NCBI GenBank assembly: GCA_963930775.1
Contig: OZ005702.1
Span: 4,960,001-5,024,000, forward strand
DNA: 64,000 bases
Direction of reading: 5' to 3'
From: Cliona cf. orientalis
Taxonomy: Eukaryota > Porifera > Demospongiae > Clionaida > Clionaidae
Shown: positions 1 to 64,000 of the stretch, in pieces
Position numbering within the stretch: position 1 is the stretch's first letter
Layout: every line of letters starts with the position of its first letter
Position numbers and translations under genes: made by a program
Notes under the pieces: generated by a model
Seen by the model: the letters and a program-made list of their open reading frames with translations, nothing else
Databases searched by the model: none
What the model was told of the DNA's origin: nothing

Positions 1-229
1 AGTGCTCTCACTGTCAACAACTCTCTCAAACTATTGCATATTGGTGGAGAAAAAGGAAGACTAACGGAAGATGGAGTCTTAGTAATTGCTCAATCATTAG
101 CTAACAAATCATTGTTTGTGAAGCTAGCAATCCCTGAAACCTTTGCCTCTACTACTGCTGATCATTTAGTAAGTCTGAAGGTCAATAAAACAAGGAAAAC
201 AAATGGACTCCCACCCATTGAAGTTAAAG
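1..229 (+). CDS. NLR gene, 3'-terminal LRR exon (partial, enters from the left)
   Basis: An open frame runs from base 1 to a strong splice donor (AAAG|GTGAGT, intron from 230). The peptide is the last part of an LRR domain and ends in a NGLPPIEVKG tail. It aligns along its whole length with the C-terminus of the large NLR at 57655-57877, which ends NGLPPIEVEG, with conserved stretches such as SLANK, FVKL and the TNGLPP motif. The family forms cytoplasmic sensors in which the LRRs bind ligand or hold the NACHT ATPase inactive. Everything upstream lies outside the window, so the N-terminal type is unknown. If the donor is not used, the frame continues to a stop at 327. Confidence 0.75.
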
Positions 230-539
230 GTGAGTATACTGTATGTTTATTGTATGATATCAACCAGCTTGCTATGTTTACATTACATTATTTTTGTTTG
301 CTTAATAAGATATTAGAGCTCTCTTGAGCACAATACCCCTTCGTGTCATGGCATTAGCTACACGTTTCAGCGTAGCATGCAGAAATGGGAGTAAAAGGTT
401 GGGGGTAGGGCTACTATAGTAATAATTAAGGATTGGGGACGAGGCTAATGTTATACTTGCACAGCTGCAGTGTTTAAGGTTGAATTGCACAGCAGCAACA
501 ATCCTGGAGTGTTGCATCAAACTCCACACTGCAGTGCCG

Positions 540-2840
540 ATATCAAGTCAACTTCCCTCACAGTAGCCTCCAATTCTTAAGGATATTTGCTAGCTTCTTC
601 AAAACATCTTGAAGGTCTATGGTGCAAAACCTTGGTGCAAGACTAAAGTAGTATTGCATATTCAATATTATTATCGCTGCAAGTTGCTCACTTGGGTCCA
701 AGCACTGCATGCATACATACATGTACAAGCTTAGCTAGCCAGAGAGTCAAAGGATACCACAAGAATGCACATGGCATGGCAGCTAAACATACATACTATT
801 AGAGTTGAAAAGAAGCCATCGTCGGCTGCATCCGTTGAAAGGTCGCCAGTGAGCTGAGCAAGGAAGGTGGCGGCAGTGATAAGCATTGATAATTTTTGCA
901 ACTGTGCCTAAAGCACATTCGGTGAGGGTTAATGATACGTACATACTGTATATAGCATGCGATATACAGCGTTTTATTTAAAAGTAAACTCACGCTACCG
1001 CTGGCCGGGGGAAAGTCAAGAAGCTTAGAATCAGTAAATGACGCCAAAACTGGCTAACAAAGCATTTTCGGCGAAATCCACATAAATCATATATTATTTG
1101 GAACACCATAAGGAATCATATGACGCCGCATTATGGACTCGCAAACGAGGTATGTAGCAATTAGCTTGGTAACAGACAGGCAGACACACAGAATGACTAC
1201 CGTAATCCTCTGGTGTATGCGCTTAGGGATAAAAATACAGCTTCTTCACAGTGGATAGTTCTTTATACAGTTGCAACATTAATTTTGTTTATGCAGCTAC
1301 TGGAATTATATCACGTCGTGTTCCGACCGAGTGCTGATTCTTACAGTCCCCCCTCACTTGCTGATGTCACATGACCAGCTAAGACCACAACATTACAACT
1401 GCCAATACAAATCAAAGGTTTATTGGTAACCTCAACAATATAATCTCACTCAATCCCAAGTGACCCCTGCCCCCAGTGAGTCTGACGATGTTTTGCATGG
1501 ACACACAGTCTGTCCCAGTCTTTCAGTGCAATGCATCTGTTCTTGTTCACTGCAGACCTCTCCATGTGCACAGTTAGCTACTCAGTAGTAACTTTGATGT
1601 TGATTGGAGCCCACAGTTTCAGTCCGGGCAGTGAGTTGGACTCCAGCTACTGAACATGTCAGCAGTGATAATAAGTTTGTCCTTGTGCACTGACTCTGTG
1701 ATGTTTGTCTTATTGAGTTTTGTTAGTTGTGTGGTTCCATTCTCAGTCTGGCTGGGCCATCACACTCCAGTCATCATGGTTTAATTGTGCTGAGTCAGCA
1801 GGGGCTGGGGCAGGGTTCAGAGGTCATTAGTGTTGTGTTTGGTTAGTTGTATGTTGGTTGTGGTTTTAGTGTGTTCATGTGATGTCATTCACTAGCTTTG
1901 TTGTCTTGTTCCATAGTTTTGTGTGTGCACATGTCTGTGGTTTGTCTGGTCATTTTCCATTCCTTTTTGTTGTCCCTTTAGCCTACAGTTTCATTGCTAG
2001 TTCACTGACACCGCATCTCATGATATACCACAAAACATTTTGACACTATACATCAGTTGCAATTCCATTAATATCCAGCTTCTTTGTCCAAATTTGATGC
2101 TTTTAGTGTTTACAGTGTTTTACACTTGAGTGTGTACTAATTGTATGCAATGTCCTTTTTATAAATTCTTGCATGTAATTTTTATGAACATCAACCGGCC
2201 TTTTATTTCTTGACAACATTCAATCATCGCAATAATATTAATTTTATGTATCATCAACTTTTTTGTTAGTTTTCGATACTCAATCATCATAGTATCTTTC
2301 TTTTTGAGATCCACCTTCTGTTGTATTTACTAATTTTGACTCGGGGAATTTCACTCCGATAATTCAGAGGTGGGTATAGAACAACAGTCATATGACCTCT
2401 TGTTTTTGTCTCGCTTAGGAGCTGGACTCAGAAGACCTAGGACAGTAGTTCACATTGAGAGGTCTAATCCGTGAAACTCTGCCCATAGATACACCCCTTC
2501 CTCCTCCCACCCCCAGTGCACAGTGGACCAACGTGTTTATCTGTTGACTACATCTGCATGTATGGGTATGTGTGCACATGTGTAGTGCGCAGTCTGTGTG
2601 CAATTAGTATGTACGTACATGCATGTATGTACAGCAGCAAATGTCAGTGTGCATGTAGCCTAGCCACATGCATGTGAGTGTACGCAGCCAGTCATATTGG
2701 TACACATGCTTAAGGCTCTAAATTATCTAACACTCATGTCTGTAGCATATGCACCATTTTGTGAGTACTAGGTGTTAAGATCTGCTATTAGCGTACCTGT
2801 ATATACCTAGTAATGGGCAATATACCGTCCATACCGTGAT
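540..2840. repeat. Segmental duplication block, left copy (NLR 3' flank)
   Basis: This gene-free stretch is paralogous to about 58660-60840. Matches include ATGACCAGCTAAG.CCACAAC (1371 versus 58600), TCAATCAT/ACTCAATCATCA runs, GGAGCTGGACTCAGAAGA (2418 versus 60278) and GAGTACTAGGTGTT.AGAT (2762 versus 60795). It includes a degraded copy of the AACCCTCGGCGC-ended MITE seen complete at 58690-59269. The left copy ends just before the point where the right copy continues into SCAMP exon 2. I see no coding signal in it. Confidence 0.8.
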
Positions 2841-2983
2841 ACTGAGGTATTGATTATTAACCGTAATAAATGAGAGGATAATCTACAAATCATCCTATAA
2901 ATTTGTGTAATCAGATTCAAAAAGTACCGATGTCATAGCCATTAATGCTTGATTATCAAATTTTAGTGTATATATTACCATAT

Positions 2984-3337
2984 ACTGTACCCTTGTGAAA
3001 GAGGGCCCATGGGCGGTGCACCTTACATTAGGCTGAGTGCAGCCCTATTAAGTGGGCATGGCTACAATTGCTAGCCGTGTACGCTCGTTTATTTCGGCTG
3101 AAATGTGGCATAATGCTAGCCAGGCTTAGTTTTACGGCTGTTTAGCACGTTACTTATCGATCTTACATAGACTATTCGAAGTTCAGTCCTCATAAACCAG
3201 TCATTTGAGCTGCGTTTTCAAGGGTAGTTACACATGGGCGCATATTCGAGTTAACACTAGACCTTAGCAGGAAATTGAGCCCAAAGTGGGGGGTGGGCCG
3301 ACATTCCGTAGTGGGCCCTCTTTCGCGAGGGTACGGT
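2984..3337. mobile_element. MITE with inverted ends ACYGTACCCTYGYGAAAGAG
   Basis: The first about 25 bases and the reverse complement of the last about 25 match at all but three positions (…GTACCCTTGTGAAAGAGGGCCC versus …GTACCCTCGCGAAAGAGGGCCC). The 354-bp interior has no transposase. It is a non-autonomous DNA element of unassigned superfamily. Confidence 0.7.
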
Positions 3338-3382
3338 TAATACATGTACGTATTATTGTGATAGTATATTATTTCATTGTAG

Positions 3383-3487
3383 AGTCCAGAAGCGACTGCT
3401 GTTCTGGTAAGGGGCGGTGGGCAAGCCAAACTGGTCAAGCCACTTCTCAATATCCTCTTCAGAAATGACAACTACAACAACTTTTAG
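3383..3487 (+). CDS. Possible upstream exon of V-ATPase subunit H (with a terminal stop codon)
   Basis: Between a TGTAG acceptor and an AG|GTACGC donor, one frame reads …VKPLLNILFRNDNYNNF and then TAG exactly at the exon end. This resembles the FLPMLNRQDPF region that precedes the next exon's homology in subunit H (shared L.xLxR.D and an aromatic). The eight or so residues expected before the next exon (…ARIIAK) are missing and the phase does not fit the next exon. It is either a damaged exon or a chance match. Confidence 0.3.
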   Translation, partial: SPEATAVLVRGGGQAKLVKPLLNILFRNDNYNNF

Positions 3488-3660
3488 GTACGCAATTTAC
3501 AAATATTTGCTGTCATTATGGTCAATGCAGCAGCATAGTAGTCTGAAATTACCCGTTCTACATATCCATGTGCATGTATGTTATGCACAGTGAAAGATGT
3601 ACATGTGGATCATCTTGTTTCTACCCACATACAACTATAGGCATGTTTGATCATTGCTAG

Positions 3661-3838
3661 ACTCGTCATGCAGCCGCAAGGAGATGGAGCCTGATGATTT
3701 GAGCCAGTACCTTGGCTGGACTGTATCTCAGCTTAGCTCTCAGCAGGAATACTTGGAGTGTGTCTCCAGAGCTCTCATGAGCTTCCTTAAGAAAGATGCC
3801 TACCGCCTCGCATTCTATAACGCAAATGGAGTTAAACC
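3661..3838 (+). CDS. ATP6V1H: V-ATPase subunit H exon (middle of protein)
   Basis: After a TGCTAG acceptor the frame reads …RKEMEPDDLSQYLGWTVSQLSS…EYLECV…YRLAFYNANGV. This matches subunit H of the vacuolar H+-ATPase around the human segment DLNYYFNWIKTQLSSQ…YVQCV…YRFAWVEADGV. The donor CC|GTAAAT gives phase 2, which joins exactly to the G of the exon at 24661. Subunit H is a cytosolic armadillo-like regulatory subunit of the V1 sector that couples or silences the proton pump. The following intron is about 20.8 kb because mobile DNA and a nested gene sit in it. Confidence 0.85.
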
Positions 3839-3950
3839 GTAAATTGTTAATACAGTATAGTACATGTATATTGTTACTGTACATGCTACTGTTTCTTTAA
3901 TGTACACGATGTACTGTAGAATCCCACCCATACATATAATATAGTACATG

Positions 3951-4443
3951 TACCGTATTTCCTTGATTAAACGCCCGGGCGTTTATTTATTAACAGAGTT
4001 CTTTGACCCGGCGTTAAAACGGGGCCGGCGTTAAATCGGGGCCGGCGTTTAATGTTTATGTTCTTCGCACATGCTAAACCGCAGCTGGTACTGGTCGACG
4101 AAATCATATGTATTAATAGCAGAATGGCGAGCCAGGGCAGCGTTAGCGAGGACAGGCACGAGGAAGCCAGCGTTATTCGTGGGCATCATGTATACAAGAG
4201 CGTGTGGACTCCTGAGGTAGGCGAAGAGCTGAGTCTTGTAACCGAAGACGGCAATGAACATGACAAGTATGCTGTCGCTGTAATAAAAGATGGCTACGTT
4301 TGCTTCGTGCCACGCCCACTCCGTAATGACCCGGCGTTTATTTGAGGCCCGGCGTTTATTACGTACACAGCGCCTTATACCCCCGGCGTATAAACGGGGC
4401 CTGCGTTTATTCGAGGGAGGCGTTTATTCGAGGAAATACGGTA
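3951..4443. mobile_element. MITE (TACCGTATTTCC ends) carrying a HIRAN-like reading frame
   Basis: The ends are TACCGTATTTCCTTGATTAAACGCC and its near-inverse GGCGTTTATTCGAGGAAATACGGTA. The sub-terminal part has several GGCGTTTA/GGGGCCGGCGTTAA repeats. There is no transposase. It lies in the large V-ATPase H intron. Confidence 0.8.
4124..4345 (+). CDS. HIRAN-like domain ORF inside the MITE
   Basis: From the ATG at 4124 the frame reads HHVYKSVWTPEVGEELSLV, then EDGNEHDKYAVAVIKDG, then a degenerate VPR motif. This is the usual order of a HIRAN domain: entry strand, GE.L.L..E..N.HD..A.AV..dg, then GHVPR. The usual G-H before VPR is replaced by C-F. HIRAN domains bind 3' single-stranded DNA ends in HLTF-type proteins. 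Here the ORF is about 74 aa, lies wholly between the inverted ends and has no visible intron, so it is probably a captured and decaying domain. It could also be a fragment of the parent transposon's own protein. Confidence 0.5.
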   Translation: MASQGSVSEDRHEEASVIRGHHVYKSVWTPEVGEELSLVTEDGNEHDKYAVAVIKDGYVCFVPRPLRNDPAFI

Positions 4444-4519
4444 TGCTCCCCTTGTACTTGTACATAAGCCCCCCTCCTCTTACAGAGAAATTGCCGAGAT
4501 CACTTGCCCACATGGTCGG

Positions 4520-5018
4520 CAGGGTTTCATTTAGGATTTTTGTCAAGGGGGGGCAAACGTGACAGTTCCAGAGTTAAGGGGGGGGCAAAGACTATAGTAT
4601 TTTTTCCATCCATGAAGAACGACATTGTGCTCATTAATTTCATTATAATATTATTAGGGGGGTCTGGGGGTATGCTCCCCCAGGAAAAAATTTTAATGTT
4701 TCAACCTCTGAGACTGTTTCTGGTGGCTTCTGAGCACTCAGATGGGGAAAATTTATCAGTAATATCCACTGGTTCCCCTCTATTGTAAGTCAAATGTTGC
4801 AAGGATGTGGGATGTGTCTCCTACCGCGCGTAGCGCGAAGCTTTAGCTAATTTCTGGCTTAAAAATGAGCAAAACTGCCACTTTGGACACTATCACCATT
4901 TAAACCTTTTACTTGTGCATGTATTGCATGTATGGATGGTGGCTACTCAAGGGGGGCAGCCAGCTTCCAAGGGGGGGGCGAGTGACCCCTCCGGCCCCCC
5001 CCCCCAAATGAAACCCTG
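4520..5018. mobile_element. MITE with CAGGGTTTCATTTAGG ends, copy 1
   Basis: It starts CAGGGTTTCATTTAGGA and ends AAATGAAACCCTG, flanked by the 5-bp direct repeat GTCGG. The interior matches the copy at 49170-49625 (shared TATGCTCCCCCAGGAAAA and CCTCTGAGACTGTTTCTGGTGG). A third, decayed piece lies at about 46810-46890. Confidence 0.85.
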
Positions 5019-5059
5019 GTCGGTAATGGTTGTCACACAGAAATGGCATGATACAGTAT

Positions 5060-5530
5060 ACCAGTACACAGAGGAGGTTGGACATGACGCATATTTACGC
5101 CATAGTCACATGACCTTGGTATGCAATTATGCTGACACGTGTTCAAAAGAATGCCATTTGTGAGTGTAGCTGGTAGCTAAAATGTTTGCGTTTGTGAACT
5201 ATGGCCAAATCTGAAGCTGAAACGGAGATGAATTGTGTAGATCTAATGTTATAACGGCGAAAGAAGCTGAATGCAATCGACAAATACTGTTTTTGATATT
5301 GCCATTCTGAGGAACGAATTTTCTCGATTTGCAAGAAGTGTGAGGGGTGGACGGGCGGGGTATGGCGCTGGATCTTCTTTTCTCACGGATTTCAACTTGC
5401 TTTCACATTTAAAACTGTCATCAAGGCTTTAGATCGTGACTTACATTTTGTACAGTGTTGTATATGGGGCAACACGCCAACTTTTTGTGCGCACGTGATC
5501 GTGTCCAACCTCCTCTGACCAGTACATGAA
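5060..5530. repeat. Inverted pair of CAGAGGAGGTTGGACA motifs
   Basis: ACACAGAGGAGGTTGGACATGA at about 5067 recurs in reverse complement at about 5496-5520 (GTGTCCAACCTCCTCTGACC). The arms are short and the rest is unremarkable. It may be the remains of a further inverted-end element between the MITE at 4520 and the nested gene. Confidence 0.35.
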
Positions 5531-5541
5531 GTAGGGTATTT

Positions 5542-5725
5542 TACAGTAGCGGTCAATAAAAAGTTAACGTTCCGTTTCCGTTTGTATGATCGTAGAACGC
5601 TCCACGCAGGCGCGAAGAACGGTACGATTACGTTCACACCCACCGGGACTTAGGCGCGTTTGCTATCTAAAAAAACGAAACGGAAACGTTCACACTACGT
5701 GTACGCGTATACGGTACGAAAAACG
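5542..5725. mobile_element. Tc1/mariner-derived terminal fragment
   Basis: ACAGTAG.GGTCAATAAAAAGTTAACGTTCCG matches, with one or two changes, the 5' end of the Tc1/mariner element on the minus strand at about 23957. Only the terminal 35 bp is shared. The remainder is rich in CGTTC/GAACG words. It lies about 300 bp upstream of the nested BEN gene's start codon. Confidence 0.55.
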
Positions 5726-6002
5726 TGTATTACGGTAAGGTGCGAAGGTCTCTAATCGATTGACACTAGTTGAGTAGCAGCCGCGTGTCTATATCTGCCG
5801 AGGATATTAAGCTCCTATCACTCTGCGATCGTTGCTCATCACTATTAAACTTCTCGTCTCCCTGTTTGCTTGGTTACTTCGATCTGCTCACTGAGTCTGC
5901 TCTCTCTTCGCTGTCCTGATCACTCCTGCAGCTTGGCTATTTTCGATCTGTTAATTGACTTGTCACTCGGCCCAGCTGTAGCTCACTAAGTTTGTTGGAG
6001 AG

Positions 6003-6069
6003 ATGGCTACAAAGAAGTCAGCTGCGAGCACTTTGAGGAAGCAACTCAAGGATATACAAGAACGAAAGA
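6003..6069 (+). CDS. Nested BEN-domain gene, exon 1
   Basis: The exon starts ATGGCTACAAAGAAGTC… and encodes a basic 22-residue start (MATKKSAASTLRKQLK). It ends in phase 1 at an A|GTAAGA donor that runs directly into a (TG)n tract. The start was chosen because it is the first ATG after a stop-rich leader and its phase fits exon 2. Confidence 0.75.
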
Positions 6070-6074
6070 GTAAG

Positions 6075-6075
6075 A

Positions 6076-6107
<32 letters not shown>
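6075..6107 (+). repeat. (TG)n microsatellite in BEN intron 1
   Basis: About 16 TG units starting six bases after the splice donor of exon 1. Comparable tracts are (AC)n at 43622-43672, (CAGA)n(CA)n at 59180-59230 and (TC)n at about 63056-63100 and 63312-63362. Confidence 0.9.
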
Positions 6108-6110
<3 letters not shown>

Positions 6111-6139
6111 TTTTACGATACTGGCCTCTACTTTCCTAG

Positions 6140-6370
6140 AGCAATGGTACCTCATTTATTGGCCAGAAGAAGAAAGCTACAGCGAAGTTCCACCATCCAA
6201 GTTAGTTGAGCCAAAGAAGCCTGCAATTGGGGACAAAGTGAAGGTGAAAGATGGGAAAAAGGTGCACACGGGGGAGGTGGTAGGTTTTGGAAGTAAGGCA
6301 GAGATTGAGGAGCTGATGCTACATTTGGAGCATGACGATGAAGAGGAAACAACTGCTGAAGGAGAGCAAG
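6140..6370 (+). CDS. Nested BEN-domain gene, exon 2
   Basis: The acceptor CCTAG is followed in phase by QWYLIYWPEEESYSEVP, then a compact basic segment IGDKVKVKDGKKVHTGEVVGFG that looks like a small beta-barrel (Tudor/KOW-like spacing), and an acidic tail HDDEEETTAEGEQ. The donor is CAAG|GTACAG, phase 1. I would not assign the domain without a profile search. Confidence 0.75.
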
Positions 6371-6470
6371 GTACAGTACATGTGCATGTACATGTGCGTT
6401 TACGTTTGATAGTGCAACTTCTTTATAAGTTGCATGTATTTAAGTGCATTTATATTATTTATTTCTTCAG

Positions 6471-6530
6471 TACATGGTCGTATGGAAGGTGAAAAAGATC
6501 ATGTGGAGACTGGACAAAAGACTAAGAAAG
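6471..6530 (+). CDS. Nested BEN-domain gene, exon 3
   Basis: A 60-bp exon between TTCTTCAG and G|GTAACT, phase 1 on both sides. It encodes a charged linker (HGRMEGEKDHVETGQKTKK). Confidence 0.65.
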
Positions 6531-6628
6531 GTAACTGACAAATAATGTATAAAATAGTTGAGCTGTACATGTATTATGCTAACATACATATCCATTGCAT
6601 ACGCATGTATTGATTCAATTGTATACAG

Positions 6629-6694
6629 CAAATAAACGGCCTAGAGATAAAACGGTGTCTAAGAAACCTCCCAAGAAAAAGGCAAAAACTGAAG
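6629..6694 (+). CDS. Nested BEN-domain gene, exon 4 (nuclear localisation signal)
   Basis: A 66-bp exon, phase 1 on both sides, encoding ANKRPRDKTVSKKPPKKKAK. This is a strong monopartite/bipartite nuclear localisation signal. Because it is symmetric in phase it could be skipped without breaking the frame. Confidence 0.65.
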
Positions 6695-6761
6695 GTTAGC
6701 TTGCTCTCTTGTACACATGTAGGTTATGTGTCACTCATAGTCCTTCTACTCGTATACACAG

Positions 6762-7283
6762 CTGGAACAATTCTTCGTATAGTGGCTCATGATCCTTCCG
6801 CCCCCTCCGTGCCTGGACCATCCTCAGTGACTGACCCCACCACCTCCACTGACGCTGGCCATTCAGGAGTGACAGAGCCTCCCACTCCCTCCGTGCCTGG
6901 ACCATCCTCAGTGACTGACCCCACCACCTCCACTGACGCTGGCCATTCAGGAGTGATAGAGCCTCCCACTCCCTCCATGCCTGGACCATCCTCAGTGACT
7001 GATCCCACCACCTCCACTGACGCTGGCCATTCAGGAGTGACAGAGCCTCCCACTCCCTCCGTGCCTGGACCATCCTCAGTGACTGACCCCACCACCTCCA
7101 CTGACGCTGGCCATTCAGGAGTGACAGAGCCTCCCACTCCCTCCGTGCCTGGACCATCCTCAGTGACTGACCCCACCACCTCCACTGACGCTGGCCATTC
7201 AGGAGTGACAGAGCCTCCCACCGCCTCCATGCCTGCCTCTTCCCGAGTAATAGAGCAGTCTCCAGCCGCAAATGGAAAGAAAG
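6762..7283 (+). CDS. Nested BEN-domain gene, exon 5 (28-aa tandem repeats)
   Basis: Phase-1 exon made almost entirely of an 84-bp unit repeated five times. The 28-residue unit contains PSVPGPSSVTDPTTSTDAGH and SGVTEPPT. Units differ by single substitutions (GTG/ATG, ACA/ATA), so expansion is recent. The Pro/Ser/Thr-rich composition predicts a disordered spacer between the N-terminal region and the BEN domain. The antisense frames are also open, as expected from a repeat whose period is divisible by three. Confidence 0.75.
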
Positions 7284-7408
7284 GTATATATAACAGATCA
7301 TGTACAGCAACACACCCTGCTAGCGATACAATTATGTACATGTACAAGTTTTATAATCAAGCATGCATGACATGCACATTAATATCATGTATTTTTACGT
7401 GTATGTAG

Positions 7409-8598
7409 GCAATATTGAGACACATACCGAAATTGTTGACCTCACCAGCATGGCAAATATCAGCAGTGCCATCTCAACACCATCGTCTGTTCCTTCGCTA
7501 CCTTCTCCAGTTAAGATGTGTGAAGTACAAAATGGAGAACCGGAAGATCACCATCAATCAGTGGACCAATTGACTTTGGAAATAGAGGTACAAGATTTAA
7601 TTGATAGAGTGACGATCTTGGAAGAGGGGCAGGAGCACATGCTCAAGGTTCAGAGGTCAATACGTAAGAATCAAGAACAGATACTGTCCAGGCTTGCAGC
7701 TCTTGAAAAACGTGACCAGGCATCTGCTTTTGGAACTCCTGCTTGGTACACGCATGATGAACCATCTTACAACACTGGGGACTTCTTTTTCGAGCCTGTG
7801 GACGACAGTTACATGCTACCACCATACATTCCTCCTCCACCAGTGCAACATCATCTACCACCTGTGCATGGTCGCCGTCCCCCTGCTCTACAGTTTTCAG
7901 TTCCTCCTCCAGCTCCACGGGGTCCCCACCCTCTGTCTCCGCGGGATCCTCCTCCTCCAGCTCCACTGGATCCCCACCCTCCTCCTCCTATGGCTCCACG
8001 AGATCCCAACCCTCCTGTGGCTCCACAAGATCCCAACCTTCCTGTGGCTCCACGAGATCCCAACCCTCCTGTGGCTCCACGGATTCCCCACCCTCCTATG
8101 GCTCCACGGGATCCCCACCCTCTTCCAATCCACACACCTCCTTCACATCCACCACCCCATATTCGGACTCCATTTCGACAGCTGTACCAGTCAAATGCCT
8201 CTGTGGGACAGATTGGGAGAAAATCACGCTCTGTAGCTTCTGCTGCACTTCCTTCCTCCGCTATTAATAAGAAAAAACTAGTTCCTCCAGAGACTGTCAT
8301 TGAGAACAATCGAAGTCTGATGTGTCCCAGTAAGGTATCAACATTAGCTTTAAAGTTGGCAAAAGAATCATTTTTTGGAGAGGAAATAATGGCAAGGTGC
8401 ACAGTTGCTGGCAGTCGTGACCGTCCGGCCCTACCAACTGCGGAGAAGAATCAGCTGAAAGCGTTGGTACAATCTTTTTTCCCTCAGTACTGGAGAACAC
8501 CACAAGAGTTTGAACCTATCTGGAATGGATGCGTCAACTCCATTGGCCAGGGTTGCAAACGTCTGAGGTCAACTGGAAAGACAGCGACCTCATTGTAG
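7409..8598 (+). CDS. Nested BEN-domain gene, exon 6 (coiled coil, Pro-rich repeats, BEN domain)
   Basis: The exons 6003-8598 join with phase 1 throughout to a protein of 711 residues. This exon begins with an acidic Ser-rich segment, followed by a short coiled coil (LTLEIEVQDLIDRVTILEEG…RLAALEKR), then Pro-rich repeats of about 9 residues (PPVAPRDPN). The C-terminus, about residues 605-705, has the BEN fold pattern: LALKLAKESFFGEEIMARC, TVAGSRDRPALP, LKALVQSFFPQYW, and IWNGCVNSIGQGCK. BEN domains bind DNA and recruit chromatin proteins, so with the exon-4 nuclear signal this is probably a nuclear DNA-binding or chromatin factor. The gene lies entirely inside a V-ATPase H intron, on the same strand. 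The stop codon is 8596-8598. Confidence 0.8.
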
Positions 8599-8641
8599 TT
8601 AGTTAGTGTACATATCTAATACACGATCACTCTTAATTGAA

Positions 8642-8692
8642 CTCTTCCAATCCACACACCTCCTTCACATCCACCACCTCATATTCGGACTA
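8642..8692 (+). repeat. 51-bp copy of BEN exon-6 coding sequence in the 3' flank
   Basis: CTCTTCCAATCCACACACCTCC…ATATTCGGACT repeats bases 8120-8170 of the coding exon with one mismatch, about 45 bp after the stop codon. It is out of any long frame here. Confidence 0.9.
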
Positions 8693-8845
8693 AACTGATT
8701 TAGAACATGTTTCTCGAATGTGACTCTGATACTACAAAATTTTGTGAACATGCATGACTAATGTACAAGCATGCCCTGTATTGTAATGTATGTCTTGAGC
8801 TCCATCTCTCCTTTAGTGTCATGCTGACTTGATAGATAGTTACCC

Positions 8846-9525
8846 TAACAGTGATTTAATACGAATTATAAATATTGAACATTCAACACTAGTAACCAGT
8901 AGCAGCACCTTCTACCTCTATAACTTTAGGAATAACTTTTCTTAAATGTCCTATGTATTTCAGGCACTTATTCTTATCTACAGTTCCCCAAAAGTCCTCT
9001 ATTCCTTGTATTAGCTGATCTTTGGTCTTCGGTTTCGCTTCTCTCCGGATATATTCCTTTAGCTCGTGCCAGAGGTTTTCGATTGGGTTAAGATCTGGTG
9101 ATTCAGCTGGGGTTTTCCACCAGTTCACTCCGTTTGCGTCCATCCACTCCTTAGCGTACCCCGAGGTGTGCTTAGGATCATTATCCTGCATGAGTTTGTG
9201 GCTGTCCGGGTACACATCCTTGATGAAGGGTAGCAGGGTGCCCTCTAGTATACTAACAAACAGCTCTTTTTTCATAATTCCATCAAAAATACATATCCCA
9301 GTACGTCCTCTCTTACTGATCCCCGCCCACACGTGTACCTTGGTTGGATGCTTAGGCCTAAAGTATATAGGTTATACACAAAACAAAGGTAACATTCTAC
9401 TTAGTATGATAGAGCTACAATTATCTTTAGCCTCACCTTGGTTTGGGTCGAGGTGCTTCTCCACGCTTTCGACACGCGAATCGTCTGTGGCTTTCCATTT
9501 GTACCGTACACTCGTCTGTCCAGAT
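8846..9525 (-). mobile_element. Tc1/mariner transposon, 3' half (split by a later insertion)
   Basis: On the minus strand the second half of a DD34E transposase is encoded. WTDE (first catalytic Asp, about 9513-9524) is followed by a 79-bp GT-AG intron at 9436-9358. The exon 9357-8889 then carries VWAGISKRGRTG, DNDPKHTS (second Asp) and SPDLNPIENLWHELK (Glu), ending at TAG. The other half is at 23279-23957. The eight bases GTCCAGAT at 9518-9525 are repeated at 23279-23286, on the far side of the insertion. The outer end near 8846 (TAACAGTGATTTAATACG) matches the 5' end only weakly. Confidence 0.85.
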
Positions 9526-9784
9526 GGGCAAGTGGATTTAGCGGAAACGGACGAAAACGGAAACGAGAACGAACGCGGAAACGAAAACGAAAAAGGAAAT
9601 GGTCGTCAAGAAGGTTCCAAATATGGTATAGGTCGACGATCTTGTAAGCCTACTTTATTATGCAAGATAGCGTGGTGCATTCAGAGACTTGTCACAGGCT
9701 CAAGGCAGGCTGCTCATGCTAGCTACATAAATTATATCGTGGGCCAACATATTATTATGCTGAAAATTTGCCTGTCTGGAGTCT

Positions 9785-9842
9785 GGCATGACCTAGCCTC
9801 GTTCCCAGGCCTTTCAAGAAGGGCCTGGGTACGAGGCTAGGC
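9785..9842. mobile_element. Small hairpin insertion in the left arm of element X
   Basis: CCTAGCCTCGTTCCCAGGCC and GGCCTGGGTACGAGGCTAGG form a nearly perfect hairpin with a 9-10-base loop. The matching place in the right arm reads GTCTGGCAGGACC without it. The insertion is flanked by a GGCA duplication. Confidence 0.75.
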
Positions 9843-10491
9843 AGGACCTTTCTGGTCTTTGCATTTGGTAGCTATCCGACAGTGAATTGAATGTCTACAT
9901 AATTTGTCAGATGTTTAATACTCATATTAATTGATAAGCCAGGGGTGGGTAAGTAGTAACATGCTGGTAGTGAACTCATGTAAGTTGTATCTTGAAACTG
10001 AAAATTAATGCAAATTATTGTAATTAGGGTTGTTACCGGTAGTTCATAAATATGGAAAGTCAGCATTTACACACATAAAATTATATAGTTAATAATATAT
10101 AGCTATTGTTGTTGGTGCCTTAGGTGCCCTTGATTGTAACGCCCGAGGTACGCTGTGCAGCAGCAAGTGCTTGACGAGACTTCCAGTATTATTCAAAGAC
10201 AGCTTAAATGTTACAGAACTGAACTAAACACACAATGCACACACATTATATAGCATAGAATTTGGATGATGTCACTTCCTGGTCATGACAATTCCCCCCT
10301 CTTAAGGATAACCTCGTCCTCGAGGGTTCACAAAACTTAACATAACTTGATAGTACCAAAAATCAAAATACATGACATCGTCAAGATGACAGTGACAACA
10401 TTCAAACACAACAATGAAAATATACAAAATAATAATAAATTTAAGCATGCACACACTATAACAATACTGTTAATGTTCAAGAGTAACCTGT

Positions 10492-11415
10492 TCACTTTCG
10501 GGTCATTGATCGTGTAACTGGACCAACTGTTCGAACCCCGTCCGAAGGACGCTCAGAGGATGTCAGTTGTACACTTTTTGAGCTCCTCTTAGATTTTCTT
10601 TTGCGTCCAGTCCAAGTAGCATTAGATTGTTCTGGATAGCACTTCCTTAGCCGGTCGAGTGCTACGAAAATGGAGGACTCCTGAGGATTCTCAATCAGCT
10701 TTACTTCTGCATTAGTTGCAGTAAGAGAGACCACACGATATGGTCCATGGTACGGACGAGCAAGCTTTCGATCTTTTCCAGTCGTTTCACTAGGCATAAA
10801 AATCATTACTCTATCACCAACTCTATAATGAGGACTGTTACTCGATTGTCGATCATAAAACGTACGCTGCTTCTCTTGAGCCTGTTTGATGCTCTCCAAT
10901 GCCAGCTGCTGCGCCTTAGTCAGGTTAATGAATAACTCAGTTTGATAATCTTCTGCATCACAAAAGTAGGTTGTACGTGTCTGTTCCAGAATAGTTCCTG
11001 TAGGAAGGCGGGGATCCCGACCATACAGGAGAAAGAATGGGCTTTCCTTAGTTGATTCCTGTACAACTGACCGATACGCGAAGAGCAACAGAGGCAACTG
11101 CTTATCCCACTCGGTAGGATTCTTATCACTAGCTTTTGAAATCATGCCCTGAAGAGTCGAGTTAAACTTCTCTACTAAACCATCGGTTTGGGGATGGTAT
11201 CCACTCGTATTGATCTTACGGATTCCCAACAGAGAACACAGCTCTAAAATGAGATCTGACAGAAAGTTGCTACCTCTATCGGAGAGGAGCTCCTCGGGGA
11301 CACCATGTCGGCATATGATATGCTCAACAAGTAGACTAGCAATGGTAGAAGCTTGCTGATCGGCAGTAGGGAAAGCCTCTACCCATTTAGTTAGATAATC
11401 CATAAATACAACCAC
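10492..11415 (-). pseudogene. Gypsy 1 integrase core and C-terminus
   Basis: The frame carries the catalytic core with DYLTKWVEAF, a DRGSNF (second Asp) and YHPQTDGLVEKFN (Glu region), followed by a chromodomain-free basic tail (TGRKRKSKRSS). It would normally continue from the upstream zinc-finger part, but a TAG at about 11446 separates them, so the first catalytic region is cut off from the HHCC domain. Confidence 0.85.
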
Positions 11416-11445
11416 ATATTTGTTACCGTTGGATGTGAGAGGTAA

Positions 11446-12408
11446 CTATAGAACGTCAACAGCCACACGGTGGAAGGGTCCCTTGACAGGTATAGGATTC
11501 AATGGAGGACGATGTTGATGTCCAGGACCTCTCCGTGACACGCAGTTAAGACAACTCCTACAAAATTGTCGGACGTCTCGTCTCAGACCAGGCCACCAAT
11601 ATAGACGGCGAATCTTGTTGTAGACTTTCCGCTCGGAGAAATGACCAGCAAATAAGCCAGCATGAGCCTCCTCTAACAACTGTGAACGCAACTCATTAGG
11701 AACCACCAGGCACCAGCGACCAGGGCAAACAGGATCTTCATGGTGTAATAAACCATCAATCAACTCAAAGTTCTTACTCTCGAGCACCACTTTCCTTGCA
11801 GATTGCTTATCTGACGGAAGAGAACCACATTCTAAGTACTTCACATAGCGTACCAAGTCATCATCTTGACCTTGTAGTTTCCGAATTTCGTCTCGAGATT
11901 CCGTAACCTTTGGATCCATCTCTTCAACTTCACCATCAACAACATTACATTCACATACAATAGCATCATTACACATACATTCAGGTCTAGCTATGTAGTC
12001 AACAGAATCAGATTCAACGGTACACACCACACCATCTACATTCTTTGAATCAGTACAAATATTATCTACACCAGCACACTGCATACCAGCGCTAGCTACA
12101 CCAGCACCACTACAAACACCAGGACGGTGGTTACAGAAATCATCTGAGGAATCTGGTACATCAGAAGGTACACCAGGACACACAAAATAGTTATTAATAC
12201 CAGCAGGATTATCAGAATCAAGATCAGAAGTACTCTCTTTGCAAGCATCACCTTTACGAACACACATTTTACGGAGATCACTTTTACAAACACAAGCATC
12301 ACCTTTACAAACACATATTTTACGGACACCACTTTTACAAACACAAGCACCACCAATACATTTACTTACATAAATGGACAACAGGGTTACGTGACAGCGC
12401 ATCCGCAT
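11446..12408 (-). pseudogene. Gypsy 1 integrase zinc-binding part preceded by a Cys-rich repeat insert
   Basis: The C-terminal part has the HHCC finger (HAGLFAGHFSERK … CRSCLNC) and RRLYWWPG. The N-terminal part, 12240-12360, is an odd Cys/Lys-rich tandem repeat of about 48 bp (CVCKS.LRKMCVRKGDA). It is followed by an acidic, Cys-containing stretch with no match I know in gypsy pol. The frame differs from that of the RNase H part, with a shift near 12362-12408. Confidence 0.75.
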
Positions 12409-14455
12409 TCGCGTTTAACTTCCCCGCACGATGTTTCAACGTCAAGTTCAATTCCTGAATGGTAAGGGCCCACCGTGCAAGCTTTCCTGAGGGCCTAGCA
12501 CTAGTCAACACTGAAACACAGGCAGAATGATCGGTGAGCACAGTAGTATGATGACCCAAGAGATAGGGACGGAACTTCCGAGCCGCCCACACCACCGCCA
12601 ACGTCTCCAGTTCAGTTATAGCATAGTTCCTTTCATTGGGATCAAGAGCACGAGATGCATAAGCAATGGGATGTAATTGGTCGTCTTCCTGCTTCTGAGA
12701 GAGAACAGCACCCAAGCCAACACCACTAGCGTCAGTCTCCAAGGTAAATTCAGCATCAGGACCAAACTTCGGATAAGCCAAGACAGGAGCAGTCACCAGC
12801 AGATCTTTTAGATGGTTGAAAGCAGTTTGACACTCCGGCATCCAGTTGAAGATGGCATTCTTTTTCGTGAGAGCGCGTAGCGGAGCCGCGATACTCGCAA
12901 AGCCAGGAACAAATCGCCGGTAATAAGAGGCCAGACCTATGAACTGGCGCACCGCAGTCACATCATTAGGCACAGGAAAGGCTTTAACTTCCGCAGTTTT
13001 CGATGGGTCAGGCTTGATACCGCTAGCTGAAATCACATACCCTAGGTAGGGAACTTCTTCTCTCAAGAAAAGGCACTTTTTCGGTTTGAGACGTAGGCCC
13101 GCTGCTCGCAGTCGCTGCAACACTTCCTTTATATGCTCAAGATGCTCATCGAACGTTCGTGAGGCTATCAAAATATCATCTAAATAAACAAAGCAGCTGC
13201 GCCACTCCAATCCTGCTAAAACTGCTTGCATTACCCTTTGAAAGGTCGCTGGGGCGTTGCAGAGCCCGAAAGGCATTCTGATGAATTCATATAGGCCATT
13301 GTAGGTGGTAAATGCAGATTTTTGACGCACATCTTCGTCAAGCTCCACTTGCCAATACCCAGATGCTAGGTCAAGTGATGTGAAATAGCGAGCTCCGTTA
13401 AGCGTGTCGAATATGTCGTCCACTCGAGGCAAGGGATACACATCCTTTCTAGTGATAGAGTTTAGTCGTCGAAAATCGACACAAAATCGGAGGCTGCCGT
13501 CCTTTTTAGGGACTAACACCACTGGGCTAGCCCAGGGACTACGTGAGGGCTGCACTATTCCCTGCTTCGTCATCTCATCTACCATCCTTTTGATTGTTTC
13601 TCTCCTAACTATAGGGGTCCGATACGGCTGCTGCTTGATGGGTTTGTGCTCTCCAGTATCAATGGAGTGACGGACTATGCTAGTTCTTCCTAATTCTGAG
13701 TCATTCAGAGCAAATGCATCGGAGAAATCAAGCAGCAAGGCTTCCAGTTTACCCATGTCCTCAGCACTTAGCTTACAGGCAGGGAGGTTCAATGCTTCTA
13801 TAAGCTTACGGTGACGCTGTATGTCACTTTTCGATGCTTTCACGTGAGCACAGTTTGCTTCCGAGCTCTCACTTACCAGTTCAGCAGCCATTTCCACCTC
13901 ACCAGGCAACTCACACCTCCTAACAGCACCAATTTCCATCCCAGGATCTAACTGTACACAAACTCCCTGATAATTCTGGATAGGTATGATTGCTAACCCC
14001 TCTGAATCAACAGAAACTAAAGACTCCAATGCTGTAACTCCCAAAGGCTCCAACTTATCATGGGCAGGCTCAAATAGCAGCTCTTGTCCTTTGTAATGCT
14101 CAGTATCAATCTGGGCACAGACATAACACCCCTTCATCCCCGGAATAGTAGCTGCTTGAACAAGATTAACATGGGCAATCTTAGGCTCACTGGAAGGCTT
14201 ATCTACAGAAGATGCTGTCAGAGGCTCACCATTGGCACGCATAACTGTGATACCAATAGCACTAATGACATTGGATCCTAGCAAGCAGTCCTGCTCGCTG
14301 TCAGGCTGCACAAAAACAGGTGTAACTATGGACCTCCCATCCACCGAGAAGATGAATTTAACCTGTGCAGTAACATCAATAGGGTGCCCTCCTTTCCCTC
14401 TCAACTTGGTACTCGGATATTCAAGCTTAGGCAAGGGTTTCTTCTCTCTCTCCAT
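12362..14455 (-). pseudogene. Gypsy 1 reverse transcriptase and RNase H
   Basis: The frame holds the end of the aspartic protease (DCLLGSNVI), then RT motifs LRFCVDFRRLN, TSLDLASGYWQV, MPFGLCNAPATFQ and the YLDDI active site. RNase H follows (LETDASGVGLGAVL, TDHSAC, ANADALSRNP). It is about 698 codons and open throughout. It overlaps the gag frame by 55 bp in another frame and loses its frame at the integrase side. Confidence 0.9.
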
Positions 14456-16248
14456 ATGCTTAAACTACGGGACACAATGGTGGACTGCGACCCCGTATCT
14501 ACCATAGCGGACACGGCTACTCCCTCTACCAACACCTCAATCCAATAGGAAGGGCCGATAGCTCCAGTCACTACTTGTATATTACTCTTGAGACTCGCAT
14601 CTAACAACTCTTGTTCACCTTCTAGCCTACGCTTTGACAACTCTTGTTCCAACTCAGCACTAGTCAGCTCGTTTACTGAGGTCACTGCATGAGAATTGCT
14701 CTCTTTGGACTTACCAGGTGCTTCTGCACTCTTTTTCTGTTTAAACTTGCAAAACTTGGCAATATGACCAAACCTATGACAAGCTCGGCACTGTATACCC
14801 TGCCCCTGTCTTCGAGGCTCACTAGATACAGGCTCACGGGACTCCTTCGCAGGCTGGGTGGACGGTTTCTCCACCTTCTTATTTTTGTTCTGTGCATCGT
14901 TCCTATCACCTGCTACTGCACTATACTGCTCCTCGCGCCGCTCCATGGTGCGCGCTCTAGCAAACAACTCGTCGAAACTCTCCTCTGTTTTAGGAGCGCC
15001 AAGTTTCCTCTGCCAGCGGGGCAGCAAGGCTTGAAAGAAACGTCCCTTTAAAAATCTGTCAAATTCTTTGCCTGTGATTGTTGGGAAGGCTCTCTTAGCA
15101 AGTTTCTGGAGCTCCAGCCCCAGCTGCTCCACTGACTGTTTTGTCTGCATTAACCCATGGAAATCCATTCCCCTCAATTCCTCTATGTCTACCGGTTTGA
15201 AACGCTTCTTGAGTGCCTCTACAGTGGCACTATAACTGGCCTTAACATTATCAGGTAGTAATCGGTAGGTCTGAAAAGCTATCTTATCCAGTGACATCTT
15301 TAAATGATAACGCTGGTGTTCCTCAGACCAGCCAGCTAGTTTACAATGCTCTTCGAATTGCTCTATCCATTTTTCAAAACTATCCTCATAAGCTTGACAA
15401 TCCTCTCCATCAAAATGGGTGATAGGGGGGAGGCTTTGCGCGGACATAGCTCTTGTCTGGGCTCTCACCATATCAGTCTGGGTCTGCACAAGCTGGGTCA
15501 ACTGCTGCATGAGTCCCTCCTCACCACTAGCAGGATTTGTGCTGACTGCACTGGCACCAGGTGTCTCACCTCCACTACTATCACTACCACCAACATGTGG
15601 GGCAACCAAGGTTGGGGAACCACCCTTCTCGCCAGTATCAGGCAGGGAAGTGTCTACTGTGGTTGCTGTACTAGCCAAGCTTGTAATAGGGGCTGGCCTT
15701 GTGGAATCCCTATCAGGGCTATCCCCACCGCCATCACTGTGACCTCCCAGGCTTCCCGCCTCGGCTGCAAAGGTCACCCTACGGCTAGCAGTATGGCTGT
15801 GCCTCTCTGCACTAACTGTAGCGGCCCCAACACCACCCGTAGAACTACTCCCATCTCCCGAGCCACTCACACTCTCAAATGGTGACTCACCCATACCTCC
15901 TGTAACTCCAGTATCCCTCACATGCTTAGCTCTCTCCTCAGCTAACTCCTTTTTCAATTCTTCCATCATGATCACGTTCCTCTCCTGTTCTTCTCGAAAT
16001 CTTTCTCGCTCTTTGTCGCCCTGGCATCTCACCTCTTCCAGCTGTCTCCTTATTTCGTCCACCGGTCGAAGTCTTTCCAGTTCCATCTGTAATTTCATCG
16101 CTTCAATCTCTGCAGCCCACTGTTCCTTTTGTTGCTCGACAACATCCTCCAGCTCCTCAATAACTTTAGATCTCTGGTCTGCTTCCTCCGACAAACGCTG
16201 CACTTGTTGTCTTTGTTCCTCGATCTCCTCCTTGGAAGCCTCAGCCAT
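14401..16248 (-). pseudogene. Gypsy 1 gag with zinc knuckle and start of protease
   Basis: An N-terminal Glu-rich coiled coil (KEEIEEQRQQVQRLSEEADQ) is followed by a Ser/Thr/Pro spacer and a capsid-like segment (YEDSFEKWIEQFEEH, YHLKMSLDK, ELGLELQKLA). A CCHC zinc knuckle (CRACHRFGHIAKFC) and the protease motif MVDTGSQSTIV come last. The protease is divided by the frame change at 14401-14455. A further open stretch at 16241-16555 continues a coiled coil upstream in another frame. Confidence 0.8.
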
Positions 16249-16580
16249 CTCCCGGCTGCGTCTCGCGAAGCTGTCTGGTTAATTCAGCTCGAACCGTCTC
16301 GAGTTCTTCTGCCGCCATTGTCAGCTTCTGCCGTAGCTCCTGAACCTCAGGTGCCTCAGCGCCATCCTCGTGCGTGTTGGAGTCACTCGTAACGGGTGGA
16401 TCCATTCTTTTCCCGCTACGCAACCTAGTGAGAGTAAGTTCAGGCGCCGCTCCGTCAGTGGTTAAGCCCTTTAGCTCTCTCCGTGACATCCACCAGTCCG
16501 AAGATCCTGGCAGGGTCGCCAATTGTAACGCCCGAGGTACGCTGTGCAGCAGCAAGCGCTTGACGAGACTTCCAGTATTA

Positions 16581-17645
16581 TTATTATTATTATTTATTTT
16601 TTTGTCTATAATATTTCTTGCTTCTTAATAATAGCAAAGGATACACAATAGCCAGAAGTATATATTACGAAATGCTAAACTAAGACTAATCGAGTGTGCA
16701 CCCTGGTACATAAATACAGTGACAGAAAGGAATATATAAAAACAGGTATAGCTAAACATAATAGTTTAAAAGTCAAGTTGGGCTGCTTTTAAGAGCCAGC
16801 TTAAATGACTGGAGACTTGGGGTAAGTACTAGGTCCTCCTCTAGCGAGTTCCAAGCTCTGATGCTACTGGGCATGGGGACATTTACCAGCCTAGTTAGCT
16901 CCTCATAGCCTGCATCCCAGCAGTGAGAAACGAGTTTCAAGGCAAATTTCTGGACTGACTCGAGCTTATTGACATCGTTCTGGGTGTATGGATCCCAGAG
17001 CTGACAAGCGTACTCCAAGTGGGGCCGAACAAGGCTCAAGTAAAGCTGCTTCACCGTAGAGGGAGAGGAGTGGTTATAAAATTGTCTATAAATCAATCCA
17101 AGAATTTGTTTAGCTTTGTTGTAAATGCCCGAGATGTGTTCAGACCATGTCAAGTGTTTATGGAGAAGAACACCCAGGTACTTGAAGGATTCCACCTCTC
17201 CGAAGAGTTGTTCCTCCGAGATGTAGGACACAATCACCGAGATTTGTTCTGCACTTCTTTGAAATAATCATATACTTGCATTTGCTTGGATTCATCTGCA
17301 ACAACTGTTCTTCAGACCACTTTTGCAGCTCGTTGATATCTGACTGCACCATGTGAATATCTTCCTCTGGTATCGATATCCCACGGTACAACAAAACATC
17401 GTCAGCATAGAGAACACGGTAAGAGTTTGCTGAAATGCTAACTTCGGTAATACCATTAATGTAGATTGAAAAGAGCAAAGGTCCCAGCACCGAGCCTTGA
17501 GGAACACCTGAGGCGACTGAACATTGGCTGGAGGTTGCTCCATCCACAATAACCTGCTGCTTTCTGAGAGTTAAGTAGTCTGAGATCCACGCTAGAAGAT
17601 TTGTAGGCAACTCCATATCCTGCAGTTTCCTCATCAGGGGTGCAG
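16581..17645 (-). mobile_element. 5'-truncated non-LTR retrotransposon (LINE) inserted in the 5' LTR of gypsy 1
   Basis: On the minus strand RT motifs SGVPQGSVLGPLLFSIYIN and YADDV (17158-17634) are followed in a second frame by the C-terminal domain LYLSLVRPHLEYACQLWDPY (16773-17237). A frameshift lies at about 17160-17237. The 3' end has an (AAT)n tail, seen as ATTATTATT from 16578. It is CR1/Jockey-like in general form. The 5' part of the element and any endonuclease are absent. Confidence 0.8.
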
Positions 17646-17755
17646 CTTAATGTTACAGCTTAATGTTACAGAACTGAACTAAACACACAATGCACACACA
17701 TTATATAGCATAGAATTTAACCACAAATGGATGATGTCACTTCCTGGTCATGACA

Positions 17756-17995
17756 TGATGTCTCTGGTGCCCCCGGTGTCATTGGTGCCCTTGGTACCCC
17801 TGGTGTTGTTGGTGCCCTTGGTGTGTCTCCGGTGCCATTCGGTGTCCCTGGTGCTCCTGGTGTCGTTGGTGCCTCTGGTGTCGTTGGCCACTACCTAGCT
17901 TTAAGCTGAGCCTAGGGCCTGGGGATGAGGCTCAGGCTGGCATTGATGACCTACAGTCATCAGAGCCAGGGCCAGAGTTTGTAGATACCTTCAAC
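17756..17995 (+). repeat. Collagen-like GXY minisatellite, interrupted by gypsy 1
   Basis: GGTGCCCTTGGT/GGTGTCCCTGGT units read Gly-X-Y in one frame (GVIGALGTPGVVGALG), and a further GGTGCCTTAGGTGCCCTTGAT lies on the other side of gypsy 1 at 10114-10134. After the repeat a short open stretch in another frame reads GPGDEAQAGIDDLQSSEPGPEF and stops. It may be a captured fragment of a collagen-type gene. Confidence 0.5.
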
Positions 17996-18113
17996 TAAAT
18001 ACATGTACCATAGAGCCACCAGATAGGTCAAATATAATATTATATCATAATCTTATGTATCGGGTCAAGGTTCTGTTAATAAGTAGCTGATCATGAATGA
18101 TGATAGTACTACA

Positions 18114-18449
18114 CAGTGGCGGATCCAGGATTTCTAGAAGGGGGGTTCCGATATACTTTTGCGCGCGAAGCGCGTGCGAATTTTTAGAAGCCACGCCCAC
18201 TTTCGGGCGAAACCACGCCCATTTCGCTCGTTCTTGAGACAAACTACCAGCCCTACCAGTCCAATCGATCTGTTTTCGAACAAATTTCTTCTAAAGCATT
18301 CATAAGGTGAGCCATAGCAGCAGTTTTCTAGTTCTGTAGCCAGAAAGGGGGGTTCCATTTAGCCTAACATCAGTATACTTCTTAGTGCTAGGTGCAGCCC
18401 AAAGGGGGGTTCCTGTGCACCCCTGGATCCCCCTCTGGATCCGCCACTG
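18114..18449. mobile_element. hAT-like MITE (CAGTGGCGGATCCAGG ends)
   Basis: Begins CAGTGGCGGATCCAGG and ends CTGGATCCGCCACTG, flanked by CTACA on both sides. It is 336 bp with no ORF of note. A related element with CAGTGGCGTATC ends is at 44571-44902. Confidence 0.85.
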
Positions 18450-18528
18450 CTACATGTGCTGTTTAGCCAATAGGGGTGATAATGGAATGCGAGACTAGGG
18501 TGAAAAGTGTATTGGCAACTGTGCATGT

Positions 18529-21500
18529 TGTATTACGCGGTCTTCAGTGCCGTTGACTACGATGCTAATAGATTAACTCTCAGCACACACTTCTTTAGCT
18601 ATATAAGTTTCTGATGCTCCAGAGCACATGGCATGACATCATACATATTGCATCATACACATTACATAATATTATAAGTACACTCCATATATGGAGATGC
18701 ACAAATCACATAATACTACATCTCCCCTTCCGGGAAATCAAAGAGTTCAAAACTGTTCAGAGTTATGACCACCTTGGGTCAAAGCGCTCTAGCGGGCGCG
18801 ACACTCGACTACTTCGACGTACTGGTGGATTTCCACTATTTTGGTCTGGTTCTGTTTCGTTTGTTTCCAGTTCCCCATTGCCCGGACCTTCTGGGACTCG
18901 TATGAGGTTTCTCCTGTTCCGGCGCAATGTACCTCCAGGAGTAGAGACATTGTAAGAGCGTGGTGCTACTTCCTCTTCGACCACCGCTTCTGTCTCACGG
19001 TCAGGCATCCATACTAGATCTCCAGGCATCAACTGGGTTAGGTCTCGGACTCCGTGGTGTCTGTCGAAGTGTTTCTTTTGATCATCTTTGAGTTGTTTTT
19101 CTCTCGTTTTTAGAGCTACCATATCTGGGACTTGTGGGGTCCGCTGTTCTCGAGTGATAGGAACGACTGTTCGTACTTTTCGGTTCATGAGTAGTTCCGA
19201 TGGACTATATCCATTCTGTAAGGGAGTCGATCGATATGAGAGAAGTGCAAGATATGGATCTTTCTCTTTCTTCAGCAGGTTTTTCACTGTACCTACTGCA
19301 CGCTCAGCTTCACCATTCCCTTGTGGATGGTAAGGGCTGCTGGTTACATGTTTAAAGTTGTACTCCTTTGCAAACTGAGCATATGATTCTGCACTGAATT
19401 GTGGACCATTATCTGATATCACCAACTCCGGGATTCCGTGTCTCGCAAAAGTGCTCTTCGTGTGTCTGATAACTTCATCAGCTGACGTTCCCTTTAATAG
19501 TGCTATTTCGATGTATCGTGAAAAATAGTCGACAATGAGGAGGTAGTTTTGGTGTTTCCACTCGAACAGATCGGTTGCCACCTTTTGCCAAGGCAACTCA
19601 GGAAAGGAGGATGTGATCAAAGGTTGTGCTCTCTGTTTTTGAACTTTGGAACATTCGGGGCAATTCTTAACAAGTTCATCCAGTTGTCGAGACAATCCTG
19701 GCCACCATATAGACTGCCGGGCTCTCTCACGGCACTTTGTGATTCCTTGGTGACCTGTGTGTACTTTGTCCAGCATGCTCAATCGCATTGATGCTGGAAT
19801 GATGATTCTGCTCCCTCGTAGGAGTAGACCATTTGCAATCGATATCTCTGCTGATACAGAGTAGTAAGGTTGTACGGCTCCTGCTACTTCTTGTTTTGCG
19901 GGCCATCCTTCTCGACAATAACGCTTGATTTGGTTACACACTACATCTTCCTCCTGCTGTCGTTTGATTTCTTCCAACTGTTCGTCAGTAGCAGGTAGTC
20001 CCTGGACCATGGTGTTAATGAAAATATTGGCTTCCTGGTGGAGGACGTGATCTGCACCAGTTGGAGTATTGGTTGGGGCTCTCGAAAGCATGTCTGCTAT
20101 GACCAATTCCTTTCCCGGAATATGTGAGATTGTAAATTGGTAACGTAACATGCGTAAGCGAAATCGCTGAACTCGAAGTGGAAGCTCTTCAAGACTCTTT
20201 GAGCTGAATAACGGAACTAGTGGTTTGTGGTCTGTTTGGATGTGAAATACAAGACCGATCAAGTAATCAGAGAAACGTTCACATGCCCAGGTAAGCGCTA
20301 AGGCTTCCTTTTCAATTTGGGCGTACCTCTGCTCCGTGGGGGTCATTGATCGTGAAATATAGGCAACAGGCTTCATCTGGCCCTCAGGCTGCCTCTGAAG
20401 TAAGACTGCTCCAAGTCCAAATGAGGAAGCGTCAGCAGATACGACTGTGTCGAGCTGGGGATCGAATAAAGCGAGAATTGGACTCGTAGACAGCATTTGC
20501 TTGACCTGATTGAAAGCTCTTTGTTGTGGCTCGGCCCACACCCATTGGTTACCCTTCACGAGCAGGTCTCGTATCGGTTTCGTGACATCGGCAAGGTTCG
20601 GAGCAAATTTGCTCATCTGGTTTACAGTTCCGAGAAATCGGCGTACCTCTCCAACGTTGCTGGGAATTGGCATGTTTCTGATCGCATTCACTTTCTCGGG
20701 GTCTGGTCGGACTCCAGACTCGTCAATCACTTGGCCTAGGAATGAGACTGTGTTTTGGGAGAATTTACATTTCTCCTTGTTGAGCGTCAAGCCTTCTTGC
20801 TGAAGTCGGCAAAGTACTCGGTAAAGGCGATCGTCATGCTCTTTGGGAGTCGTACCATGCACTAGCACGTCATCGATCATGCAGACTACTCCCTCGATGT
20901 CGCCCAGAAGCTCAGACATGCGGCGTTGGAAATGCTCAGGTGCGGATGTTATGCCAAAGGGCAACCTGTGAAAACAAAATCTTCCAAATGGTGTGATGAA
21001 GGTTGTAAGCGGGATTGACTCGGGGGATAGGGGTATTTGCCAAAACCCTGAATTGGCATCTAATTTAGAAAATATTTTAGCACCAGCCAGCTGGGCAAGG
21101 ATTTGATCTACAACCGGTAAGGGGTGTCTCTCCCTACAAACGCTATCATTTAAACGAGTAAGATCGACACAGATGCGTACCTTTCCATTGCCTTTCGGCA
21201 CGACCACCATTCCTGCGCACCAATCAGTCGGTTGGTTGACTTTGGAAATAACTCCGAGCTTCTCCATACGCTCCAGCTCTGCCTTAACAGATTTCATTAG
21301 TGGAATTGGGACGCGTCGTGAGGTCGAGAGGGCATACGGTTTTGCTCCTTCCTGCAGCTTGATGGTGTACTCGCCTTGCAGCTGTCCAAGGCCCGTGAAG
21401 AGATTTGGAAATTGTTGAATTGGGTTTAGTTGCTTTGCTTGTACTCCTCGAACTCGTTGTACTAGACCCAGTGCTTCTATGGCGGGTCGTCCAAGGAGGG

Positions 21501-22900
21501 GTTTATGGAGCTTTGCTGCCACATAGATATCCTGCTTGCTCTGTTGGCTGTCTCTGCTAAGTATGGCAGAAAATAGCCCTTTTACCGGCAGGACTGCGTT
21601 ACTTGGTCCTCTCAAGGTCTGTTTGACTGGTGAGAGTGGAGGACTACCTATCTTCTTGTGCACAGGCTCTGGGATCACACTGACTTCAGCACCCGTATCA
21701 ATGTGGAATTCAACTGGCTTACCCTCCAGCTGTAGCGATATCAACCAGGGGTTGTCGTGTTCCGTCTCCACTGATCCGAGAAATACGTCATCATACTCGT
21801 AGTCATCGCATTCGTAATCGTTGCTTGCTGAATCGTGATAAACCTCCCCGACCTTTTTCTTAGATCTGCACATTAATTTGTAGTGTCCACGCTTTCCGCA
21901 TTCTCGACAAGTAGCGTCTTTGGCCGGGCAGTGTTGACGATCGTGGGGTGGTGATTTGCCACATCGACCACATACTGTCTTGTTGACTGGTTGTTTTGGT
22001 GCCTGTCGGTGATGGGGTCCCTGCTCTTTCTTGTTTGACTTGGTGGACCTCTTATGGAGATTGCTCACATTTGCTGTGGTCTCCTTTTGTGTCCCCCTTA
22101 ACGTGGGCTGCTGCTGCTTTATCGTCTCTGCCTCACGAACTTGGGTGATAGCTTTCTGGAGATCCAGCTTCTCGTCCAGCTGGAGTTTGAGCGAAAGATT
22201 TGAGTCACGTAACCCAACGACGATACGATCACGAATCATCTCCTCCTTTAAGGCACCGTAATTGCAGTGCTCTGACAGAGTATACAAGGCAGTGATGAAT
22301 GTATCTACACTCTCACCTTCTTCCTGTTTGCGCCTATTAAACACGGCACGCTCATAGATAATATTCTTTCTCTTGACAAAGTGTGAATCGAATTTATTCT
22401 TGACGGTTTCGTACTTTTTCTTGTCTTCATCTGACAGATCAAAAGAGTGAAATATGTCATCGGCTTTCTCGCCCATAGTGTAGATGAGTGTGTTCACTTG
22501 AGTCTCCTCTCCCTTTTCCTCGAGACCAGAGGCTGCTCTAAAGCGTTCGAATCGTCGAATCCATCGTGTCCACTCGTTAGGACTGCTGAAATCGAAAGGC
22601 TGGGGAGGAACAACTTGGTATGTGGCACTTGCCATACTCAGATTCAGCGAGAAAAGTGTTTATCAACGTCTAACGGCAAAATGATAGTGGATCCCGCCGC
22701 TGCCACCATGTATTACGCGGTCTTCAGTGCCGTTGACTACGATGCTAATAGATTAACTCTCAGCACACACTTCTTTAGCTATATAAGTTTCTGATGCTCC
22801 AGAGCACATGGCATGACATCATACATATTGCATCATACACATTACATAATATTATAAGTACACTCCATATATGGAGATGCACAAATCACATAATACTACA
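18529..22900 (-). mobile_element. Ty3/gypsy retrotransposon 2, apparently complete with identical LTRs
   Basis: The 192-bp LTRs at 18529-18720 and 22709-22900 show no difference when read side by side (both TGTATTACGCGG…CATAATACTACA on the + strand). The target duplication is CATGT (18524-18528 and 22901-22905). The polypurine tract (rev. comp. of TCTCCCCTTCCGGGAAATC) adjoins the left LTR. The primer-binding site, TGGTGGCAGCGGCGGG on the minus strand, adjoins the right LTR. It holds one uninterrupted gag-pol ORF. It is the youngest large insertion in the window. Confidence 0.95.
18763..22635 (-). CDS. Gypsy 2 Gag-Pol polyprotein, single 1290-aa ORF
   Basis: Order of domains: capsid-like Gag (WTRWIRRFERFRAASG, about residues 20-200); two zinc knuckles (CGRCGKSPPHDRQHC and CRECGKRGHYKLMC, about 220-260); aspartic protease (HIDTGAEVSVIP, about 314). 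RT follows (ICVDLTRLND, SKLDANSGFWQIPL, LPFGITSAPEHFQ, MIDDV active site near 587), then RNase H (SADASSFGLGAVL, TDHKPLV). Integrase comes last, with zinc finger HTGHQG…CPEC and core residues in ATDLF, ISDNGPQF and GNGEAE. Gag and Pol share one frame, unlike gypsy 1. All catalytic motifs are present, so this copy could encode working enzymes. Confidence 0.95.
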   Translation of the reverse strand: MASATYQVVPPQPFDFSSPNEWTRWIRRFERFRAASGLEEKGEETQVNTLIYTMGEKADDIFHSFDLSDEDKKKYETVKNKFDSHFVKRKNIIYERAVFNRRKQEEGESVDTFITALYTLSEHCNYGALKEEMIRDRIVVGLRDSNLSLKLQLDEKLDLQKAITQVREAETIKQQQPTLRGTQKETTANVSNLHKRSTKSNKKEQGPHHRQAPKQPVNKTVCGRCGKSPPHDRQHCPAKDATCRECGKRGHYKLMCRSKKKVGEVYHDSASNDYECDDYEYDDVFLGSVETEHDNPWLISLQLEGKPVEFHIDTGAEVSVIPEPVHKKIGSPPLSPVKQTLRGPSNAVLPVKGLFSAILSRDSQQSKQDIYVAAKLHKPLLGRPAIEALGLVQRVRGVQAKQLNPIQQFPNLFTGLGQLQGEYTIKLQEGAKPYALSTSRRVPIPLMKSVKAELERMEKLGVISKVNQPTDWCAGMVVVPKGNGKVRICVDLTRLNDSVCRERHPLPVVDQILAQLAGAKIFSKLDANSGFWQIPLSPESIPLTTFITPFGRFCFHRLPFGITSAPEHFQRRMSELLGDIEGVVCMIDDVLVHGTTPKEHDDRLYRVLCRLQQEGLTLNKEKCKFSQNTVSFLGQVIDESGVRPDPEKVNAIRNMPIPSNVGEVRRFLGTVNQMSKFAPNLADVTKPIRDLLVKGNQWVWAEPQQRAFNQVKQMLSTSPILALFDPQLDTVVSADASSFGLGAVLLQRQPEGQMKPVAYISRSMTPTEQRYAQIEKEALALTWACERFSDYLIGLVFHIQTDHKPLVPLFSSKSLEELPLRVQRFRLRMLRYQFTISHIPGKELVIADMLSRAPTNTPTGADHVLHQEANIFINTMVQGLPATDEQLEEIKRQQEEDVVCNQIKRYCREGWPAKQEVAGAVQPYYSVSAEISIANGLLLRGSRIIIPASMRLSMLDKVHTGHQGITKCRERARQSIWWPGLSRQLDELVKNCPECSKVQKQRAQPLITSSFPELPWQKVATDLFEWKHQNYLLIVDYFSRYIEIALLKGTSADEVIRHTKSTFARHGIPELVISDNGPQFSAESYAQFAKEYNFKHVTSSPYHPQGNGEAERAVGTVKNLLKKEKDPYLALLSYRSTPLQNGYSPSELLMNRKVRTVVPITREQRTPQVPDMVALKTREKQLKDDQKKHFDRHHGVRDLTQLMPGDLVWMPDRETEAVVEEEVAPRSYNVSTPGGTLRRNRRNLIRVPEGPGNGELETNETEPDQNSGNPPVRRSSRVSRPLERFDPRWS

Positions 22901-23278
22901 CATGTGAGCATCCAAGTGCTCCACATCACACGGCCCTGTTTTAGGATAGCTGCATAGCCGAGTCATACTTTTTCAGCCCAATATTGCATGGAAAGCATTT
23001 ACACGAGCTAGCTACCTGTGGCTAAATGCAAAGACCAAAAAGGTCCTGCCAGACTCCAGACAGGCAAACTTTCAGCGTATGTTAGCCCACGATATTATAT
23101 TGCTCGAATGAGCAGCCTGTCTTGAGCCTGTGACGAGTCTCTGGACTAATAAAACTGACAAGGTCGTCGACCTATACCACATTTGTAACCTTCTTGACGA
23201 CCATTTCCTTCTTCGTTTTCGTTTCCGTGTTCGTTTTCGTTTCCGTTTTCGTCCGTTTCCGCTAAATCCACTTGCCCC

Positions 23279-23957
23279 GTCCAGATAACGTCGTCGTCTC
23301 TGTGTTCCTGAGTCCACTGGAGTCGTTTCACCTTGTTCGCGTCGCGGATCAATTGACAATAAGCGCTTCCTCGAAAGGTCCAACCAAGCGTCGTTCGGCA
23401 TCGCAGAATCGTGCGTAGAGAAATCGAGTAACCTTTCTCCGAAAGCAATTGGTGTAGTTGGTACGCTGTCGTCTCGTCGTCTTTACGCATCTGCTCTTCT
23501 ACTATTTGTTTTATCTCAGCTGTCACCTTCGAAGGTCGTCCTGACCCCACTCTCCTCATGATCGAACCAGTCTCTTCAAACTTACGGAGAAACTTGTGCA
23601 CGCCTACTCTTGAGCACTTCAAGTGTTCTTTCTGGAGTTCCTTGGCGATCGTAGGGGCCTTGTAACCTTGTGATGCGAGAGCAAGCACACGCTGCTTCTT
23701 GTAGTCGGAGTAGACCATCTCTTTCACACTTCGTACTAGTCTGAACGCGCACGAAACAACGGGGTGTGACCGTTTCAATGAGCAGACCGGATATTGGATT
23801 ACGTTCGCACGTTGAGGCGCTAGCGCACGTACATTATCGCCTACAATTACGCGTGTTGCTCGCTGCATGCAAACTGTGCTAAAACGATAGCGTACAAACG
23901 TTAGCACTACCGTTTTTACGGAACGGAACGTTAACTTTTTATTGACAGCTACTGTAC
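23279..23957 (-). mobile_element. Tc1/mariner transposon, 5' half
   Basis: On the minus strand the transposase starts at 23718 (MVYSDYKKQRVLALASQG). It carries the paired helix-turn-helix region (KAPTIAKELQKE, RVGVHKFLRKFEETGS), the linker RVGSGRPSKVT, and ends …RDDDVIWT at the insertion point of element X. The sequence continues at 9525. The outer end TACAGTAGCTGTCAATAAAAAG at about 23957 is the 5' inverted end and recurs in the fragment at 5542. Confidence 0.85.
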
Positions 23958-24029
23958 GTTGACAAACTTGATTGTTCGTTAGTTGGTGAGAATGTGCTAC
24001 ATGTACATGTACATGCACCAGTGCGTAAG

Positions 24030-24054
24030 CCCCCCCCCCCCCCCCCCCCCCCCC
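24030..24054 (+). repeat. Poly-C tract (25 C)
   Basis: An uninterrupted run of 25 cytosines. Similar runs occur at about 35881-35910, and G runs at about 36752-36772 and 49569-49587. Such runs are also prone to length error in assemblies. Confidence 0.9.
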
Positions 24055-24080
24055 AAAAATATGCCTCTCTATTGCTGGAA

Positions 24081-24527
24081 TACTGTATATTCTTGCTATT
24101 AAACGCGTGTGCTTATATCTCCACAGGAAGAAAACCTGCACTTAATAGCGAGGTGCACCTAACAACGAGATACGCCTACCAAAAATCCAAGTATGCATGC
24201 ACATCGGAGGGCGTATTTAAGGGACGTGGCCAGTTACTGGATGGATTGCACGATCGTTCATGCTACACGTTACTACATGTATACTCTGGACCTTTAAAAA
24301 GCCTGGGAATCGACCGTAGCCATCATAATTTCAACTAAGTTGAAAAGGCTGGAACCCTGGGCTAGCAAGGAAGCATGCAGATATCGAGGTCAAGGGTCAC
24401 ATGCGCTTGTAGATGAAATGCGCCTAATAGCAAGTGAATAGGACAGCAAAATAACATGCATGCGCTTAATATCGAATATGCACTTATAAGCAAAATGCGC
24501 CTAGTAACGAGAAAATATATACATGTA
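24081..24527. mobile_element. MITE of the GCGCTTAATAGC family, copy 1
   Basis: The ends TACTGTATATTCTTGCTATTAA and rev. comp. TACATGTATATATTTTCTCGTTAC match loosely. The interior words GCTTATATCTCCA.AGGAAGAAAACCTG and GATATCGAGGTCAAGGGTCACAT occur in opposite orientation in the copy at 26717-28150. Both copies are followed by TTGGCARGGCTCAAGCGTAATTGT before a V-ATPase H exon. Confidence 0.75.
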
Positions 24528-24660
24528 TGGTATTAGTATTGGCAGGGCTCAAGCGTAATTGTCATTTTGTGCCAATGTGGCATGGTACAAGATACTCATG
24601 ATGTAATTTTTTTGTAATTCCTTATGTAATCAATGTAAGGTATCTCTACATTTCCCTCAG

Positions 24661-24771
24661 GATCTTGGACATTCTTGACAGTAGGAGAGTAACCTTCCAG
24701 CTGCAGTACCAACTCATATTCTGTCTTTGGATGCTCTCCTACCGCAGTGATGTTGTGGAGAGAATGAAGGA
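24661..24771 (+). CDS. ATP6V1H: V-ATPase subunit H exon
   Basis: The acceptor CCCTCAG is followed, in phase with the exon ending at 3838, by ILDILDSRRVTFQLQYQLIFCLWMLSY. This matches the human GFQLQYQMIFSIWLLAF segment, a core armadillo helix pair. The donor GA|GTAAGT gives phase 2. Confidence 0.9.
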
Positions 24772-24832
24772 GTAAGTTGGGCATACACTGGAGTACCCAA
24801 TACCCCCCCCCCCCCTTCCTTACATACATGTA

Positions 24833-24876
24833 CTAGCAAGCCAGAGACCTGGGTTCGATTCCTGGCAGCTTCCTGA
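24833..24876 (+). repeat. tRNA-like B-box fragment (possible SINE remnant)
   Basis: CCTGGGTTCGATTCCTGGCAG has the form of a Pol III B box with its T-arm stem. The rest of a tRNA (D arm, anticodon stem) is not found upstream. Confidence 0.35.
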
Positions 24877-24980
24877 TTCATTTCCACATCCCATTTTCAG
24901 CCTGGATATAGTTTACTACTTTTTCTTCACATGTCATTGTACACTTGCATGCATCTTATGTTGTTTATTGACCTGTGCAG

Positions 24981-25065
24981 GTTTCCAGTTGCAGTAGTGC
25001 TGTGTGATGTATTGAGATCAACCAACAGGGAGAAGGTCCAGAGAATCATCCTGGCTACTTTCAGA
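24981..25065 (+). CDS. ATP6V1H: V-ATPase subunit H exon
   Basis: Reads FPVAVVLCDVLRSTNREKVQ and RIILATFR, matching IIPVLSDILQESVKEKVTRIILAAFR. The acceptor is TGTGCAG and the donor AGA|GTTAGT, phase 0. Confidence 0.9.
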
Positions 25066-25297
25066 GTTAGTGAATAAATAAAAAAAATCATTATGGTATT
25101 GAAGCTGTTGTAAATTACATATACATGTACATTGTATGCAAGAAGACTTAGCACCAAGTTGATCTGTAGTGGTGTGATGAAATTAACATTGTAAATGTTT
25201 ATTTCTACAGACATACATGTGCATACAATATTATGCAGACACCCTACATGTACACGTACATGTATATGTAGGTATACATTGACGAATATTTCTGTAG

Positions 25298-25473
25298 AAT
25301 TTATTGGAAAAGCCGTCTTCTCAGATAGCTGAGAGCTACGCTGCTGAGATGATCCACTTCAAGTCAGTGCCAGTGCTGAATGTGCTGGTCAAGCAGAACA
25401 GGGAGGATGCTGACATGCAGGATGACGTCACCTTCCTCCATGAGAAGCTCAACACCAGCCTGCAGGACCTCAG
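25298..25473 (+). CDS. ATP6V1H: V-ATPase subunit H exon
   Basis: Begins NLLEKPSSQ, the counterpart of NFLEKSTER. It continues VLNVLVKQNREDADMQDDVTF and LHEKLNTSLQDL, the conserved linker between the N- and C-terminal domains of subunit H. Acceptor TCTGTAG, donor CAG|GTACAT, phase 2. Confidence 0.9.
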
Positions 25474-25871
25474 GTACATTCTACATTATCCATGGTCATA
25501 ATAAATAAACTATGTACATGTACGTGTATAATATACTTTTGTGAATGACCTTGAGTTGTGGTCTAAAGTGGCCGATGGATATGATTGGTATATAAGATAT
25601 ACAAAACTCACTAATTATTTCTAATTTAGTACCCGTATACAAAAGTGTCCTTAAGGTACTGCTTTGCAGAATGCAGTGCATAAATATGCCTAAGAATGAC
25701 CAATGTGTACACATGCATGCGTAGTGCTTAATCAGTACAGAAACAATAGTAATACGCTACAGTGGTCATGGAAACAGACATTAAGTTAAACCACCATGCA
25801 CTGTATGATAGCAATATTATATGTGCCTATAATATTATGCAAAGCTTCATTCCACACGGACTCCCATGCAG

Positions 25872-25950
25872 TTCATTTGATGAGTATGCCACTGAAGTGA
25901 AGAGTGGGAGGCTGGAGTGGAGTCCCGTGCAAAGATCTGACAAATTTTGG
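25872..25950 (+). CDS. ATP6V1H: V-ATPase subunit H exon
   Basis: Reads [20 protein letters not shown] and RSDKFW, nearly identical to the family signature [26 protein letters not shown] at the start of the C-terminal domain. Donor TGG|GTGAGT, phase 0. Confidence 0.95.
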
Positions 25951-26363
25951 GTGAGTTTCTTAACTACAGTACATAATATTATATACATGTACATGTATGT
26001 TCTTAATTTTTATACCTGTAATTTAGCATGATAATGGGCATAACAGACAGCTCTGTACATGTATGTACGTATGTACGTATGTACAGTGTACACTGTACAT
26101 GTGTGCATGCAGACATGCAAGCAATACTCTCCATTAGAATGTTGATCTTTAGTGGCAAATATAATTTTCTCATACACATGTAAATGTAAGTCTACTTTAC
26201 AACCTAACATAGGCTGAGAGCACCAGCCATTTATGTGTAGCTCCATGTGCATGTACATACACTCAATGTCCATGATATGCAGTTAGGCAACTGCATGTGT
26301 ATGCACTAGGCAAACAGTTGTTATCCTGTACATCACTGATGTGAACTCTCCATTTCTTTCCAG

Positions 26364-26512
26364 CGTGAGAACGTGATGAAACTGAACGAGAATAGTCACG
26401 AGATTTTGAGGCTGCTGGTTACGATACTGCGTGAGTCTCAGAACCCAGTGGCCATTGCCGTGGCAGCTCACGACTTGGGAGAGTATGTCAGATATTATCC
26501 TCGGGGAAAGAA
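26364..26512 (+). CDS. ATP6V1H: V-ATPase subunit H exon
   Basis: Reads RENVMKLNENSHEILRLL, then AIAVAAHDLGEYVRYYPRGK. The latter is the invariant V-ATPase H motif (VAAHDxGEYVRxYPRGK). Acceptor TTTCCAG, donor AA|GTAAGC, phase 2. Confidence 0.95.
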
Positions 26513-26716
26513 GTAAGCACTGGGGAGAGTGGGGGGGTGAGGGAGAAGGATGGGGAAACTGGTCATTGCTGTAACATGTACTCCAGTAATAACATACATG
26601 TACGATTCCATTGTAATTCCTCTAAGTACTTAGAAAAAATTATTCGATTTCCTTTACAAAGATCATCCATGCATTAATTTGTGGTATAATATGTGCAACT
26701 CAGATATTACCGGTAA

Positions 26717-28150
26717 TACCGTATTTTCTCGTTATTAGGCGCATCTCGCTTATAAGCGCATATTCATTATTAAGGTACCATTAAATTGTGTGGGCGTGAG
26801 CGTGAGGATTGGCTAATTCAATTAGCGAATCGTGAAGGGGCGTGGCCGAAGAGGCCATACGAGTGCTTTTGGTCGAAGGTGGGCGTATCCAGAATCGGCC
26901 AGGGATGATTATGCGCGTGTAATTAGCGACCGGAAGTGGCCCCTGAAGAAAACACCACATCAAAGCAAGATCAAAGCATTCTTTCTTAACTATTAACCGC
27001 AGCGACTTAAAAAAAAAAGCTTATTAGGCCTAATTAAGCATGTGGGCGTGTTCCTGGCACTGTGTGGAGTGTGTGCGTGTGCGTTAATGCAGGTTTTATT
27101 GCTTCCGATTGGGCGTGGCTTCACAGGCCAGTGCTTGGATATCGGTGCCTGGGACTTGGCCTCGGCGATAGGTGGGCGTGTCCCGGAAGCGGTGGTGACC
27201 TTTGAACCCGCGAGGAGGCTTTGGGGGCGTGGCAGGAGGTCAAAGGTGAGGCCATGTCAGTTAATGAGGCACTGTACGCCGGTGCGATCGAGGGGACCGT
27301 ACGGCTGGACGGAAGCTCACGATGGTTTGAAGCGGATGTGGTTGCGATGACGTGTTGTTACCCCGCCCACACAGGAAATGAGGTGAGCTCTTGTGTGGGC
27401 GGTGTGGCAGAACGGCCTTGAAGTGTTTGTGTGTGTTTTGGCCTTGAGGAAGCTGTGTGTTTTAATTGGGATTGATTGTGGGCTTCCGGTGGACATCCGG
27501 TGGCAAGTCGGCACTTGATTGAGAATGGTGGTCCTTGAGGCACAGGGTGGTGCTGTTTTGGGCGTGGCCTGGCCCCTCCCTTCCGGCTCGGCTTCCGGTC
27601 CATTGAGGATATTAAATGAACACTTCCGGCTCTAGCAGCCACACCCCCGAGACCTGGGCAATTAAAAGAGCGTGGTTACACAGCATGCACCTCACTTATG
27701 ACTTTGATGTTGTTTAGGTGTCATATTCCCCACCTCACGCCAACGCACCTGGTACCTTAAGTGCATGCCATTTTCCTGACCTAAGTACTCGTACATTTTG
27801 CGTATAAGCGCATATGTGACCCTTGACCTCGATATCTGCATAATTTCTTGCTATATAGCCCAAGGTTCCAGCCGTTTCAAGTTACTCGAAATCACGATGG
27901 CTACTATCGATTCTCAGGTTCTTCGAGCTATGAGCGCCATTTCGAGCTGGACGGAATGCAGCAACACGAATGATTGTGCGATCGAGCGATTGGCCACGCC
28001 CCTAAACGATATCGCGAACGCGCATGCGTTCTTGGATGCAGCTATTCTTTGTTAGGCGCATCTCGTTATTAGGCGCACTTCGCTATTAAGCACAGGTTTT
28101 CTTCCTATGGAGATATAAGCGCATGTGCTTAATAGCAGGAAAATACAGAT
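26717..28150. mobile_element. Larger GCGCTTAATAGC-family element with internal insert
   Basis: The left end TACCGTATTTTCTCGTTATTAGGCGC and the right end (rev. comp. TCTGTATTTTCCTGCTATTAAGC) are inverted. The right 370 bp matches the 24.1-kb copy in reverse. A central G-rich part, about 26772-27759, is bounded by inverted AAGGTACCA/TGGTACCTT and may be a second insertion. A 52-codon ORF at 27897-28055 has no recognisable product. The element occupies almost the whole intron between two V-ATPase H exons. Confidence 0.7.
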
Positions 28151-28227
28151 ATTAAATTTTGGCAAGGCTCAAGCGTAATTGTTAATTTTGAACTTGTGTT
28201 ATAGTAATGTGTACATGCATTTTGCAG

Positions 28228-28301
28228 GACTATCGACCGGCTTCAAGCAGGTTCGGATGCAAGCCCTGCTAGCCATTTAGAAGATGATGGTTCAAAATTG
28301 G
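28228..28301 (+). pseudogene. ATP6V1H: V-ATPase subunit H exon, damaged (deletion with frameshift, in-frame TAG)
   Basis: The first codons continue in phase as TIDRL (human VIEQL). About 13 residues expected next are missing, and homology resumes in a different frame as KQVRMQALLAI, then TAG at 28278-28280, then KMMVQNW. This corresponds to QQVRYNALLAVQKLMVHNW, so the TAG stands where Gln (CAG) is usual. Read in the incoming frame instead, the exon is open but loses the conserved sequence. The splice sites are intact (TTTGCAG, TTG|GTACGT), and the TG+G join to the last exon restores the Trp only in the shifted frame. Confidence 0.75.
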
Positions 28302-28644
28302 TACGTTAATTTCTGTCTTTCAAAACAAGCCTCTTCCCTCCTTTTCAACAGTGGATATGGCCCAGACTGGGGAGGGGGTTATTTTCCAAACATGTGCCCT
28401 GCCCAAGGCCCTCTATAAAGCTGATAATAATAGTCTTACTTTCTCAGCAAGAGCTGGTGCCAAGCCAACTCCAAGATGCATTAATATGCTACATTATGTG
28501 TATAGTCTGTATTATAAGCCATTATCGTGTTTTATGCTAATGAAATGCATGATCTAATTAGCGCAAGGAAATTCACGTTCTAGGATTTTTCATAGTGTAT
28601 CTTAATGAGCGTGTGACGACCTTTACCAGAAAATCATAATTATT

Positions 28645-29107
28645 AACCCTCGCCGCAAAATGTAGGCGGAGGGTTACTGCAATCGTTTGGTGATTTTTGT
28701 CCGTCCGTTTGGTAAGGGTCGTCTGAGAGAAGGTACGCATCCGAGCATCAAGGAAGAGTGGTCACATTAAGTCCTGCCCAGTGGTGTAGTAGTGTGCAGC
28801 TGTTGCCAGTCTGTGTTTACATGGCTGGTCAATAATCAATGCAGTGACAGTGTAAACAGGCAGTGGCTCTCAAGTGCATAATTTAGTTTACGTAGTCACA
28901 GAGGCTTTCAGTTAATATAATATAAACACAGCCAGCCAGGTGCCTTGCCCCTAGGCCTATATCATGCACTGACTCTGAAGAAGACCTGAGTACCAGAACC
29001 CTGTTCAGGTGCAGGGTATATATGTAGCTACTCCTGATATTGAGCAGGCATACACATTGATAGATCTACATGTGCATGAGTCATGCATACGTGTAGCGGT
29101 GAGGGTT
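28645..29107. mobile_element. MITE with AACCCTCGCCGC ends
   Basis: Begins AACCCTCGCCGC and ends GCGGTGAGGGTT (one mismatch), 463 bp. The ends belong to the same family as the element at 58690-59269. It fills most of the last V-ATPase H intron. Confidence 0.65.
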
Positions 29108-29219
29108 CTGCACTCCTGTGCATTCATTTTTATAGCTAGCATAAACATGGTACTATGTTATGATACATGTCACTTAAGTATGATGTGATGATAGTCTGCT
29201 TTAATGTTTGTTTCCTTAG

Positions 29220-29256
29220 GGACTACTTGGGCAAGCAACTGGAAGGCCAGGCCTAG
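29220..29256 (+). CDS. ATP6V1H: V-ATPase subunit H last exon
   Basis: TTCCTTAG is followed by DYLGKQLEGQA and TAG, the counterpart of the human EYLGKQLQSEQ tail. It is in frame only with the shifted reading of the preceding exon. Confidence 0.85.
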
Positions 29257-29454
29257 TCAAAAACAGCACAGAACATCCAGGTTGATGACTGTAATTGGCT
29301 TGATATCTTTTTGTAAAAATAATTATTGTTGTTGTGATTGAGCGTTATTTATTTGTCCTGCTGTGCAAGAAAAGTTTTGCCAGTATTGGTTCATTTGACC
29401 TCACCTGTGAGATATCATTTCTCGGCAATCTGGGATCTCATCAAGGATTTTATA

Positions 29455-29905
29455 TAAGGGGGCTTGTCCAAAGTTCTTGTGGAAAAATTAATGTCATTAT
29501 GACGTTGGGGGGTATGGCACGCCATCTGTAACGAGGGGATCTTGGAAAAGTGCATTGTCAGCAGACTTTAGCTTTTGTTATGATTATGCATTCTTGTGGT
29601 TGAACAAGTCCAGACACACCTCCAGCAGTGTCAAAAATTGCATTTTAGTGACAGCTATGTCAGGCACAATGTAGCTACAAGTATGCACGTAGCTACAGGC
29701 AAGCAAGAAACTGTTAAAGAAGCACAGGTATGCAATGAATCCATGAAGACATAACTAGCACTGTAGAAATAAATATGGAGCGCTGAATCAGAGTTTCAGT
29801 ATTGAATCTATGCTGAAATGCTGTGACATCAAGAGAGGGGGTGGAGGGGGGTAAAATGTTAACGTCATGACGTTAATTTTTCCACAACTTTGGACAAGGC
29901 CCCTA
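29455..29905. mobile_element. MITE with GGGGCTTGTCCAAAG ends, copy 1
   Basis: Long inverted ends (AGGGGGCTTGTCCAAAGTTCTTG…, ending …CTTTGGACAAGGCCCCT) enclose the words GTCATTATGACGTT and AACGTCATGACGTTAA. The second copy is at 36366-36847. Confidence 0.85.
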
Positions 29906-31336
29906 AACTACTACAGAGAATAATTATTATTAATTTTGAACAAAAAAAAGAGCGTACGGCATGGTTGACCAGTCTACATGAAAATAAATTGTTGTTAAAG
30001 ATTCCCATGCATACAAACGATCAGCAATGCTCGCAAATTAACCTGGTTGTACATTTAGAATGTCAATATAACACTTAAAAAAGCTAATAATATTATTATA
30101 ATATTATTATTGTGAGAAAAATAATTGACTTCCCTACACACAATGTATTATGGTATGGACAGCTTAACTGTTTGGTGATCATGAACTTGCATGCTGGTCA
30201 ACGTTTCAATTGTACAAATAACATCCTGTTCTCTATGCATGATACATGACTAATTTCAGCCCTTGTGGCTGCATAATAAATATATTAATAATATTATTAC
30301 CATGGCAACTGTTGATACCTACGTAAGAACACTGGTTATGACCTATAATATAATATTATAAATGTGGCATGCAGTAAAGTTACTAAAGCCTACGTAAATT
30401 TGAGCTTTCTGGGAGATTCCACAGCAGAGTAACTGTTACAATCATGCATGTAAAGTAGAAATAGTGATCAAAATGTGATAGGAATAATGTTTGTTTTCTA
30501 CATGGGACTGCCACAAATTATGTTTTCATTTGTCCTCAGGCTTCTCAACCTTTCCTTGCATACAGATTTGGGAGCCAGCCTGGAGCCTCGGCTAGTGAGC
30601 ATTCATCCATGGAGTCACTGCATAATAATAATAATAATAATTATGTATGCATTACAGTAATTATGTAACTCACAAGACCAACAGGTAAATTTGCAAAACC
30701 GGTGTCCTGGACAATCTTGCCCAGGCAGGATACTGTACGTTTGTGCATGACCTACGTCTCTATGTTTTGTGAGCATGTACTGTTAATAGATGATCGTGCA
30801 TATGCATGCTAGCCACATTATTCCATGATCGTGACATTAAACATACTTGTCATGACATAATAATGTATGATTATTTGACCGGTGATGGTGGCTGTGGACA
30901 GGCTCAGTCTTTTGTCAAAAGTCGCTGGGATGATCCTTCAGAGGAAAAGCTAGGTGTGTACCTACCTACATCCCTAGTAAAAAATATCTCACAAGATCTT
31001 TGGGGATAATCACACAGAATATTTCAAATGTCCCAAATAAGATCAATATCATGTGTGGTTTTGGAACCAGGAACCTGCATGATCTCATGTTAGGATCTTA
31101 CCAAGATTCTATGAAGATTCTAGCAATATCTTACATAATACAATCATGAGTGTTCTTATGATTTTCCACAAGATTCTAGCAAGATCTTACTTTTAATTGT
31201 TATAAGATATTTCTGCAAGAGCATGTGATCATACATGATTCTATAGGTGTTCTTACTAGTCTTATCCTTAGATATGATCTTACAAGAACTTGGAAAAATG
31301 TGTTGTATTAGGATAAATGACTCGTATGCTATATAT
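29906..31336. other. AT-rich intergenic stretch between V-ATPase H and NLR-A
   Basis: No gene is recognised. There are (TAATAT)-type runs near 30095 and (ATA)n near 30625. The stretch 31040-31290 repeats CAAGATTCTAGCAAGATCTTAC-like words on both strands and may be the remains of an inverted-repeat element. Confidence 0.5.
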
Positions 31337-31370
31337 AGCCCCACCCACCTTTTGATAATGTATGATCAAA
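31337..31370 (+). promoter_or_regulatory. Conserved NLR upstream block, NLR-A copy
   Basis: AGCCCCACCCACCTTTTGAT followed by AATGTATGATCA lies 180 bp upstream of the NLR-A start codon. It matches the blocks upstream of NLR-B (37399) and NLR-C (45699). The short motif TGACGTTTTAGAA just before the ATG is shared with NLR-B only. Confidence 0.6.
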
Positions 31371-31516
31371 CACCAACATAAACCGACAGCGCACGATCTC
31401 CAATTTCGCGATCGCATCATCCGAGGTTATCTCGTCCAAGATTTGGTTATAATTGTGAGTTTAGGACAATAATTTACTATTTTAATATACGTAATCTGAG
31501 TGACGTTTTAGAAACT

Positions 31517-31808
31517 ATGGCTGAAGTAAGTGTATCTGTAGACAGTGTGTCTGCCAGACCTATTCACAGCCTTGAGGAGCAGCTGTCCAAGTTCCCTGCT
31601 CAGCTCCTTGATAGTCCCTGTGCTGATGCCCACCTGGTCAAACTGAGTCAGTCCATAGCAGAGTGGAGAGATCTGTCCCCTTACCTGCGTCTGAGTCCAG
31701 TAGAGGAGAGGGGGATTCTCACAGCCTTCCCCCTGGCCACCCCTGCCAGACAACGCATTGACATGCCAGAACATGGAAGAATAAGTTTGGACTCCATGCT
31801 ACTTACAG
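31517..31808 (+). pseudogene. NLR-A exon 1, Death-domain N-terminal half (1-nt deletion)
   Basis: Starts MAEVSVSVDS and carries the first helices of a Death domain (HLVKLSQSIAEWRDLSPYLR, LSPVEERGILT). It is about 90% identical to NLR-B exon 1. At about 31765 one base is missing (ACATGCCAGAAC versus ACATGCTCAGAAC in NLR-B), so the terminal RTWKNKFGLHATYR is out of frame. The donor ACAG|GTGAGG matches the acceptor phase of exon 2. Confidence 0.75.
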
Positions 31809-33148
31809 GTGAGGAGCTAGTAGCTACTAGCTATAATAATATGATCTGTCAGTATATTTAATTTGAAAATTGGGACTGTCCACTATGACATAATAATATT
31901 ATTATGATACTTTCAAGCACACACATAATTATATTACTTTTACCATAATTACCTGGCTTGCAGCAGCCCTGCACAGAGTATGAAGCATCTGTCACCACAA
32001 ATGTGGCCCAGATGGCCAATGTAGTGGGGAACACACTCAAAATAAACAGTTCTGACTGTCATAACTTTGTTTATGGCATAGGCCTCAGTAGAGATTAGGT
32101 AAAACATGTGTCTGTGGTTTAGTCATTGTATGTATAAGAGTTTTTGTAGCGGAACACTATGGCTGAGGGCTCTCCCGGGCCCTAGCTTGTATGAAAATAT
32201 TAGTACCATACATATAGGGCCCATGTTGAGTGAGCCTGAGCTCATTGACAAGAGAGCTATGAGCTGGAGTAAAAATAATGGTGTATAAAATTATCAACGC
32301 TAAAGTCACAACGGCAAATAGTGATAAATCTATACTATCACTGATATTCACTCTTTGATCACTGCACAAGTGAAACTTCACAATAATTATTAAATTTTGC
32401 TCCTCTGAGAGCATAACTCACGGTAGTAGTTTTTTGTCTGAATTGGTACACCAGGTGTATCAGCCTTTGTATCCCACCTTGATATACGGATCAAAGCTAG
32501 CTACCACCAGGGCAGTATACTGGATATAATAATATATTATTATAACAATATACTGCATGCCCTATGTCTAGGGCAGTATCATGATATTGTCCTATGGTAT
32601 AGCTGATACCTGGCCCAGTGGTCAGCACCACACTTGTAGTGTTATTACAACAGTTGAGATGCATAAAAATGATCAATTGATATTAAGCCCCATTTACACA
32701 TACAAGCTAGCTTAAGACGCTTTGGAATGCGTATTAAATTTATACATAGGACATTATGTAAGTGCCGTTAAGCAGGCTTAAACCATTTACAGATTTACAG
32801 TGGACAGTTTGCATATCTTAAAGGCCTAGTGTAAACTTAATTGCAGCTTGTAACAATCCTATCTTAAGGTATGGTTTATATTAGCTGTAAATAAATACCA
32901 ATGCACCCAGCATTGTAGCTACCTCTTATTGGGGCTCACGCATGCAGGCTATAACTACAGTAGCAAAAAAGGAGAGTAGATCCTGGTACAAGGCTACTGG
33001 AATATGAATAGACTTTATGTCTACCAGTAGCTATAGCTAGTTACTTCTTCCTTGCATAATGCACAAATATTGCACCAAGTAATGTGTATTCCTGTATGAT
33101 TGTTTGAATTCAGCTTCATTTCATAACCACTTCCCTGATTTTATATAG
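31809..33148 (+). other. NLR-A intron 1
   Basis: No coding signal. At 31955-32010 it holds a piece of the repeat ACCTGGCTTGCAGCAGCCCTG…CATCTGTCACCACAAATGTGG that recurs at 39913 and 40055. A short palindromic stretch with GGGCAGTAT words lies at 32510-32580. Confidence 0.6.
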
Positions 33149-35421
33149 GTGTTTGATAGCAGCCCTTCATGATGCAAATAGAGCAGATTTGATCGATGAA
33201 TTTCAACGTGTAGTAACACTTAAAGTACAGTGGCCTCTGATTCAGCAAACAAAGCATGACATTGCAATTGACTGGTACGGTAGCTATCTAAAGAAGCAGT
33301 ACATGGAAGTCATCTTCACCCTACAATTATCTGCCAACAAATGGCTTCCTTCACCAACACAAAAAATATTCAACCTGGCCATCATTAAGAAAGAAAAGAT
33401 CCAAAGAGGAAGAGTTAACAATGAGTTTATCCATAAAACAATCAGGGGAAAAGTTGATGACATTCTTCTAGAGAAGTCCCCCATAGAACTGAAAGACATC
33501 TTCATGAACATTGAAGGAGAGAGAAAGGTGATTCTAATAGATGGTGCTCCAGGTAGTGGGAAGAGCACACTGACTGTACACATCTGTCAGCAATGGGGCA
33601 GAGGAGAACTATTTAATGAGTTCACCATTGTGATACTCATCCAGTTACGAGACCCAAAAGTACACAGTGCACGGTCGATTGCTGATTTGCTTCCAACTAA
33701 TGATCGTACAATGGCTGAACATGCTGCTAGAGAAATAATAGCTAGCGAAGGCAGTGGTGTTCTCTGGATACTGGATGGATTTGATGAACTACCAGAGCAT
33801 ATACAAAGAAAGTCTTTAATAAGTAACCTCATTAAACCGAAACATCAAGAGAATACCCTGTCAAAAACTGCAGTGATAGTTACTTCTCGTCCGATTTCTT
33901 CAGCCAACCTTTGCCCTGTAGTGTCGTCACGAATTGAAGTATTGGGGTTCACTGTTGAGGAGCAGAGACTATTCTTTACCGAGTGTCTGAACAATGATAC
34001 AAAAGCTGTGGAAACTCTTATAGAGAGACTTAGCAGTAACCCAGCCATGGAGGGCAGCTGCTACCTTCCTCTGAATGCTTCCATTGTAGCCCATCTTTAC
34101 CTAGCCAATGGATCCCTCCCTTCCACTAGCTATGGCATATTTTCTTCCCTTGTCCAACACTTTCTCTCTCGCTATCTTCACGAACAACAGGGAGTATCTC
34201 AAAAGCTAGCTAGTTTTGAAACACTCGATGAACTACCTGACGAACTGCGCTCTTCTTTTAAACAGCTCTGTAAATTAGCATTCACTGGTGCTAGGGACAA
34301 CATGATAACCTTTTCCAGCAGTGATATACAAGCTTTAGGATTTTCAGATGAGATTTGTGAGCTTGGTCTACTGCAGGCTGCACCTAGCATTATTTCTCAT
34401 GGTAGATCAGTTTATCACAATTTTCTCCATTTATCCGTTCAGGAAATGTTAGCTGCTGTCCATGCCTCTCGAATGCCAGCCAGTGAGCAGATCTCGACAT
34501 TTGACTCCATGTTCAATGATGCTCGATTTAGTGCAGTGCTTCAGTTTTATGCAGCCATCACAAATCTTCGTACATCAAGGCCTCTCCTCACCTTAGTACC
34601 ACGTTTCTTGCGTCCTGTCCCTGCAAGCATTTATGATCTTGTTCGAAAAATTATTCGTAAAAATTCTAAGGCTCTTTTAATTTCACTTTTGAACTGCGTT
34701 TATGAGGCTCAGGACACTGAGTTATGTAGGTATGTTGGAGTACAGCTTAGTGACAAATTAACATTTTGGTCTGTATCTGAACTTGATCTTCACAGTATGT
34801 CACTATTGCCACAAGACTGCTTCTCCATTGGCTACTTCCTGGCTTCCATAGCTATTAGTTTTAAAGGCAAATTCTCAGTTGACCTCAAGTTTTGCTGTTT
34901 AAGTGATACTGGCATAAAGATTCTCATGCAAAATCTTTGCAGGAATATGGATCCTCACAGTGAAATAACTGGACAGCTTGATATGGACATAGGCCTCAAT
35001 GGTATTACTGGTGAAGGGGCTTCATACATAGCTGAGGCACTGAGAACTACAAGAGCACTGAGAAAGCTGAATCTTTGGGACAATCCAATTGGAGATAAAG
35101 GACTACATTACATGGCAGAGGCCCTAACAACCAACACAACACTTACTGAACTAAGTTTGGGAGAATGCGGACTGGGAATCACAGCAGAGAGTGCATGGTC
35201 AAGCACTTACTGAAATGCTACAGAAAAACAAAACTTTAAGAGAACTTGACTTGTCGTTTAATGAAATCATATCAGATGATGCAGAATCATATATCACAGA
35301 GGGTCTCAAGAAGAACACCACTCTCAAAACATTGAATTTAAACTTTTGCAGCATCACTGGAGAAGGCATTCGTTTGATTCAGAGTAGTACCTCAACATGC
35401 AAGATATGCTATGCAAGATAG
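33149..35421 (+). pseudogene. NLR-A exon 2: Death-domain end, NACHT, LRRs (4-nt insertion)
   Basis: TATATAG is followed by CLIAALHDANRADLIDE, the second half of the Death domain. A linker LPSPTQKIFNLAIIKKEKIQ leads into NACHT with Walker A GAPGSGKST (33543-33569), Walker B LWILDGFDELP and VTSRPIS. Winged-helix and helical regions follow, then RI-type LRRs (ITGEGASYIAEALRTT, LRKLNLWDNPIGDKGLHYMA). At 35193-35196 four extra bases (GCAT) compared with NLR-B create a stop at 35211-35213. The remaining LRR (LTEMLQKNKTLRELDLSFNE) continues in another frame to TAG at 35421. NACHT proteins hydrolyse ATP to oligomerise and signal through the death fold. Confidence 0.8.
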
Positions 35422-36140
35422 TGACTCGCAGTACCGCAGCTAGTTCCACACCCAGAACACAGAGGGGTAGGAGCAGGGGGGCAGGGGGAGCAATTGCCCC
35501 TCCCCCCTTTTTCTAGGAGGGGGGCATAGACCCTACACTTTTTGAGTCTTAACTTTCTTACACTAATCAGCTAATTTAGGAATTCATAATGGCTTGTGTA
35601 AATAAATTAATTTGGAATACCAATTTTTCCTTGTGTATTTTATACCATGCATTGTTAAAGTAGATTTTCTTACTCTGCCTGAATGAGCCTAATTACACAG
35701 GAATAACTGATTCCAATTTTAGTCCAAAAAATGCCTCAGAAAGCATCTGGTAATACCAAAAATCTCAAAATTTTCTGGGGGAGCATGCCTCCAGACCGGT
35801 ACCCCGCTAGGAGAGCTGCAAGCAGCAGGGACCTTTGGCCCCAACCTATTCTGTGTCTGTATGCCCCCCTCGCCCGCCCGCCCCCCCCCCCCCCCCCCCC
35901 CCCCCCCCCCACTTTTTACAGGAATAGAGAGAGCTATAGGATCCAAGAGTCCCAAACATGCAGCTCATATCTTGGACAGTGCATAGAATTTGAAGAAGAT
36001 TAAAACGGAAGATATGGAACATGTACTAAGTAGAGTTGTTTTAATTTTAATCATCAGTGTACTCAATACACATGTATACACGCATGTACCCTATCCGTTA
36101 TCTATTCTCTATAGCTTAGGAATAATTATTAAAATTTGTA
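35422..36140. other. Spacer downstream of NLR-A
   Basis: Contains G- and C-rich low-complexity DNA (GGGGGGCATAG, then CGCCCGCCCG and 30 C at 35881-35910). The 35.46-35.53 kb part resembles terminal sequence of the GGGGGG/CCCCCC-ended MITEs. No gene is seen. Confidence 0.6.
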
Positions 36141-36365
36141 TCAAGTGTTGTCTGAGGAGGGTAATCTTGACCGGCTGGGGGGACATACTTCTCTAGAAAA
36201 TTTAATACAAGACTGCAGCCACTTGTGGCACAATATTCCATTTGTCCCACAGTGTGAAGGGTAGGGGATTCCAGAGTGCCCCATCCTCTGTAATTAATCC
36301 ATGTTCTTACTCTGCTTTAATACCTACACTAGATGCCCCACTATCTTTATCAACTAAGTGACTTA

Positions 36366-36847
36366 GGGGGCTTGTCCAAAGTCCTTGTGGAAAAATTAAC
36401 GTCATTATGACGTTAGGGGGGGAGGGGGTCTTGGTCCATGACGTTTTACAACTGCATTGTCAGCAGATTTTAGCTTTAGTTGTGATTATGCATTCTTGTG
36501 GTTGAACAAGTCTGGGCACACCTCCAGCAGTGTCAAAATTTGCTTTTTTGTGACAGCACTACCTAGCTGAAAGTGTGCATGTAGCTACAGGCAAGCAAGA
36601 AACTGTTAAAGAAGCACAGGTATGCAATGAATCCATGAAGATATAGCTAGCACTGTAGAATACAAGTGAATATCGACTGTGTAGGCTAAATGGAGCAGAA
36701 TCAGAGTTTCAGTACTGAATCTATGCTGAAATGCTGTGACGTTAAGAGAGTGGGGGGGGGGGGGGGGGGGGGGAGGGGGGAAGGGGGGTAAAATGTTAAC
36801 ATCATAATGACGTTAATTTTTCCACAAGGACTTTGGACAAGACCCCT
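36366..36847. mobile_element. MITE with GGGGCTTGTCCAAAG ends, copy 2
   Basis: Begins GGGGGCTTGTCCAAAGTCCTTG and ends CAAGGACTTTGGACAAGACCCC. It is flanked by TTA on both sides, and the paralogous site at about 44506 reads GTGAGTCAGGAAAACAT without it. An internal run of about 21 G lies at 36752-36772. Confidence 0.85.
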
Positions 36848-37015
36848 TAGGAAAACATAACTGTGTTCCATATCTTGTAGGTGTAATAGTATACCATACA
36901 TCCTCTAGATATGTGTACATGACTGTGTTTGGGTCTTATGATGATTGTGTACAGCCATTCAGTACATACTTGTGGTCAATCTGTTATCATGAGTCATTCC
37001 TTTGTTGTGTGTAGG

Positions 37016-37279
37016 GCAGAGAAGAGCAATGTAATACCGTACCATGTCAGGATTCCATTAATGATTCCATTAATGAACTCTGCCTCTGCTCACAACGCTC
37101 TCCGATCCTTGAACTCCAGTGCTCAAGTTAAGTTTCTTGGCTCAATGCAAACTCCTCCAGTACCCAGTCTCATCACTACTAGTAATTCTTCTAAGAAACT
37201 GAGCAATGGGACTCCTTTTCATCAGTTTTCCTCTTCAAATATGCCTCCTTTCATCCCACTACATCGGTTTAATGCATAA
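37016..37279 (+). pseudogene. Unidentified Ser-rich exon, partial copy
   Basis: Carries LRSLNSSAQVKFLGSM and SLITTSNSSKKLSNGTPFHQ, the counterpart of the longer exon at 45061-45380. The last third (after NMPPF) is replaced and a stop follows at 37279. I do not recognise the protein. Confidence 0.5.
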
Positions 37280-37398
37280 TAATTATTATAATAATAAATA
37301 TTCATTCTTCCTTCTTTTTACTTCCAGTTCAGTATAGCGTAAACATGTTAAGCTAAGCGCATGCGCATAGTTTTGAGCTAGACGGCAGAACGAGCTCG

Positions 37399-37433
37399 AG
37401 CCCCACCCATCTTTTGATAACGTCACATGATCA
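37399..37433 (+). promoter_or_regulatory. Conserved NLR upstream block, NLR-B copy
   Basis: AGCCCCACCCATCTTTTGAT then AACGTCACATGATCA, 187 bp upstream of the NLR-B start codon. The CACATG core is an E-box form. Confidence 0.6.
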
Positions 37434-37585
37434 CGCACTAGTATAGAATCTCGCGGATCTCGCGTATCATCTTGTCCACGCAATTGTGAGTTACAGAATT
37501 GTTGTCTGACACTGTTATCATTTGCTATTCATACGTTAGACAACCACGACTCAATTGTAAGTGAAATCTGACGTTTTTAGAAGTC

Positions 37586-37878
37586 ATGGATGAAGGAGGT
37601 GTATCTGTAGGCAGTGTGTCTGCCAGACCTATTCACAGCCTTGAGGAGCAGCTGTCCAAGTTCCCTGCTCAGCTCCTTGATAGTCCCTGTGCTGATGCCC
37701 ACTTGGTCAAGTTGAGTCAGTCCATAGCAGAGTGGAGAGATCTGTCCCCTTACCTGCGTCTGAGTCCAGCAGAGGAGAGGGGGATTCTCACAGCCCTCCC
37801 CCCGGCCACCCCTGCCAGACAACGCATTGACATGCTCAGAACATGGAGGGACAAGTTTGGACTCAATGCTACTTACAG
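37586..37878 (+). CDS. NLR-B exon 1, Death-domain N-terminal half
   Basis: Starts MDEGGVSVGS. It carries the Death-domain helices HLVKLSQSIAEWRDLSPYLR, ERGILTALPPATPARQR and ends MLRTWRDKFGLNATYR, in frame with exon 2 through ACAG|GTGAGC. The tryptophan-containing W(R)D…LNATYR end is the usual pattern before the last Death helices. This exon is undamaged, unlike its NLR-A copy. Confidence 0.8.
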
Positions 37879-38130
37879 GTGAGCAGCTGCAAATTTATGT
37901 ACCTGTCAATGTTTAATAGGGTAGAACCCTATACCTACCACATGACATGGTTTCAATTCACTTTCAATATCCTAATGTACTCTTGATACCAGTCATATTA
38001 CAGTTACATTTGCAATTTTTAAGGATATCACGTGCATGTCCACCAAGAAAAATCGGCCTGATATTAAGTTAGTGTTACTGGAGGTGGAAACCAAAGAGTC
38101 GGGCCTCTCCTGCATGATCCTAGAACACTA

Positions 38131-38960
38131 ATTATTATTATTATTATTATTATTATTGTTAATACTTTACAGCTGTGACAGCTGAAGGACTACTAAAGCT
38201 ATAGCAGCCTGACAAAACACTAAATTAAATAATAAAGTATAGATGACCAAAAAAATGATACATTAATTAATTAATTATGAGCAAATTACATGGAGATGAA
38301 ACATGATTTCGGTTGTGAGAAGCAACTATGACAAGGACATGAGAAATAATATGTACACTGATTGTCAGAGTTGAATCTTAATAGGAATGATTCCCAGAAG
38401 ATATCTACCAGTTTAGTTCTGATGCAGTTAAATGACAGACTGGAGGGAGAGAGTTCCAGAGGTAAGGCAGTCTATTGAAATAGAATTGTTTGTCTCTGTT
38501 GTTTTTGACAAGTGGTTGTACGAGTTTTCTGTAGCTTCCAGATCTTGTTTGATTAACACTAAATGAGGTATACTTGGAGATTTTGAAGGAGTTATTAGAT
38601 GTGCTGAGCTTTAGTGATTTAATAAAAAAACAAATGTCATTGAGTTCAAGTTGCATTGATATTGGAAGGAGCTTAAGCTGGATTAGTCTTGATCTGTAGC
38701 TTGAGGTGAAGTCATTTAGTATATACTTAGTGGCTCGACGTTGCAATGATTCAATTGGCTTCATATCTTTAACTAGCAGAGGTCGCCAAATTTGGGATCC
38801 ATACATGAGCTGTGATCGTACAAGAGATATATAAAGTCTTTTCTTCGTGGTGATGTCATTTGATGAGCAAAAGGTTCTACGAAGCAAGCCAAGTATTTTA
38901 TATGCTTTGGATACTATCTTACTTATGTGATAAGACCACGATAGGTCTGAAGATATGATC
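38131..38960 (-). mobile_element. 5'-truncated LINE fragment in the NLR-B intron
   Basis: The minus-strand ORF 38405-38887 is the C-terminal part after the RT domain (LYISLVRSQLMYGSQIWRPL, ESLQRRATKYIL, FYFNRLPYLWNSLPP). An (AAT)n tail is seen as (ATT)n at 38131-38158. It is a different family from the LINE at 16581. Confidence 0.75.
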
Positions 38961-39776
38961 TACCACAAGACCTATCAGATCCAAAGAGATTTCAATGCAA
39001 ATCACTGACCACTCTAAATCTGACACTGCCTTTCCTCCTTTTGGGAGGACGAGACTATAGGTTCCTTTTGTTTAATGCACCTATCATGCAAGCCCAGACC
39101 TTAGATAGAATCTAAGAGACTGGCTATGGCTCTTTTTCAATAATTTATCAGTCGCCTGGAATGGGCATAATTCATCGGAAGTGGGCATGGCTCACAAAAT
39201 ATTTCCGTGTATTCCCATACTTAGTCTAGAATCCCCCAATCCTGTCTCCTGTACATACATCTTATTTGTTCCACTTGGTTTGCAGCAGCTAACAAATGAG
39301 GCAGGGGGAACTACCCATACCAAGGGCTTATAGACCCTTGCCCATACCCCACCCCATCTCTCACCAGTGAGTCAGCCCATAGTGACAGTTGATGCCAACT
39401 GATTGTCGCTGATAATCCTTAGACACCATAATTCATGAAATTTTTGATTTAAAAATGTTTTGTTTTGCATAAAGTGACAAAATTTTTTACATGAAAAATT
39501 TAATAGTTAATCTGTGCTAACTAATATACAGCAATTATATGGCGAACCCTTGAAGTTGGCGCAAATAATACTTTCTAGCATAAAATTAATGTGAATTACG
39601 GTATTCTACTATCAGCATAAACAGCAGCTAGATTATGAAATTATATGACAAAGAGTACACAGGTGGGACAAACTAATGGGACAGCATTTGAACCATGGCA
39701 AGAATTGCATGTATATAGCTGCCCACTGTGACATATGATGCAGTAGTCTCCTGTATACAGTCCCTCTGCAGCCATC

Positions 39777-40145
39777 ATCTCAGTTGGTAACAGTGTCTGA
39801 CAAGATATCAGAAGGTCCTGGGTTCAAATCCCGGCTGGATCCTGAGATTTTTTCATGAACTTCACTTCTCTCTTACCTGCTATCTGATGTATAAAAAGAT
39901 TTGTTTATCATACATGGCTTGCAGCAGCCCTGGACTATGCATGTGGACTAAGCATCTGTCACAACATAATTTATGTAGGTGGTTTCACCATAAACTAAAA
40001 AGTCAGGATTGTCCATGAGATGTGGTAGTCAGCCATACATACACACGTTTACACCTGGCTTGCAGCAGCCCTGCTTGGACCATGCATGCATGCAAGTCGA
40101 TCTGAGCACCTGTCACAACAAATGTGGGTGGATTCACCGTAGTGC
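39777..40145 (+). repeat. tRNA-like SINE piece and CTTGCAGCAGCCCTG repeats
   Basis: At 39777-39848 CATCTCAGTTGGTAACAG (A-box-like) is followed by TCTGA…TCAGA and GGTTCAAATCCCGGCTGGAT (B-box). This is the form of a tRNA, but the anticodon loop lacks the usual T33, so it is a derived SINE head. Two tail repeats, TGGCTTGCAGCAGCCCTG…CATCTGTCACAACA, follow at 39913 and 40055. Confidence 0.5.
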
Positions 40146-40346
40146 AGGACAACTATATGAGGTCTAATTGGATACTTTTATCTTAAGCCATCTCCTTAGT
40201 CAGAAAATAATCCATAAATAATAACTCACACTTCCTTAGTGACTCATAATTACTATGTTTTCCAATGCCTTGATTTTGAATGATAAGAACTTGTAATAAT
40301 AATATTATTGTAATAAATAAATTGTATGATCATAATTATTATAATA

Positions 40347-40449
40347 CCGTATGGCAGGTAATTTTCGTGGGGTACTAATTTTCGTTATTTTCGTGGTTGA
40401 CTTGGCAGTCACAAAATTTTCCCACCCACGAAAATTAATACCTACGGTG
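40347..40449. mobile_element. Short MITE (TACCGTATGGCAGG ends)
   Basis: TACCGTATGGCAGGTAATTTTCGTGGG is loosely inverted in CCCACCCACGAAAATTAATACCTACGGTG. About 100 bp, no ORF. At 40690-40915 lies the truncated right half of the CAGTGGCGTATC element found whole at 44571. Confidence 0.6.
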
Positions 40450-41007
40450 ATATGTATTATGCGAGTCCGTGATGATGGGCGTGGCCATTAACATCGTGGC
40501 AGCGCGGCCAATATTTTCCAGTATTAGCAAGCAATAGTAGCCACTATCATCCAGTTGATAGCGTCTTTGACACTAATATTCTTCTATCTCATGCTATTTA
40601 TCCAAGCAAGTTAATACAGTTCAGTAGTTCAGTGATAAATACTGTTAGCTACAGATAATCGATGACTAGAAGCTACTACCAACAATAAACTTACTGGCCT
40701 CTAAAATTCGCTCCCAAAACATCAGTTTCTCATTGCTACTTGGCCTAAAACAGTCTTCTTTGTCAACCAGCTACCTTCAAGAACGTGTTTAATTAGGGGC
40801 ATGGCTTCACACGTGTTAACCATAGATTATATATCCCCCCCTGTGTTAACACGCGTGAAACTCTTACGTAGCACCCCCCCCCTCCTTCAAATCCTGGGGA
40901 CGCCACTGTGTATGCACAAGTAATGTGTATTAAATTTGTGCATGCATGACAACAACTTAACTAGCCAAAGTCAATTAATTTTTCCCTTTCATAAAAAATT
41001 TATTCAG

Positions 41008-43300
41008 GTGTTTGATAACAGCTCTACACGATGCAAATAGAGTAGACTTGATTGATGAATTACGTGTAGTAACATTTGAACAAATACCAACACGCCAACC
41101 TCTGATTCAGCTGGCTAAACATGATCTTGACTGGTACGGTAGCTACCTAAAGAAGCAGTACATGGACATCCTCTTCACCCTACAAGTATCTGCCAACAAA
41201 TGGCTCCCTTCACCAACACAAAAAATCTTCAACCTGGCCATCATCAAGAAAGAAAAGATTCAAATAGGAAGAATTGACGATGAATTTGTCCACAAGACTA
41301 TCAGGGGACAAGTTGATGACATTCTTCTAGAGAAGTCCCCCATAGAACTGAAAGATATCTTCAAGAATATTGAAGAAGAGAGAAAGGTGATTCTAATAGA
41401 CGGTGCTCCAGGTAGTGGGAAGAGCACACTGACTTTATACATCTGTGAGCAATGGGGCAGAGGAGAGCTATTTAATGAATTCACTGTTGTGATACTTGTT
41501 CAGTTACGAGACCCAAGAGTACAGAGTGCACTATCGATTACTGACTTGCTTCCGTGTGAAAGTCGCTCAATTGCTGAACAGGTTGCTACAGAGATTATGG
41601 CTGTCAAAGGCAGTGGTGTTCTCTGGATACTGGATGGGTTTGACGAGCTACCATCACATCTGCAGAAAGACTCGATCATCGGTACACTGATCAGACCAAA
41701 CCTTTACCAGGAGAACCCATTATCAAAAACTACAGTGATGGTAACTTCTCGTCCAATTTCATCTGGTGACCTTTGCCCTGTGGTCTCCTCACAAACTGAA
41801 GTATTAGGGTTCACTGCTGAGGAGCAGAGACTATTCTTTACCGAGTGTCTCAACAATGATACAAAAGCTGTGGAGACTCTAATGGAGAGGCTTAGCAGTA
41901 ATCCAGCCATGGAGGGCAGCTGCTAGCTACCTTCCTCTGAATGCTTCCATTGTAGTCCATCTTTTCCTAACAGATGGATCCCTCCCTTCCACTATTTATG
42001 GCATATTTTCTTCCCTAGTCCAGCACTGTCTCTCTCGCTATCTTCACGAACGACAGGGAGTATCTCAAACGCTAGCCAGTTTTGAATCATTCGATGAACT
42101 TCCTGATGAACTGCATTCTTCTTTTAACCAGCTCTGTAAACTAGCATTCACTGGTGCTTGGGACAATATAGTGACTTTTCTAGCAGTGATATAGAAGCGT
42201 TAGGATCTTCAGACAAGATTTATGAGCTTGGTCTACTGCAGGCTGCACCTAGTATTGTTTCTCATGGTAGATCAGTTTATCACAACTTTCTACATTTGTC
42301 TGTTCAGGAGATGCTAGCTGCAGTTCATATATCTCGAATGCCAGCCAGTGAGCAGATCTCAACATTTGACTCCATATTCAATGATTCCAGCACTCGATTT
42401 AGTGCAGTGCTTCCGTTTTATGCAGCCATCACAAAGCTTCGTACATCAAGGCCTCTCCTCAGCTTAGTACCACGTTTCTTGCGTCCTGTCCCTGTAAGTA
42501 TTTATGATCTTGTTAGGAAAATTATTCAAAAAGACTCTAGGGCTCTTTTAGTATCACTTTTGAACTGCTTGTATGAGGCTCAGGACACTGACTTATGCAG
42601 GTACATAGGAGAACAGCTTAGAGACAATCTATCATTTTTGGATAAGTTACGTGGGTCTGAACCTGAGCTTTATCTTCTTGGTATGTCACTCTTACCCCAA
42701 GACTGCCTCTCCATTGGCTACTTCCTGGCTTCCATTGCTATTAGTTATAAAGGCAGATTCTCAGTTTGCCTTGGTGGCCCTTATTCTCTAAGTGATACTA
42801 ACATGAAGATCCTCATGCAAAGTCTTTGCAGGAGCCTGGATTCTCAGAGTGGAATAACTGGTCACCTTGATATGGACACATGGACCAATGAGATCACTGG
42901 AGTAGGGGCTTCATACATAGCTGAGGCATTGAGAACTACTAGAGCATTGAGGAAGCTGAAGCTAGAGGACAGTCCAATTGGTGATGAAGGACTACAGTAC
43001 ATTGCAGAGGCCCTAACAACCAACACAACACTTACTGAACTAATTCTATTCTCATGCGGACTAAGAATCACAGAGGAGAGTGGTCCAGCACTCACTGAAA
43101 TGTTGCAGCGAAACAAAACTTTGAGAAAACTTAATTTGTCATTTAATGAAGCCATATCAGACAATGCAGCATTGTTTTTCTTAGAGGGTCTCAAGAGGAA
43201 CAACACTCTCAAAACATTGAGTTTGGGCTATTGTGGCATCACAAGTGAAGGCGTTCGTTTGATTCAGAGTAGCACCTCAACATGCAAGATAATCAAATAA
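41008..43300 (+). pseudogene. NLR-B exon 2: Death end, NACHT, LRRs (4-nt insertion with stop, later 1-nt deletion)
   Basis: TTCAG is followed by CLITALHDANRVDLIDE, NACHT with GAPGSGKST, VLWILDGFDELP and VTSRPIS. After GSC the sequence CTGCTAGCTACC has a 4-bp tandem duplication (GCTA) compared with CTGCTACC in NLR-A, giving TAG at 41924-41926. A missing base at about 42173-42181 returns to the original frame, which stays open to 43300 through the LRRs (LRKLKLEDSPIGDEGLQYIA, LRKLNLSFNEAISDN). If both differences are real, only a Death-NACHT fragment would be made. Confidence 0.8.
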
Positions 43301-43438
43301 AATTATAGCTATTTAGTATTTATAGTATCTCAATATGCAAGATACACCAGGACAAATAATGCCACAGGACAAAATTTAACAATACATCACACCACAGGAA
43401 ATGTCACACATGCACCATACAGAAAAGGGTTCAGTATC

Positions 43439-43622
43439 ATGAGTTATGTAGAGAGAGCTTGGATCTGTGTGTCCCAACCAGCTGATCTGATATCTTGGAC
43501 TGGAGCATTAAAGAACGTGGACCAGAAAATTGTGGAAAACGTATGTTCTACATCTAGTGTACATGTATGTATATGTTGTGTATCATCGGTATACGCACTC
43601 CATATTCCCACCCCCCCATAAC

Positions 43623-43672
<50 letters not shown>

Positions 43673-44160
43673 CAGTTACATAACATTAATGAGATCAATA
43701 GTATTGTACTTAATATTTAATGAGATGCATAGTTGAGTGGATCCCAATTAGCTCATTTATTTTGTCTTTCATCATCTATAATCATCTCTACAGTCAGTCA
43801 AATTAGCTTGTTCATTAACTTTCTCATCATCTATAATCAATTGGCCTTTCGTTGCTAGGCAACTACAAAACAATACATATTACACAATGTCATACTAATT
43901 GTGCACATACACGGATGTTCATGTGCACATATAATACACCTAATACCCACAGGTGAGAGGAGCAGCACTGTGGCTGACTGGGGGACTCTACTACTATTAA
44001 TGCCCCGGCACTAACAGCTAGGGAGGTGCTGGTATTGCTGACAGTTCCACAACTGGCCTGGGGGTCGGCAATTCCCTCGAGTCAGCAGGAGATCACTAAA
44101 GGAACTCCTAGATCAAGAAGAGAACCTGCTCAAGTCAAAACGTGTCCATCAAATCTCCCC
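43439..44160 (+). other. Exon-like stretches of an unidentified gene
   Basis: 43439-43540 reads CVSQPADLISWTGALKNVDQ and KIVENV before a GTATGT. From 43953, after CCACAG, come VRGAALWLTGGLYYY and, in another frame, REVLVLLTVPQLAWGSAIPS. The second piece ends at a CCAA|GTGAGT donor at about 44160. The frames do not join without a shift, so a decayed gene is likely. An (AC)n tract lies at 43622-43672. Confidence 0.35.
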
Positions 44161-44570
44161 AAGTGAGTTAGATATCCTAACACATGGAAATGAGATGCAG
44201 TGTCCATGGACCCCAATTTTCCTATTCTCTCAGCTTAGCGATTAATAAAGGATTGTGTGTGTCCAGTGTTGTCTGAGGAAGGTGGTCTTGGCCTCCTGGG
44301 GGGACATGCTTCTCTAGGAAATTTAATACAAGACTACAGCTACTTGTGGCACAGTATTCCACTTGTCCTGCGGTGTGAAGGGTGGGGGATCCCAGGGTGC
44401 CCCCTCCTCTGTATTAATCCCTGTTCCTAATGATCAGTCTCAGCTTACGTACATGTACATTGTAGCTAGCTAGATGACCCACTATCTGTGTCAACTAAGT
44501 GAGTCAGGAAAACATGTGTTCCGCACCTAAGGCCAACTCTTGACACCTTATACATGTTTACCCTCTTATT

Positions 44571-44902
44571 CAGTGGCGTATCTAGCATGGAGCTCAGGGT
44601 GCTGGAGCACCCCCCTCAGCTCCGGCAGAACAGCCAGCTCAGTACCTCAGCGGCACAAACATTGTCAATGATAATCGATAATTGGCAGCTCCTACCAACA
44701 ATAAACTTACTGGCCTCTAAATTTCGCTCCTTAAACAGCGTTTTCTCATCATCACTAGGCCTAAAACAGCCTTCTTTGTCAGCCAGCTATCTTCAAGAAC
44801 GCGTAAACGAGGGGCGTGGCTAAAAATTTTGCGCGCGCGCGCGCTTCGCGCGCGATCGACCTAGTTAGCACCTCCCTCCTTCAAATCCTGGATACGCCAC
44901 TG
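44571..44902. mobile_element. hAT-like MITE (CAGTGGCGTATC ends)
   Basis: Starts CAGTGGCGTATCTAG and ends GGATACGCCACTG, with TTATT on both sides. A GCGCGCGCGCGCTTCGCGCGCG hairpin-like stretch lies at about 44830. It sits inside the block paralogous to 36.1-37.4 kb, where no such element is present. Confidence 0.85.
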
Positions 44903-45060
44903 TTATTGCCTTATACCCTATTTCCTCTACATGTGTACATATACATGTGTTTGGGGTAGCCTTATGATGATTGTGTACAGCCATGGTATTCTCAGTACAT
45001 GCTTATGGTCAATCTGTTATCATGAGTCATTCCTTTGCTGTGTGTGCATAATTATGTGTA

Positions 45061-45380
45061 GGTCAGAGAAGAGTGATGCAATACAGTGCCATGGATCAAA
45101 TTGTTAGTGAACTCTTTTCCGCTCTCCGATCCTTGAACTCCAGTGCTCAAGTTAAGCTTCTTGGCTCGATGACTCCTTCAGTAACCAGTCTCATCACTAC
45201 TAGTAATTCTTCTCAGAAACTGAGCAATGGAACTCATTTTCATCAGCTTTCCTCTTCAAATATGCCTCCTCTTCTTCCCAAACACCCATCAGGCAGTCGA
45301 TTGTCTCACGAAATCATCACCATTGGAGATTCTCCCGTCACTAAGAATCCTCCCCCCACTCCCTCTACTGGTTTAACAGG
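45061..45380 (+). CDS. Unidentified Ser-rich exon, longer copy
   Basis: After GTGTAG the frame reads MDQIVSELFSALRSLNSSAQ, SSQKLSNGTHFHQLSSSN, RLSHEIITIGDSPVTKNPP and ends at ACAG|GTGTAC. The composition (Ser, Asn, Pro) suggests a disordered region. It lies directly upstream of the NLR-C promoter on the same strand. I do not recognise the family. Confidence 0.45.
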
Positions 45381-45698
45381 TGTACAGTCACTTGCTCCAC
45401 ATCGATCATTGCTATTGGTTATCACTCATGAACAAAATTCCCAGTATTCATATATAATATTATTGCTGTGTCAGCCAACATTCCTTGCTTCCAATCAATC
45501 AATGATAATCCACTGGGCATACAATAATTGTTGCTTAGTACTGTAAAATACATTATGGTCACTTCCGTCATTTTATTAATAATTATTCATTCTATAGCCA
45601 AATATTTTCAGTTCAATCACTTCCTGTTCAGTAACCAGATAATAATATTATACTGTCATGCGCATAAAATTTTATACCTTGCAATTGGGCTGCAGAAC

Positions 45699-45734
45699 GA
45701 GCCCCACCTACCTTTACATAACATCACATGATCA
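45699..45734 (+). promoter_or_regulatory. Conserved NLR upstream block, NLR-C copy
   Basis: GAGCCCCACCTACCTTTACA then TAACATCACATGATCA, 190 bp upstream of the NLR-C start. A second ATCACGTGATC (CACGTG palindrome) follows at about 45771. Confidence 0.6.
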
Positions 45735-45888
45735 ACAAATTACAAAATTAATAGAACCGGATCTATGTACTATCACGTGATCTAATCACAAAAATCTCCT
45801 AAGCGCTTGAGCTAGTTACATCTCTTTCAAGTGAAAAAGAACTCTCCTGTTCGAAGATCAACTCTCGTTACCTGGTCCACACGTAAAG

Positions 45889-46226
45889 ATGGCATCTAAA
45901 CCGTCCCCTGAACTCAACGCGATCACGATTCGAACTCCCGATCTTATGCTAGAGTTGTCGAATGAACCGCTGGCCATGGGCGTGGCAGGGTTACTTCTCA
46001 GCAAAGGTTTCCTTTCAGGGGAGATTATATCGAAGATGCTGGGTATCACTCACACAGAGAAAGCAACCATTCTGATTGAAGCAATAAGAAATAAAATAGA
46101 GTTGGCTCCGTCAAAGTTCACGGAGCTCCTTGAGATTCTATCAGAGATGGAGTGTGCTAAAGAAGTTGTGGAGAGCCTGAGCTCTGCCTACCAAAGTGAG
46201 TTGCATAGCAGATTAGGCCACACAAA
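45889..46226 (+). CDS. NLR-C exon 1, CARD-like domain
   Basis: The ATG follows CACGTAAAG. The exon encodes about 112 residues of mostly helical sequence: LLLSKGFLSGEIISKMLGIT, EKATILIEAIRNKIELAPSK and FTELLEILSEMECAKEVVES. The pattern L…G.hS…h..hL….ha..Lh..h..+I…P..F..hL.hL matches CARD domains, which recruit partners by CARD-CARD contact. NLR-A and NLR-B have no such exon. The donor AA|GTAAAT gives phase 2, which fits the acceptor at 47819. Without splicing the frame would end at the TAA overlapping the donor. Confidence 0.7.
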
Positions 46227-46349
46227 GTAAATATTTTGTTGCTCGTCCTATAGAAATTTATATAAACTTACACAGGGGGCACGGTTGATTTTGATTGCTG
46301 TCAGAGCCAAAACACTGAGCATAAGCGAACCTTGCACACGTCTGCATGC

Positions 46350-46700
46350 TAGTCTCGCGCAGCCAGACTCTTACACCTCGGGAGGGGGAGGGAGAGAGTC
46401 TGATAAAGTGCTATACATCGCGTTGTCCCAGCGCCTGGTATGCATATGAGGCGCGACCAATCAGATTACATCTTTATGGCATTACATAGTTTGCAGTGGC
46501 ATATCCGACTGTGAACAGACGAGCTACTATTGCGCAAGCATGTTTATTCTCCGTTCACAATCGGATATGCCACCGCAAACTAAAGATGCAATCTGATTGG
46601 TTGTGGCCCGTACGAGGCGCTGGGACAACTCGATGTATAGCACTTTACCAGACTCTCTCCCTCCCCTCCTGAGGTGTAAGAGTCTGGCTGCACGAGACTA
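46350..46700. mobile_element. Foldback MITE with 9-bp target duplication
   Basis: TAGTCTCGCGCAGCCAGACT … and its inverse AGTCTGGCTGCACGAGACTA continue as arms of about 150 bp. These include GGAGGGAGAGAGTCTG, CAATCAGATT and CGGATATGCCAC inverted pairs. TCTGCATGC stands directly on both sides (46341-46349 and 46701-46709). Nine bases suit the Mutator-like superfamily. Confidence 0.85.
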
Positions 46701-46709
46701 TCTGCATGC

Positions 46710-47818
46710 AGGGTATTGATTATGTATGGAGCACTCTTACCACATGCGCAGGGCCGGAGAAAGCAATTTTTATGTTGTCAGCTAGCTGGGTAGTGGCGTG
46801 TGTAAGCATGCTGAAAGTAGTGGGGTCTGGGAGCATGCTCCCCCAGGAAAAGTTTGAAGTTTACAGTCTCAGGGTTTGCTTTTGGTAGCTTCTGAGTCCC
46901 ATTTTAACAGCCAGACACACTTTAGCTTCAAGATATCCAAGATTCGAAAATTTACAGCTAATTCCTTTAAAGGCACTCAAATGAGCTCAGTGTACAGATA
47001 GCACTAGTGGCAAATAACTAGCTATGATCCCATGGCCTATGTGGCTCACTTTAAAGTAAGTGACCGAGCTTAAATTTAGAAGACTTTAAATATTTGTGTA
47101 CTAGAGCCAAGATAGTGATACATTAGTAAAGTCTGGAGAAGCTAAGTCTCAACAACCTTCCGTTCAAATCATGAAGCGGCATGCGAGTTATTTGATGACC
47201 TTTACCACACAATTGATAGAAGTAACGATCATTACCTATCCAAACTATGAATAAATGGTCTGGTTATGGCCTGACCAACCAGACCAGCTCCGCCGGCCCT
47301 GATGCACAATAAATAATCATTTTGCTGGGAATGGGCTCTGTACCCACCAGAATCTGGCTAAGGCCATCAAACTAAGAAATGGTTTGTGTCTATATGGGGT
47401 CTAGTAGTCTTCATCTGTCTTGTGTTGAGCTCCAGGCATTTTTAGATAATTGAGGGTGCTGTATCTCACTACCTTTGTGAAATTTACCTTGAAGCACTGA
47501 CCCACCCTTCAGAGCCGTTCATGTTCTATTTAGGATGACGTAATCGGGTGAAGAAAAACTGACCCCTCAGTGTAGACTGTAGAACCAACAGGACATGTTT
47601 AAGCAATGACCCTGTGCCCTATCATGATATTTTCTCAAATTATATCAGAAATAGACGAAAGTGCGCACGGCTGGGGGATTAGAAACAAACAATTTACTTT
47701 GTGTGGCCTTGTATCAGGGGTTGGATATACATGGTATATACAAAGAGGCTTTACTATGTTAGCCATTTAGCTAGATCTGTCAGATCACCTTACTACCATA
47801 CTCAGCTATTCAGCTCAG
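46710..47818 (+). other. Remainder of NLR-C intron 1
   Basis: A decayed part of the CAGGGTTTCATTTAGG element lies at about 46810-46890 (GCATGCTCCCCCAGGAAAA). The rest shows no gene or clear repeat. Confidence 0.6.
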
Positions 47819-47988
47819 CAGTGGTGATGTCAGTCAAGGGTTGGAACCAAGCTGCCCAGTGGCGGAGGAGGCAGGAAATCAAGAGGCTGAGTTGAAAAAT
47901 GGTGCAGGAGCTCTTGAACTGTATCGACCTGAAAGTCAAATGTCAGAATCAGCTCCTGATACCTCACACGAGTCACGTCTGAAATCAG
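47819..47988 (+). CDS. NLR-C exon 2, acidic linker
   Basis: The exon joins in phase at both ends: the C at 47819 completes the codon left by exon 1, and TCAG|GTACAG leaves phase 1. It encodes a polar, disordered-looking linker (VAEEAGNQEAELKNGAG, SQMSESAPDTSHESRLKS). The call rests on splice phase and lack of stops. Confidence 0.6.
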
Positions 47989-48412
47989 GTACAGTCAATT
48001 CATGGAGAATTTGAATTTGGGGGGAGGGAGGATTAAAGCATGCTCAATAGGAGGATCTATACCTCTCAGAAATGTTTTACATCTTCTATTAGTGATATCT
48101 GGTACTGTGGACTACATCAAGCAATTCTCCGAGGGGGGAGGGGGAGGGGGTGGCGGGGGTGGGCAGTTACGTGAGTCAGAGGGGGTCTAGGTGTGCTGCA
48201 CCTTCCATATTAATCTCTGTCACTATATATGACATTTTTGACCATGGGGAGCAAAAAATTGCCTGATATGTTTTTAATTCTAAAAAAGACTGAGGACAAA
48301 CGACACTACCTACTTTCACATGTACATGCACGTGTAGCCTTGTCCTCCTTGGCTCCTTCCAGCCTTCACCCAAATTTCTGCTCTTATGTTCGCCATATGT
48401 TTGTATCTTCAG

Positions 48413-48748
48413 AGCCAAACCAAGCTAATGGAGTGAAGTTGAGTGAAAAGGACCTTGTTCACCTCATGCGACTGCTCTGGAGTTACAGCATTAAATGGGA
48501 GATGATTGGTCTCAGTCTTGGATTCATCCTACGTGAATTAAAAACCATATCTGGTATGCCTAAACTATTTGTAGGGGCTCCAGTGAGCTACCTGCAAGAG
48601 CTGCTTAGTCAGTGGGTCCAATGGCCGACAGCTGACCACCCCAGTCATCCAACTCTAGGAGCACTATGCACAGCATTACGCAGCTCTCTTGTTGGTCTGG
48701 GTAGCCTGGCTGAGGAGGTGGAAAAGGAAATGAAGCAATGTGCCACAG
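48413..48748 (+). CDS. NLR-C exon 3, Death domain
   Basis: CTTCAG is followed in phase by PNQANGVKLSEKDLVHLMRL, then IKWEMIGLSLGFILRELKTI, YLQELLSQWVQWP and TLGALCTALRSSLVGLGSLA. The W..hG..LGh…L..I…..LL..hL..W……TL..L..AL pattern is that of a Death domain. It is a different Death-domain type from that of NLR-A and NLR-B. The donor CACAG|GTAAAC leaves phase 1, which fits the AT that opens exon 4. Confidence 0.75.
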
Positions 48749-51548
48749 GTAAACTAGTTAGTCCTCATAGCAATTAATTACTTTTAATAAGCACACTTGC
48801 TTTTAAGCACGTATTTTTTAATAAGCACATACCTACTTCCCAGTATTGTCTAATAAGCACATGCTCCCAATAAAGACAACAGTAATATTCACCGTTCGAT
48901 CAAGAGTTGTTCATGCTCTGAACAAAAACTATTCATAATGTCAAACTCCCACGCCTTTAGCATCACCATGATTCTATTAGTAAGTGTACTTGTACTCGAA
49001 CAATGAGTATAGCTGTAAGGAAATGTACCATGACATTCAGTCTGCACTAAGCCCTCCCTTTTGCTGGATTACCTTTGTGGCTGCTGTATATTGATCATAA
49101 CTATGGAGGCACGACTGCAGCAAACATGCATGACAGGTAAGGTTGATTGCTGGCTACTTATGTACTGGTCAGGATTTCATTTAGGATTTTGTCAAGGGGG
49201 GGCAAAGACTATAGTATGTTTTTCCATCTGTGAAGAATGACGTGCTCATTAACTTCATTATATTATTAGCGGGATCTGGGGGTATGCTCCCGCAGGAAAA
49301 TTTTTTAATCTTTCAACCTCTGAGACTGTTTCTGGTGGCTTCTGAGCACTCGGATGGGGAAAGTCTGTCAGTAATATCCACTGGTTACCCTCTATTTCAA
49401 GTCAGATGTTGCAAGGATGTGCATAGGATGTGTCTCCTACTGTGTGTAGCGCGAAGCTTCAGCTAATTTATGGGTTAAAAATGAGCAAAACTGCCGCTTT
49501 GGACACTTTCACCGTTTAAATCTTTATTTGTGCATGTATTGCATGTATGGATGGTGGCTACTCTCAAGGGGGGGGGGGGGGGGGGGGAGAGTGACTCTCC
49601 CCGCACCCCCCTAAATGAAACCCTGCTGGTATAATATACAATATCCCTGGGATTGGGGACACAGTGGACTGTATAAGTAGACTAGCTATACAACATGTGA
49701 GTACTTCCAGTTCGTGTCCAAGGCGTAGTATCCTCGATACAGATGGCCGAATATCATGATCAACCACAAAGATTTAGTCAAATCATTTTCAACTCTCTGG
49801 ATAACCTGATGTGAAGACTACTTAGGCATCTGGAAACAAATACCACCAGTATAATATTTGCTTGACTAATTATTACCGCGTTAATTGCAATGTTATTATC
49901 ATGATAATTGAAAATAATTATATATATTTAATAGCGTACTGTTATAGTATGAATAGCTCTGTTACAGTACTCAGACTGAGATTACCGTACCCTCATCGTA
50001 ATAATATTATTCCACTCTACGGAAGAAGTTACATTTCATCAACTATCTTCATTGCTAAGATAATGGAGCCAATTGCTCACCAATCAACTGCTATACTTTT
50101 TGCTAATTGTGGCTAGCTCAATGTTAGCTCTCTGGACACACCTGATGCCAAAGGTTTAGATCTGAGCACTTTGACCTCAAGAGTTGCCCGGTGCCGTCTT
50201 ACATCATGAGGGTGGGGGCATAAATCATAGTGAGAGGCATACATTATAGCCTGCTAACTGGTCATCCCTTTTTGTTAGCTTGCTTGCCAACATGCAGCAT
50301 TTCATGCAAGAGCTTCGTCAGGGTGGGGACATGTAGGCAGTGAGTGTGTGAGGGGAAGTGGCGTAGAGCATAGGAGTCGGTATACACTGGATCGACTCAT
50401 GCTTTATACACTATATAGCTAGTTGTTCTGTTTGTTACCATGCTAGCATGTACAGCTATACGTACCTTGCCAGTTTATATCTCAAATGAGGTGGCATTGC
50501 CATAGGATTCTTTATGGCGTTTTCAAGAATCTGGTTTATCCTTTCAGCTATATTTGCTGGCTATCTCTGCCTTCTTTACTTGCTTCTTGATAATGCAAGC
50601 TCTCGATAAACAAAGACTCAAAGTGGATGGCAAGAGGTTCACTGCTGAAATCTTTTGAAAAAGTACTATTGCATGATGTTTGAGTGCACAACATCCTCAT
50701 CACCTCATCTGTTCAAAAGTTAATGACATATACATTTGGCCCAGTTTATTGTGTTGATTTCTTGCATGTTCGACTGTGTATATATGCGAATGCTATTGAA
50801 ACATGACATCACGGGTATGATTGACAATCTGTATGGTTGTGATGGACAAGTAATATTTGCTACATATATTTTATTATTAGATTATCTGGAAGTGGAAATT
50901 AAGTTCCTAGCATTTGCATAAATGAAAGTATACTTGTATGGGTTTGGGTTTGGGTTGTCTTACTCTGCTCCCCTGTGATTAAGTTCTATTTTTGTCCACA
51001 TGAAACTTGCCAGACCTGTATCATGGTTAGTGACTTATGCTTCAAATCAGAATCATTGACCTATTAGCATCGGCATGAAAATTTATTCTGTTCCCCTGTG
51101 AAACTTGCCAGATCTGACCAGTTGCACCTTTTATTGGGATCATGAATACCATGTGTGTGAACTGTCCGTACATTTTGGATTAGAATTGAGTGGCCACACC
51201 TATCAATTGCACCGCCAGTTGATTCTGTAGCTATTACTAATTTAAAACTGCACGTGCTCGAATTCAGTATATAGGTTAGGATTCTGCCGCAAACTGATCT
51301 ATTGCTTCTATAGCATACAATGCCAAGCAGATATGTGCTTTAGAGATCTCTGTTGTAGCGTTACTGTCTTCATGCGTAATTGCAGTCATAACTATAGCTC
51401 TGCCCTGAGTGATCTGCACTTGCATGAGTAGTACCTAAACACAAAAATTAATGCAAAAATTTGGAACACGGAGTTATCCTTTTTTAATTATTAGTGTAGG
51501 GAATGTTGGCAATTCAGGTATATTGCATGCATTTCCTTTTGATTTTAG
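48749..51548 (+). other. NLR-C intron 3
   Basis: Apart from the MITE at 49170-49625, this 2.8-kb intron shows no gene. It is AT-rich with short repeats (TGAAACTTGCCAGA twice at 51002 and 51100). Confidence 0.6.
49170..49625. mobile_element. MITE with CAGGGTTTCATTTAGG ends, copy 2
   Basis: Starts CAGGATTTCATTTAGGATTTT and ends CCTAAATGAAACCCTG. It is flanked by CTGGT on both sides. A run of about 19 G lies at 49569-49587. Confidence 0.85.
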
Positions 51549-54500
51549 ATCAACTGGACCAAGTTGGTGACAGAGGCAGCTATGAACCAGCAGACATAGC
51601 CAGCAAAATCGAAGAATTAGAAAATCGGTTTGATGATCTCCAAACTAGAATTATAAATGAATTATCTACTAAGCCAGGCATAACTGCAAAACAGTTATTG
51701 AGCAAATTAACACGACTACCACTATCACTGAGAAAAGAGTATGAATCTTCGTTAGCAAAACGTATTCATAGAATGCTTAAGGCGACACAGATTAATGACC
51801 TATTTATTGTTCACCTCAATGATCTTAGCTCATTTATGGATTATGGATTAATTGAGTACTTTATTAAACAGTATGGTAGTGATGGCTTAAAGAAAGATAT
51901 GGTATTGTATTGCAGTGAAATGGTAGTGTTTATGAAAGAGACAACAATTGAACAACTAAGAGGTCATTTGCCAGGTGAACCTGAAGTTCCACCAAAATTT
52001 TCTTTGTTGAAGGCCAAAATTGGTGAGGATCCCAGCAAATACACTTTAGAAGAAGTTAATATAATTAGAAAACAATACTGCAGTAAACTAAAGCTGTCTG
52101 AGATAGTCTTACATCTATTGACATTTAAAGAGTCCGAGTCCTTCATTGTTTGGTGGGTGGTACCATCAGCTCTTGTTTCTGACATAATGAACTCGGTCGG
52201 AACTATTGACCAAAGCTTCTACCAGGAGTACAAAATCACCTCCCTTACCCTGGATGGAATGTGGCTATTCTTGAGTGAGTCTGAGATTGATGCAATGTGG
52301 TTGAAGATGCGAGTGGGTGACACAGAATTAAGTGATCAATTCCATATCATGCACAAGCAAATATTGTGTGAGGTAGATAGAATAGGAAGATCAACAGCCA
52401 CTGATAAGTTGTCATCATATTTGGTGGACCAGCAACCAACCCTTCAACGGAATGTAAGTGTCAAGATCAGCAAGGCAATTTTAAGCCCCAACTTCCCTAT
52501 ATCCCCGATAGACTTCAGAATGCTTACCATTGTAATAGAACTGTCTGGTAGCGATTCCTTGAAGAGGGTAATGGAATCCTATTGTCGCTTTATGTCAACC
52601 TTTGTAAAGCAGTCAACTTCAGAGCAGCTTATAGACTTGTCACCCATCCAATCAAGATCTTCTGAAGATTTCGTTACAGCTGAGTGTAAAATCAAAGGTG
52701 AGCCCTTTGAATATGGATTAGAAAAGCTTTTTGAATTTCAGACACAATTCTGCTCCATGAATAAGATCGACAAAGTGTGTTTTATTATGGGTAAAGTAGA
52801 TAAGAAAATGAGTGGTTCATTCACTCTTAACTGGCATATACCATCAGCCGCAGTTTCTTATATAGTGAAACAATATCATACCAGAAATAATATTTCCCCT
52901 GGCTTTTATAAAGAGTACAAAATCACCTCCCTTACCCTGGATAAAATGTGGCTATTTCTGAGTGAGGCTGAGATTGATGCAATGTGGTCAAAGATGCGTG
53001 TGGGTGACACAGAATTAAGTGATCAATTCCATATCATGCACAAGCAAATATTGTGTGAGGTAGATGGAATAGGAAGATCAGCAGCCACTTATAAATTGTC
53101 ATCATATTTGATGGACCAGCAACCAGACCTTCAACAGGATGTAAGTGTCAACATAAGCAAGGCATTTTTAAATTCCGATTTTCCTGTATCTCTGATAAAC
53201 TTCAGAATTCTTACCATTGTAATAGAACTGTTTGGTAGCAATTGCTTGAAGAGGGTAATGGAATCCTATTGCCGCTTTATGTCAACCTTTGTAAAACAAT
53301 CAACTTTAGAGCAGCTTATAGACTTGCCATCCATCCAGTCAAGAGTTCCTGAATATTTCATTACAGCTGAGTGTAAAATCAAAGGTGAGCCCTTCAAATA
53401 TAGATTAGAAAAGCTTCTCAAATTTCAGACACAATTCTGCTCCATGGGTAATATTGACAAAGTATGTTTTGTTATGGGTGAAGTATGCAAAGCAATGAGT
53501 TGTTCATTCACTGTTAACTGGCGTATACCATCAGCTGTAGTTTCTTACATAGTAAAATTTACCAGAAATATTTTCTCTAGCTTCTATCAAGAATACAAAA
53601 TCACCTCCCTTACCCTGGATGGAATGTGGCTGCATATGAGTGAATCAGAGATTGATGCAATGTGGTCAGAGTTATATGTGAGTGACGCAAAATTTAAAGA
53701 CCGGTTTCGCACCATGTGCAAGCAAATAGTGTATGAAATGAAAGTGCAAAATGTGTCGAAGGATGATTTATCATTGTACTTTCAGACACTACATTATCAA
53801 CCACAAATACGCGATCAGTTAAGTCTGGCAGTCTTGAATTATGAGCTCCCTGCATCTTTTGTAGACTTTGGAGTCCTTAAGGCTGTTATAGAGAGGTTTG
53901 GTAGTGATTGCTTGGAGAGAGTGATAGAGTCCTATTGCAACTACATATCAATCTTCACAATGCAATCAACAGCACAGCAGCTAATAAACTTGTCAGCACT
54001 CCAGTCTGAGCATTGGAAATATTTTGTAGCAGCCAAGTGTAAAATTATGATAGAGCCTTCACACTGCAGATTAGAAAAACTGCTCCAGTTTCGAACCAGA
54101 TTCTGTGCGATTCCCAGGTTTAATCAAGTATATTTTATTCTGGATGAAGTCAACATTGAAATGAGCGGTTCATTCACTGTTAGCTGGCTTGTACCATCAG
54201 CACTAATTTCTAATATTATAGTGAAATGTGCCAGATATGTTGACCAGAGATTCTATCAAGAATACAAAATCACCTCCTTTACCCTGGATGGAATGTGGCT
54301 GTTCTTGAGTGAGGCTGAGATTGATTCAATATGGTTGAAGATGCGTGTGGGTGACACAGAATTTAATGATCAATTCCATATTATGCACAAGCAAATATTA
54401 TGTGAGGTAGATGGAATAGGAAGAACATCAGCCACCGATGAGTTGTCATCGTATTTGATGAACCAGCAATCAACCCTTCAACAAGATATATGTGTCAACA

Positions 54501-57500
54501 TAAGCAAGGAAATTTTAAGCCCCGACTTCCCTATATCTGTGATCGACTTTAGAGCACTTACCACTATAATAGAACTGTTTGGTAGTGATTGCTTGAAGAG
54601 GGTAATGGAATCCTATTGCCACTTTATGTCAACCTTTGTAAAGCAGTCAACTTTAGAGCAGCTTATAAACTTGTCACCCATCCAGTCAAGAGTTCCAGAA
54701 GATTTCCTTGAAGCTAAGTGTAAAATCAAAAGTGAGCCCTTTGAATATGGATTAGAAAAGCTTCTTGAGTTTCAGACTAAATTCTGCTCCATGATTAATA
54801 TTGACAAAGTGTGTTTTGTTATGGGTGAAGTAGGTAAAAATATGAGTGGTTCATTCACTATTAGCTGGCGTATACCATCAGCTGTAATTTCTTACATAGT
54901 AAAATTTACCAGAAACATTAAATTTTCCCCTAGCTTTCATGAAGAATACAAGATTGCCTCCCTTACTCTGGATGGAATGTGGATATTTCTAAGTGATGCT
55001 GAGATTGATGTATTGTGGCATCCAAGCCATTTTGAATCTCAGTTCCTCAACATGTACAGACAAGTTGTGTATGAACTAAAAGTGCAAGAAATATCAAAGA
55101 ATGAGCTATTATCATATTATTTGACAGAACAGCAACCAAAACTTCAAAGTAATGCAAGTATTCAATTAAGTGAGGCATTTCTAGAGCATGAGTTCCCTTT
55201 GTCAGTTTTAGACTTTAGAGTGCTGTCCATCGTCATAGACAAGTTTGGCGGTGATTGCTTGAAGAGTGTAATGAAATCATTTCATAACTATGTGATATCA
55301 ATTTATACGAGAGAGTCAACTGTAGAGCAACTAGTATCTTTGCCACCAATCCCATCTCAGCCTTCCAAATATTTCATATCCGTAGAGAGTAGAAACAGAG
55401 AAGACCCTACAAATTGCAGACTAGCAAGACTGCTTGATTTTCAAGCTAGGTTCTGTGCCATTGTTAATATTGAAGAAGAATGTTTTATGATGGATAAAAT
55501 AAAGGCAGAAACAAGTGGCTCGTTTGTTGTTAGGTGGTATGTGCCATCCAACCTAGCATTGGATTTACTAAAATCTGCTAATCAACTTGATCTTGAGCAG
55601 ACTGAGCTCTTTCAAGAAATGAACATAGCTTCACTACAGCTTGGCAGTATGTGGTTGTATAATTATCAACTAACACCACTTGGTATTCAACTAAAGAAAC
55701 GATACCAGCAGTCCCAGGGCTCACCATCTCCAGTTGAATGGATTCCTTCTCCAACAAAAAAAATATTCCGACTAGCTATGATCCAGAGAGAGAGAGTGCA
55801 ACAAGGTCATATTGAAGACAGATTTGTACGAATGAGCATCAGTGGTAGGGTAGATGATATTCTTTATGCTAAATCTCCAGTGGAACTTGAACACATCTTC
55901 AGAAACACACTACATGGAGGTGAGATCATTTTGATTGAAGGAGCCCCAGGGTCTGGCAAGAGTACTCTAACAGTCCACATCTGTCAGAGATGGGGCAAAG
56001 GAGACTTATTTCAACAATTCACTGTTGTGATCCTTGTCCAGTTACGAGACCCAGCAGTGCAAAGAGCACAGACCATAGCTGACCTGCTTCCTATTGAAAA
56101 TGTTGAGGAGATAGCTGCTGAACTGATAGCTACTAATGGACGTGGTGTCCTGTGGGTCCTTGACGGGTGGGATGAGCTCCCACCTCACCTACAGCAAGAC
56201 TCCATATTCTGTCAACTTATCAAGAGAATGCTTAGTGAATGTTCAGTGTTAGTCACCTCTCGTCCAATTTCATCAGGTGACCTACACCCAGTGGTCTCTT
56301 CACGAATTGAGGTGTTAGGGTTCACCCCAGAGGAGCAGAGGCAGTACTTCACTGAGTGTCTCAAGGGAGACACCAAAGCTTTAGAAGCCCTACTTGAAAA
56401 GATCCAACAGAATCCTGTGTTACAAAGCATTTGCTACCTTCCACTCAGTGCTGCTTTCATAGTATACATTTTCAAATACAGGGATCAATCACTACCCAAC
56501 ACTGGGTATGAGATCTACTTATCAGTCATTCTCAGCTGCATTCAACGACATTATGACAGGGAGGGCAGAGGTCATGACCTACCTAGAGAGCTAGCATCTT
56601 TAGATGATCTTTCAAGGAGTGAAGCAGTGAGAGAGCCTTTTCAGTGTCTCTGTGAGCTTGCCTATCGTGGTGTGATGGAGAACAAAGTGACCTTCTCTTC
56701 CAGTGACTTGCCTCAAGGATCCAACACACTCAGTCTTCTTCAAGCAATAGAGAGCTTTCTCCAAAGTGGAAATTCAGTGTTCTATAACTTTCTTCACCTA
56801 TCAATCCAAGAAGTCTTGTCTGCCTATTACATGACAATAAAGTTGTCAGATAGTGAGCAGGTGTCTCAATTCCAGCAGTTGTTCAACCAGCCTCGTTTTG
56901 CTGCTGTGTTTCAGTTTTATGCTGCCATCACCAAGTTGAAGAGTCCAGGGATACACCAAGTTATTGATAGAATATTAGAAGCCAAGTCCAAGCCTCTCTT
57001 AGTGTCTCTTCTTCGCTGCTTACATGAGGCTCAGGATCCTGCCCTCTGCCTTTATGTAGCTGAAAGACTAGAGCGTATTAAACTAAAATTAAATCTTAGT
57101 GAGACCTCACTCAGTCCACTGGACTGTGTCTCTGTTAGTTTTTTCCTCTCCTCTGTTGCTGGTAAGGAAATCAGTATTAACCTTAAGCACTGTGCTATTG
57201 GTAATCTTGGTGTGAACTACTTATCAAAGTATGTACATACAGATAATAATTTGGAACATGTCAGTAAAATAATCATAGACCTAACTGACAATGAGATTAA
57301 CGAAGAGGGTGCTTTACATATCACTAACATGCTTTACTTGTTTGAACATTTATATATGTCGTATAATCCGATTGGAGACACTGGAGCATCCTTGATATCT
57401 GAAGCTATGAGAGAAACTGCTACACTCAAAACTTTAATCCTTTATGACTGTCGCATCACTTCAAGAGGAGCTGAAGATCTTTCAAGAGCACTAGCTCAAA

Positions 57501-57883
57501 ACAATTCCCTGGAAAAATTGGACATTGGTTGGAACGATCTAGGAGATGATGGAATAAGCCACGTAGCTGAGGCCCTCAAACAAAACAAACAACTGAAGGA
57601 ACTCTGGATTGGTGAGTGTGGAATGACTGACAAAGGAGCACATTCTCTGGCCAGTGCTCTCAAAGTCAACGATTCTCTCAAGATGTTGCATATGGGTGGA
57701 TGTAAAGTAAAATTAACAAAACATGGACTTTCAGCAATAGCTCATTCATTAGCTAACAACTTGGTGCTTGTGAAACTTGTAATCCCTTTCAACTTTGGTT
57801 CTACCACTATTACTGGTTTAAATCTTAAGGTCAGTGAAGCAAGGAAGAAAAATGGACTTCCACCCATTGAAGTTGAAGGTTAG
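51549..57883 (+). CDS. NLR-C exon 4: six tandem modules, NACHT, LRRs
   Basis: One 6.3-kb exon opens after GATTTTAG. With exons 1-3 the protein is about 2392 aa, against about 900 for NLR-B. Six copies of a roughly 225-aa module follow each other. Each has a helical half (DFRxLTIVIELFGSDCLKRVMESY, then FMSTFVKQST.EQL), a middle LEKLLEFQT.FCS, and a beta-rich end (SGSFTxxWxIPSA, then EYKITSLTLDGMWLF). The EYKITS anchors are at 52226, 52913, 53591, 54260, 54944 and 55616. NACHT follows with linker WIPSPTKKIFRLAM, Walker A GAPGSGKST (55940-55966), VLWVLDGWDELPP and VTSRPISSGDL. A helical region comes next, then RI-type LRRs (about 57280-57780) and the tail NGLPPIEVEG. At the end, GAAG|GTTAGT could serve as a donor, as in the paralogue at 229; otherwise TAG at 57881 is the stop. 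All signature residues for ATP binding are present. I cannot name the repeated module. Confidence 0.85.
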
Positions 57884-57960
57884 TGTATTGCATGTTAGTG
57901 TGGATGTGACATCGATTTTTAAGCCTAGTCTTCAGACTTCCCCACCTTTGTTTTATACAG

Positions 57961-58133
57961 GTGATTTTATTATACTATATCCAACGAAAATATTTTTCAG
58001 ACAGACATTTTTCTTATATAGTCCGTATCCTAACCTGGAGGGCATAAAAGATGTGCTCTCCTACAAGTTTAGAAGGCTCATGCTTGATCGGAATTGTTGT
58101 GGCATGTGCACAAATGAGGGTGCCAGGGCCTAG
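57961..58133 (+). CDS. Possible extra C-terminal exon of NLR-C
   Basis: If the donor at 57878 is used, the acceptor TTATACAG at 57960 continues in phase for about 57 codons (DFIILYPTKIFFRQTFFLYS … CCGMCTNEGARA) to TAG. No homology is recognised and the left paralogue shows no such exon. Confidence 0.25.
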
Positions 58134-58689
58134 CGCCCAGGGGCCTTAGAGACGCATTCTCGAGCTTGAGCAAGCGGCATTTCAACATGCCTGCTCGGCA
58201 GGTCTCTGAGCCTCAAGCGAAGCAAGAGCGAGAACGTCGCCATTACTCAGTCAGTTCTAGCATTGCAGCTGCTCTTGGCCTGCAGTGAGGGGTTTGGTCT
58301 ACACCATAATAGCATAGGTTTAAAGTTTGGTGCTGCTTTCATCTGTGCATGCGCACTGTACTAACTGGTAATCAATTGTACGTGTACTGAGCATGCTGTT
58401 CGTAGTGTTCAGCCACATTATCCCATGATTGTGACATCAAACATACTTTTTTTGTATAAAATTAATATCCATGCAAAGGAGGGAGAAGCTTTGATCACAG
58501 TGTCATGCGAACAGATGAGATTTAAGTTGTATTATTGCAATTTTTAATCATGCAGGTAGTGGAGTTACTACACATCGTACTCCGTCGAGCTATCCTTCAC
58601 ATGACCAGCTAAGGCCACAACACTACAACTGACCAACACAAATCTTGATGGTAAATTCTACCATAACTCAATGAAGCACTATAGTGCAA

Positions 58690-59200
58690 AACCCTCGGCG
58701 CGCAAGCACTGAGCAGTACTGCATTAGTGCAAGATGCTTGCATGCAATCCTATACATGAATGATAGGCTTCCTAGCACAATGTCAGAGTAACCACAAGAA
58801 TGCACATTGCATGCGATTGCGTAATGTCCAGCAGTATCACGTGTGTAATGCTGTGTCAGCATTTTGTAGCATGCAGAGATAGCCAAGAAGCTTCTCTGCC
58901 AGTGTAGTACGATCAGCAATGAACCAGTCGTGTTGTTGGATGTATAACTAACCATAATATATACTTTTCGAGTAGAAAAGAAGCCATCGCTGTCTCGTTT
59001 GGCCGTCGAAAGTTCACCAGGGAGTGAGGAAGGAAGTGGTGACCAGCAAATGACGCCATAACTCTTGAACGAAGCGTTTTCAGGGAAAGCCAAACGGTAA
59101 AAACGTTGAAAACACCATAAAGAACCCTATAAAACTTTGTTCGCTACGTAAAAACGAGGTAGGCAGCTGATTTTGTGGTAACAGACAGACAGACAGACAG

Positions 59201-59232
<32 letters not shown>

Positions 59233-59269
59233 CGACTACCATAACCCTGCGGCGCATGCGCCGAGGGTT
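58690..59269. mobile_element. MITE with AACCCTCGGCGC ends
   Basis: Starts AACCCTCGGCGCGCAAGC and ends GCGCCGAGGGTT. The decayed left-block copy runs from about 627 to 1230, so the element was present before the segmental duplication. Confidence 0.7.
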
Positions 59270-60589
59270 AATAAGCTTGGTATCCCAAGTGACCCCTGAC
59301 CCCTAGTCTGGTGATATTTTGCATGTGCACACAGTTCTGCCCCAGTTTGTCAATGTAATGTATCAGTTCTTGTTCACTGCAGACCTCTCCATGTTCACAG
59401 TTAGCTACTCAGTAGTAACTTTGATGTTGACTGGAGCCCACAGTTTCAGTCCGGGCAGTGAGTTGGACTCCAGCTACTGAACATGTCAGCAGTGACAATA
59501 AGTTTGTACTTGTGCACTGACTCTGTGATGTTTGTCTTATTCAGTTTTGTTAGTTGTGTGGTTCCATTCTCAGTCCGGCCGGGCCATCACACTCCAGTCG
59601 TCATGGTTTGTGCTGAGTCAGCAGGGGGCTGGGGCAGGGTTCAGAGGTCATTAGTGTTGTGTTTGGTTAGTTGTATGTTAATTGTGGTTTTGGTGTGTTC
59701 ATGTGATGTCATTCACTAGCTTTGTTGTCTTGTTCCATAGTTTTGTGTGTGCACATGTCTGTGGTTTGTCCAGTTATTTCCATTCCTTTTTGTTGTCCCT
59801 TTAGCCTACAGTTTCATTGGTAGTTCACTGACACCACATCTCATTATACACCACAAAACATGTTGACAGTACATCAGTTGCAGTCTCATTAATAGTTAAA
59901 TTTTATCATCCTGCTTCTTTGTCCAATTTGACGCTTTTAATGTTTACAGTGTTTTTACGCTTTTATCATAGTATGCATGACCATTGAGTGTGTACTAACT
60001 GTATGCAATGTCTATTTTATAATTTTTATTCACATCAACCGGCCTTTATTTCTTGACAACATTCAATCATCGCAATAATATTAATTAGTATTATGTATCA
60101 ACCTTTTTGTTATTAAATTTTTTCGATACTCAATCATCACAGTATCTTTTTTGACATCCACCTTCTGCTGTATTCACTAATTTTGACTCAGTGAATTTCA
60201 CTCCAGTAATTCAGAGGTGGGTATGAAACAACAATCACATGACTTATCACGTGATCTCTTGTTTATGTCTCGTTCAGGAGCTGGACTCAGAAGAGGACAG
60301 TGGTTCACATTGAGAGGTCTGATCTGAGCTATGAAACTCCGCCCACAGACACACCCCTTCCTCCTCGCACTCCCAGTGCATAGTGGACCAACGTATTCAT
60401 GTATGGGTGGGTATGTGCACATGTGTAGTGCACTGTCTGTGTGCAATGTATGTACATATACATGTATGCATGTATGTACACCAGCAAATGTCAGTGTGCA
60501 TGTAGCCTAGCCACATGCATGTGAGGGTACCCAGCCAGTCATACTGGTACACATGCTTAAGGTTCTAAATTGTTTAACACTAACACTCG

Positions 60590-60781
60590 TACCGTAAATC
60601 GCGAATATTTTGTTGTTAAAATATTTTCGAACAGCCTGGCTTGTGCGAAAATTAAACGCTAGAAAATACATACACAATATTAACGATAATGCTGTACAGG
60701 GTTGTTTGTCCTGAAAATTATTTAATGTGAAAAATTATTGCACGCAATATTTTAGACACGAAATATTCGCGATTTACGGTA
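60590..60781. mobile_element. MITE with TACCGTAAATCGCGAATATT ends, copy 1
   Basis: Almost fully palindromic 192-bp element (TACCGTAAATCGCGAATATT … AATATTCGCGATTTACGGTA) between TA dinucleotides. The paralogous left block at about 2738 lacks it. The second copy is 63511-63701. Confidence 0.9.
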
Positions 60782-60904
60782 TTATAGCATATATGAGTAC
60801 TAGGTGTTGAGATTTGCTATTAGCGTACTTGTATATAATCCCCTACTGCCTATTTCACTCATCTGCATACATGTACACACACTACAACTACTTGTGTTGT
60901 ATAG

Positions 60905-61003
60905 GACCCATCAGTGACAGCTGCCACATCCGCCCAGCCGGGGGCAGGTCAGGATGACTACAACCCCTTCACAGATGAGGGAGTCAAGGAAAAGGAACCA
61001 GAG
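60905..61003 (+). CDS. SCAMP exon 2 (NPF-repeat region)
   Basis: TTGTATAG is followed by DPSVTAATSAQPGAGQDDYN then PFTDEGVKEKEPE. This is the N-terminal NPF motif region of secretory carrier membrane proteins (compare human KDPSVTQVTR…DEYNPFSD). NPF tripeptides bind EH-domain endocytic proteins. The first exon, expected to hold the start codon and another NPF, was not found between 57.9 and 60.9 kb. Confidence 0.85.
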
Positions 61004-61787
61004 GTATGAAGCTACAATACCTACATATTATATCATCCGTATGTAGGGTGAGACCATGCCTAGTGTCTGATTTTAAAAGAAATGATGTCCTCATTTCAGA
61101 GGTAGTTTTATACACATACTGTATCTCGGAGTGTTCCACTAATTTGGATTCCTTAATATCTAGGATATAGGAGTCCTGGATCAGTTGTTAGACCCTGGGG
61201 GGATTTTTGTGTAGTCCATGTGATCCCTAGTGAGATTCAGGTGTCCTTTTGCTAGTTATTGATGGTAACAAGGTACACTTGGGTTTTGCTAACTCAGTGG
61301 AACTTGGGCTTGGTAACAGGTTTATCCTCCACCCACCTTAGTTCCAAAATGACCCTCATGTGATATCATGTGACTGTCTGCTTTTGAAAATTAAGTGATC
61401 AGCAGATTGATGTCCAGTTCAGGTGATGATGTTCACTGCATACTATGCATGTTGCATGCATTGTAAAACATAGGAATGTAAGCATATTCCTTGGTATCAA
61501 ACATACTGTCATGTATTATAGTGTAATGTGCTGAGTTAGCTAAACTGAATACATTATTGACCCTTAGACCTTTAGACCTTTGGTGCCGGAGTGGTCCCCT
61601 AGTATATTACATTATTATATACGTGCATGATAACTGTGCATAATAATGTACACATGCATTATGTACGGGGTTATCATTCATAGTCATTCAGCAGATTAGG
61701 GGTTGTATGTATTGCCCCCCCCCTCCCCTTATGAGTGTGACTCACTATTTCTCTTACCACTTGTTTTTGTTTGTTATTTTTGCTTAG
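61004..61787 (+). other. SCAMP intron 2
   Basis: No gene or clear element is seen; two TTAGACC/TTTAGACC direct repeats lie at about 61565. The next intron, 61941-62795, likewise shows only a G-rich patch (GGGGGAGGGGGTGCTTCCCCCC, about 62340). Confidence 0.5.
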
Positions 61788-61940
61788 CCTGTGCGTCCAT
61801 CCCCTCCCACCAAGACAGAGAAGAAGACTAAGGAGAAGAAGAAATCGAAGGAGTGTCCCCCAGCCCCAACGAGACCCCAGAACTCGGAGCCAGCCATCAT
61901 GCAGCCCGACCAGGACCTGCCTCCTGCATACGCTCCTGCT
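61788..61940 (+). CDS. SCAMP exon 3
   Basis: Phase-0 exon with a Lys-rich stretch (KTEKKTKEKKKSKE) longer than in vertebrate SCAMPs, followed by SEPAIMQPDQDLPPAYAPA. The latter corresponds to QPAIMKPTEEHPAYTQI. Donor GCT|GTATGT. Confidence 0.85.
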
Positions 61941-62795
61941 GTATGTTTTTATGCTAATATCACATGTATAGTAAGTATGGTGGGAAGTTTCTGTGGGACA
62001 AAAGAGGTTTTTAACCTCTATGTAGGTTTACCCAAGCTGGCGATGGGATTAAGTAGAAGATAGACCACCTACTGAATTTTTATGTGCTTAATGAAATAGT
62101 TTTGTTAGTTTGGCTTCATATCATTTACTACATTGTTGAACAGCAGTGTTGGCTGGCAATCCGCTACTCAGATCAAGTGATACTAGCAAATATGATGTGA
62201 GATTATATTTTCTCCATAGCCAAATAATTTTCAAGATGATGAGCTAAGAAAGAGAGGAGAGATAAATTTTTTCATCTTCTCAGTAACGTTTAATCCAATG
62301 TGGTTGCCACACATACATGTACAAGTAAGTGTGTATTTAGGGGGAGGGGGTGCTTCCCCCCTTGGAAGTGATCCAGGGCTTGAGGAATATTAGGGGAAAG
62401 ACAATATTTTGTTGTATGAAAGGCCCAAGTTAGGTGCCTAGTCCAAAGCTCTACAAGTGATAGACTAATGCTTCTTTGTTGTGGGAACTTTTCCTACCTC
62501 CTCTAATAACTATAATAGACGGAATGTCATAGCAAGCATTTGATATGCTCAAGAGGGGCCAATGTCTGCCTACTTCAAGGGAGAGGGAGGGCGAATAAAA
62601 TCCAATGGGAGGGAGCAAATCCAACTGCTATGAGCGTGCTTGACTTTGCTCTAATTAAATAAATGCCAAACTGTTAGCCTATAAATGATCATGAATATCA
62701 CTAAGCATCCTTTTTTGGACTCTCTACATGATCGTATGTGAATACAACTGTTCTCATGATTGATAGTGAAAAATGTGTGTTCATTGTTGGTTTAG

Positions 62796-62995
62796 GAGAT
62801 AGCTCATCGAGAGGCTGCACTGAGCGAGAGAGAGGAACATCGAACAATTCGGCGTTGGAGAGCGTCCCAACAACTTCCCTCTGTTCCCCAACTTTTTCCC
62901 CACCCCCTTTAGGCCATGCTTCTACATCAATATCAAGGTGGAGGTCCCTCCCTCTGAACAGTGGAAGGTCTACCTGCTACTGGCACTGCTAGTCT
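62796..62995 (+). pseudogene. SCAMP exon 4 (apparent frameshift in a GA tract)
   Basis: After GGTTTAG the frame reads EIAHREAALSEREE, the cytosolic coiled coil. The conserved part then continues in another frame: ERPNNFPLFPNFFPTPFRPC and FYINIKVEVPPSEQWKVYLL. NNFP.…PCFY…EVP is the SCAMP signature before the first membrane span. The change of frame falls at 62825-62836 in CGAGAGAGAGG, where loss of one GA unit (or one extra base) would explain it. Donor TCT|GTAAG matches the next exon. Assembly error, allele, or true lesion cannot be told apart here. Confidence 0.75.
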
Positions 62996-63103
62996 GTAAG
63001 TTGGCTACTGTTGTAGTATATTGACATGCTGACTTCCGATTATTTACATGCAATCTCTCTCTCCCTCCTCCCCCCTCTCTCTCACTCTCTCTCTCTCTTT
63101 CAG

Positions 63104-63263
63104 ACACTTGGCTGCTTCTGATAATCAATGTTATTGTGTGTATCATTGGTGCTATCATTGATCAGAGGCAGCTTGTAACGATGGGTGTGTCTATTCTCTA
63201 CCTTGTGCTGTTTGCACCAGCCAGTCTGTTCTGCTGGTTCCTACCAACTTACTATGCCTACAA
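63104..63263 (+). CDS. SCAMP exon 5 (transmembrane segments 1-2)
   Basis: Encodes TWLLLIINVIVCIIGAII (first span), a short loop DQRQLVTM, and VSILYLVLFAPASLFCWFLP (second span) with the start of the conserved cytosolic E-peptide (CWFLPTYYAYK versus vertebrate CWYRPLYGAFR). The E-peptide binds phosphoinositide-rich membrane during exocytosis. Confidence 0.9.
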
Positions 63264-63378
63264 GTGAGTGGACCTGGGTGTTGTGTTATCATGGTTATCA
63301 TACATGTATCTCTCTCCCCCTCTCCCTCCCTCTCTCTCTCATTTCTCCCTCGATCTCTCTCTTTATCCACCCTCCCAG

Positions 63379-63480
63379 GAGGGACAGTTCTTTGGCGTTC
63401 ATGTGGATCTTCTTTATCCTGTTCTTTCAAGGTCTCAGCTTTATCCTCAATGCCATTGGAATACCTCAGCTAGGAGCAGC
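63379..63480 (+). CDS. SCAMP exon 6 (transmembrane segment 3)
   Basis: Continues KRDSSLAFMWIFFILFFQGL then SFILNAIGIPQLGA, the third membrane span. Acceptor CCTCCCAG after a (TC)n tract, donor AGC|GTAAGC. Confidence 0.9.
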
Positions 63481-63510
63481 GTAAGCAATGTGATTAATAA
63501 GCACAAGAAC

Positions 63511-63701
63511 TACCGTAAATCGCGAATATTTCTATGTTAAAATATTTTCGGACAGCATAGCTTGTGCGAAAATTAAACGCACGAAATACATGCGCAATAT
63601 TAACGACAATGCGGTACAGGGTCGTTTGTCCGAAAATTATTTAACGCAAAAAATTATCGCATGAAATATTTTAGACACGAAATATTCGCGGTATTACGGT
63701 A
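63511..63701. mobile_element. MITE with TACCGTAAATCGCGAATATT ends, copy 2
   Basis: About 85% identical to the copy at 60590-60781. It lies in a SCAMP intron. Confidence 0.9.
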
Positions 63702-63911
63702 TAGTCCTTCTAATTATTCAACACCCTTTACCGAATGATTGAAAGTAGCCCCTAATTTTTGGCAAAGATCATCACATGTATGGGGAATAGAATGCACCTG
63801 CAGATGGAATATTGACTAAAATTCAGCAGAGTTCGAACAATATTATTTCATGCCCACAAGATTTAATATTGACAGCCATCATGATCACAATTAAACTCTA
63901 TTTCTCTCCAG

Positions 63912-64000
63912 TGGCTACTTCAATGGTGCCCAGTTCTTCCAAGATAGGCGGACTGAGCAGAAGACTGCTGCTGGTGGTATGTACATCATCATGGGGTTCC
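63912..64000 (+). CDS. SCAMP exon 7 (partial, runs off the window)
   Basis: TCTCCAG is followed in phase by GYFNGAQFFQDRRTEQKTAA then GGMYIIMGF, the beginning of the fourth membrane span (compare VGIMMIIIAALF). A GTATGT inside is not used as a donor, because the homology continues past it. Confidence 0.8.

Follow-up and report, generated by a model that had tools for sequence, protein, structure and literature searches.

The usual picture of an NLR has three parts: effector, NTPase and sensor. APAF-1 and CED-4 share with the gene described below an N-terminal CARD fold (predicted in that gene) ahead of a STAND NTPase; their NTPase is of the NB-ARC type, and APAF-1 has WD40. The NLRs of the sponge Amphimedon were reportedly the subject of a paper by Yuen and colleagues in 2014. 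The NLRC, NLRD and NLRX classes of sponge NLRs, described from Dysidea avara, combine NACHT and LRRs with an N-terminal CARD or DEATH domain and form large species-specific expansions that are clustered in part (PMC12909245, in the sections covered here). The TRADD-N domain, according to the sections of PMC8195603 covered here, has an RRM-like fold with a tiny residue and a serine in the turn between beta2 and beta3, is hugely expanded in Amphimedon, is mostly single-copy, and has been posited, as a single domain, to contact both flanking domains, hold them inactive and switch through its serine. For NCOA6-clade TRADD-N proteins from invertebrates, Amphimedon included, that paper describes one or more Death-like domains at the N-terminus, then TRADD-N, then a C-terminus that varies.

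We analyzed a window of 64 kb (contig C14, positions 4960001-5024000; here the window means this whole stretch) in a genome of 217 Mb and 149 contigs. The NLR type, and a resemblance to the Amphimedon expansion of PMC8195603, suggest that the DNA is from an animal, probably a demosponge. A single plus-strand open frame (51500-57883), far longer than expected by chance, encodes a tandem module array, a NACHT domain and LRRs, and thus carries two sequence hallmarks of an NLR, a P-loop-bearing NACHT NTPase and C-terminal LRRs. The six modules are each about 225 aa long, their DNA repeats are spaced 666-687 nt start to start, an SFxVxWxxPS-like motif occurs six times (ORF residues 214, 440, 669, 891, 1118 and 1341), and all six can be aligned over 256 columns. 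Together with the Pfam matches to NACHT and LRR_6, these repeats bear out an earlier sequence-only reading, which had placed six modules of this size before NACHT and LRR. DNA identity is 45-61% in pairs that involve module 1 or module 6; the other pairs are given with the feature coordinates in Table 1.

Table 1. Features of the window gene (positions in the window; domain names of exons 1 and 3 and of the module half are predictions).
Feature	Position	Strand	Remarks
Exon 1, predicted CARD, 102 codons + 1 nt	45889..46195	+	Start ATG kept in paralogs shown
Exon 2, linker, 61 residues, phase 1-1	47806..47988	+	Identity to other Death-bearing genes; CAG/GT donor conserved
Exon 3, likely Death domain, phase 1-1	48413..48748	+	Acceptor AG 8/8; donor conserved
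Exon 4, module array + NACHT + LRR	51549..57883	+	Stop 57881-57883; 2127-codon open frame
Module 1 (first-type)	51581..52315	+	
TRADD-N-like alpha/beta half of module 1	51992..52273	+	Model residues 148-241, AlphaFold2
Conserved Ser codon, predicted beta2-beta3 turn of module 1	52139-52141	+	
Module 2 (inner)	52316..53002	+	DNA identity 87.3% to module 3, 85.5% to module 5
Module 3 (inner)	53003..53680	+	DNA identity 84.8% to module 5
Module 4 (inner)	53681..54349	+	DNA identity 66-67% to modules 2, 3, 5
Module 5 (inner)	54350..55033	+	
Module 6 (last-type)	55034..55696	+	
NACHT domain	55925..56362	+	PF05729 E 4.2e-22, over cut-off; own-genome match 8.4e-22
NACHT P-loop GAPGSGKS	55940-55963	+	
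Leucine-rich repeats, span approximate	57425..57880	+	PF13516 LRR_6 E 1.9e-12, over cut-off; C-terminal to NACHT

Upstream of this frame, the sequence-only reading had called a CARD and a Death domain. AlphaFold2 modeled exon 1 as a CARD-type helical fold with the APAF-1 CARD as best match, and we treat the exon as a predicted CARD. The profile searches that had been proposed as a check gave little: PF00619, the CARD family profile, weakly matched 1 of 14 CARD copies (E 0.15), and PF00531 (Death) weakly matched 1 of 7 Death copies (E 0.0099), the window copy itself giving no match. PDB profile searches returned no match for the CARD exon and no credible match for the Death exon. Exon 3 is kept as a likely Death domain.

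Genome searches with these parts found exon 1 at 70 places, 47 of them on C14, and module 1 at no fewer than 162 places; for the Death exon, the best 150 of 348 candidate places were listed. In the alignment of the CARD family (A6), 58 of the 120 listed matches were used, out of 192 found. We then counted neighbors on C14 using all 47 CARD copies, 23 NACHT matches, at least 49 modules judged first-type and 15 of 32 Death matches (17 weaker ones being left out, from the best 150 of 348). A first module followed downstream on the same strand, ahead of the next CARD, in 42 of the 47 CARD copies, and a Death exon lay between CARD and module in at least 9 of those 42 loci; the other five copies had no module before the next CARD. 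The order was directional: a module lay within 6 kb downstream of the CARD in 28/47 copies, and a CARD within 6 kb downstream of a module in 1/49 of the C14 modules listed.

The splice sites of the upstream exons were likewise shared among loci. The exon 1 donor AAA/GTGAGT (46195/46196) was found in 15/15 distinct CARD copies examined and is the best placed on these alignments. A second donor, GTAAAT at 46226, lies 31 nt downstream; it occurs in 8 of the 15 copies and in none of five Death-less genes, and at locus L027 it is preceded by an in-frame TAG. Six further Death-bearing genes carry the linker exon at 73-88% identity, and no copy of it was seen in the five Death-less genes compared or in the Death-bearing locus L043. 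The AG at the start of exon 3 (48413) sits at the same column in all aligned copies, and an in-frame TAA, which occurs in 7 of the top 12 Death matches, lies upstream of that AG in the aligned copies. The L027 Death copy has an internal stop and was left out of the Death alignment (A4). The exon 4 acceptor AG falls at the same codon in 13/16 loci, L029, L039 and L043 differing.

With these sites, all junctions of the four-exon model are phase 1, and the joined frame has 2386 aa and a sole stop at its end. The open frame over four exons thus held up; the phase first assigned to its first junction (2/1) is the one that donor 46226 would give, not the better-placed 46195. The 2392 aa originally proposed can be had from donor 46226 with acceptor 47818, which also leaves the frame open, and 46226 is a possible true end of exon 1; however, that donor is present in only about half of the CARD copies that carry the other. 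Since 42 of the 47 CARD copies are followed by a module and the splice sites are conserved, the CARD and Death exons are very probably part of the same gene as exon 4, as had been claimed, and we infer that exons 1-4 are spliced into one protein. Skipping exons 2-3 leaves a frame of 2213 aa, and skipping exon 2 alone also preserves the frame, so that isoforms are possible. Symmetric phase 1 junctions, in-frame skipping and the presence or absence of the linker among genes suggest that exons 2-3 form a symmetric cassette, carried by some genes of the cluster and absent from others.

To gauge constraint, we computed pairwise dN/dS as averages over whole stretches, and the medians were 0.41 for CARD (91 pairs), 0.56 for Death (21), 0.89 for the linker (10), 0.30 for module 1 (3), 0.39 for NACHT (28) and 0.50 for the LRR part (21). 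Window modules 2-5, compared among themselves on the same whole-stretch basis, had a median of 0.46 (6 pairs; range 0.34-0.61). Because of its high median, which taken alone is no evidence of coding, the linker appears to have the weakest coding status of the four exons.

A protein search recovered 82 related frames, including the window frame (P0002); as they include records 100% equal to frames of the genome studied (G000) and may include alleles, they do not amount to 82 independent genes. By a 151-position module profile with a cut of more than 100 bits, these frames hold 1 module in 2 cases, 2 in 25, 3 in 13, 4 in 15, 5 in 13, 6 in 9, 7 in 3 and 8 in 2, and all counted modules lie N-terminal to the first NACHT in 82/82. 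A looser 10-bit cut, in which fragments are counted, gives 2 to 9 modules per frame. Our own NACHT profile marked several stretches (two or more) in 51 of the 82 frames; extra NACHT units were accepted only where at least two stretches bear a P-loop, which leaves 12/82. Alignment A5 drew on 33 of 132 proteins of the related set. Among the genomic paralogs, the layout with CARD and Death ahead of a module array, NACHT and LRR recurs.

In a tree of 307 modules, one clade of 76 holds 75 of the 81 first modules, and the nearest neighbor of 80 of the 81 last modules is another last module, the largest near-pure clade of last modules having 50 members. For 38 of 145 inner modules, the nearest neighbor lies in the module's own frame, compared with a mean of 2.0 and a maximum of 8 after shuffling; the inner modules of the window gene are outside those 38, with nearest neighbors in frames P0028 and P0040. 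Thus, arrays seem to keep distinct ends and tend to change inside.

The sequence-only reading had regarded the modules as unknown, a view that the predicted structure revises. An AlphaFold2 model of two modules was confident (pLDDT 86.2, pTM 0.80), and in it each module comprises six helices and a beta-alpha-beta-beta-alpha-beta domain. The predicted elements of the latter in module 1 are strand 150-157, helix 166-179, strands 188-194 and 198-205, helix 206-218 and strand 229-234 (plus strand 237-241), and the same series recurs in module 2. This half is modeled as an RRM-like two-layer fold with ferredoxin-like structural neighbors. A serine between strands 188-194 and 198-205 is kept in 285/306 modules; at the preceding position, 144 of 307 modules have Gly, 81 Asn, 50 Asp and 13 Ser. 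Because both the predicted fold and the beta2-beta3 serine resemble those of TRADD-N, they point to the modules being TRADD-N-like.

Profile and structure searches returned no such assignment. In Pfam, NCBIfam and PDB profile searches with the modules, hits among the families listed (25 of 27 in each of two scans) were scattered, below threshold and to unrelated families, no TRADD chain appeared in the PDB search, and the NCOA6/TRADD/DEDD2 TRADD-N family was absent from the 25 of 27 families listed for 32 module sequences. The corresponding profile PF13820 (NCOA6_TRADD-N) had no match genome-wide; control genomes were equally silent, so nothing can be inferred from the missing match. Foldseek with the two-module model found weak matches only (best E 0.012, low TM-scores). 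The module alignment (A7) combined 27 of 50 short module proteins with 5 of the 6 window modules. PF27087 and PF27514 are among the precomputed domains of many relatives and absent from the Pfam scans run here. We also considered the helical half of the module as a death fold and dropped this candidate, since profile-profile comparison of modules with the CARD exon and with the Death exon gave nothing, as did that of CARD with Death.

How might such a receptor work? With confidence just above even, we favor one NLR-type receptor in which CARD/Death, six tandem TRADD-N-like modules serving as a multivalent docking or relay segment, and NACHT-LRR form a single chain, and whose family changes the size of the array by duplication. 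The LRRs would sense ligand and NACHT would oligomerize with ATP, clustering CARD and Death so that partners of the caspase or adaptor type could be bound through homotypic contact. At rest, the sheets and serine turns of the array might hold its two ends apart or inactive and, once open, the array might present several adaptor-binding sites, in line with what PMC8195603, in the sections covered, proposes for single TRADD-N domains. The array would multiply the TRADD-N contact surface and set the distance from output to motor, and the phase 1-1 linker and Death cassette would act as an exchangeable second output. Since related frames carry one to eight modules, the family likely tunes the number of docked partners through module number. 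Of the two suggestions made earlier for the array, "multivalent" would seem to fit better than "rigid stalk". A bolder version remains tentative: a TRADD-N array of variable length (1-8) in an animal NLR family, in which repeat number sets signal gain or reach and a swappable phase 1-1 Death cassette picks the output, would join TRADD/TRAF and CARD/inflammasome adaptor logic in one polypeptide.

The array might instead be the sensor itself, an internal decoy or a variable recognition array whose modules directly bind ligands from pathogen or self, with the LRRs secondary. Such a role would suit module numbers from 1 to 8 and the duplication of some inner modules inside a frame, and mean column entropy is higher in inner and last modules (1.34-1.63) than in first modules (1.06-1.12), high entropy in expanded TRADD-N families being taken as diversification in the covered sections of PMC8195603. 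However, dN/dS of window modules 2-5, as a whole-stretch average, is near that of the LRR part and not above 1, and several core positions (G, W, C, F and S) are close to fixed across modules; we consider a sensing array unlikely. The high identity of modules 2, 3 and 5 (84.8-87.3% at the DNA level, compared with 45-67% for other pairs) suggests recent duplication or exchange and, like the wide range of module counts, would also agree with a passive spacer whose length is altered by unequal crossing-over with little consequence. Neutral expansion of this sort is quite unlikely given a module dN/dS below 1, the position-specific identity held by first and last modules, and the conservation of Ser and Trp.

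It is also conceivable that exons 1-3 belong to a separate CARD(-Death) gene, or are remnants in decay, and that the NLR starts near 51.5 kb. An in-frame ATG at 51527 lies just 5' of the exon 4 acceptor, making a shorter protein from there possible, and the five CARD copies that lack a following module, the stop in the L027 Death copy and the linker's dN/dS would be in keeping with such a split. Nevertheless, order and strand repeat in 42 of 47 CARD copies, the loci examined share their splice sites and phase, and the CARD exon has a median dN/dS of 0.41, so that we regard a separate upstream gene as very unlikely and retain the reading of one NLR-type receptor with a docking array.

If this reading is right, the family inserts an adaptor-like array of variable repeat number between effector and NTPase, and some members add a Death exon, so that the strength and the kind of output could evolve independently of sensing. 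Were the modules indeed TRADD-N, the single-copy habit reported for this domain would be broken, and signaling as a function of module number would be directly testable, with the natural variants of one to eight modules as a series. All parts of the gene are of known or nearly known kinds. Its layout had been called unfamiliar; consistent with this, the literature searched (apart from figures, supplements and the 2014 Amphimedon NLR paper) described neither an NLR with tandem TRADD-N nor "tandem NACHT" nor the whole architecture, but the gene is no lone oddity and belongs to a family with 1-8 modules.

To our knowledge, neither APAF-1 nor CED-4 carries a TRADD-N-like array, and the vertebrate adaptor TRADD, whose single chain likewise joins a TRADD-N fold (a predicted one in the window gene) to a death-fold domain, lacks both NACHT and LRR. 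In TRADD, moreover, TRADD-N is N-terminal and the Death domain C-terminal (PMC8195603, sections covered). PMC12909245, in the sections covered, classes NLRs as CARD, DEATH or neither, whereas the window gene combines a predicted CARD, a likely Death domain and six modules; those sections mention an internal repeat (RPT) in the legend of Figure 2 and describe no tandem module between a death-fold domain and NACHT. For Amphimedon TRADD-N proteins, the text of PMC8195603 (Figure 4D and source data lying outside its scope) lists among the C-termini ankyrin, SH3-LRR, kinase, caspase and others, with no mention of NACHT. Those proteins resemble the window gene in having N-terminal death-type domains ahead of TRADD-N, and their TRADD-N domains share with the window modules the RRM-like fold and a serine in the beta2-beta3 turn, both fold and turn being predicted here; however, while TRADD-N in the sections covered is usually found once, between other globular domains, the window gene has six tandem TRADD-N-like copies before its NACHT domain.

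Matches to module 1, a first-type unit of the predicted TRADD-N-like array in the main gene, were numerous in the searched genome (G000) beyond C14, the contig on which the window lies. They were found on contigs C6, C10, C11 and others, often in clusters, with identities mostly of 32-41% and in host frames mostly of ~240-370 aa. Among the related protein frames, modules of this kind also occurred together with ankyrin repeats: P0061, one frame of 2563 aa, runs from two modules through NACHT and LRR into a long ankyrin array, and in P0117 (436 aa) a module is fused to ankyrins.

Two or more P-loop-bearing NACHT units were present within one open frame in 12 of 82 related frames, a set that includes the window's own frame (P0002) and possibly alleles, and so does not represent 82 independent genes. 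One of the 12, P0037 (3698 aa), carries modules followed by four consecutive NACHT stretches; a literature search found no description of tandem NACHT.

Within the window, the scanned frames of the two other NLR loci contained no module array, and the locus spread over several frames looks decayed. The window also holds retrotransposon frames, a frame with transposase-like matches and a tandem repeat.

Other NLR loci, retrotransposon and transposase-like frames, and tandem repeat in the window
Feature	Window position	Strand	Matches or remarks
NLR gene or remnant	33108-35213	+	NACHT + LRR
NLR gene or remnant	40979-43300	+	NACHT + LRR, spread over several frames
Retrotransposon frame, single, 1298 codons	18763-22659	-	reverse transcriptase, RNase H; gag, protease, integrase
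Retrotransposon frames, several	10492-16278	-	reverse transcriptase, RNase H
Frame with transposase-like matches	23146-24141	-	Tc-type transposase helix-turn-helix; paired-box-like
Tandem repeat of an 84-bp unit (5.2 copies, 97% matches)	6803-7235		within 264-codon open frame

In the L027 / L028 paralog of the main gene (C14 5286629-5306628), a stop lies within the Death exon and the first modules are frame-broken; nevertheless, the downstream array and NACHT frame is long and open. Our guess, with this copy in mind, is that paralogs may lose the output end first. At loci L035 and L037, a single frame leads from two modules through NACHT and LRR, and toward its C-terminal end come a match to COR-A, below threshold, and one that is Death-like; the related frame P0070 is 95.2% identical to L035 and 99.95% identical to L037. 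This Death-like match would be a second, C-terminal location for Death.
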